From a virus: a DNA stretch of 34,443 bases. Positions 1 to 34,443 of this stretch are shown here, piece after piece. Position 1 is the first letter of the stretch, and the number at the start of each line of letters is the position of its first letter. The stretch is from the IMG/VR virus record IMGVR_UViG_3300031972_002136, positions 1-34,443 of that record; one strand, 5' to 3'. The notes beneath the pieces are model-generated. The model did not search any database and had not been told where the DNA came from. It saw only the letters and a program-made list of their open reading frames with translations. The position numbers were made by a program, and so were the translations under genes.

Positions 1-1
1 A

Positions 2-52
2 TCGAAAATGCCTGATGTAGAATACAAAGAGTATCTCGAACGGCTTTTCTGA
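2..52 (+). CDS. 3' end of an upstream gene (partial)
   Basis: An open frame enters from the left edge and ends at TGA 50-52, giving the tail MPDVEYKEYLERLF preceded by Ser-Lys. Only about 16 codons are visible, so no family can be named. It could instead be chance, but it is on the same strand as every other gene and ends just before the CRISPR array, so it probably marks the upstream neighbour of the array. Confidence 0.35.
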   Translation, partial: SKMPDVEYKEYLERLF

Positions 53-76
53 TCATTGACATTTTACAGGAGTCCT
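53..76 (+). promoter_or_regulatory. Short leader segment before the first CRISPR repeat
   Basis: These bases lie between the upstream stop codon and repeat 1. They contain a perfect TTGACA (56-61), but no matching -10 hexamer occurs 16-18 bases further on. The last bases, AGTCCT at 71-76, are the reverse complement of AGGACT in the conserved 3' half of the repeat and sit directly against it. Repeat decay is at the far (right) end of the array, which makes this left side the leader-proximal side. The true promoter may lie further left, outside the window. Confidence 0.35.
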
Positions 77-940
77 GTTTCGCACTGGTACATATTTCGA
101 GGACTGCAACACTCTTCAATGTTGAACCACAAAACCGTGATGTTTCGCACTGGTACATATTTCGAGGACTGCAACACTATATCTTAATATGCACCTCGAC
201 AGCATAAGTTTCGCACTGGCACATATTTAGAGGACTGCAACACGAGTCCAGCGTCTAAACGAAAATGCGCCCAGTTTCGCACTGGTACTAATTTTGAGGA
301 CTGCAACACGCAAAGCTATTGGCGTCCTGCTTGGGCGTGGTTTCGCACTGGTACTAATTTAGAGGACTGCAACACAAGAGTTCACCTATCACGTTTCGGT
401 GAGTGTTTCGCACTGGTGAAGATTTCGAGGACTGCAACACTTTGAGTTTCAAAAGTTTTCAAAACAGATGTTTCGCACTGGTACTAATTTAGAGGACTGC
501 AACACGGTTAATCGAGAAGACCTATGAGGTCTGGGGTTTCGCACTGGGTACAATTTCGAGGACTGCAACACTCCCCAATAGTTCTATCGGTAAAAAAGTT
601 TTACACTAATACAGATTTAGAGGACTGCGACACTAATGTTCATGATGCGAATGATAACAACCAGTTTCGCACTGGGTACAATTTAGAGGACTGCAACACT
701 AGGGATTACACCTTCGCAAGTTTCGCACTGGTACTAATTTTGAGGACTACAACACTCGGCTGGAGGATGAGTTAGTGAAATGCTTGTTTCGCACTGGTAC
801 TAATTTAGAGGACTGCAACACGACTATGCCTTGGATTGTTTCGCTTACTTCGTTTCGCACTGGTGTAAATTTTTAGGACTGCAACACTAATAGCCATGTC
901 TCTAGTGAGTGCTAGTCGTTTCGCACTCGGTACAATTTCG

Positions 941-1018
941 AGGACTGCAACACCATGAAAGATTTGATCGTTTTTTGGACAAGTTTCGCACTGGTACATA
1001 TTTCGAGGACTGCAACAC
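941..1018 (+). repeat. 78-bp direct repeat inside the array (copy 1): duplicated spacer unit
   Basis: Bases 941-1018 are identical to 1203-1280, an offset of 262 bp or four repeat-spacer units. The block covers the last 13 bases of one repeat, a whole 29-bp spacer and the complete next repeat. The repeats on the left of the two blocks differ in their variable middle, and the spacers on the right differ. This points to a local duplication or gene conversion and not to two independent acquisitions. Confidence 0.9.
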
Positions 1019-1202
1019 CCCCACGAATCGTAAACCGAAACGCCCATGTTTCGCACTGGTACTAATTTTGAGGACTACAACACATGGAGTTATCTGCTAC
1101 CGAGACGCCTGTCGTTTCGCACTGGTACTAATTTAGAGGACTACAACACGAGGTCACAGTCTACGATTCATTTGGTAAAGTTTCGCACTGATAGCAATTT
1201 AA

Positions 1203-1280
1203 AGGACTGCAACACCATGAAAGATTTGATCGTTTTTTGGACAAGTTTCGCACTGGTACATATTTCGAGGACTGCAACAC
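1203..1280 (+). repeat. 78-bp direct repeat inside the array (copy 2)
   Basis: Second copy of the block at 941-1018, including the duplicate spacer 1216-1244. It sits next to the decayed end of the array. Confidence 0.9.
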
Positions 1281-1426
1281 TCATCGCCCATCAGCACTAC
1301 ACGGACATAGTTTGATTTTTAAGGACTGCGACACGGATTGGGTGAAGGATTAGCTTTACACTGGTAACAATTTAAAGGGCTACAACACATACCACTTCAC
1401 CGCTTATATTTGAAGGACTGCAACAT

Positions 1427-1668
1427 TCCTACATTGCTTCAGCAAAAAAAATAAAAAAACCTCTTTACTCCGAAGCAAAAATTATCTATCATCATTCTTA
1501 GTTGAACGAAAGTTCACTCTACTGTCGGTTGGACAGAAAGTTATGTCTACTAGATATGGCTCATAAAAATCAACCCTCAAAAGTTGATTCGAGGCAGAGT
1601 AGAAAAGTCCTAGAGTAAGGGGGGAGGGTAAAACCTTCCCCCTTCTCAAATTTTAAAAATAAGTAATT
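1427..1668 (+). ncRNA. Candidate structured RNA (tracrRNA/scoutRNA- or omegaRNA-like) between array and nuclease gene
   Basis: No gene is visible here, but there are several perfect stems: TGAAC-GAAA-GTTCA with a GNRA tetraloop (1503-1516); CTGTC/GACAG with a 5-base loop (1522-1536); AATCAAC/GTTGATT (1568-1574 with 1583-1589); and an 11-bp G-rich hairpin with one G.U pair (1617-1627 with 1634-1644). Two longer-range pairings are possible: TCTACT 1518-1523 with AGTAGA 1598-1603, and 1460-1470 with 1613-1623, the latter competing with the last hairpin. AGTCCT at 1606-1611 is complementary to AGGACT in the repeat, but I find no longer anti-repeat. Known type V effectors use tracrRNA, scoutRNA or omegaRNA partners; that this is one of them is inference. 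Confidence 0.5.
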
Positions 1669-3171
1669 ATGAAAACTAAAATCAAAGAAGAAACTCTTCC
1701 TGTAAAATATCGCCTTCGTCCCAATAAAAAAGGCAAAAAATATTTAAACCAATGCTTTGGTAATACTCGCTTTATTTATAATTGGCTTTTAGCTTTTCAG
1801 AATGATTATTATGAAGCAGTATCCAAATACTCTAAAGAGCAAAACATTGATTATTTAAGCTCTTTACCTAAAGATACAGAAGATCAGCAAAAATTTTACG
1901 CTTCTGAGTTTAAACGCTTGCGCGACGAATTAATTCTACCCTACGACAAAGGGGTAGAAATCTTGAAGTCAATACGCCCCCAAATCGACGAACTAGAAAT
2001 GGAAAGGTGTCTTCTTAAAAAAGTCAAAGACGAAAAAACCAAAAAAATGGTTGAAGCTATCCCCAAGCAAGCCAATAAAATGATAGCTATCGTTAACGCA
2101 AAAAGGCAAATCAAATTTTTAAGAGAAGAGATTCCTTGGCTTAAAGAAACCGCCAGTGAACCATATTATCATACAGCTTTAAATTTAGACGATGCGTGGA
2201 AAGCGTTTTTTGATAAACGCCAAAGCGATACAGGTAAACCATCGTTTAAAGGCAGATGGGCAAAGCAATCTTGCACTTTTGACAAAGTTAAAGTTGATTT
2301 TGAAAATAACGCCGTTACATTCCCTCGCTTAAAGAAGGCACCGCAAAAATTCAGAGCTCATAGAGTAATAGACGGCGAAGCGAAAACAGCAACCGTCGAA
2401 CGCACCACAACAGGTAAGTTTTTTATTACTATAAATTTTAGGCAAAGCGTGCCTTTTCCTGAGCCCCCAAACAAAGTGACTGCCGAAAAAACTTTAGGCA
2501 TTGACTTAGGAGTAGGAGATAACTATCTTACTAAAGCGACTGGAAAATCTGAGGATAATGGTGAAATTATTGATAATCCTAGATTTTTTAAATTAATGTT
2601 TAATAAGAAAAAACGCTTAGATAGAAGCATGAGTAGGAAAAAGCAAGGAGGCAAAAATTGGCTTAAAGCTAAGAATAAATGCGACAAGCTTTCCGAAAAG
2701 CTTGCAAATTTAAGAGATAATTTTCAACATCAAATATCTCATAAAATTACTAATGATGATAACTATTCTCATATAGTAATGGAGTCTCTTGACATAAAGC
2801 AAATGTCAGCGAAGAAACAAGCTATAAAAAACAAAGACGGCTCATATGCTAAAAATGGCCAAGGGTTAAAGAGATTGCAAAATCGCGCCACTTTAGACGC
2901 TTCATTAGGAGCTCTCAAAGACAAAATTAAATACAAGTCTCACAGAAGAGGCAAGTTGTTTACTCAAGTAGATAAGTACTTTCCTTCTACCCAGCTTTGC
3001 CACTCTTGTGGTTATAAGAACGAAAACTTAGCGGTATCAACCAAAAAGTTTAAATGCGGAGGCTGCGACATGACTCTCCATAGAGATGTTAATTCTTGCA
3101 AGAACTTGGTTAAAGAAGGCGTAAGAATGCTTAACCCCACTACAAAGAATAAAAAATCAAAAGTAAAATGA
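1669..3171 (+). CDS. TnpB/Cas12-like RNA-guided nuclease, compact (500 aa)
   Basis: The N-terminus follows the TnpB pattern (KYRLRPNKKGKKYLNQCFG, then TRFIYNWLL at 33-41). The RuvC-like nuclease is intact: D279 in GIDLG, E372 in IVMESLD, and D473 in LHRDVNS. A four-Cys zinc finger lies between the last two motifs (C444, C447, C463, C466). Residues 45-157 hold a charged, helical-looking segment about 70 residues longer than in short IS200/IS605 TnpB proteins, which accounts for the length of 500 against about 350-450. The start is ATG 1669, just after the structured RNA candidate. The stop overlaps the next gene in ATGA. No TnpA, IS end or second transposase gene is visible. The preceding same-strand CRISPR array makes a miniature type V (V-U or Cas12f-like) effector the best reading; a domesticated TnpB acting with its own omegaRNA is the alternative. 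No gene symbol is given because the subtype cannot be fixed by eye. Confidence 0.85.
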   Translation: MKTKIKEETLPVKYRLRPNKKGKKYLNQCFGNTRFIYNWLLAFQNDYYEAVSKYSKEQNIDYLSSLPKDTEDQQKFYASEFKRLRDELILPYDKGVEILKSIRPQIDELEMERCLLKKVKDEKTKKMVEAIPKQANKMIAIVNAKRQIKFLREEIPWLKETASEPYYHTALNLDDAWKAFFDKRQSDTGKPSFKGRWAKQSCTFDKVKVDFENNAVTFPRLKKAPQKFRAHRVIDGEAKTATVERTTTGKFFITINFRQSVPFPEPPNKVTAEKTLGIDLGVGDNYLTKATGKSEDNGEIIDNPRFFKLMFNKKKRLDRSMSRKKQGGKNWLKAKNKCDKLSEKLANLRDNFQHQISHKITNDDNYSHIVMESLDIKQMSAKKQAIKNKDGSYAKNGQGLKRLQNRATLDASLGALKDKIKYKSHRRGKLFTQVDKYFPSTQLCHSCGYKNENLAVSTKKFKCGGCDMTLHRDVNSCKNLVKEGVRMLNPTTKNKKSKVK

Positions 3172-4037
3172 TAGGTATTTTAGGTGCATCTGGATATATA
3201 GGTCATTGCTTTTCAGAAGAGCTAGTAAAGCAAGAAATTTATTTTAGAGAGTTCTCTAGGAGCAAACATGATTATTACGATCTAGAATATTTAATTCACT
3301 TAATTCACAGCAATGAAATTAAAACATTAATTAATTGCGCTGGTTATACAGGTAAACCAAATGTAGACACCTGTGAGTACAATAAAGATGAATGTTACGA
3401 AGCGAATGTTGAATTAGCCAAAACCGTTTCAACAGCTTGCGCTTTAACAGACACAAAACTGATGCACATCTCTTCTGGGTGTATTTACAGCGGGGATAAA
3501 GATGGAAAAGGGTTTACAGAAGAAGACCCACCCAACTTTCATTCGGGGTCAAACCCAAAGGGGAGTTTTTACAGTGGTACAAAAGCGGTTGCTGAATCAG
3601 TAGTTGGTAACTCTTGGGAGAAAACTTATATCCCAAGATTAAGAATACCTTTTGACGAAGAAGACAGCCCAAGAAATTACTTATCTAAACTTCAAAAATA
3701 TGATAAGTTATTAGACGCTGTTAATTCGGTGAGTCACAAAAGAGAGTTTGTTCAAGCTTGTATTCATTTAATACAAAAAGAATGTGATTACGGTATTTAT
3801 AACATTGTAAATACTAACCCCGTCAATACAAAACAAGTAGCTGAATTATTAAAAGAATATAAATTAATTGATTCCTATGGTATTTTAAGCGAGGAAGAGT
3901 TTTATAAGAATGTTGATGTAAAAGCCCCAAGATCAAATTGTGTTTTAGATAACTCTAAAATTATTGACTCTGGCTTCGATATTAGAGATAGCATTGATGC
4001 GATCAGAGACTCCTTGGAGGGCTGGAAAGGTGAGTAA
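3168..4037 (+). CDS. RmlD-like NAD(P)-dependent sugar reductase (SDR)
   Basis: This 289-residue extended short-chain dehydrogenase has a nucleotide-binding GASGYIG at residues 4-10, NCAGYTG in the middle of the Rossmann fold, SSGCIYSGDKDG after it, and the catalytic YxxxK as YSGTK. The pattern fits dTDP-4-dehydrorhamnose reductases and related NDP-sugar reductases, which reduce a 4-keto sugar nucleotide in the cytoplasm. Substrate cannot be told from sequence alone. An RmlB-like dehydratase is encoded further down the same operon, so the two could act in sequence. The start codon overlaps the nuclease gene's stop (ATGA), implying translational coupling. The end overlaps the next gene's GTG start by 8 bases. 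Confidence 0.75.
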   Translation: MIGILGASGYIGHCFSEELVKQEIYFREFSRSKHDYYDLEYLIHLIHSNEIKTLINCAGYTGKPNVDTCEYNKDECYEANVELAKTVSTACALTDTKLMHISSGCIYSGDKDGKGFTEEDPPNFHSGSNPKGSFYSGTKAVAESVVGNSWEKTYIPRLRIPFDEEDSPRNYLSKLQKYDKLLDAVNSVSHKREFVQACIHLIQKECDYGIYNIVNTNPVNTKQVAELLKEYKLIDSYGILSEEEFYKNVDVKAPRSNCVLDNSKIIDSGFDIRDSIDAIRDSLEGWKGE

Positions 4038-4761
4038 GGATGTTACGGTAGTATTAAACGGTTTTAGAAGACCTCACGCTTTAGAAGCTCAAATAGAGGC
4101 TATTAAAAGGCAAACAGTTACGCCCACGAGCGTAATGTTTTGGCAAAACGGGGCAACACAAGAATGCCCTTTCGATTACAATTTACTTAATAGCTGCATA
4201 CTAAGTATAAACAATCAGAACTTTGGAGTATGGGCTAGATTCGCTTACGCTTTAAATGCTGAGACAGAATATGTATGCGTATTCGACGATGACACCATAG
4301 CGGGCTCAAAATGGATCGAGAACTGCTTAAATACTATCGAAGAGTATAACGGACTACTCGGTACAAACGGCGTAATATTTAACGACCTAGAATATCAAAA
4401 TTATACCCAACACGGGTGGGCAAAGCCAAATGAGAAAACAGAACAAGTTGATATAGTTGGGCACAGTTGGTTTTTTAAAAGAGAATGGCTTGGTGCTTTT
4501 TGGAGTGAAGCTCCTTTACCCAAAAGTAAAATTTGCGGTGAGGATATGTACTTTTCGTATGCGATACAAAAACATTTAGGGCTATCTACTTATGTGCCTC
4601 CTCATCCAAAAGATGATTTAGAAATGTGGGGATCAAACCCAGAGTTTGCATATCGATTTGGAGTGGATAAGAATGCAATTTCGGTAAATTATCACGGAAC
4701 TCATTTCGGTGACGCTTTGAAAGACACAGTGGGAAAAGGGTTTAAATTAATAAATATTTAA
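4030..4761 (+). CDS. Family 2-like (GT-A) glycosyltransferase
   Basis: I place the start at GTG 4030, nine bases after GGAGG (4016-4020); an upstream ATG at 3964 would lie deep inside the previous gene and add a non-homologous leader. The 243-residue protein begins SKDVTVVLNGFRRP, typical of GT2 enzymes. It has a metal-binding DDD in CVFDDDTIAGSKW and a later acidic GEDMYFSY that matches the ED region of GT2 catalytic sites. It probably transfers a sugar from an NDP-sugar to a glycan in the cytoplasm. No membrane segments are seen. Donor and acceptor are unknown. Confidence 0.75.
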   Translation: MSKDVTVVLNGFRRPHALEAQIEAIKRQTVTPTSVMFWQNGATQECPFDYNLLNSCILSINNQNFGVWARFAYALNAETEYVCVFDDDTIAGSKWIENCLNTIEEYNGLLGTNGVIFNDLEYQNYTQHGWAKPNEKTEQVDIVGHSWFFKREWLGAFWSEAPLPKSKICGEDMYFSYAIQKHLGLSTYVPPHPKDDLEMWGSNPEFAYRFGVDKNAISVNYHGTHFGDALKDTVGKGFKLINI

Positions 4762-5756
4762 TGAAAATTTTAATCGCATTTGGTACCAGACCTGAATGGA
4801 TAAAAATAAAGCCATTATTCAATGCTTTTGAAAAATCTGGAATAACTTATAATAGTTTATTTACTGGTCAGCATGTTGACTTAATACAAGAAAATGAATT
4901 TGATTATGAGATTAGCATTCCTGAAGATAACCATAACAGGTTAAATGAAATAATAGCTAACATACTTGTTAGTGATGTAGAATGGGAAGACTTTGACTAC
5001 GTTTTAGTTCAGGGCGATACGGCGTCAGCTTATGCGGTGGCTTTAGCGGCTTACAACAGGAAGGTCAAAGTGATTCATTTAGAAGCGGGGCTTCGTTCTT
5101 ACGATTTGGACAATCCTTTTCCAGAAGAAGCTTACAGGCAAATGATATCCAGAATAGCAACCGTAAACCTTTGTCCAACCCCAGAAAATTCTGAAGGTCT
5201 AAAAGAAGAAAAAGTAAGCGGGTCAATCACTACAGTTGGAAACACTGTTCTAGATAATTTACTCAACGTAAGCTCTTATTACGGCGAAACTGTTTTAGTG
5301 ACAATGCACAGAAGAGAAAACCATGATAGTTTACCAGAGTGGTTTCAAGAGGTATCAAAACTCGCAGAACAACACAGAACTTTACAATTTAAAATACCTT
5401 TACATCCAAACCCAAGAGTTCAAGAGTGTAGGCAATATTTAAAAAACATTCAAGTACTTGAACCCCTTTCGTATGATCAAATGATCAAAGAAATAGCTAA
5501 TTGCAAACTTATAATTAGCGACAGCGGAGGAATTCAAGAAGAAGCTTCCTTTCTAAACAAAAAAGTAATAGTATGCAGAAAGACTACGGAGAGGAAAGAA
5601 AGTATAGGGGTTCACAGTTTTATGTGTCCAACTCCATCGGATTTAAATAAAATATTTAATGATTTAGTTTATGATTATCAAGTAGACGCTGAATGCCCTT
5701 ACGGAGATGGTAAAGCTTCGGAAAACGTCGTGAAAAGTTTAAAGTTTTTTGATTAA
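4761..5756 (+). CDS. wecB: UDP-N-acetylglucosamine 2-epimerase (non-hydrolysing, WecB-like)
   Basis: The 331-residue protein carries the family signatures in order: FGTRPEWIK near the start, GQHVDL, VQGDTASAYA, HLEAGLRSYD, PFPEEAYR, TVGNTVLDNL, MHRRENHDS, HPNPRVQE and SDSGGIQEEAS. These residues line the UDP-sugar site of the GT-B-like epimerase fold, which interconverts UDP-GlcNAc and UDP-ManNAc. At 331 residues it is slightly shorter than bacterial WecB (about 370). The start overlaps the previous stop by one base (TAATG), the usual spacing in this operon. Of the carbohydrate genes here, this is one of the two most secure assignments. Confidence 0.9.
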   Translation: MKILIAFGTRPEWIKIKPLFNAFEKSGITYNSLFTGQHVDLIQENEFDYEISIPEDNHNRLNEIIANILVSDVEWEDFDYVLVQGDTASAYAVALAAYNRKVKVIHLEAGLRSYDLDNPFPEEAYRQMISRIATVNLCPTPENSEGLKEEKVSGSITTVGNTVLDNLLNVSSYYGETVLVTMHRRENHDSLPEWFQEVSKLAEQHRTLQFKIPLHPNPRVQECRQYLKNIQVLEPLSYDQMIKEIANCKLIISDSGGIQEEASFLNKKVIVCRKTTERKESIGVHSFMCPTPSDLNKIFNDLVYDYQVDAECPYGDGKASENVVKSLKFFD

Positions 5757-6691
5757 TGAATGTTATAGCTATAACAATTTATAACAAGCCTGATCTATTG
5801 TATCTCTATCTAGAGCAATTAGAAAAATCTGGAGAGCTCAAAGATTACAAGTTGAGACTACACACCGAAGAGGGTTACGACCCAGAGGAAAATGTCGTTA
5901 TTGAAGACTTTAAAAAAAGGAACCCTGATGTAGACACCAAGTTATATATAAAAAGAAAAATAAATTGTCCGCTTACTGGGTTTCATAACATCTTGAGCTC
6001 CTATACGATGTCTGCGATTGAAGCAGATGAATTTGTAATAATAGGTGAAGAAGATATGCTCCCCACTGAGGACTATCTAAGATTCAACAGAGTATGTTAT
6101 GAAAAGTACTTATCTAAGTATGATAGAATATTTGCAATAGCCCACAAAAGAAGACCAGAGGTTGAGCAGCAGGGATATGGAGATGTTTTAATGGGTGACT
6201 ACCAATTGACTTCTCCTTCATGTATATCGGTAAAAGCTATAGATAATTATATAACACCTTATCTTCAAGACGAGTTATTTTTCTCAAATCCGATAGCTTA
6301 CAATATGCAAAGATTTAACAATTTAAGAATAGCTCCTCACGATCATACTCATCACGATGGAGCTTTAGAAAGGATGATGCTTGCCAATAATTTATTTGCA
6401 TTAAAACCAGATCAAGCAAGGTCTATGCACGTTGGTTTATCTGGTATTTTTTGCAGAGGCAACCCGCCGCAAGGCACTCTTGAGGAAAGGGTTGCTCAGT
6501 GGAGGGAATTAATAAAAGATGGCGATATGCTTAGGTCTTTGTCAACTATCCCATCAGATATAGTGGTGACTAATCCTCAAGGGCCATATTGGGAGGATTT
6601 AAAGTTGGACACTGAAAGAAATCTTTGTAAAGCTAGTACTTGGTTTTATGATGACGAAAATCAATTTAGAGATTACATAAAAAATAAATGA
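5756..6691 (+). CDS. Probable GT-A fold glycosyltransferase
   Basis: The 311-residue protein starts MNVIAITIYNKPDLLYLYLEQL, the opening of GT-A enzymes that walk along a Rossmann-like sheet. It has FVIIGEEDMLP, where EED takes the place of the metal-binding DxD. Later come APHDHTHHDGALERMM and MHVGLSGIF, which could form the acceptor side. No signal peptide or membrane helix is visible. It overlaps both neighbours by one to four bases. The nearest general resemblance is to GT2/GNT-I type enzymes; the linkage is unknown and the assignment rests on motif pattern only. Confidence 0.55.
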   Translation: MNVIAITIYNKPDLLYLYLEQLEKSGELKDYKLRLHTEEGYDPEENVVIEDFKKRNPDVDTKLYIKRKINCPLTGFHNILSSYTMSAIEADEFVIIGEEDMLPTEDYLRFNRVCYEKYLSKYDRIFAIAHKRRPEVEQQGYGDVLMGDYQLTSPSCISVKAIDNYITPYLQDELFFSNPIAYNMQRFNNLRIAPHDHTHHDGALERMMLANNLFALKPDQARSMHVGLSGIFCRGNPPQGTLEERVAQWRELIKDGDMLRSLSTIPSDIVVTNPQGPYWEDLKLDTERNLCKASTWFYDDENQFRDYIKNK

Positions 6692-7473
6692 AAACATTTG
6701 AAGGTGATTTATTAAAATTTATTTCTCTTGTTGAGAATAATGAGAACTTTGCTTACTCTAGGTTTTCGGATGGTGAATTATTTATTCTGGAAAACCAAAA
6801 ATTAGTGTTAGCTGAAAATCATTCGTTTTTTAAAGGTCAAAGACATTTTGGCAGATACCCAAAAGAAGAGCAAAAAGAATTTTTACCTGAAGAGCATTCG
6901 TTTTACAGGCAAAAACTTCTAGAGTCTTTACAGTTCAAAAAAAATAATTACTTCAAAGGTATCACTTGTCCGTGTTGCGGTGGAGACCAAGCGGTTCAGT
7001 ACATGAAAGATTTACACGGCGGCGAAGATGACTCTTTAACTTGGGCAAATATATTTTGCAATTCTAATTATAAGTTATTTGTAGAAAAAATGATGCCCGC
7101 TTTATCTAAAAAGAAAATAGTTTTAGTTTGTAATGAAATTGCTGATATCTCTGGCTTACCACTTGAAGTAGTTAAAGACTTTAGAGTTGGCTCTAATTGT
7201 TTAATAAATGATTACGGTCTCGTAGAAGAAGTAAGACAGTGGATAGAAGATAATAAAATTAAAAATCATGTATTTTTATTTTCCGCATCCACATTAAGTA
7301 ATTATCTAGCTCACCAGTTGTATGAATTTGAAGATGAAAATACGTATTTGGATATAGGTTCCACGATTAGCCCGTATTTAAAAATGGAAGGATGGAAGCA
7401 TAGTAGAGATTATTTAGTTAGATATTGGATGAACACGCCGACTCAATTTGGAGACAGAGTATGCGCTTGGTAG
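6688..7473 (+). CDS. GT-D type glycosyltransferase (DUF1792-like)
   Basis: The segment NFAYSRFSDGELFIL near the N-terminus matches the RFGDGE signature of the DUF1792 / GT-D family. YLDIGSTISPYL and the C-terminal HSRDYLVRYW fit the rest of the fold. GT-D enzymes were first characterised as the third sugar transferase of streptococcal serine-rich adhesin glycosylation. This copy has a CPCCGG segment in the middle (about residue 95) that could bind a metal or be structural. The start ATG overlaps the previous stop in ATGA. A surface glycan or a virion protein could be the acceptor; that is inference. Confidence 0.7.
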   Translation: MKTFEGDLLKFISLVENNENFAYSRFSDGELFILENQKLVLAENHSFFKGQRHFGRYPKEEQKEFLPEEHSFYRQKLLESLQFKKNNYFKGITCPCCGGDQAVQYMKDLHGGEDDSLTWANIFCNSNYKLFVEKMMPALSKKKIVLVCNEIADISGLPLEVVKDFRVGSNCLINDYGLVEEVRQWIEDNKIKNHVFLFSASTLSNYLAHQLYEFEDENTYLDIGSTISPYLKMEGWKHSRDYLVRYWMNTPTQFGDRVCAW

Positions 7474-7859
7474 ATTGTACAGAAGAATACTGGGACTTTG
7501 TGAGGATATTGAGAAATGATCCTAGAGTTCAAGATGGGTTTATAGAAAAAGCTAACATATCTCCACAACAACAAAAAGAATACATGAAAAAGTATTCACA
7601 TGGATACAAGATTGCAATACACAAAAATAAACCCGTTGGTTTTATAGGCGTGGTTGACGACGATATTAGAGTTTGCACGTCGCCCGATTCTCAAGGTAAA
7701 GGAGTAGGAAAGTTTATGATTAATGAAATAATTAAAATTTTTCCCAACGCCAAAGCTAAAATCAAAATAGATAATAAAGCTAGTCTTAAAGCATTTGAAT
7801 CTTGTGGTTTCAGAAAGAAATATTATATTTTAGAGAATCATGGTTCACAACCCTTATAA
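7461..7859 (+). CDS. GNAT family N-acetyltransferase
   Basis: The start is set at ATG 7461, seven bases after GGAG (7450-7453). The earlier in-frame ATG at 7425 lies further inside the preceding gene and adds residues unlike the family. The 132-residue protein has the acetyl-CoA pyrophosphate loop SPDSQGKGVGKFM (the Q/RxxGxG motif A). It is followed by KIKIDNKASLKAFESCGF, the usual motif B strand-helix of RimJ/RimL-like acetyltransferases. In this setting N-acetylation of an amino sugar is a reasonable guess, especially with a DegT-like protein encoded next, but a protein substrate is also possible. It overlaps the previous gene by 13 bases. Confidence 0.8.
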   Translation: MRLVDCTEEYWDFVRILRNDPRVQDGFIEKANISPQQQKEYMKKYSHGYKIAIHKNKPVGFIGVVDDDIRVCTSPDSQGKGVGKFMINEIIKIFPNAKAKIKIDNKASLKAFESCGFRKKYYILENHGSQPL

Positions 7860-8466
7860 AATAGTAAGGCAATTTGAAGAAGAAATTGCAGCTTATACAG
7901 GAGCGCCATATGCGGTCTCTGTGGATAGCTGTACTAATGCATTGTTTTTAATCTGTAAATATTTAAACGTAAAAGAAGTTACTATACCTAGCAAAACTTA
8001 TCTTTCCGTTCCCCATTCAATCATTCATTCGGGAGCAGAGGTGGTTTTCGACAAAAAGCCAAAAACAAACCATTGGCAGGGTATTTACCAGCTAAAGCCC
8101 TATCCCGTATACGATGCAGCAAAACGTTTAACTAGTGACATGTATATTAAGGGCTCTTATATGGCGCTTTCTTTTCACATCAAGAAGCAGCTACCTATTG
8201 GTAAGGGCGGTATGATTTTAACTGACAACGAAGAAGCTGTAGAGTGGTTTAAAAAAGCAAGATATGAAGGCAGAAGCGAAAAGTTTTACAAAGAAGATGA
8301 TATAACCTTTTGTGGTTGGAATATGTACATGACCCCGCAACAAGCCTCAACAGGTTTAGCTCTATTACAAAATTACCCTAAACATAATAAAGATTTAGAA
8401 GAAATAAATGGCTACAGGGATTTAACGGAGTTTACAGTATTTAAAAATAATAAAACAATATTTTAA
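7840..8466 (+). CDS. Short DegT/DnrJ/EryC1-like aminotransferase
   Basis: The protein opens with PYKIVRQFEEEIAAYTGAPYAVSVDSCTNALFL, the PLP-phosphate region of the DegT sugar aminotransferase family. It continues to MALSFHIKKQLPIGKGGMILTDN, where K116 sits at the Schiff-base lysine position. At 208 residues it stops well short of the usual 360-400. Most of the C-terminal small domain that closes the active site is missing. It ends cleanly and the next gene starts two bases later, so this looks like a shortened gene and not a fresh frameshift. Whether it still transaminates a keto-sugar is open. It overlaps the acetyltransferase gene by 20 bases. Confidence 0.7.
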   Translation: MVHNPYKIVRQFEEEIAAYTGAPYAVSVDSCTNALFLICKYLNVKEVTIPSKTYLSVPHSIIHSGAEVVFDKKPKTNHWQGIYQLKPYPVYDAAKRLTSDMYIKGSYMALSFHIKKQLPIGKGGMILTDNEEAVEWFKKARYEGRSEKFYKEDDITFCGWNMYMTPQQASTGLALLQNYPKHNKDLEEINGYRDLTEFTVFKNNKTIF

Positions 8467-8467
8467 A

Positions 8468-9178
8468 GTGAAAGTAGCTTTATGTTTACATGGTAAATTT
8501 GATTCTTTAACGGACGAAAGTTCTAAAGGGGCTGACGGCTTTAATCATTTAAAAGCTAGAGTTTTTTCTCAGTGTTCTCCAGATGTTTTTGTTCATTCGT
8601 GGGATGAGAACGAAAAAGATAATATATTAAATTTATATAGCCCTAAAAACTATTTAATAGAACCTCAGATAGATTTCTCAGATGAGACTAAGCATTTAGA
8701 TTTTATTAAAAATCCGCCCAGAACACCTAACACAATTTTATCTCATTTTTATTCAGTTTCGCAAAGTATAAAATTAGCTTGTGATTATGGCGATTATGAC
8801 ATTGTAATAAAATCTAGATTTGATATAGGTAGGATAAACAGAAAAACTTCTGGCCCTCACAATGCAAACAACCCCTACCCAGTTCAATGCATCACCTTTA
8901 ATCCTGATTTAGACATGGATTTATTACACATGGCTAACTGGCAATATTTAGATTGCGATGGCCCAGCGGATATGTGGTTTTACTCTAACCAAAAGAACAT
9001 GAGCCAATTGCGTGATTTATATGATTTTGCTATAAGATGTTTTGACTTGAACGGTGAATACGCTAAAAAAATAAAAGACTTGAACGATTTACCAAATGCT
9101 ATAAAATTATATAAAGCTTTTTATATTGAGAAAAAACTCTGGTCAAAGAAAAACCTTATTGAAACAATCTATGAGTGA
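8468..9178 (+). CDS. Putative glycosyltransferase, MKVALCLHGKF type
   Basis: The start is GTG 8468, two bases after the previous stop; the first residues MKVALCLHGKFDSLTDES already form the first strand of the fold, so no earlier start is needed. Other visible landmarks are SPDVFVHSWDENE, ILSHFYSVSQSIKLA and DIVIKSRFDIG, the last placing an acidic residue where such enzymes bind the nucleotide sugar. Similar proteins occur in phage and bacterial surface-glycan clusters. The length is 236 residues with no membrane segment. The function is by pattern only. Confidence 0.5.
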   Translation: MKVALCLHGKFDSLTDESSKGADGFNHLKARVFSQCSPDVFVHSWDENEKDNILNLYSPKNYLIEPQIDFSDETKHLDFIKNPPRTPNTILSHFYSVSQSIKLACDYGDYDIVIKSRFDIGRINRKTSGPHNANNPYPVQCITFNPDLDMDLLHMANWQYLDCDGPADMWFYSNQKNMSQLRDLYDFAIRCFDLNGEYAKKIKDLNDLPNAIKLYKAFYIEKKLWSKKNLIETIYE

Positions 9179-9863
9179 AAATTTAGAATCATACAGAGCG
9201 AGCCTAGAAAGTTTTTACAAAAGCGGTACATCCAATCATTTGGAGCATAATGAAAACCCAGATTATTTTGATGTTTTATTAAAGGAGGTAACCTCTGCCC
9301 CTAAAAACTGGGAAGATAAAGTAGCTTTAGATTTTGGATGCGGAAAAGGTCGTAATGTTGTTAATTTATTTGATCTAGCAAAGTGGAAAAAAGTAGATGG
9401 GGTTGATATATCTAAAGATAATATAAATTATTGTAATGAAAATTATAAAGATTTAAAATCGACTTTCTACAAAAATAGTGGAAGTGATTTATCTGACATC
9501 TCATCAAATTTTTATGATTTTGTTATGTCAACCATTGTGTTTCAGCACATACCAGTAAGAGAGGTAAGAGTTAATCTTAAAAAAGAAATCTACAGGACTT
9601 TAAAGTGTGGCGGAATTTTTTCTTTTCAAATGGGTCATGGCAAACAAATATTAAAAAGCAAAAACCATTCAAGTTACCTAGATAACGCTTACTCCGCTAA
9701 CGGCTCTAATGGAATGTGCGACGTTCAAATCACACCTGAAACAGAAAAAGATTTGATAAAAGATTTAGAAGAGATAGGTTTTGAAAATATAGAATTTTTT
9801 GTAAAACCCTCGTTTAGCGATGACTCTCATGAGAATTGGATTTATGTAAGTTGTAAAAAATAA
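9171..9863 (+). CDS. Class I SAM-dependent methyltransferase
   Basis: The start is placed at ATG 9171, in the overlap ATGAGTGA with the preceding stop; an in-frame ATG 45 bases upstream would translate the end of the other gene. The 230-residue protein has motif I as VALDFGCGKGRN (about residues 51-62), the acidic ribose-binding residue in VDGVDISKDN, and FVMSTIVFQHI as the post-motif II strand. FSFQMGH follows further on. This is a canonical Rossmann methyltransferase. Given the neighbours, O-methylation of a sugar is likely, but nothing in the sequence fixes the substrate. Confidence 0.8.
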   Translation: MSENLESYRASLESFYKSGTSNHLEHNENPDYFDVLLKEVTSAPKNWEDKVALDFGCGKGRNVVNLFDLAKWKKVDGVDISKDNINYCNENYKDLKSTFYKNSGSDLSDISSNFYDFVMSTIVFQHIPVREVRVNLKKEIYRTLKCGGIFSFQMGHGKQILKSKNHSSYLDNAYSANGSNGMCDVQITPETEKDLIKDLEEIGFENIEFFVKPSFSDDSHENWIYVSCKK

Positions 9864-10585
9864 TGTTTTCGTTTTTCATACACACTCATTCGGATTGTAA
9901 AGATTTATGGCCGTGTTTTTTTGGTCAATTAAAAGAACACTTTGAGCAGTTCAACAAATACGTTTGCGTTGATAAAAATGATGAGCTATTAAGCGGCTGT
10001 AAAACTTTCTTATACGAAGAGCAAACTCTTTACTCTGAAAGATTGTTAGATTCTTTAAAGCGCTTAAAAGAAGAAATCATACTCTTTACCCACGAAGATA
10101 TGATTCTTTACGGTAAGCCAGATTATAAAACTTTAAACGAGTACGTAAATTTAATTAAAAATGGAAAAGCTAATTTTATAAAATTATTAAAATGTAAGAA
10201 CCCTAATGAGTCTTTTATTCAATCGGAAGAACACATTAATCTAGTTGTTTGCCCCGCTCAATACTCTTTCACAGTTCAACCCACCCTTTGCAAAGCTTCG
10301 GATTTAGTAGAGCTTGTTGAGACGCTACCATCTCATGTTAATATTTGGGATTTGGAAAGAGCTATACCTCAAATTTTTCAATTACCAGCTTTTAAAAATA
10401 AAAAATGCTTCATGTCTAGCTTCCCTAATGAAAGCCAAAGAGGTATTGCCCATTGGAACTCGTCTGTTTACCCTCATGGGAATATGATTTTTAAAGGTAA
10501 ATGGACCTACAGTGAATACAAAAAAGAAATAGATATTCTCTGTGAAAAATATTCAATACAAAAAGAAACGAGGGGTGTTATTTGA
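9863..10585 (+). CDS. Uncharacterised protein, possible GT-A glycosyltransferase
   Basis: The 240-residue protein starts MFSFFIHTHSDCKDLWPCFFGQLKEHF and has ILFTHEDMILYG, an HED acidic cluster where GT-A enzymes carry DxD. The rest (SFTVQPTLCKASDLVELVETLP, then HVNIWDLERAIP) resembles phage and algal-virus proteins in glycan clusters. I cannot name a family securely. It has no signal peptide or membrane helix. It is packed between two genes with one- and four-base overlaps, so it is clearly part of the operon. Confidence 0.45.
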   Translation: MFSFFIHTHSDCKDLWPCFFGQLKEHFEQFNKYVCVDKNDELLSGCKTFLYEEQTLYSERLLDSLKRLKEEIILFTHEDMILYGKPDYKTLNEYVNLIKNGKANFIKLLKCKNPNESFIQSEEHINLVVCPAQYSFTVQPTLCKASDLVELVETLPSHVNIWDLERAIPQIFQLPAFKNKKCFMSSFPNESQRGIAHWNSSVYPHGNMIFKGKWTYSEYKKEIDILCEKYSIQKETRGVI

Positions 10586-11943
10586 AATTAGTAATTTTTG
10601 ACTTAGATGGAGTCTTGGTGGACGCAAGAGAGTTGCACTATCAAGCTTTAAACGAAGCTTTATTTTCTATAAGCGATGAGTTTGTTATCTCTAGAGAGGA
10701 GCACTTATCTACTTTTGATGGGCTATCCACTTCTAAAAAATTAGATATTCTTCAAGATAAAAAAGGACTAAAAGAACATTACAAAGATATAATTTGGAAG
10801 CTAAAACAAGAAAAGACTTTATCTATTATAGATAAATTTACACCTGATGAAAAAATTAAAAATATTTTAAAATATTTAAAAGAAAAAGGATACCTAACCG
10901 CTTGCTGTACCAATTCAATTAGGGAAACTGCTAAACTACAATTAATTAGAAAAGGTTTCATGGAGCATCTAGATTTTTTTCTATCTAATCAAGATGTAAT
11001 AAAATGCAAACCTCATCCTGAGATATACATGAAGTGTATGTTAATGGCGGGGGTTTCTCCAAAAGAAACTTTAATTGTAGAGGATTCTCATCATGGGAGG
11101 CAAGCGGCTCTAGAAAGCGGTGCCAATTTATGCGCTGTTAGAGATTGCCAAGATTTAAGCTTGGAAAAAATTCAAAATCATCTTAACGTCGCTTCAGAAA
11201 ATAAAATAAAACCTAAATGGCAAGGAGGAAATATGAATGTACTAATACCAATGGCTGGGGCAGGTAGTCGGTTTGAGAAAGCTGGCTACACTTTTCCTAA
11301 GCCTCTTATTGAGGTAAACGGAAAGCCGATGATTCAAGTTGTCGTAGAGAATTTAAATATCGACGCTAAACATATTTTTATTGTGCAAAAAGAGCACTAC
11401 GAAAAATATAATTTAAAGTATCTTCTAAATTTAATTACAGAAAACAATTGTGAAATTGTTCAAGTGGACGGTATGACCGAGGGAGCAGCTTGTACAACCC
11501 TACTAGCTAAAGAGTTGATAAATAACAACGAGCCTTTAGTTATGGCGAATTCGGATCAATTTGTAGAATGGGACTCTAACGAGTTTATGTACTCTATGAC
11601 CGCAGATAATATAGACGCGGGTATTCTAACGTTTAACTCCACTCACCCAAAATGGTCTTTTGCTAAGTTAAATGAAGATGGGTTTGTAAGCGAGGTAGCC
11701 GAAAAAAAGCCAATTTCTGATATAGCTACTGTCGGGGTATACTATTGGAACAAAGGGTCTGACTACGTAAAGTATGCGGAGCAAATGATTTCAAAAGACG
11801 TAAGAGTTAATAACGAATTTTATGTTTGCCCCGTCTTTAACGAAGCGATTCAGGATGATAAAAAAGTAAAAGTATTCCCGATTGAAAAAATGTGGGGATT
11901 AGGAACGCCAGAGGATTTGGATATTTTTTTAAAAGATAAATGA
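10582..11943 (+). CDS. HAD phosphatase fused to sugar nucleotidyltransferase
   Basis: Translation begins at TTG 10582 within TTGA, overlapping the previous stop; HAD motif I follows immediately (FDLDGVLVD, D7 and D9), so a later start would destroy the enzyme. Residues 1 to about 205 form a HAD phosphatase, with CCTNS as motif II, the KCKPHPE lysine and EDSHHG as motif IV. From residue 218 there is a nucleotidyltransferase: PMAGAGSRFEKAGYTFPKPLIEVNGKPMI and later MANSDQFVEW. The second half would activate a sugar-1-phosphate; the HAD half would remove phosphate from a sugar phosphate or a by-product. The enzyme could supply the RmlB-like and RmlD-like proteins in place of RmlA. A strong internal ribosome site precedes residue 218. 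Confidence 0.8.
   Translation: MKLVIFDLDGVLVDARELHYQALNEALFSISDEFVISREEHLSTFDGLSTSKKLDILQDKKGLKEHYKDIIWKLKQEKTLSIIDKFTPDEKIKNILKYLKEKGYLTACCTNSIRETAKLQLIRKGFMEHLDFFLSNQDVIKCKPHPEIYMKCMLMAGVSPKETLIVEDSHHGRQAALESGANLCAVRDCQDLSLEKIQNHLNVASENKIKPKWQGGNMNVLIPMAGAGSRFEKAGYTFPKPLIEVNGKPMIQVVVENLNIDAKHIFIVQKEHYEKYNLKYLLNLITENNCEIVQVDGMTEGAACTTLLAKELINNNEPLVMANSDQFVEWDSNEFMYSMTADNIDAGILTFNSTHPKWSFAKLNEDGFVSEVAEKKPISDIATVGVYYWNKGSDYVKYAEQMISKDVRVNNEFYVCPVFNEAIQDDKKVKVFPIEKMWGLGTPEDLDIFLKDK
11233..11943 (+). CDS. Internal in-frame start: stand-alone nucleotidyltransferase domain
   Basis: ATG 11233 is codon 218 of the fused gene and falls exactly at the first strand of the nucleotidyltransferase (MNVLIPMAGAGSRF). 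A full AAGGAGG lies just upstream (11223-11229), the best Shine-Dalgarno sequence in the operon. This suggests that a free 236-residue nucleotidyltransferase is made beside the fusion, or that the fusion arose recently from two genes whose second start signal survives. The two explanations cannot be separated from sequence. Confidence 0.55.
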   Translation: MNVLIPMAGAGSRFEKAGYTFPKPLIEVNGKPMIQVVVENLNIDAKHIFIVQKEHYEKYNLKYLLNLITENNCEIVQVDGMTEGAACTTLLAKELINNNEPLVMANSDQFVEWDSNEFMYSMTADNIDAGILTFNSTHPKWSFAKLNEDGFVSEVAEKKPISDIATVGVYYWNKGSDYVKYAEQMISKDVRVNNEFYVCPVFNEAIQDDKKVKVFPIEKMWGLGTPEDLDIFLKDK

Positions 11944-12362
11944 TTCTTATTTCTCATAGAGGTAATTTGGAGGGGCCAAATAAAAATGAAAACAGCCCCG
12001 ATTATATAAAGCAAGCTTTAAGCAAGGGGTATGAATGTGAAATAGATGTATGGTATGATAATGGTTTATACTATTTAGGCCATGATGAACCTGTTTACCC
12101 AATCGATATTAATTTTCTTGAAGACGATAGGTTGTGGTGCCACGCTAAAAACTTAAAAGCATTAGAGCAAATGCTTAAAGAAAACGTGCACTGCTTCTGG
12201 CATCAAGAGGATAGCTGCACTTTAACTAGCAAAAACATAATTTGGTCTCACCCTAATGTAGAGCCACCTCGAAATAGCATAGCCGTATTACCAGAGATAA
12301 AAAATCAAGACACTAAAAACTGTTATGGGTTATGCTCTGACTATATAGAAAATTATTTATAG
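11940..12362 (+). CDS. Short glycerophosphodiester phosphodiesterase-like protein
   Basis: The N-terminus ILISHRGNLEGPNKNENSPDYI, then CEIDVWYDNGLYYLGHDEP, gives the GDPD-type sequence of HRG, ExD and an HD pair that binds the metal and phosphodiester. At 140 residues it is far shorter than a full TIM-barrel GDPD (about 240), a form that recurs next to phage and bacterial sugar clusters. It could process a glycerophosphate or sugar phosphodiester. It starts in an ATGA overlap with the preceding gene and ends four bases before the next. Confidence 0.6.
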   Translation: MILISHRGNLEGPNKNENSPDYIKQALSKGYECEIDVWYDNGLYYLGHDEPVYPIDINFLEDDRLWCHAKNLKALEQMLKENVHCFWHQEDSCTLTSKNIIWSHPNVEPPRNSIAVLPEIKNQDTKNCYGLCSDYIENYL

Positions 12363-12365
12363 CAA

Positions 12366-13445
12366 ATGTTTAAAACCACCGACAATAAAACATATTACGC
12401 AAGAACTGGTACAAAGAAATTTGACGCTATATTTGATTATTTAAAAAATAAGAATTTTAATTCTTTGTTAGACGTAGGATGTAATAACGCTATATGCTCC
12501 TATAGAATCCAAAAACAATTAAATAAAGACGTTGTAGGCACTGATTTTTCTGACGACTTGAAACTGCCAGATGACTATAATTTTATTAAAGAAGATGTTT
12601 CTAATAGCTGTGCAGTTAGGGAGGCTGACATAATTCTTTTTTTGAGTTTATATCATCATATGTTGGGTTGTTACGGGCTGAATAAAGCGGATGATATATT
12701 TTTTAAATTATTATTAAGTTGCAATGAATTAATTTTTGACACTGGAAATCTTAGCGAGACTGGTTATTCAGGCACCCCTTGGTATAAAGTTTTAGAAAAG
12801 CATTTTGATAATGAAAAAGATTTACTAGATCATTTTGGCGTTCCTTATGAAAAAATAACCTCTTGGAGTTCAAGTTCAGGAAATGGAGAAAGAAACGTAG
12901 TAGTTTTCAAGAAAGAGGATTTTGATAAAAGCGTAAAAGTGAAAAATATTTTTCAACGTAGAAATTGCGGCTTTGGCGCTTCAGGAAGACATTACCCTCT
13001 TGAACTCGTAGACCATTTAAAACAAGACGATGAATTTAAAAAATTTTTACAAAAAAATACGTCTCCTACTAATGGTTGCGAGCAAAGCGTTTTTGATGGA
13101 GCTCTTTATTTTAAATTAGAGATAGCGGGGAAAAGTTTTTTTTCTAAAAAAAGAATAAAAGAAGAAAAGCAAAACATTGCAGAAAAAAAAGAATATAGAA
13201 CCACAAAAACTATTTATAATCTAGCTCAGAAAGATGAAATTTTAGCAGAGTTAAAGAGTCAATTAATAACTTTTTATGGTTTTTCTGAAACTTACGGTTT
13301 AATTTTTGAATGGTTGGAGAATTTTGAGTATACCTGTAGTACAAACATAAGAATAGATAGTCAATACAATGAAGTTATTGAACTTAAAGATGTAGACGCG
13401 GTAATTCACAATGGAAAAGTGAAAATATTTGATTTCGAGCGTTAG
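12366..13445 (+). CDS. Methyltransferase-like domain joined to a C-terminal kinase-like segment
   Basis: Residues 1 to about 180 form a class I methyltransferase: LLDVGCNNAICSYRIQ as motif I, VVGTDFS as the acidic strand end, and FLSLYHHML in the middle. From about 195 (FQRRNCGFGASGRHYP) the sequence changes to a lysine-rich region that ends DVDAVIHNGKVKIFDFER, reminiscent of the C-lobe metal loop of small kinase-like folds but without a recognisable HxD catalytic loop. The two-domain reading is moderately secure; the kinase-like label is only a resemblance. This is the last gene before a 47-base gap that ends the first overlapping run. Confidence 0.55.
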   Translation: MFKTTDNKTYYARTGTKKFDAIFDYLKNKNFNSLLDVGCNNAICSYRIQKQLNKDVVGTDFSDDLKLPDDYNFIKEDVSNSCAVREADIILFLSLYHHMLGCYGLNKADDIFFKLLLSCNELIFDTGNLSETGYSGTPWYKVLEKHFDNEKDLLDHFGVPYEKITSWSSSSGNGERNVVVFKKEDFDKSVKVKNIFQRRNCGFGASGRHYPLELVDHLKQDDEFKKFLQKNTSPTNGCEQSVFDGALYFKLEIAGKSFFSKKRIKEEKQNIAEKKEYRTTKTIYNLAQKDEILAELKSQLITFYGFSETYGLIFEWLENFEYTCSTNIRIDSQYNEVIELKDVDAVIHNGKVKIFDFER

Positions 13446-13492
13446 TAATAAAACTACTTGAATAAGCGTCAAAAAAGTTTTACATTTTAAAC

Positions 13493-14431
13493 ATGAAGCT
13501 ACTGGTAACAGGTGGTTGCGGTTTTATAGGCTCCAACTTTATAAAGCATGTTTTAGATAAAGAGCAGTTAGACTCTATTCTAAATATAGACTCCTTGAGC
13601 TACGCTGGGAGCCTGTCAAATACCGCCGCTTTTGAAACTCACAAAAAGTATAAATTTAAAAACGTTGACATATTTTTCCCTAATCAAGTTAGCGATGCTT
13701 TTCGTAGATTTAAAGCGACTCACGTAGTGCATTTCGCTGCCGAAACCCATGTTGATAATTCGATAAAATGTTCTTTAAAATTTTTAGAAACAAACATTAA
13801 TGGCACCCATAATTTAATTAAATCAAGCCTTGCTAGTGGGGTAAAAAGATTTCATCACGTTTCTACAGACGAAGTTTTTGGAAGCCTCGGAGAAAAAGGA
13901 AAGTTTAAAGAAACTACGCCATACGACCCAAGAAACCCCTACTCAGCTTCGAAGGCCGCTTCTGATCATTTAGTTAGAGCTTTCCACCATACGCATGGTT
14001 TACCGACCACAATCTCAAACTGTTCAAATAATTACGGGCCAAACCAACACAAAGAAAAGTTCATCCCAACTATCTTAAACAGTTTAAAAAAGGGCAACAA
14101 AATTCCAGTTTACGGAAATGGCTCAAATGTAAGAGACTGGATTTATGTTGAAGACCACTGTGACGCAATTTGGAAAATTTTAACAAATGGCAAAAACGGT
14201 GAAACATATAACGTTGGATCAAATTGCGAAAAGACTAATTTAGAAGTTATCGAAGAAATCTGCACAGCCCTAAAGCTTGAACCTAGCGCTTGCATAGAAT
14301 TCGTAAAAGATAGAGCGGGGCACGATTTAAGATACGCTATCGATTCAAGAAAAATTAAAAAAGAGTTAAATTGGAAACCTTCACATTCTTTTAAATCGGG
14401 AATTAAAAAAACAATAGCTTACTATGCATGA
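13493..14431 (+). CDS. rmlB: dTDP-glucose 4,6-dehydratase-like enzyme (RmlB)
   Basis: The protein has the NAD-binding GGCGFIGSNF at residues 7-16, HFAAETHVDNSI, the active-site STDEVFGSLG and YSASKAASDHL (YxxxK). SNNYGPNQHKEKFIP, YGNGSNVRDWIYVEDHC and TYNVGSNCEKTN follow. All are hallmarks of RmlB, which turns dTDP-glucose into the 4-keto-6-deoxy sugar. Length 312 is a little below the usual 330-360. It follows a short gap, so it may have its own transcription start, and it overlaps the next gene by 8 bases. With the RmlD-like protein and the nucleotidyltransferase it gives a possible 6-deoxyhexose route, although an RmlC epimerase is not seen. Confidence 0.88.
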   Translation: MKLLVTGGCGFIGSNFIKHVLDKEQLDSILNIDSLSYAGSLSNTAAFETHKKYKFKNVDIFFPNQVSDAFRRFKATHVVHFAAETHVDNSIKCSLKFLETNINGTHNLIKSSLASGVKRFHHVSTDEVFGSLGEKGKFKETTPYDPRNPYSASKAASDHLVRAFHHTHGLPTTISNCSNNYGPNQHKEKFIPTILNSLKKGNKIPVYGNGSNVRDWIYVEDHCDAIWKILTNGKNGETYNVGSNCEKTNLEVIEEICTALKLEPSACIEFVKDRAGHDLRYAIDSRKIKKELNWKPSHSFKSGIKKTIAYYA

Positions 14432-15371
14432 ATCGTTAATACCCGAAATAAAATTCCATATAGACTTCGCCCGATGCACTAAAAAGGGTTATAGCTTTGA
14501 AGGATGGATTTTTCACCAGACCGAAACTATAAGGGGTATTACCTTCAGAGCGGGAACTCTTTCGCAAATGTGTTATCAGTTTATCGATAGACCAGATGTT
14601 AAAAATGTTTATCCCGATTTACAGAATGATTCAGTAGGTTTTAAGTTTGAATTTAATCACAGTAGTGAACATGACGAATTTGAGAGTTTTGAACTTTTAG
14701 CTAAAATAAACGGTCAAGAATTAAAAGTAGGAGATTTAAAAAAGCCAAAAGACTTATCAGAGATAGGTAAAATAAACAACGTTCATCCCAGCGTCATTGC
14801 TGTGGACGATTTTTATAAAAACCCAGATGAAGTTAGAGAATATGCGCTTGGCTTAGATTTTCAATTTAATAAAGAATACCATAAGGGACAAAGAACAAAA
14901 ACAAGAACTTTTTTTGATGGAACAAAAGAGTTTCTTGAAGATACGTTAAAGAAAAAAATCACAGGGTGGGATAATCAACCTCACAATGGAGTATTTCAGT
15001 TTTGTACGGCTCAAGATCAATTAGTTTATCATACAGATTCTCAAACTTATGCTGCGGTAGTATTTCTTACTCCAAACGCACCAGCAGAATGTGGGACAAG
15101 TTTTTTTAAGCATAGGGGTAATGCTCTCAGAAAATATCCTACCTCAAAAGACTGCATGGTTCACAATAAGTCAATAGATGAGTTGTACTGGGATATGTTT
15201 CAAGGAAACTTTTACGATAAAACGCCTTGGGAGGTCGTTGACGTAATTGGAAACGTGTACAACAGAATGGCTATTTGGGACGCTAAACTAGTGCACGCTG
15301 CTACTCAATATTTTGGAGATAAAAAAGAAAACTCAAGATTATTCCATATGTTTTTCTTCGACGCGCAGTGA
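14424..15371 (+). CDS. 2OG-Fe(II) oxygenase-like protein with N-terminal extra domain
   Basis: Residues 1 to about 110 form a beta-rich module (FEGWIFHQTETIRGITFRAG, then DSVGFKFEFNHS) that could bind a ligand. The C-terminal part contains LVYHTDSQTYAAVVFLTP (HxD) and WDAKLVHAATQYFG with NSRLFHMFFFD, which supply the second His and the Arg of the facial-triad oxygenases. The pattern resembles the DUF6445 group. Such enzymes hydroxylate or oxidise a substrate with 2-oxoglutarate and O2. At the end of a sugar operon it might oxidise a glycan or its lipid or peptide carrier, which is inference. The gene is followed by a promoter motif for the next unit. Confidence 0.6.
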   Translation: MHESLIPEIKFHIDFARCTKKGYSFEGWIFHQTETIRGITFRAGTLSQMCYQFIDRPDVKNVYPDLQNDSVGFKFEFNHSSEHDEFESFELLAKINGQELKVGDLKKPKDLSEIGKINNVHPSVIAVDDFYKNPDEVREYALGLDFQFNKEYHKGQRTKTRTFFDGTKEFLEDTLKKKITGWDNQPHNGVFQFCTAQDQLVYHTDSQTYAAVVFLTPNAPAECGTSFFKHRGNALRKYPTSKDCMVHNKSIDELYWDMFQGNFYDKTPWEVVDVIGNVYNRMAIWDAKLVHAATQYFGDKKENSRLFHMFFFDAQ

Positions 15372-15378
15372 TTTTTAA

Positions 15379-15390
15379 GTGTATATTATA
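15379..15390 (+). promoter_or_regulatory. Candidate phage promoter motif (GTGTATATTATA)
   Basis: The motif begins 17 bases before ATG 15396 of phoH in a 24-base gap. It is one of at least seven similar elements (AAGTGTAWWAWA) found close before start codons in the right half of the window. Confidence 0.55.
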
Positions 15391-15395
15391 TTCAC

Positions 15396-16172
15396 ATGGC
15401 AAACGCTAAAAGAACTAGCAAAAAAAGAGCTAGTATTAAAAAAGAAACGCAACAAGAAATAAGAGATTCTTTAGTTGAAAATACTTTCCACGACAATCCA
15501 ATTAAAAGGCAAATTAAATTAAAGCAATTTAATTGGACGGAAAAACAGAAAGAATTCTTTAAAGTTGCTTTAGCTCAAGATACTAAAATTGTTTTAGTTA
15601 ACGGTCCCGCTGGAACCGCTAAAACTCTTTTATCTACTTATTGCGCCCTTCAGTTATTGAACATGAAGGCGATAAGTGATATTATGTATCTTCGTTCTGC
15701 GGTTGAATCTTCTGATAGAAGTTTAGGGTTCTTACCAGGTTCGGCAGAAGAAAAGCTAAGATTTTTTAATTTACCTTTTTTGGATAAATTGGACGAACTA
15801 CTTGAGTCAACCAGAGTCGAAAAATTGGAAAGCGAAAACAGAATTAGCATGTTTCCAGTAAACTTTGCAAGAGGAATGAACTGGAAAGGTAAATGCGTAA
15901 TTCTTGACGAATCTCAAAATTCCACTACAAAAGAAATAACTACAGTTCTTACTAGGCTTGGAGAGGGTAGTAGGTGTTTCATTCTTGCTGACCCAATGCA
16001 AACAGACATCAAGCAAGGCGATAAGCAACATGGCTTTGAAAAAATGTTTAAATTATTCTCTGATAAAGAAAGTTTCAATCAAGGGATTAAGACTTTCGAG
16101 TTCGGAGAGGAAGATGTGATGAGGTCTGAACTAGTTAAATTTTTAACTAAAAAACTAAAACTGATTTGCTAA
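15396..16172 (+). CDS. phoH: PhoH-like ATPase
   Basis: The 258-residue protein has Walker A as NGPAGTAKT (residues 69-77), Walker B as CVILDESQN (167-175) and the following TRLGEGSRCFILADPMQTD. This is the complete PhoH core of the RecD-like P-loop fold. PhoH is very common in marine phages. Its role is probably RNA or nucleotide metabolism, but it is not firmly established. A lysine-rich N-terminal tail (residues 1-45) precedes the domain. The gene starts a new transcription unit with a promoter-like motif just upstream, and the next gene begins in the TAATG of its stop. Confidence 0.92.
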   Translation: MANAKRTSKKRASIKKETQQEIRDSLVENTFHDNPIKRQIKLKQFNWTEKQKEFFKVALAQDTKIVLVNGPAGTAKTLLSTYCALQLLNMKAISDIMYLRSAVESSDRSLGFLPGSAEEKLRFFNLPFLDKLDELLESTRVEKLESENRISMFPVNFARGMNWKGKCVILDESQNSTTKEITTVLTRLGEGSRCFILADPMQTDIKQGDKQHGFEKMFKLFSDKESFNQGIKTFEFGEEDVMRSELVKFLTKKLKLIC

Positions 16173-16858
16173 TGATGAAGCGTATATTAATTTTAATGTT
16201 TTTGACTTGCAGTTTAAATGGGCAAGGTATACCTAGATTTTTATGGAACCCAGTCGTTAAGCCTATTGAGTGGTTAAACAAAGATGTTAACTCTTCCGAT
16301 TCAAGGCAGAGACTTTTCGATGACCCCCTTAACACAATTACTTCCTACAAATTATCCAGAACGGAATCCAGAGAGAAGCAAACTACTCTTACGATAAACG
16401 ACAAACAAGTAATTGCTACTGATAGATGGTTGGTTCATTATTACGAGTCGAATGGAAGAGTAGGGTTAGATGCGTCAAGGCTTATCCCAATCGAAACGGC
16501 TACAATGACAAGAAGCTACAGGCACCCAGATGGTCAAATGGTTAATGAAACTCTAACTAATACTCATTCCAGCGAGTCAAGTTTAACACCATACGATAGC
16601 AATGATAAATTAGACAATGCTCAATTTTATGGTAATTACTTTGTAATGCCTAACGTATGGGAATCTAATACTGACGCTAATCTAAACGTTGTTGACGACT
16701 CATTTATTTCCCCCTTGCAAAATATTGTATCAACTAGAAATATTACAAGCGTAATGGCTCTTGGGGATTTAGATTACAAAATGAGACTTTTAAGTAGATT
16801 TCCTACAAGATATGATATTATTTTTACAACTGTAAACGGGCAATCGATTGTGCAATAG
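16172..16858 (+). CDS. Exported protein of unknown function
   Basis: The start is ATG 16172 (TAATG overlap) or the adjacent ATG 16175. The first 20 residues, KRILILMFLTCSLNG after the Met pair, form a Sec signal peptide. The Cys in it lacks a good lipobox, so cleavage by signal peptidase I near NGQG is more likely than lipidation. The mature 200 residues are polar with repeated Asn, Ser and Thr (MTRSYRHPDGQMVNETLTNTHS is cut from this region in two overlapping parts: MTRSYRHPDGQ and MVNETLTNTH). No family is recognised. It might be a periplasmic or outer-surface factor or a virion protein. Confidence 0.7.
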   Translation: MMKRILILMFLTCSLNGQGIPRFLWNPVVKPIEWLNKDVNSSDSRQRLFDDPLNTITSYKLSRTESREKQTTLTINDKQVIATDRWLVHYYESNGRVGLDASRLIPIETATMTRSYRHPDGQMVNETLTNTHSSESSLTPYDSNDKLDNAQFYGNYFVMPNVWESNTDANLNVVDDSFISPLQNIVSTRNITSVMALGDLDYKMRLLSRFPTRYDIIFTTVNGQSIVQ

Positions 16859-16909
16859 CCTTGTTACACTAATTAAATAAAAAAAATATTTTATTTTTTT
16901 GTTTTTTTG

Positions 16910-16919
16910 CTGTATTATA
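16910..16919 (+). promoter_or_regulatory. Candidate phage promoter motif (CTGTATTATA)
   Basis: The motif lies about 15 bases before ATG 16925, after an A/T hairpin and T-run (16876-16908). It fits the recurrent GTGTAWWAWA element except for C in the first position. Confidence 0.45.
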
Positions 16920-16924
16920 CAATA

Positions 16925-17284
16925 ATGAATAATTTAAGAGTATATTGTCAGGACTGTGGATGTATGCATTCTTACACCCTGCATAAACCTAATTTTTGCC
17001 AAAGCTGTGGAAGCGCGATGGGCTCTAGTAAACCTCAAGCTCAAAAACGAGAAAGCGCTTTGGAAGAAGAAAATGTAAATGTCAACTTCGATAAAATTAA
17101 TTCATTAGATTTCGAAGCGGAGCATTATAACGCAAGCCCGCAAACTCTTGGATCAATTATGGAGGCTTCTTCAGGTCAAGAAGTTAAAAATAATCAAAGC
17201 TTCAATGAACCGCCGAAAAGGTCAAAACAAGAAATTCTTGAAGAGTTAAAGAAAGAAAGTACAACTCTAAGACCAAACTCTTGA
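16925..17284 (+). CDS. Small zinc-ribbon protein
   Basis: I take ATG 16925 as start; an in-frame TTG 18 bases earlier would place the promoter-like TGTATTATA inside the coding region. The first 33 residues carry C8, C11 (plus C13) and C25, C28 in VYCQDCGCMHSY and NFCQSCGSAMG, a typical zinc ribbon. The remaining 85 residues are acidic and low in hydrophobics, probably disordered (KRESALEEENVNVNFDK). Such proteins can bind RNA polymerase or nucleic acid. It is encoded just before the sigma-like factor, four bases away, so a joint role in transcription is possible. No named family is claimed. Confidence 0.7.
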   Translation: MNNLRVYCQDCGCMHSYTLHKPNFCQSCGSAMGSSKPQAQKRESALEEENVNVNFDKINSLDFEAEHYNASPQTLGSIMEASSGQEVKNNQSFNEPPKRSKQEILEELKKESTTLRPNS

Positions 17285-17288
17285 CATA

Positions 17289-17969
17289 TTGAGCGGCAAG
17301 CCCAAATTCGAAGATTATATAGATATAATTGAGGAAGAAATCCTAAAAAGAAAATCTAAGTGGAGTTTGAACTCTATAGCTTGGATGGATTTTGAGGATG
17401 TTTCTCAAATTATAAAAATTCATATATATAAAAAATGGAGTTTATATAACCCCTCTAAACCTTTAAGACCTTGGTTAAATAGAATAATATCTAATCAACT
17501 TAAAAATTTGATTAGGAATAACTACGGTAATTTTGCTAAACCTTGTGTAAAATGTGCGGCTTCAAATCAAGATGAAGGATGCTCTCTATTTGTAAAGCAG
17601 TGCAACCTGTGTCCGTTATACGAATACTGGAGTAAGAATAAAAAAGACGCGCACGGCTTAAAGTCTTCAGGCGGAGTTAATATAGATATAGACAACAGTT
17701 TAAATGTATCTTACAGATTTGATCATTTTGAATCAAATTCTAAAAAGCTTCACGAAGCGATGCTTTCTAGATTAAAACCTTTAGAAAAGATTGTTTATAC
17801 ATTAGTTTACATAGAGAACAGATCGGATAAAGAAGTTGCAAAAATAATGAATTATAAAACCACAGAAAAAGGTAGGCAACCAGGTTATAAGCACATTAAG
17901 AATCTTAAAAAGTCAATAATAGAAAAAGTCAAAAAGGCTCTCGAAAAAGGTGAAATAGATTTAATATGA
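17289..17969 (+). CDS. Sigma-70-like factor, probable phage late sigma
   Basis: Translation starts at TTG 17289; no ATG occurs near. Residues 30-80 (AWMDFEDVSQIIKIHIYKKW, then PLRPWLNRIISNQLKNLIRN) match sigma region 2, the -10 binding and core-binding helices. Residues 155-215 (LSRLKPLEKIVYTLVYIE, then RSDKEVAKIMNY and KHIKNLKKSI) match the helix-turn-helix of region 4. Between them is an unusual Cys cluster (C86, C89, C98, C105, C108) that may bind zinc. The 226-residue size fits ECF or phage sigma factors. Because the recurrent GTGTAWWAWA motif precedes virion and neighbouring genes, this factor is the natural candidate reader. It overlaps the next gene by four bases. Confidence 0.7.
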   Translation: MSGKPKFEDYIDIIEEEILKRKSKWSLNSIAWMDFEDVSQIIKIHIYKKWSLYNPSKPLRPWLNRIISNQLKNLIRNNYGNFAKPCVKCAASNQDEGCSLFVKQCNLCPLYEYWSKNKKDAHGLKSSGGVNIDIDNSLNVSYRFDHFESNSKKLHEAMLSRLKPLEKIVYTLVYIENRSDKEVAKIMNYKTTEKGRQPGYKHIKNLKKSIIEKVKKALEKGEIDLI

Positions 17970-19051
17970 GCGAAAAAATACAATTATCAGAAGAGCAAAA
18001 ACAAAACATTGTAAACGAGTGGAACTCTCGCGAGGAAAACCCTCCGTCTCTTCTTGAGTTGATAAAAATAGCTTTCCCCGATAAAAACGTAGATGGAAGA
18101 AGCAAAGAGGGAAAAGCTGTTAAAGCTTTTTTAGCTTCGAGAAGTATAAAAGCTAGAGCCGCGCAAGAATACAAAGCTAAAGATGATATAACATTAATTG
18201 ATGACCAAAAAGAGTTTATAGAAAATAATTATAAATTTATGACCTTTGTTGAAATCGCTAGGGTTATTTTTCTCAATGATAAAATTACAAATTTAAACAA
18301 AGAGGCAAAAGTAGTCGAAGCTTATATAAAACAAATAGACCCAAATCATAGCTCAGAAGAATCTATTAACGTAACCCATGACGAATATAAGCCGCCCACA
18401 AGTTTCGAAAAGTCTTTAGCTAGAATAAACAAATATATTTTTGAAAAAATAACTAAAGAAAAAATAACAGCAAGAGATAAAAAAAATATAGAAGCCTTAC
18501 TTGGTTACATGAACACTTTTAGATTTGTTCATCAAATCAATACATACGATTCAACCAACACAAGAGAGCTTTTTGAATCTAGCTTTGTTAGATATACTTG
18601 CGATAAAAACGATCTAACTCAAGAAGAGGTTGATCAATACATAGTTTTATCTTCGGAGGTTGTTATAGCTTCTAATATCCAAAGAAGAGTCGAGCATCTA
18701 CAAAGACTACTTGATGAAGTAGCTGATGGTGATCAAAGGATAGCCATGTCTTTGGTTGAGGCTATAAATACGGCTCAAAATGAATACCATCAGTCTGTAA
18801 ACAGACAGCAAAAACTTCTGGAAAGTTTAAAAGAAAAACGTAGCGACAGACTTAAAAATCAACTTAAAGAAAACGCAAGCATTTTAAATCTAGTTGAATT
18901 ATGGAAAGATGAAGAGTCTAGGGTGAAAATGATAAAACTTGCAGAACTCAGAAAAAAAGCTGTAAAAGATGAAGTTGAAAAACTTAGTAATATGGACGAG
19001 ATTAAAGCTAGGATAATGGGCATATCCGAGGATGAGATTTTAAACCAATGA
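17966..19051 (+). CDS. Putative small terminase / DNA-binding protein with duplicated helix-turn-helix
   Basis: Two similar segments lie in tandem: residues 10-60 (EQKQNIVNEWN, then LLELIKIAFPDKNVDG and GKAVKAFLASR) and 80-124 (DQKEFIENNYK, then FVEIARVIFLNDKITN and AKVVEAYIKQ). Both look like helix-turn-helix folds. The C-terminal half is alpha-helical and rich in coiled-coil heptads (for example QQKLLESLKEKRSDRLKNQL). Position two genes upstream of the large terminase, DNA-binding N-terminus and helical oligomerisation region all fit a small terminase, but no family signature proves it. It starts in ATGA overlap with the sigma gene. Confidence 0.45.
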   Translation: MSEKIQLSEEQKQNIVNEWNSREENPPSLLELIKIAFPDKNVDGRSKEGKAVKAFLASRSIKARAAQEYKAKDDITLIDDQKEFIENNYKFMTFVEIARVIFLNDKITNLNKEAKVVEAYIKQIDPNHSSEESINVTHDEYKPPTSFEKSLARINKYIFEKITKEKITARDKKNIEALLGYMNTFRFVHQINTYDSTNTRELFESSFVRYTCDKNDLTQEEVDQYIVLSSEVVIASNIQRRVEHLQRLLDEVADGDQRIAMSLVEAINTAQNEYHQSVNRQQKLLESLKEKRSDRLKNQLKENASILNLVELWKDEESRVKMIKLAELRKKAVKDEVEKLSNMDEIKARIMGISEDEILNQ

Positions 19052-19788
19052 TATTACATAAAGAGAAAATATTATTTATTCATATACCAAGAACTGGTGG
19101 TTCTAGTATAGAAAAGTATTTCAATTTTAACGGCGACTCAAATTTAAAAAAAATAAATACAGCGCAGCACGTCACTCTAAAAGAGTACTGCGATAGTTAT
19201 GAAAACTTAGATGAGTATTATAAATTTTCCATTGTTAGAAACCCTTGGGATAGATTAGTATCTTGGTATATATGGTCTTACGCAGAGGTTTTGTATTATC
19301 AGTTCTTGGCTGAAAATGGGAAATATTATCCTACAGACTGCAATTCAAGAAGTAAGGCTTGGATAAAAGGCAAAAATTTCCTAAGCGATGAAAGCAATAA
19401 TTACTTAGACACTAAAATGTTTTTAAAGTTTAAAACTTCTTTTTCTAATTTTTTAGATAAAATAGAATCAGAGGATTTGTCAGTAAATAAAGTATACGAT
19501 AACGTTTTTGATGTAAACAATAGACTAAAGTCTAGATGGATCATGCCTCAAGTGAAATGGCTTGAAAATGAATCTAAAATAAAATGCGATTACATATTAA
19601 AATACGAACTTCTTCAAAGGAATTTTAAACTTTTATTAAAAAAGTTAAAGCAACCTTATGAAAAGCTAGAAAGAGTTGGGGCTATAGTAAAAAAGCCACA
19701 CTACAGAAAATTTTACACTAAAAAAAACCAAGAAATAGTATCTAGGGTTTACAAAGAGGATATTAAAAAATTTAAATATGAGTTTTAA
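19048..19788 (+). CDS. Sulfotransferase (PAPS-dependent)
   Basis: The 246-residue protein begins ILHKEKILFIHIPRTGGSSIEKYF. Here IPRTGGSS is the 5'-phosphosulfate-binding loop that binds PAPS, as in the Sulfotransfer_2 group. FSIVRNPWDRLVSWYIWS is the 3'-phosphate-binding motif with conserved Arg and Ser. These enzymes transfer sulfate to carbohydrate hydroxyl groups. The gene lies between packaging genes and not in the sugar operon, overlapping its neighbours by 4 and 11 bases, so it is probably expressed late. A virion glycan or host surface sugar could be the acceptor, which is inference. Confidence 0.8.
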   Translation: MILHKEKILFIHIPRTGGSSIEKYFNFNGDSNLKKINTAQHVTLKEYCDSYENLDEYYKFSIVRNPWDRLVSWYIWSYAEVLYYQFLAENGKYYPTDCNSRSKAWIKGKNFLSDESNNYLDTKMFLKFKTSFSNFLDKIESEDLSVNKVYDNVFDVNNRLKSRWIMPQVKWLENESKIKCDYILKYELLQRNFKLLLKKLKQPYEKLERVGAIVKKPHYRKFYTKKNQEIVSRVYKEDIKKFKYEF

Positions 19789-20716
19789 ATGTAAAGTTTG
19801 CGGTCAAGAGTTTGAAACCGAGAGAAAACTTCACTCTCATTTAAAAAAACATGATCTTAGAGTAGCTTCTTATTACCAGAAGTATTACCCGCGCTATGAT
19901 TTACATGATGGTAAAATAATTAAATTTAAATCAAAAGATTACTATTTCAGCAGAGAATTTAATACTCGTACCAATCAATTAAAATGGCTAAATAGTTTAC
20001 CTGATGAGGAAGCTAAAGACTATCTAAAAAAGCTATTGTTAGAAAGAAAAGAAAAAAAGAATTTAATTTATTCACCTTCTCAGGTTGAACTGAGGACTAC
20101 TTCAATCCCTTCTATAATTTCATTTGAAAAAAAGTTTAACGACTATTATAAGTTATGCGAATCGTTAGGGTTTAAAAATAAATACAAAAATATAGAGAAT
20201 ATAGCTACAGCTTCAATCCCTAAAACAAAAGATTTAAAAGTTTACATTGACAGTAGAGAACAATTACCTCTTAAATTTAATTTACCCACAGAGGTTAGAG
20301 GGCTCAAGTTTGGTGATTATGCATTAAGCGAAAAGTCTTTAACTTGCAACTGTTACATAGAAAGAAAATCTTTATCGGATTTTATATCAACAATTAGCGT
20401 TCAAAACTATGATAGATTTTGCAGAGAGATTGAAAGAGCTTACGAGAATGAAGCTAACTTAATAATAGTGGTAGAAGACACATTAACAAACGCTTTATCT
20501 TTCCCGTATTTACCTCACATATCAAGAAAAATAAAAGTAACACCTGAATTTATATTTCATCAAGTTCGAGACATGATTCAAAAATACGATCACATACAGT
20601 TTTTATTTGTAAAAGGAAGGAAAGAATCTGTAAGGGTTATAGAAAAAATATTTTTCAGCAAATGCGTTTATAAGGACATTGATCTACAATTAGCTTACGA
20701 TAAAAAAATTCTTTAA
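19778..20716 (+). CDS. ERCC4-type nuclease with N-terminal C2H2 zinc finger
   Basis: Residues 4-25 form a textbook C2H2 finger, C5-x2-C8-x12-H21-x3-H25 (FKCKVCGQEF to HLKKH). The C-terminal half has the XPF/ERCC4 nuclease signature: VYIDSREQLPL, LKFGDYAL and YIERKSLSDFISTI, giving the D-x-R, GD and ERK-x3-D catalytic residues. It should cut branched or single-strand/double-strand junction DNA with metal ions. Lying directly before the large terminase, it may trim replication or recombination branches before packaging; this is inference. The length is 312 residues and the start overlaps the sulfotransferase gene by 11 bases. Confidence 0.8.
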   Translation: MSFKCKVCGQEFETERKLHSHLKKHDLRVASYYQKYYPRYDLHDGKIIKFKSKDYYFSREFNTRTNQLKWLNSLPDEEAKDYLKKLLLERKEKKNLIYSPSQVELRTTSIPSIISFEKKFNDYYKLCESLGFKNKYKNIENIATASIPKTKDLKVYIDSREQLPLKFNLPTEVRGLKFGDYALSEKSLTCNCYIERKSLSDFISTISVQNYDRFCREIERAYENEANLIIVVEDTLTNALSFPYLPHISRKIKVTPEFIFHQVRDMIQKYDHIQFLFVKGRKESVRVIEKIFFSKCVYKDIDLQLAYDKKIL

Positions 20717-20720
20717 GAAT

Positions 20721-22553
20721 ATGTGGTATTGTCCTGAAAAATATAAAAAAGACCTAAGCAGCGTAAATAATCAGTTGCTGACGCTTAAAGGTCCACTTGA
20801 AGATAAAGAGGCTAAAATAAGTTTGGCCAAATTTTTAGCTTCGAATTTAGGTATTACTACGGAGTTAATATCAGGCATTAAATTAGCACCCTTTCAGGAG
20901 ATCACACTGAAAGGAATGATGAATCGAAATTTTTCAATGTGTGTTTGGGGTCGCGGCTGCGGGAAGACATTTATAGCTTCAGTGTTCTGCTTTTTGCAGT
21001 GTATTTTTAATCCTGGTACAAAGATATTAATCGCTGGGCCTACATTTCGTACCGCTAGGTTTATTTTTAATAATTTAGAAAAATTAGTAAACTCAAAAGG
21101 TGCCGATTTACTACAGCAAGCTTTTTCTGTTAAACCGTCGAAAAGAAATGACCAATTTGAATGGTCGATTAACGGAGGTACGATTACCGCGATTCCATTA
21201 AACGGGGATAAGATTCGCGGATTTAGAGCTAATATTCTTTTGCTAGACGAGTTTTTACTACTTCCAGAAGAATTAGTAAACACTGTTTTGATGCCTTTTT
21301 TGGTTGCGCCACAGAACATGAAAGAAAGACTTGAAATAAGGCAAGCCGAAGATGACTTGATATCAAAAGGCCACATGAAAGAAGAAGAAAGAATGGTTTT
21401 CGAAAACAATTCTAAGATGATAGCGCTATCTTCCGCTTCTTATACTTTTGAGAATTTATATAAAACTTACAAAGATTGGACAAATAAAATCTACTCAGAT
21501 GAATTAGGCGATGCTGATTATTTTATTTCTCAAATGGGTTATGAGGCTTTGCCAGAGGAGATGATAGATAAAACTGTTATTGAGGAGGCGCAAGAAGGCG
21601 GCTCTTCTCATTCTTCGTTCCTTAGAGAGTATTGCGCTCAATTCACAGACGGTTCCGATTCTTATTTCAGTGCCAAAAAAATGCACGAGTGCACAATTCC
21701 AGACGGAGAGCATCCAACTACTCTCATAAAAGGAGAGTCTGGGTCTAGATATATTTTAGGAATTGACCCATCGTTTTCAAACAGCCCAAGCTCAGACTTT
21801 TTTGCGATGTCTTTGCTTGAGATAGATAATGACACTGGGCAAGGAGCGCTTGTGCATAGTTATGCTGTCGCTGGTGGAGATTTAAAGGATCACATAAATT
21901 ACATGTTCTATCTTTATACAAATTTCAATATAGAGTTGATAGTTATCGATAATGCTGGTTATCAATTTTTAGATAGCTGTAATGAGTCTGAAAATTTTAT
22001 AAATGCTGGAATTAATTTAAAATTTATCGATTTTGAATCTACTAAAGAAGGTCAGGATTACCAGAAGCAGTTAAGAAAACTAAAAAGAGATTTAAATAAA
22101 ACTGATCATAAGATTTGTTTTAAACAAAATTTTACAAGTGATTTTTTAAGAAAAGCAAACGAGCATCTGCAAGCTTCTATAGATCATAAAAAAATATGGT
22201 TCGCCTCTAGAACCATCGCAAACGGTTCAGCTTTCAGCAAGCAATCAAACCAAAGGGTAAATTTAGCTTTAACCGACTGCAAAAATATAGGAGAATTAAT
22301 CGAAGCTCAAGACAGCTTGATATATGCAACAAAAAAACAATGCGCTTTAGTCGAGGTGAAATCTACAGCAAAAGGGACGCAAACCTTTGATTTACCACAA
22401 CATTTAAAAAGAAGCACGTCAGCCCATAGAGCTAGAAAAGATAACTATACCACATTAATGCTGGCTAATTGGGGGCTTAAAAGCTATAATGAAAGCCTAA
22501 ACTTGAATGAAAATGAAATAAATTTTACGTTTTTACCGCAAATGTATCAATAG
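20721..22553 (+). CDS. terL: Terminase large subunit
   Basis: The ATPase half has Walker A as GRGCGKT (residues 77-83), the following KILIAGPTFRTARFIFNNLE and Walker B LLLDEF (173-178). The nuclease half has YILGIDPSFSNSPSSDFF, IELIVIDNAGYQ and later acidic residues expected of the RNase H-like fold. This is a full-length motor of 610 residues that packages DNA into the procapsid through the portal encoded next. It lies 4 bases after the previous gene and 22 bases before the portal gene. No intein or frameshift is seen. Confidence 0.93.
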   Translation: MWYCPEKYKKDLSSVNNQLLTLKGPLEDKEAKISLAKFLASNLGITTELISGIKLAPFQEITLKGMMNRNFSMCVWGRGCGKTFIASVFCFLQCIFNPGTKILIAGPTFRTARFIFNNLEKLVNSKGADLLQQAFSVKPSKRNDQFEWSINGGTITAIPLNGDKIRGFRANILLLDEFLLLPEELVNTVLMPFLVAPQNMKERLEIRQAEDDLISKGHMKEEERMVFENNSKMIALSSASYTFENLYKTYKDWTNKIYSDELGDADYFISQMGYEALPEEMIDKTVIEEAQEGGSSHSSFLREYCAQFTDGSDSYFSAKKMHECTIPDGEHPTTLIKGESGSRYILGIDPSFSNSPSSDFFAMSLLEIDNDTGQGALVHSYAVAGGDLKDHINYMFYLYTNFNIELIVIDNAGYQFLDSCNESENFINAGINLKFIDFESTKEGQDYQKQLRKLKRDLNKTDHKICFKQNFTSDFLRKANEHLQASIDHKKIWFASRTIANGSAFSKQSNQRVNLALTDCKNIGELIEAQDSLIYATKKQCALVEVKSTAKGTQTFDLPQHLKRSTSAHRARKDNYTTLMLANWGLKSYNESLNLNENEINFTFLPQMYQ

Positions 22554-22555
22554 AA

Positions 22556-22565
22556 GTGTATTAAA
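22556..22565 (+). promoter_or_regulatory. Candidate phage promoter motif (GTGTATTAAA)
   Basis: The motif starts 20 bases before ATG 22576 of the portal gene in a 22-base gap, preceded by AGAA. It is a member of the recurrent AAGTGTAWWAWA set and suggests a separate start for the head module. Confidence 0.55.
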
Positions 22566-22575
22566 TTTGTGAATC

Positions 22576-24573
22576 ATGAGTGAACCGTCAAAAAAGAAAG
22601 CCAGCCCGAAAACCGCAGCTAAACGACCAGCAAAGCGAGCGGCTAAGAAAACTATGACAGCAAAAGCGTCAGAAGACGCTACGCCATTAATGGCTTACCA
22701 ATCTCTCGCGGGTATAAATAATGCATATACATCCAACAGAAGAAATAAATCTGGCTCTATAAACAGAACTAATAAGTATACTAATATTGATGACGGTCTT
22801 ATACCTTTTAAGTATGCTTATGAATATGGAAATTCTGGTGATCAAAGTTTAGACGTTAGAGACGCGGTAATTTTATGTCAAAAGGCTTATTATAATTTCT
22901 CTCAGTTTAGGAATGTCATTGATTTAATGACTGAGTTTTCTTTAGGCAGTATTTATTTTAGAGGGGGTAGCAAAAAATCAAGAGCGTTTTTTGATGCTTT
23001 ATTTAATAGATTAAACATATGGAATTTTCAAGATCAATTTTTTAGAGAGTATTATAGGTCTGGAAATGTATTTGTTTATAGATTTGATGCTAATTTATCA
23101 AATCAAGAAATTTCAAAAATCACACAAGCTTTTGGTAGCTCCCTTTCTGAATCTTTGAGTAACTCAAGTAAGATTCCAAGTTCTTACATGTTAATAAACC
23201 CAGCCGATGTTAGAATGACTGGTACATTAGCATTTAACAATCCAGTTTATTATAAGCTTGTTACAAATTACGAATTAGAAAGATTAAGAACTAGAAAAAC
23301 CGAGGAGGATCAAGAAATTTACGACTCTCTTCCTGAGAGCACAAAAAAACAAATCGATCAGGCCAGAAGCTCTGCTGTTCAGATTCCATTAGATATGGAC
23401 AAAGTTGTTGCAGTTTTTTATAAGAAGCAAGACTACGAGCCTTTCTCAGTGCCAATGGGTTATCCCGTACTAGCTGATCTTAATTTCAAAGACGAGCTTA
23501 AAAAAATGGATATGGCGATTGGTCGATGTATGCAACAAGCTATTTTATTAGTTACTATGGGTACAGACCCAGAGAAAGGCGGCATAAACCAAAGAAACCT
23601 TCAGGCGATGCAAGACCTTTTTCAAAATGAATCCGTTGGTAGGGTTTTAATCGCGGACTACACAACAAAGGCTGAGTTCGTTGTGCCAAGAATCGCTGAA
23701 TTAATGGACCCCAAAAAATATGAAATTTTTGATAGGGATATCAACAACGGGCTAAATAATATTTTAATTGGAGGAGAAAAATTTTCTAATCAAGAAAGCA
23801 AGGTAAAGGTATTTGTTTCTAGGCTGCAACAAGGTAGAGAAGCGTTCTTAAATAACTTTTTAATTCCAGAGATTAAGAGAATTTCTAAAAATTTAGGTTT
23901 TAAAAATTATCCCGCTCCATACTTTGATGAAATGTCTCTTCAAGATAGCGTTCTCAAAGATAGAATATACTCTAGATTATTAGAGCTTGGAATCTTAACG
24001 CCTCAAGAAACTATTACTGCTTTAGATACAGGAAGATTACCCGACAAAGAGACCTCTATAGAAAATCAAAAAGAATATATGGAGCTAAGAAAAGAAGGTT
24101 TGTATACACCTTTAGTTGGCGGCAGTCCATTAGCTCAGAAAAATCAAAACCCCGAAAAGCAAGATAAGCTCAAAAAAGAAGCTGGTAGGCCAAACGGAAC
24201 CACAGGTATTCCACAGGAAAACAGAAAAATTTCTCCAGTTGGGCAAAGCGAAGCTTCCAAAGCTTTTAGTTTAGATAAAATAAAAGAAAACATGATTTTA
24301 GCTCAGAAGCTTGAGAAAGAGGTTGCCACTCATTTGAGAAAAACCCACAATGTGAAGAGACTTAACAAAAATCAAAAAAATATTGCAACTGAAATTTCTC
24401 AAGTTATCATAGCGAACGAATCCCCCGACAAGTGGTCAGAAGTCGTCGATTCCTATTGTAAGAATCCCGTTGACACAAACAGCGATAGAGTTAGCTTAAT
24501 TAGAGAAATAGCTTGTGAACATCAATTAGATTTTTATTTAGCTAGTATATTAGCTTCAAGCACAAAAAAGTAA
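22576..24573 (+). CDS. Portal protein
   Basis: The 665-residue protein follows the large terminase and precedes head genes, the standard portal position. Its body matches large-phage portals: DLMTEFSLGSIYFRGG, FREYYRSGNVFVYRFD, YMLINPADVRMTG and LNNILIGGEKFSNQESK. The first 35 residues are a Lys/Ala-rich tail (KKKASPKTAAKRPAKRAAKK) that looks disordered and DNA-binding. The C-terminal 130 residues (from about 535) form an extra helical region outside the core. The portal forms the dodecameric DNA channel of the capsid vertex. Confidence 0.85.
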   Translation: MSEPSKKKASPKTAAKRPAKRAAKKTMTAKASEDATPLMAYQSLAGINNAYTSNRRNKSGSINRTNKYTNIDDGLIPFKYAYEYGNSGDQSLDVRDAVILCQKAYYNFSQFRNVIDLMTEFSLGSIYFRGGSKKSRAFFDALFNRLNIWNFQDQFFREYYRSGNVFVYRFDANLSNQEISKITQAFGSSLSESLSNSSKIPSSYMLINPADVRMTGTLAFNNPVYYKLVTNYELERLRTRKTEEDQEIYDSLPESTKKQIDQARSSAVQIPLDMDKVVAVFYKKQDYEPFSVPMGYPVLADLNFKDELKKMDMAIGRCMQQAILLVTMGTDPEKGGINQRNLQAMQDLFQNESVGRVLIADYTTKAEFVVPRIAELMDPKKYEIFDRDINNGLNNILIGGEKFSNQESKVKVFVSRLQQGREAFLNNFLIPEIKRISKNLGFKNYPAPYFDEMSLQDSVLKDRIYSRLLELGILTPQETITALDTGRLPDKETSIENQKEYMELRKEGLYTPLVGGSPLAQKNQNPEKQDKLKKEAGRPNGTTGIPQENRKISPVGQSEASKAFSLDKIKENMILAQKLEKEVATHLRKTHNVKRLNKNQKNIATEISQVIIANESPDKWSEVVDSYCKNPVDTNSDRVSLIREIACEHQLDFYLASILASSTKK

Positions 24574-24574
24574 T

Positions 24575-25744
24575 ATGAGTGAAGAAAACGACAAAAACTT
24601 AGAGGAAAGTCACATAAAATCAGTGGGGTACGGGGAAGTGCCCACGGATATTATAATGCCAGATATATTAATTCCCCCTCCTCAAAAAGACGAAACTAAA
24701 AAGGTTATAGAGGATGAAGTAAATGTGGCTTTTAAATTTGCATTTCTAGGAGCGGGTCAAGGCGGTTCTAGAATAGCTGAAAATTTTTATAAATTAGGCT
24801 ATAGAAGGGTAGCTGTAATAAACACAGCGCAGCAAGATTTAAATTCTATCAATTTAGAAAACAAGCTTTGTTTTGGAGAGGGTGGCGCTGGTAAAGCCCC
24901 ACAGGTAGCCACTCAAGCTTTTCAAGAAAAAAGCGAAGACATTTCTGATTTTATGAAAAGGTCTTTTGGCGACAACGTAGACAAAATTTTTGTTTGCGCT
25001 GGCGCTGGAGGAGGAACTGGTGCTGGTTCAGTAATTTCAGCAGTTAGATCAGCGGTGGAGATACAGGCTAATTCTGAAACTTCAAAAAAAGTTGGAGTAA
25101 TTTTAGCTTTGCCGAAGGCTTCCGAAGGGAAAAGAGTAAATGCTAACGCGGCAAATACTTTAAATGAGGCTTATGATTTAGTTGACCAAGGTATTGTATC
25201 GCCTCTTATTCTGATTGATAACGAAAAGATTGGCCAACTTTATCCAAATTTAGTTGTTTCAGAATTTTGGAATGTAGCCAACCAAAGTATGGCTGGACTT
25301 TTCCACCTGTTTAATCATACGGCTGCGAAAGATAGCACTTACTCTTCTTTTGACTCCAATGACTACAAGCAGGTTTTAGATTCTGGACTAATTGTATTTG
25401 GTGCGTCTCCAGTATCAGAGTGGAAAGACTCTGTAAGTATAGCAAGAGCGGTAAGAGAAAATCTTAAAAATAATTTACTATCTGGAGGGATAGATTTAAG
25501 CACTGGTAATTCCGCCGCTGCAATTATTATAGGCGGCACAGAACAACTTAATAATATTCCACAAAGTTATTTGGATCAAGCTTTTGATCAATTATCGAAA
25601 ATGATGAGACCGAACAGCGTGGTTCATAGAGGGATTTATAGCGGGGATAAACCTTCTTTGAATGTTTTTTCTGCTATAGGAGGTCTGGGTAGACCTGAAG
25701 ATAAATTAAGTCAGCTTAAAAAACTAGGTGACTTACCACAGTAA
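24575..25744 (+). CDS. FtsZ/tubulin-like GTPase
   Basis: After a 50-residue acidic tail the protein has KFAFLGAGQGGSRIAENF (G1-like loop), VAVINTAQQDLNSI and the tubulin signature AGAGGGTGAGS (142-152) that binds GTP phosphates. SSFDSNDYKQVL (257-268) holds two Asp residues (D260, D263) at the place of the T7 catalytic loop that completes GTP hydrolysis in the neighbouring subunit. Length 389 is close to FtsZ and longer than phage PhuZ (about 315). Its place between portal and lysis/head genes is unusual. It may form filaments that position DNA or capsids. An inactive fold reused as a structural protein is less likely because the key residues are kept. Confidence 0.75.
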   Translation: MSEENDKNLEESHIKSVGYGEVPTDIIMPDILIPPPQKDETKKVIEDEVNVAFKFAFLGAGQGGSRIAENFYKLGYRRVAVINTAQQDLNSINLENKLCFGEGGAGKAPQVATQAFQEKSEDISDFMKRSFGDNVDKIFVCAGAGGGTGAGSVISAVRSAVEIQANSETSKKVGVILALPKASEGKRVNANAANTLNEAYDLVDQGIVSPLILIDNEKIGQLYPNLVVSEFWNVANQSMAGLFHLFNHTAAKDSTYSSFDSNDYKQVLDSGLIVFGASPVSEWKDSVSIARAVRENLKNNLLSGGIDLSTGNSAAAIIIGGTEQLNNIPQSYLDQAFDQLSKMMRPNSVVHRGIYSGDKPSLNVFSAIGGLGRPEDKLSQLKKLGDLPQ

Positions 25745-25764
25745 AATAAAAAATAATAAATATT

Positions 25765-25983
25765 ATGGCTACGAAAAAAAATGATGAAGTAAAACCTGGT
25801 TACAAAAGTACCGAGTTTTGGATTACTGCTATCGTCGCAATCGCTTCCTTAGCATGGGGAGCGGGAATTGTTGACCCAGCGGGGGACACAGGCGCAGATA
25901 AGACCTTTGGTTTTATTTGTTCCGCTCTTAGTGCTCTTGGATATAGCGTATCAAGAGGTCTTGCTAAAAAGAAGGCTGAATAA
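25765..25983 (+). CDS. Holin-like small membrane protein
   Basis: The 72-residue protein has a charged N-terminus, a first membrane helix (FWITAIVAIASLAWGAGIV, about 18-36), a short polar turn (DPAGDTGADK), a second helix (FGFICSALSALGYSV) and a basic tail (RGLAKKKAE). Two helices, basic C-terminus and the following spanin-like genes fit a class II holin. No endolysin is seen in the window. The next gene starts directly after its stop. Confidence 0.6.
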   Translation: MATKKNDEVKPGYKSTEFWITAIVAIASLAWGAGIVDPAGDTGADKTFGFICSALSALGYSVSRGLAKKKAE

Positions 25984-26169
25984 ATGTCTTGGTTGTCTGC
26001 GTTATTTAAAGCTCTTTTAGAGTGGCTTTCTGCCGAGGTGAAAAAAGACACCAAAGCAAGTGACGCCGATAAGACTCCTAAAGAGCTAAAAAAGAAATGG
26101 AGACAAAGAATCCTTGAGCAAGAAGAAAAACTTAAAAATGAAAAAAATTCTGATTCTAATTCTGGTTAG
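25984..26169 (+). CDS. Small amphipathic/coiled-coil protein, possible inner spanin
   Basis: The 61 residues begin MSWLSALFKALLEWLSAEV, an amphipathic helix or weak membrane anchor. A charged helical part follows (KKKWRQRILEQEEKLKNEK). It follows the holin-like gene, and a lipoprotein gene overlaps its 3' end in another frame, as in Rz/Rz1 pairs. The anchor is weak for a true inner spanin, so the role is uncertain. Confidence 0.45.
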   Translation: MSWLSALFKALLEWLSAEVKKDTKASDADKTPKELKKKWRQRILEQEEKLKNEKNSDSNSG

Positions 26170-26356
26170 CTTATTTTTATTTGGCTGCGGATCGACAAAG
26201 GTAGTTTTTGTTGACACTCAGTCTAATTTAGTAAGAATTGGACCTGACGTTTCTGGAAAAGTATACATACAGAAAAACGGTGAATGGGTTCTATCTAAGA
26301 ATAAGGTAAAATTACCAGAAGGCTGGTACGCTGGAGGTTTGCCTGTAGATGATTAA
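26138..26356 (+). CDS. Small lipoprotein, possible outer spanin
   Basis: The start is ATG 26138; an in-frame TTG at 26114 would add eight residues before the signal peptide. MKKILILILVSLFLFGCGSTK is a textbook lipoprotein signal, with lipidated Cys after LFG. The mature part (about 54 residues) is short and polar and ends VKLPEGWYAGGLPVDD. The gene overlaps the preceding coiled-coil gene by 32 bases in a different frame, the arrangement of overlapping spanin genes. A non-lytic envelope lipoprotein is the alternative. Confidence 0.6.
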   Translation: MKKILILILVSLFLFGCGSTKVVFVDTQSNLVRIGPDVSGKVYIQKNGEWVLSKNKVKLPEGWYAGGLPVDD

Positions 26357-26381
26357 TTTTAATTATTTTTATTAAAAAAAC

Positions 26382-26413
26382 AAAGAGAAGCCTTTTTGGT
26401 TTCTCTTTTTTTT
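26382..26413 (+). terminator. Rho-independent terminator
   Basis: An 11-bp stem, AAAGAGAAGCC (26382-26392) with GGTTTCTCTTT (26398-26408) and one G.U pair, closes a T5 loop and runs into a T-tract to 26413. It ends the lysis-like cassette. Confidence 0.85.
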
Positions 26414-26420
26414 GAGATAA

Positions 26421-26430
26421 GTGTATAAAA
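26421..26430 (+). promoter_or_regulatory. Candidate phage promoter motif (GTGTATAAAA)
   Basis: The motif starts 17 bases before ATG 26438 and lies directly after a strong terminator, exactly where a new promoter is expected. It is among the best members of the set. Confidence 0.65.
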
Positions 26431-26437
26431 GTATAAC

Positions 26438-26602
26438 ATGAATTTTTCTTTCCATGATATAGATATTATTTTAAAAAGAAAAGAATCATACTATAAAGGG
26501 CTATCAAAAGGGTCTAACCACGATAAAAAGGTTGCTGTTTACGCTCTTCAAATTCTAAGTTCGCTAAGAAAAGACTTCGAAAAAGCTTATAAAGAAAAGT
26601 AA
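26438..26602 (+). CDS. Small helical protein, 54 aa
   Basis: The product starts MNFSFHDIDIILKRKESYYKG and ends KDFEKAYKEK before TAA 26600-26602. It is very basic (many Lys/Arg) and appears all helical, with the middle segment DKKVAVYALQILSSLRK. It has its own promoter-like motif and lies between a terminator and the next promoter region, so it is a separate small transcription unit. No family is recognised. Confidence 0.6.
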   Translation: MNFSFHDIDIILKRKESYYKGLSKGSNHDKKVAVYALQILSSLRKDFEKAYKEK

Positions 26603-26630
26603 TTTTTTACTTCTCATTTGCACAAAATAA

Positions 26631-26661
26631 GTTTAATATAAGTACACCCTTATGTTAAGGG
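26631..26661 (+). promoter_or_regulatory. Promoter-like motif and RBS-covering hairpin before the 76-aa lipoprotein gene
   Basis: GTTTAATATAAG (26631-26642) is a variant of the recurrent motif. It is followed by a perfect hairpin, CCCTTA (26647-26652) with TAAGGG (26656-26661), loop TGT. The 3' arm contains AAGGG, the only Shine-Dalgarno-like sequence before ATG 26671 (nine-base gap). Folding would hide it, so translation may be controlled by the hairpin or by a protein that binds it. Confidence 0.45.
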
Positions 26662-26670
26662 TATTAAGTT

Positions 26671-26901
26671 ATGAAGAATAATATTATTAAAGTAATGTTG
26701 ATTGGTGCAACCGCTACCTTTTTGGGGATGGGTTGTGCTATTAGTTCTAAATTGCCTTCCGTCACTATTGGTGGAGCGGCCAACAAGGAGTCCGTGTTAG
26801 ATGCCGAACTCGGTAAATCTGGCGTGTCACTGACTGCTCCTCTTGTGAATGTGGATGTGCCGTTCCCAACGGCAGAGGTTAAAGACGGTAAGAAGAAGTA
26901 A
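26671..26901 (+). CDS. Small lipoprotein, 76 aa
   Basis: The signal MKNNIIKVMLIGATATFLGMGC contains the lipobox LGMGC. The mature chain is about 55 residues, Gly/Val/Ala-rich, and ends in lysines (VKDGKKK). Codon choice is richer in G and C than in the neighbouring small genes, as in the capsid genes, suggesting high expression. It forms a one-gene unit between a promoter-like element and a strong terminator. Short phage lipoproteins such as T5 Llp block receptors against superinfection; similar size suggests but does not show the same role. Confidence 0.7.
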   Translation: MKNNIIKVMLIGATATFLGMGCAISSKLPSVTIGGAANKESVLDAELGKSGVSLTAPLVNVDVPFPTAEVKDGKKK

Positions 26902-26928
26902 TTTTTCGCCTCGGCTACCTAACCCCTA

Positions 26929-26962
26929 AACCGTACCCCGAAAGGGGTGCGGTTATTTTTTT
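26929..26962 (+). terminator. Rho-independent terminator
   Basis: AACCGTACCCC (26929-26939) pairs with GGGGTGCGGTT (26944-26954) through a GAAA tetraloop and one G.U pair, followed by A and seven T. A clear stop for the lipoprotein transcript. Confidence 0.9.
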
Positions 26963-27002
26963 GGAAAAATATTTGATTTTTTTAAAATTAATTATATTTT
27001 GC

Positions 27003-27014
27003 GTGTATATAAAA
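27003..27014 (+). promoter_or_regulatory. Candidate phage promoter motif (GTGTATATAAAA)
   Basis: The motif starts 20 bases before ATG 27023 and lies 40 bases after a strong terminator. It overlaps what would be coding sequence if an upstream TTG were used, which favours ATG 27023 as the start. Confidence 0.6.
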
Positions 27015-27022
27015 TAACGGAA

Positions 27023-27535
27023 ATGAAAGAAATTGAATATGAACTTGAAGGGTTTCACAACGGTGGACATAATAATTTATCGTGGAAAGAATCTTTGAAA
27101 GTTCTAAAGGACGATGATGCTGTAAATTTTTCCGTTAAAGTTGTTAAAGCTTTAGAGGAAAAGCTTGAAGCTCACAACGAGTCTACCCACAACAAAGTTA
27201 CTTTAAAACAGCTTAAAAAAGTATACCGAAGGGCTGCTGGTAATGTTTTCGCTGAAGTACCCGATCCAGATGAAAAAAGAGGGCTATGGGCAATGGCCAG
27301 AGTTAATCTATATTTGAGGATTTTAAAAGGGGAACCCTTCCCAAAGGAAACAAATGCTTCTTTAGTTTTAGATGCGAAAAATGAAATTGATTTAGTAGAT
27401 TTTATGCTTCCCGAAAAGCAAGATTTTATACATGCTGGAGAAGATATAGAAAAATATGATTTGAATTATAAATTTTCTTTTGAGGATTTATACCTAGAAG
27501 AAGATGGTGGGGAATTGCCTTTCGAATTTAATTAA
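27023..27535 (+). CDS. Uncharacterised acidic phage protein, 170 aa
   Basis: The start is ATG 27023, three bases after CGGA. The protein is acidic and mostly helical at first (WKESLKVLKDDDAVNFSVK, KALEEKLEAHNESTHNKV), then has EKRGLWAMARVNLYLRILKG and a strongly acidic C-terminus (LYLEEDGGELPFEFN). There is no signal peptide, membrane helix or known catalytic motif. It is the first gene of a unit leading into the head genes. It might be a head-assembly or regulatory factor, but no function is assigned. Confidence 0.6.
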   Translation: MKEIEYELEGFHNGGHNNLSWKESLKVLKDDDAVNFSVKVVKALEEKLEAHNESTHNKVTLKQLKKVYRRAAGNVFAEVPDPDEKRGLWAMARVNLYLRILKGEPFPKETNASLVLDAKNEIDLVDFMLPEKQDFIHAGEDIEKYDLNYKFSFEDLYLEEDGGELPFEFN

Positions 27536-27536
27536 T

Positions 27537-27674
27537 ATGAAAAACTTCGAACACGAGTGTAATGGCAAAGTTAACGACTCCTCGTTAGAGTCCGAATCAA
27601 AATGCAATAATTGTAATTGTGATAGTGAGGATATAACAGAAGTCTGTTGTAATTGCTCATGTCACGATAATTAA
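27537..27674 (+). CDS. Cys-rich miniprotein, 45 aa
   Basis: ATG 27537 follows the previous stop by one base and the frame ends at TAA 27672-27674. The product has eight Cys in 45 residues: C8, then C23, C26, C28 (KCNNCNC), and C37, C38, C40, C42 (VCCNCSCHD). The rest is acidic. The spacing resembles metal-binding knuckles or metallothionein-like clusters, but it belongs to no family I can name. It is read in the same unit as the head genes. A signal sequence is absent, so it would be cytoplasmic or in the virion. Confidence 0.55.
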   Translation: MKNFEHECNGKVNDSSLESESKCNNCNCDSEDITEVCCNCSCHDN

Positions 27675-27699
27675 TTTAATACTTAGGAGATTATATAAT

Positions 27700-28071
27700 A
27701 TGTCAGCAGCAGGAAGTTTTCGAGACGACGGGTTACCGAATAGCGCACAATACGCAACGGTAACGGGTAATATTTCAACGGGTTATAGAGCTATTAGTAC
27801 AGACGGTGGCAATTCGTCTGTTAATATAACGGACATAGTTGTTAGTAAAAATACTGATGGGGATTTTACTTTTTACGATGGGACTACGGGTAACGGAACA
27901 CAAGTTTTAAAATTGTTTGTAAAAGCTAGTGATAACGGTAATTCTACTGATGTAATTAATTTTACCCAAGCTTTGAAAATTAGACACAACGCTGGCCTTT
28001 ACGTGTTATGTGATTCCACTGATACTGATTACTCTCTGCTTATAAATTACTACCACTCTAGTACTAGATAA
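27700..28071 (+). CDS. Putative head or decoration protein, 123 aa
   Basis: A strong AGGAG (27685-27689) stands ten bases before the ATG. The protein is Gly/Asn/Thr/Ser-rich and predicted to be mainly beta (ISTGYRAISTDGGNSSVNI, then FTFYDGTTGNGTQVLKLFV, GLYVLCDSTDTDYSLLINYY). Such compact beta proteins next to capsid genes are often decoration, head-fibre or tail-associated proteins. No family signature is seen, so the role rests on position and composition. Confidence 0.5.
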   Translation: MSAAGSFRDDGLPNSAQYATVTGNISTGYRAISTDGGNSSVNITDIVVSKNTDGDFTFYDGTTGNGTQVLKLFVKASDNGNSTDVINFTQALKIRHNAGLYVLCDSTDTDYSLLINYYHSSTR

Positions 28072-28081
28072 AAATTTAATC

Positions 28082-29572
28082 ATGAAAGAGCATAAATTTA
28101 CTACTATTTTTAGTTCAGAGATTAAGCCGTTAGTCTCGGAAGAAAAAGACAAATATTTGGCTATGGCCAGCTTGGTTGAGGTCGGTGATTTTATACCAGA
28201 GGTTAACACTTCTAAAAATGTAGACCTGTTACCTGTTGCTTTTAATGCTTGCGTTATTAATAGAGTTAATAAAAACGGCGACGTAGTTGACACTGATACA
28301 GCTATGGCAATGTACAAAGACTTTATTAACAAGCCAATGAACATTGAGCATAATAGAGATAAAGTCGTTGGCGTAATTTTAACCGCTGGTTTCAGTGAGT
28401 TTGGAACAGACAACAAACTTACAGAAGAGCAAGCAAAAGAACTAAAAGGCCCGTTTAATATTACTTTAGGTGGTGTGGTTTGGAAAGTTGTAAATAGCAA
28501 GCTTTCGCAAATCATAGAGAACGCCAGTGACCCCACTAGTGATGATTATTTAAAAATTTCAGCAAGTTGGGAACTTGGTTTTAGTGAATACAATATTATT
28601 GTTTCTTCTGAGGAGGAAAAAAATATAGAAAACGCTGAAATAATTTCAGACATTGAAAAAATTCAAGAGTTAAAAAGTTCTTTAAAGGGCTTTGGAGGTT
28701 CTGGAGTTTTAGAAAATGGCTCTGGAGTGTATAGGCAGGTCATTAATGATGTCGTGCCTTTGGGTATAGGCTTAACTGAAAACCCTGCTGCCGACGTTGT
28801 TGGGGTTGCCGTTAATCTAAAATCAGAAAATAAAAACATAGAAAAAGAAAATAAATCATCAGAAACAGAACAAAAAGGTTCCCAAACTGAAGAAATAAAT
28901 GTATCATCAAATAAGGAATTAACAGTTATGGATAAAATTACTGACATTCAACAAATCACGGATGAGTCCTTGGTAGCAGGAGAGGTTAAAGCTTCTGTGA
29001 TTACGGATTACATCGAGAATCAGCTTCAAGAAGCTTCCGAGAAATTCGTAGCGGAGAAGCAAGAAGTTCAGGAGAAACTTAGCGCTACCGAAGACGCTCA
29101 AAAGACTATTGCAGAGGAATTTGAGTCGGTAAAAAAAGAGCTTGAAACTCTTAAAGAGGAACAGCGCATTAAGGCTGCTGAAGATTTATTCAACCAACGC
29201 ATGGCTGCGTTTGATGCCGAATACGACCTTGACGATGATCATCGTGGTATTCTTGCATCCGACATCAAAGACATGACCGAGGAAGATTTCGAAGCTTACT
29301 CCAAGAAAATGAAAGTTCTTTTGGATAAAAAAGCTGAGAATAAAGAAACTGTCGAAGCTGCTACTGAAGAAGTAGTAGAAGCCGAAGAGACTAAAGAAGA
29401 GGCTGTAGCTTCCGTTGAAGAGCAAGACGCTGAAAATATTTTAGAGTCTGCTATTGAAAACGCTGAAGTTGACAAGGCACAATTGCCTTCAACCTCTGAA
29501 GCCTCTGAAGCTACTTTGACTGAAAAGTATCAAAAAGCTTTCAATTTGGACAACTTCGAAATTGATTATTAA
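28082..29572 (+). CDS. Prohead protease fused to scaffold
   Basis: Residues 1 to about 250 resemble phage maturation proteases: NKPMNIEHNRDKVVGVI carries the probable catalytic H90, and YLKISASWELGFSEY the probable serine (S160 or S162). VNDVVPLGIGLTENPAADVVGVA-like strands follow (in the sequence as PLGIGLTENPAAD). From about 255 the protein is a highly charged coiled coil (EASEKFVAEKQEVQEKL, KETVEAATEEVVEAEETKEE), typical of scaffolds that fill the procapsid and are then degraded. The last 20 residues may bind the capsid protein. The gene precedes decoration and major capsid genes. It contains an in-frame internal start for the scaffold part. Confidence 0.8.
   Translation: MKEHKFTTIFSSEIKPLVSEEKDKYLAMASLVEVGDFIPEVNTSKNVDLLPVAFNACVINRVNKNGDVVDTDTAMAMYKDFINKPMNIEHNRDKVVGVILTAGFSEFGTDNKLTEEQAKELKGPFNITLGGVVWKVVNSKLSQIIENASDPTSDDYLKISASWELGFSEYNIIVSSEEEKNIENAEIISDIEKIQELKSSLKGFGGSGVLENGSGVYRQVINDVVPLGIGLTENPAADVVGVAVNLKSENKNIEKENKSSETEQKGSQTEEINVSSNKELTVMDKITDIQQITDESLVAGEVKASVITDYIENQLQEASEKFVAEKQEVQEKLSATEDAQKTIAEEFESVKKELETLKEEQRIKAAEDLFNQRMAAFDAEYDLDDDHRGILASDIKDMTEEDFEAYSKKMKVLLDKKAENKETVEAATEEVVEAEETKEEAVASVEEQDAENILESAIENAEVDKAQLPSTSEASEATLTEKYQKAFNLDNFEIDY
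28928..29572 (+). CDS. Nested in-frame scaffold protein (internal start)
   Basis: ATG 28928 is codon 283 of the protease gene. It has AAGGA (28912-28916 region) about ten bases upstream, the same signal and spacing as the decoration and major capsid genes (AAGGA-A/T-ATAAAT-ATC-ATG style). The product would be the 214-residue scaffold alone (MDKITDIQQITDESLVAGEV onward). From here on codons become richer in C and G, as in the strongly expressed head genes, which fits independent high-level translation. The layout parallels lambda C/Nu3. Confidence 0.65.
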   Translation: MDKITDIQQITDESLVAGEVKASVITDYIENQLQEASEKFVAEKQEVQEKLSATEDAQKTIAEEFESVKKELETLKEEQRIKAAEDLFNQRMAAFDAEYDLDDDHRGILASDIKDMTEEDFEAYSKKMKVLLDKKAENKETVEAATEEVVEAEETKEEAVASVEEQDAENILESAIENAEVDKAQLPSTSEASEATLTEKYQKAFNLDNFEIDY

Positions 29573-29597
29573 TATTATTATAAGGAAATAAATTATC

Positions 29598-30158
29598 ATG
29601 AGTGCTATTAATAGAACTAGTGAATTAAAACCATTCAGGGATTACAGCGAGCACGACGTAATCAACCTTTACAAGTTTAGCGGGACTCTTCCTGCTGACA
29701 ACGGAAAGGTTGTTTCGATTCAGCAAGGCTGGACCCAGAGTGACGAACTCGACATGATCGACAGTGTTGGCGCTTCTTACGACAACACCGTTAGTCAAAG
29801 ATGGGGCGTTGATGCCGCCGTTCGCGCTGCGAATACTGGCGATCTCAATCCTTTGGGTATTCTTCTCTACAGCGTAAGAGAAGAGGACGAAAACGGAGAG
29901 AAACTCAAATTCAATCCTCGCAAAGCTGCGGAGATGGAAGTCGTTTTGAGTGGTCAAGCTGTACCCGTTGTAACTAAAGGTGTATTCCTTTACAGTGGCT
30001 CTACTCTTGAAGGACAGACTGTTACCGCTGGCCAGAAGCTTTATTCTGACGCTAACGGTTTGTTGACTACTGGTAATAACGGTAACCCCGCTGTTGCTCA
30101 AGCTTTAGGTTCGGTTGACAGCACCTACAAGACCTGTCTCATCAAACTCGAACTCTAA
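29598..30158 (+). CDS. Head decoration-like protein
   Basis: The 186-residue protein lies between scaffold and major capsid genes with a TAAGGA ribosome site before ATG. It is mostly beta, with AVPVVTKGVFLYSGSTLEG, TAGQKLYSDANGLLTTG and AVAQALGSVDSTYKTCLIKLEL, similar in style to phage decoration proteins and DUF2190-type head proteins. Codon use is biased to C endings, indicating a high copy number. It probably coats the mature capsid; the exact family is not certain. Confidence 0.6.
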   Translation: MSAINRTSELKPFRDYSEHDVINLYKFSGTLPADNGKVVSIQQGWTQSDELDMIDSVGASYDNTVSQRWGVDAAVRAANTGDLNPLGILLYSVREEDENGEKLKFNPRKAAEMEVVLSGQAVPVVTKGVFLYSGSTLEGQTVTAGQKLYSDANGLLTTGNNGNPAVAQALGSVDSTYKTCLIKLEL

Positions 30159-30178
30159 ATTATAAGGAATAAATCATC

Positions 30179-31318
30179 ATGAGATTAAAATTAAAAAATA
30201 CCCCAGAACAGGTTGAACTCATCAAGGCGATGGGTTCTAAAGACCCTGCGGTAGCTCGTGAAGCCTCTGAGGCGTTTGCTGCTTTTCTCGGACCTGTAGT
30301 TCGTCAGGTCATCATGCAAGCTAATACTTCTTCGGCTGTTTTCACGGATGCCCCGTATGACGAAGACGACAATCCTAGTTATCCTTTGGACCTTTACTAT
30401 AATGAAGGTGCTAACGTAGTTCAGGTTTGGAGTCAAAACATCGCTGGTGGACTCCCCACCTCTCACATCTCTGGCTTAGAAGAACTCAAAATTGCCACTT
30501 TTCGTTTAGATAGTGCTGTAAGCATGGGCAAACGCTACGCTCGCAAGGCTCGCCTTGACGTGGTTAGCAAAGCCGTCGAAAGAATGGCTAATGAGATCGT
30601 TGTTAAGCAGGATCGTAACGCTTGGGCGGTTGTCCTCAAGGCTCTTGCTGAAGCTGAAACTGGTGGTAACAAGCACCTCCTTCAGTCTCAAAGCACTGCT
30701 GGTACTAGCCCGAAGGTTTCGGACTTTACCCTGCAAGACCTTAACGACATGATGCAAAGAATGGCTCGCATTAACGAGTCTTACGCTGGTGGAACTCCCG
30801 CTGAAGCTTACAGCAAGGGTATCACCGATTTGTACGTTGGTCCTAAGCAGATGGCCGACATTCGCGCATTTGCTTATAATGCTGTTGGTGGTTCTACCGC
30901 TGGTAACGCTGGTACTGATTTACCAGACTCCGTTCGCAGTGATATCTATCGTGCCGCTGGTGCTGGTTCAATCTTTGGTGTAAATATTCACCAACTTCTT
31001 GAGCTCGGTTCCAGTGAGAAGTATCAGACTCTTCTTGATACTTTCGCTGGCTCGACGAACTACACTGACGTTAACGGCGGAAACTCTGGCGTTATTGACG
31101 CTGATGATGCTACGCTCATCGGTATCGACAACAGCAAGGGTGCTTTTGTTCGCCCCGTTGCTCGCGGCGAAGGTGGCGAAACCTTCACTGCGGTTCCCGA
31201 CGATCAGTTCTATGCTGCTCGCCAAGAAAAAATGGGCTTCTATGGCTTCTTGGAAGAGGGTCGCGTTTGCTTGGATGCTCGCGCCATTGTTGGTATCAAC
31301 CTCAGAGACAACGACTAA
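30179..31318 (+). CDS. Major capsid protein
   Basis: The 379-residue protein follows the protease/scaffold and decoration genes, has the strongest C-ending codon bias in the window, and ends in a strong terminator. It begins with an alpha-helical, charged stretch (residues 1-45) that could be the part removed or rearranged in maturation. Next comes VQVWSQNIAGGLPTSHISGL and a long helix (RKARLDVVSKAVERMANEIV) of the kind found in HK97-fold proteins. The C-terminus has YAARQEKMGFYGFLEEGRVCLDARAIVGI, a usual capsid ending. The ribosome site is AAGGA ten bases before ATG. Confidence 0.8.
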   Translation: MRLKLKNTPEQVELIKAMGSKDPAVAREASEAFAAFLGPVVRQVIMQANTSSAVFTDAPYDEDDNPSYPLDLYYNEGANVVQVWSQNIAGGLPTSHISGLEELKIATFRLDSAVSMGKRYARKARLDVVSKAVERMANEIVVKQDRNAWAVVLKALAEAETGGNKHLLQSQSTAGTSPKVSDFTLQDLNDMMQRMARINESYAGGTPAEAYSKGITDLYVGPKQMADIRAFAYNAVGGSTAGNAGTDLPDSVRSDIYRAAGAGSIFGVNIHQLLELGSSEKYQTLLDTFAGSTNYTDVNGGNSGVIDADDATLIGIDNSKGAFVRPVARGEGGETFTAVPDDQFYAARQEKMGFYGFLEEGRVCLDARAIVGINLRDND

Positions 31319-31343
31319 TACAAAACCATCTAATGGTTCTCCC

Positions 31344-31370
31344 AAACCCCGCCTTCGGGCGGGGTTTTTT
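31344..31370 (+). terminator. Strong rho-independent terminator after the major capsid gene
   Basis: AAACCCCGCC (31344-31353), loop TTCG, and GGCGGGGTTT (31358-31367) form a 10-bp perfect stem leading into TTTTTT. A second small hairpin, AACCAT/ATGGTT (31324-31338), lies just before it. Confidence 0.95.
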
Positions 31371-31392
31371 ATTTGATTTTAAGGAATTAAAG

Positions 31393-31402
31393 GTGTAATA
31401 TA
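31393..31402 (+). promoter_or_regulatory. Candidate phage promoter motif (GTGTAATATA)
   Basis: The motif starts 15 bases before ATG 31408 and 22 bases after the terminator of the capsid gene, restarting transcription for the next gene. Confidence 0.6.
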
Positions 31403-31407
31403 AAGAT

Positions 31408-31779
31408 ATGCCTAGAAAAAAGAAAAATGTTAAAAAAGTAGAAGATATGTCTCAAGCTCACGGCAAAGTGGAAAAACCTGTGTATTCGAGCTTAGATCAA
31501 ATCTGGGGCGACTCTGGAATACAAAAGTATGGTACTTTTGACGAAGAAGAATACATTCGTCAGCTTAAAGACATGACTAAATCAGACATCCAAGCCCACG
31601 CCAACAAACTTGGCTTAATACCTATCGACAATAGAGCAGAGCTAGAAAAAAGACTTATAAAAGAATTTGTTCATCATAAAATTAAATACACAGCTACAGT
31701 GCCAGAAAATCTTCAAATAAATAATATTGAAGGTAATTTGTCGCCAGACATTAGAAAAATTCTGAGCGAAGGAAAATAA
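31408..31779 (+). CDS. SAP/HeH-like domain protein, 123 aa
   Basis: Residues 1-12 are a basic tail (PRKKKNVKKV). Residues 48-80 (RQLKDMTKSDIQAHANKLGL, then DNRAELEKRLIKEF) form a helix-extended-helix of the SAP / Rho-N / HeH type that often binds DNA or sits in phage head-tail proteins. The C-terminal part is short. Because it follows the capsid gene it may be a head-completion or neck protein, but the fold alone does not show this. Confidence 0.55.
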   Translation: MPRKKKNVKKVEDMSQAHGKVEKPVYSSLDQIWGDSGIQKYGTFDEEEYIRQLKDMTKSDIQAHANKLGLIPIDNRAELEKRLIKEFVHHKIKYTATVPENLQINNIEGNLSPDIRKILSEGK

Positions 31780-31801
31780 TTTCATTTTTACTTTATAAAA
31801 A

Positions 31802-31811
31802 GTGTAATAAA
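31802..31811 (+). promoter_or_regulatory. Candidate phage promoter motif (GTGTAATAAA)
   Basis: The motif starts 16 bases before ATG 31818 in a 38-base gap and is preceded by AAAA. It belongs to the same recurrent set. Confidence 0.6.
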
Positions 31812-31817
31812 TGATGT

Positions 31818-32195
31818 ATGGCGACCACTTATGATTTTCAGATAACTCAAGGGGCGGAATTTAATACAACTTTTGAAGTTAAAAACAATTCTGGTACCCC
31901 ATATAATTTAAGTGGGGCGGCTGGATATAAGTTAAGCGGTGTCGCAAAGTTAAGGTATAGCGACACCAATGCTTTAGTAGACCTTAATCCCACTCCAGTT
32001 AGTGGATTTGAAACAAGCGGAAGATTTAATGTAACAATTTTAGCTTCTACCACTCAAACTTTCCCTATAAGCGAAGGTCTTTACGGTATAGAAATTTATA
32101 GTGGTGACGGTACAGGTCAATTCGTAGAAAAAGTAGTAAAAGGGAAATTTGTAGTTTCTCCAGAAGTTACTTCAGCGGGGGTTACTTTACCATAG
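31818..32195 (+). CDS. Tail or baseplate-like protein, 125 aa
   Basis: The protein starts TTYDFQITQGAEFNTTFEVK, an immunoglobulin-like beta opening common in phage baseplate and fibre-attachment proteins. It continues with AKLRYSDTNALVDLNP and ISEGLYGIEIYSGDGT. It is wholly beta and ends FVVSPEVTSAGVTLP. The next gene, a collagen-like fibre, begins eight bases later, so this is probably the adaptor that fixes the fibre to the tail. No catalytic motif is present. Confidence 0.55.
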   Translation: MATTYDFQITQGAEFNTTFEVKNNSGTPYNLSGAAGYKLSGVAKLRYSDTNALVDLNPTPVSGFETSGRFNVTILASTTQTFPISEGLYGIEIYSGDGTGQFVEKVVKGKFVVSPEVTSAGVTLP

Positions 32196-32203
32196 GCTAA
32201 AAT

Positions 32204-34443
32204 ATGGCTATTGTACATGTAATAGCTGGAGGTGGAGGCACTGTAAATACCAGTACAGGCGGCTCTAGCACAGTTTCAGTCGCTTTAGGGGCGCAAGGTT
32301 CTCAAGGTGCTCAAGGTAGAGACGGTTCAGCGGTAGATAAAGGTGATCAAGGCTACCAAGGTTACCAAGGAAACCAAGGCGCTCAGGGTAATCAAGGTGC
32401 TTCTGGAGCCCAAGGCAACCAAGGAGCGGCGGGCGCTCAAGGAAATCAAGGCAACCAAGGTAGTCAAGGAGCCACTGGTTCGGGTGATCAAGGTAATCAA
32501 GGTGCTGCTGGAGCTCAAGGTAATCAAGGGGCTCAAGGAAATCAAGGTAGTCAAGGTAGTCAGGGGTACCAAGGCAACCAAGGTAATCAAGGTTCTCAGG
32601 GAAACCAAGGCGATCAAGGGTTTCAAGGCTACCAAGGCAATGATGGAAATTTCGGAGGGGTCACTTTTGCTTATGTTTTTAATAGTGATACTGCCGATAG
32701 TGATCCTGGTTCTGGAAAATTAAAGTTAAACGAATCCACACAAAGAACTAGTAATAGGCTCTACATAGACGATAGGGACGCAAACGGTGTAGATATTCAA
32801 AGCTACATGCGTACTATTGACGATTCTACATCGACTATAAAAGGTCATTTTAGGATTTCAAATAAGTTAGATAGTTCTCAATTTTTATTATTTACGATTT
32901 CGAGTTTAACTGAGTCTTCTGGCTATTTTAGTATAGTAATATCAAATGTTGATTTTTCAGTAAGTTCACCATTTAGTGATGCAGAAGAGGTTATAATCAC
33001 TTTTGCTAGAACGGGTGACAAAGGCGACACAGGAAACCAAGGTGCTGCTGGAGCTCAGGGTAATCAGGGCAATCAAGGTAATCAGGGTAATCAAGGCGCT
33101 TCAGCAACAGGTGATCAAGGTGCTGCTGGAGCTCAAGGTTCTCAAGGCGCAGTGGGAAATCAAGGGGCTCAAGGAAGGCAAGGTATTCAAGGGGCTCAAG
33201 GTAATCAAGGAAACCAAGGTGCTGCTGGAGCTCAGGGTAATCAAGGTTCAACAGGAAGCTCTGGAGATCAAGGCAACCAAGGTGAACAAGGTTTTCAAGG
33301 TTTCCAAGGGTTTCAAGGGGTCGCTGGCTCAGGCAATCAAGGAGCCCAAGGCAACCAAGGTGATGCGGGTAGCAACGGAGCCCAAGGCAACCAAGGTGAT
33401 GCGGGTAGCAACGGAGCTCAAGGCAACCAAGGTTTTCAAGGGTTTCAAGGTGCTGCTGGAAATAATGGAGCCCAAGGTAACCAAGGTGATGCGGGTAGCA
33501 ACGGAGCCCAAGGCAACCAAGGTGACGCGGGTAATAACGGAGCTCAAGGCAACCAAGGTTTTCAAGGGTTTCAAGGTGCTGCTGGAAATAATGGAGCCCA
33601 AGGTAACCAAGGTGATGCGGGTAGCAACGGAGCCCAAGGAAATCAAGGTGATGACGGAGCGCAAGGGAATCAGGGCGCTAACGGAGCTCAAGGTAATCAA
33701 GGCGTTCAAGGAGTTCAAGGTCCGCCAGATGGTGATCAGGGCTACCAAGGGTTTCAAGGTGTTAGTGGTTTTGTAAGTGGTTCGATAGATTATGGAGAAT
33801 TTTTTGACGCTGGAGATTCTAGTACGATAGCTTTAACAACCTCTTACACGGGGTGGAATACTGGAGAGGTTGGAGAGCTAAGAAATATTACTTTTACCTC
33901 TGGAACTGGCTCTGATCCCGATATTCTTAATTTGGCTTCCGATGGTGTTTATAAGATAGCTGCTGCATTTTCAGTTTCATCCCAAAACGCTAATGTAACT
34001 GTTAGAGCGGGGGTTTCTGTAAACGGCGCAGTTAACGTTGCAACAGAAGTAGATAGATCGTTTCAAAACACTGGCTCTGGAGGCTCTTTTAGTATAATAA
34101 AACTTTTAGATTTATCTAGCGGTGATGCTATTGGTGTGAAAATGAAAACCTTGGCAGGTACTGCTACTTTAGACATAGAAAGCATAACATTTACTATAAC
34201 TAAAGTTCTTGGTCTTGGAGAGCAGGGGTATCAGGGGTACCAAGGGACTGCGGGTAGCAATGGTTCCAACGGAGCCCAAGGCAACCAAGGTGACGCGGGT
34301 AGCAACGGAGCCCAAGGCAACCAAGGTGACGCGGGTAGCAACGGAGCTCAAGGTAATCAAGGTGACGCGGGTAATAACGGAGCCCAAGGTAATCAAGGTG
34401 ACGCGGGTAATAACGGAGCCCAAGGTAATCAAGGTGACGCGGG
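32204..34443 (+). CDS. Collagen-like tail fibre (3' end outside the window)
   Basis: The frame opens at ATG 32204 (MAIVHVIAGGGGTVNTSTGG) and stays open to the right edge, at least 746 residues. Collagen-type Gly-X-Gln triplets (GNQGAQG and relatives) fill residues 30-146, 268-520 and 668 to the end. Between them are two globular beta domains: about 147-267 (FAYVFNSDTADSDPGSGKLK onward, a motif known from phage tail proteins) and about 522-667 (EFFDAGDSSTIALTTSYTG onward, jelly-roll or C1q/TNF-like). The protein should be a trimeric fibre that touches host receptors. The DNA repeats invite length changes. The reverse-strand frames here are repeat shadows. Confidence 0.85.
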   Translation, partial: MAIVHVIAGGGGTVNTSTGGSSTVSVALGAQGSQGAQGRDGSAVDKGDQGYQGYQGNQGAQGNQGASGAQGNQGAAGAQGNQGNQGSQGATGSGDQGNQGAAGAQGNQGAQGNQGSQGSQGYQGNQGNQGSQGNQGDQGFQGYQGNDGNFGGVTFAYVFNSDTADSDPGSGKLKLNESTQRTSNRLYIDDRDANGVDIQSYMRTIDDSTSTIKGHFRISNKLDSSQFLLFTISSLTESSGYFSIVISNVDFSVSSPFSDAEEVIITFARTGDKGDTGNQGAAGAQGNQGNQGNQGNQGASATGDQGAAGAQGSQGAVGNQGAQGRQGIQGAQGNQGNQGAAGAQGNQGSTGSSGDQGNQGEQGFQGFQGFQGVAGSGNQGAQGNQGDAGSNGAQGNQGDAGSNGAQGNQGFQGFQGAAGNNGAQGNQGDAGSNGAQGNQGDAGNNGAQGNQGFQGFQGAAGNNGAQGNQGDAGSNGAQGNQGDDGAQGNQGANGAQGNQGVQGVQGPPDGDQGYQGFQGVSGFVSGSIDYGEFFDAGDSSTIALTTSYTGWNTGEVGELRNITFTSGTGSDPDILNLASDGVYKIAAAFSVSSQNANVTVRAGVSVNGAVNVATEVDRSFQNTGSGGSFSIIKLLDLSSGDAIGVKMKTLAGTATLDIESITFTITKVLGLGEQGYQGYQGTAGSNGSNGAQGNQGDAGSNGAQGNQGDAGSNGAQGNQGDAGNNGAQGNQGDAGNNGAQGNQGDA
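33413..33664 (+). repeat. Tandem 126-bp repeat in the fibre gene
   Basis: The block at 33413-33538 is repeated from 33539 with only small differences until the last few codons near 33650. Each block encodes 42 residues, made of GFQGFQGAAGNNG and GNQGDAGSNG-type runs. Shorter 36-bp units (GGAGCCCAAGGCAACCAAGG plus GTGATGCGGGTAGCAAC) occur in tandem at 33342-33413 and again from 34270. The multiple-of-three length keeps the frame, so gain or loss of units would change fibre length without a frameshift. Confidence 0.8.

Follow-up and report, generated by a model that had tools for sequence, protein, structure and literature searches.

Constant ends and a variable middle in the repeats of a phage-encoded CRISPR array, and dispersed handle units in related phages

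The repeats of a CRISPR array near the start of a 34,443-bp virus record have near-constant ends and a variable middle. The whole of this record is called the window, and the positions of the array, RNA and effector refer to it. The array probably stores the guides of a type V-U system that the phage encodes and that derives from TnpB; in this system the 3' module of the repeat would be the handle, the middle a sequence-free AU-rich linker and the 5' block an element needed in dense arrays only. The system is known here from sequence, and all conclusions about it are sequence-based. The window phage is a marine phage with its own small CRISPR system, and its genes include those for a large terminase, a tubulin-like protein and PhoH, together with a sugar-biosynthesis cluster. 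The first 3.2 kb, all on the + strand, contain the array (77–1426), a non-coding stretch (1427–1668) and the effector gene (1669–3171).

The CRISPR locus is adjoined by a long series of sugar-nucleotide, glycosyltransferase and sulfotransferase genes (3168–19788). A tubulin/FtsZ-like protein is encoded at 24575–25744; such proteins are found in some large phages, which build a spindle. A collagen-repeat protein (32204–34441) is cut off by the end of the window.

The records compared with the window are fragments and may be incomplete. G001 (also L002; IMGVR_UViG_3300020471_002216) is a close relative. Its effector is 89% identical to that of the window and its 23-unit array lies at the same position. 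More distantly related is G002 (IMGVR_UViG_3300020477_000001, 158 kb), with a 72% identical terminase, syntenic structural genes and an effector with 36–39% identity. The fourth related phage, G005 (L074), is represented by a 39-kb fragment from which the effector gene is absent; its terminase is 76% identical to that of the window.

The window array (77–1426, + strand) has the regular direct repeats and the unique spacers of similar length that are typical of CRISPR arrays, with 22 units and spacers mostly of 29–30 nt. A very short leader (56–76, + strand) runs from the end of the upstream gene to the first repeat. It contains AGTCCT, the complement of the handle, and this motif is kept in both close relatives. 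The full 36-nt repeat is present in 19 of the 22 units. It consists of a constant 5' block of 12 nt, variable columns 13–17, a constant ATTT (columns 18–21), variable columns 22–23 and the constant 3' handle AGGACTGCAACAC, with columns 1–12 and 24–36 near-constant. The near-constant ends and variable middle described in the sequence-only reading are borne out, with the refinement that the constant ATTT divides the variable stretch. Nor is entropy spread evenly along the repeat. In the 19 full units, 76% of the column entropy sits in columns 13–23, and the best 11-column entropy window begins at column 13 (permutation p = 0.004). Near-identical repeats are usually assumed to be necessary for CRISPR arrays. 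The 19 full units contain 13 distinct repeats and eight distinct six-base middles: TACTAA (seven units), TACATA (four), GTACAA (three), CACATA, TGAAGA, TACAGA, TGTAAA and TAGCAA. The last three units (1299, 1353 and 1391) are truncated or degenerate, and this tail (1299–1426, + strand) has short spacers and keeps chiefly the repeat's 3' half. A reading of the middles as sigma-70 −10 boxes (TACAAT, TACTAAT) was considered and rejected, since by eye neither the spacing nor the first base is constant.

The arrays of the related phages vary in the same columns. In the G001 array, 70% of the entropy falls within columns 13–23 (p = 0.047). The eight-unit array of G002 has the same pattern at a size too small for significance (p = 0.12). 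The middles in G001 are TGAAGA, TACATA and TACTAA, with long runs of TGAAGA, and its spacers are all different from those of the window except the last. The G002 array repeat consists of GCTTCGCACTGG, then one of the middles TAGCAA, TACTAA and TACAGA, then GGGACTGCAACAC. TACTAA is common to all three arrays, TACATA and TGAAGA to the window and G001, and TAGCAA and TACAGA to the window and G002. No further arrays with this repeat are found in the other viral contigs scanned, and the repeat is absent from the 85,000 cellular genomes searched.

Because related phages share the variable columns and several of the middles, with different spacers, the variation is not decay. That the array was once uniform and has been gathering mutations is very improbable. 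The truncated tail would fit such a history, but only fixed columns vary, they do so from the first repeats on, the alleles recur in other phages and the catalytic residues of the window effector are kept. The possibility, raised with the sequence-only reading, that the window array is just a degraded copy also fails against the non-uniform arrays of G001 and G002.

The almost complete difference in spacers between the window and G001 indicates that a source of new spacers exists or existed. It has a bearing on a further explanation, in which both ends of the repeat are recognised by Cas1–Cas2 from the host or another element and the middle is a spacer between them. This explanation is favored by the spacer difference between two such close phages, by a tight length of 29–30 nt as from an integrase ruler and by repeat ends that appear partly inverted by eye (GTnTnGCAnT). 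However, cas1 (PF01867) was not found in G000, G001 or G002, records that may be incomplete, and these records therefore give no sign of autonomous adaptation. The repeat occurs in none of the cellular genomes, and the covariation of handle and anti-repeat described below is left unexplained. The explanation is accordingly given a low probability.

The alleles are interspersed along the arrays as if at random, which is unlike the outcome of simple copying from the leader-end repeat. One stretch of the window array, made up of the handle, the spacer CATGAAAGATTTGATCGTTTTTTGGACAA and the next repeat (941–1018, + strand), is identical to a second copy at 1203–1280 (+ strand). The repeat middles to the left of the two copies differ, and the junction of the duplicated unit falls within the constant 13-nt block; rearrangement through this block thus occurs in the window array. 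These patterns bear on the suggestion in the sequence-only reading that the variation lowers recombination loss of the array. Under this suggestion, the middles diverge because identical repeats lose spacers by homologous recombination, and the alleles are selected for difference. Breaking the 36-nt identity into blocks of about 13–18 nt or less should reduce recombination. The arrays themselves do not support it. In none of the window, G001 and G002 arrays are repeats that share a middle separated more than by chance, adjacent repeats being no more different than expected; G001 has its long TGAAGA runs, and the window unit was duplicated through the constant block. The suggestion is unlikely, and retains some standing because the degenerate repeats of CreTA resisted recombination and eliminated spacer loss in an archaeon (PMC9458426).

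Two associations are seen within the arrays. In the window at 274–1149, TACTAA-TG is followed by TACTAA-AG in three of three cases, with different spacers between them (p = 0.004, or 0.047 when corrected for pair choice). In the window at 77–1280 and G001 at 1834–3245 taken together, CG at columns 22–23 is found mostly before 29-nt spacers and other bases before 30-nt spacers (pooled Fisher p = 0.011). Both would fit a reading in which each middle sets a different fate (processing rate, expression or another effector) and is kept by selection across the phage family. The few discrete alleles common to phages with effectors only 36–39% identical would fit it too. Against this, columns 13–18 and 22–23 occur in many combinations, both associations are weak and came to light post hoc, and no second effector is seen, which leaves such functional classes improbable.

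A conserved structured non-coding RNA (1501–1655, + strand) lies between the array and the effector gene and is a candidate tracrRNA, judging from its folding z-score and from helices with compensatory changes. The stretch 1469–1660 folds far better than shuffled sequence (z = −4.35) and is conserved in G001, and a homologous RNA is present upstream of the G002 effector. The predicted fold, on the + strand, contains hairpins at 1504–1515 and 1522–1536 (GGTTG loop), a hairpin at 1569–1588 with a pseudoknot between CCTC (1575–1578) and GAGG (1591–1594), and a GC-rich 3' hairpin at about 1618–1646. The stem of the GGUUG-loop hairpin shows a compensatory change, with CUGUC/GACAG in the window and CGGUG/CACCG in G002. 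The loop of the later hairpin is able to pair downstream in both phages, as CCUC/GAGG in the window and GAAU/AUUC in G002. Between this hairpin and the 3' hairpin, the window has the sequence AAAGUCCUAG and G002 has AAAGUUCCUAG. The combined RNA motif occurs once per genome in the three effector-bearing genomes, directly upstream of the effector gene, and is absent from the G005 fragment, which has no effector. A search of Rfam gave no match at gathering score.

The candidate tracrRNA includes a predicted anti-repeat, AGTCCT (1606–1611, + strand), complementary to AGGACT of the handle; at the RNA level, AGGACU of the window handle complements AGUCCU. On its own, a 6-bp duplex does not stand out significantly from what shuffled repeats give, and the case for pairing therefore rests on covariation, which involves two independent scaffold RNAs. 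The G002 anti-repeat AGTTCCT (AGUUCCU) matches the dispersed handle AGGAACU, and the array handle AGGGACU pairs with it with one G–U. The cognate pairings of handle and anti-repeat are best, and cross-pairings between the window and G002 are worse. A covarying predicted anti-repeat at a homologous site near the array is consistent with a tracrRNA-dependent type V system. In an extended pairing model, AUUU pairs weakly and columns 22–23 form a small internal loop. Conserved columns would thus be paired or guide-proximal in this model, and variable columns would be unpaired.

The conserved ends had been proposed to carry functional contacts. This part of the sequence-only reading stands for the 3' end, which is predicted to pair with the tracr-like RNA and covaries with it in G002. 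The 5' end is constrained, yet it is lost in the tail of the array and in the dispersed units of the relatives. Pairing between the 5' block and the scaffold RNA was considered and rejected, as an 8-bp match in G002 is not conserved in the window or G001. The notion that the middle is always a loop did not hold up. Isolated repeats fold weakly and differently and are nearly unstructured, and in the TGAAGA allele the middle pairs with the 5' block.

The dispersed units are most numerous in G002. Between 111170 and 124682, this phage has 41 handle units (GGAACTACAACAC or variants with up to two mismatches), array units included, all on the + strand and most without the 5' block; the dispersed ones stand on either side of the array and farther off in this region. 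When the whole record is searched with up to two mismatches, 46 handle units are found on one strand and two on the other; shuffled patterns give 1–6. Some units are spaced 31–38 nt apart, which corresponds to guides of about 18–25 nt. Five units (115392, 116267, 122129, 122523 and 124633) are at most 4 nt from the point where a mechanically called open reading frame ends. Several handle units sit directly after stop codons and resemble single dispersed guides. One guide at 119951–119995, GGATTCGAACTCACGTCT, looks similar to a tRNA T-arm in its complementary sequence. A wider search for dispersed handles returned 47 contigs, of which G002 was already known, 45 look by eye like repetitive coding sequence and only L074, the G005 fragment, is new. 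G005 has 19 handle units on one strand (L074 8706–11875), spaced 40–45 and 58–59 nt apart, near a gene homologous to one that adjoins the G002 units. The 11 bases before the handle have a G+C content of 14–30%, compared with 32–40% genome-wide. All sets are AU-rich and differ in sequence, and in the dispersed units of G002 and G005 the G+C content before the handle is below the local background.

One unit is shared between phages. G001 and G002 have in common an identical 31-nt stretch, composed of 12 nt of the handle and the 19-nt guide AACATTATGGTATTCCTTA, and the sequences flanking it diverge. The G002 copy lacks the remainder of the spacer and the beginning of the following repeat, which suggests that selection keeps the handle and about 19 nt of guide. 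As the guide and handle are identical in two phages, the 5' half of the repeat looks dispensable for an installed guide. A broader proposal, possible but less probable than not, is that the phage family keeps a shattered array. Full array units, pared to a 13-nt handle and a guide of about 19 nt, would be scattered on one strand between genes and at gene ends and used in trans by one TnpB-like effector. The G002 effector may then be a programmable repressor instead of a nuclease, and the variable middles would be the first step of paring.

In the guide-store reading preferred here, each repeat would consist of two functional modules with a sequence-free linker between them. The 3' one, AGGACUGCAACAC, aided by the preceding AUUU, would act as the crRNA handle, pair through AGGACU with AGUCCU of the RNA between the array and the effector gene and load the effector. 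It would adjoin a guide with a working length of about 19 nt. The linker (columns 13–17, with 22–23 as a predicted internal loop) would be held to an AU-rich composition and not to a sequence. It would be free to vary because nothing reads its sequence, and its alleles would persist because they are neutral and would be shuffled by recombination through the constant ends. The transcript of the array would be cut in the linker, most likely by an RNase of the host that acts on single-stranded RNA. One candidate is RNase E, since by eye each allele contains an RN-WUU-like site, although such a site is common by chance. The 5' block of 12 nt would be needed in dense arrays, for processing or for the insertion of spacers by a trans-acting enzyme, and not for an installed guide. 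Some observations count against this reading. In dense arrays the 5' block varies as little as the handle, and a dispensable block would be expected to do so only if it had another role. The alleles of the linker are old and discrete instead of forming a cloud of single mutations, a pattern that does not follow in any obvious way from simple neutrality.

The effector gene (1669–3171, + strand) encodes a TnpB-like or type V-U Cas12 protein of 500 amino acids, in which the RuvC residues D279, E372 and D473 and a zinc ribbon are present. It matches OrfB_IS605 and Cas12f1-like_TNB in Pfam, Cas12u4 (185 bits) and Cas12f (175 bits) in PADLOC, and guided_TnpB in NCBIfam. The end of the array is approximately 240 bp upstream of the gene. 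This adjacency of an array and a TnpB/Cas12-like RuvC effector is the arrangement of type V-U and is the same in G001. The protein falls below the threshold of the curated type V-U2 (C2c8) model, scoring 104 bits against NF038192, which has a cut-off of 350. Its closest protein family by profile is NF040570. The closest solved natural relatives are ISDra2-type TnpB chains, with an AI-designed nuclease scoring slightly higher, and the sequence is much closer to solved TnpB than to Cas12f1. The predicted structure has a mean pLDDT of 39 and is too poor to use. No relatives of the effector were found in cellular genomes. TnpA (Y1 transposase, PF01797) is absent from the four records, and the locus does not have the makeup of an IS605 transposon. 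In the G002 effector (L029 1631–3139), the third RuvC aspartate is replaced, with HERNFN for HRDVN. This effector is possibly nuclease-inactive, which would fit binding without cutting.

Searches for spacer targets gave no match among related phages and nothing convincing in 50,697 phage records, and the duplicated spacer of the window matched no viral contig. The guide shared by G001 and G002 complements a Shine–Dalgarno sequence plus ATG in a 276-kb phage (L043 3549–3567). This match may be a coincidence, one exact 19-nt match being close to chance.

The window system shares features with several known systems. Subtype V-F (Cas12f) with a tracrRNA also has a compact TnpB-like effector, and the PADLOC Cas12f matches and the predicted repeat:anti-repeat pairing beside a pseudoknotted RNA are in line with it; the window effector is nearer in sequence to TnpB than to solved Cas12f. 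The window RNA may also resemble the guide RNA of Cas12f. TnpB of IS200/IS605 elements, which works with an omega RNA, is the closest by profile (NF040570) and by solved structures (ISDra2 TnpB). Unlike in those elements, the guides here are in a multi-spacer array, a separate scaffold RNA lies upstream of the gene and TnpA is missing from the records. The cyanophage vB_AphaS-CL131 carries a type V-U2 system with a TnpB-like effector adjoining an array of 36-nt repeats and, like the window phage, is without adaptation genes. There the repeats are uniform, apart from one C-to-T change in two of them, and the authors found no tracrRNA (PMC6293099), whereas the window has fixed-column variation and a tracr-like RNA. 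CreTA also involves degenerate repeats outside a standard array that are stable against recombination. There, one or two such units guard a toxin with Cascade (PMC9458426), whereas the present system has dozens of units and a single-protein effector, with no toxin known. Mini-CRISPR arrays and single repeat units of viruses likewise are virus-carried guides, often against other viruses. They reuse host Cas proteins and host repeats (reviewed in PMC11656645), whereas the window phage encodes its own effector, and the repeat occurs in no cellular genome searched.

Huge phages encode V-U systems (PMC7162821), and about 50 associations of TnpB with arrays or adaptation modules have arisen (PMC12669027). 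The window system belongs among the phage-encoded TnpB-like effectors with arrays that are already known. A family-wide hypervariable linker within the array, together with dispersed handle units, is undescribed in the literature covered, some of it available in part; most subscription journals fall outside this coverage, and the statement is not proof of novelty.

Taken together, the array, its relatives and the dispersed units point to the bases that matter in a type V-U repeat and to those that do not. Most surprising of all are the dispersed guide units. If they are working guides, the phage can spread single guides at gene ends, which would be a new way of encoding RNA-guided control. They would also offer a natural template for multi-guide constructs that are compact and resistant to recombination.
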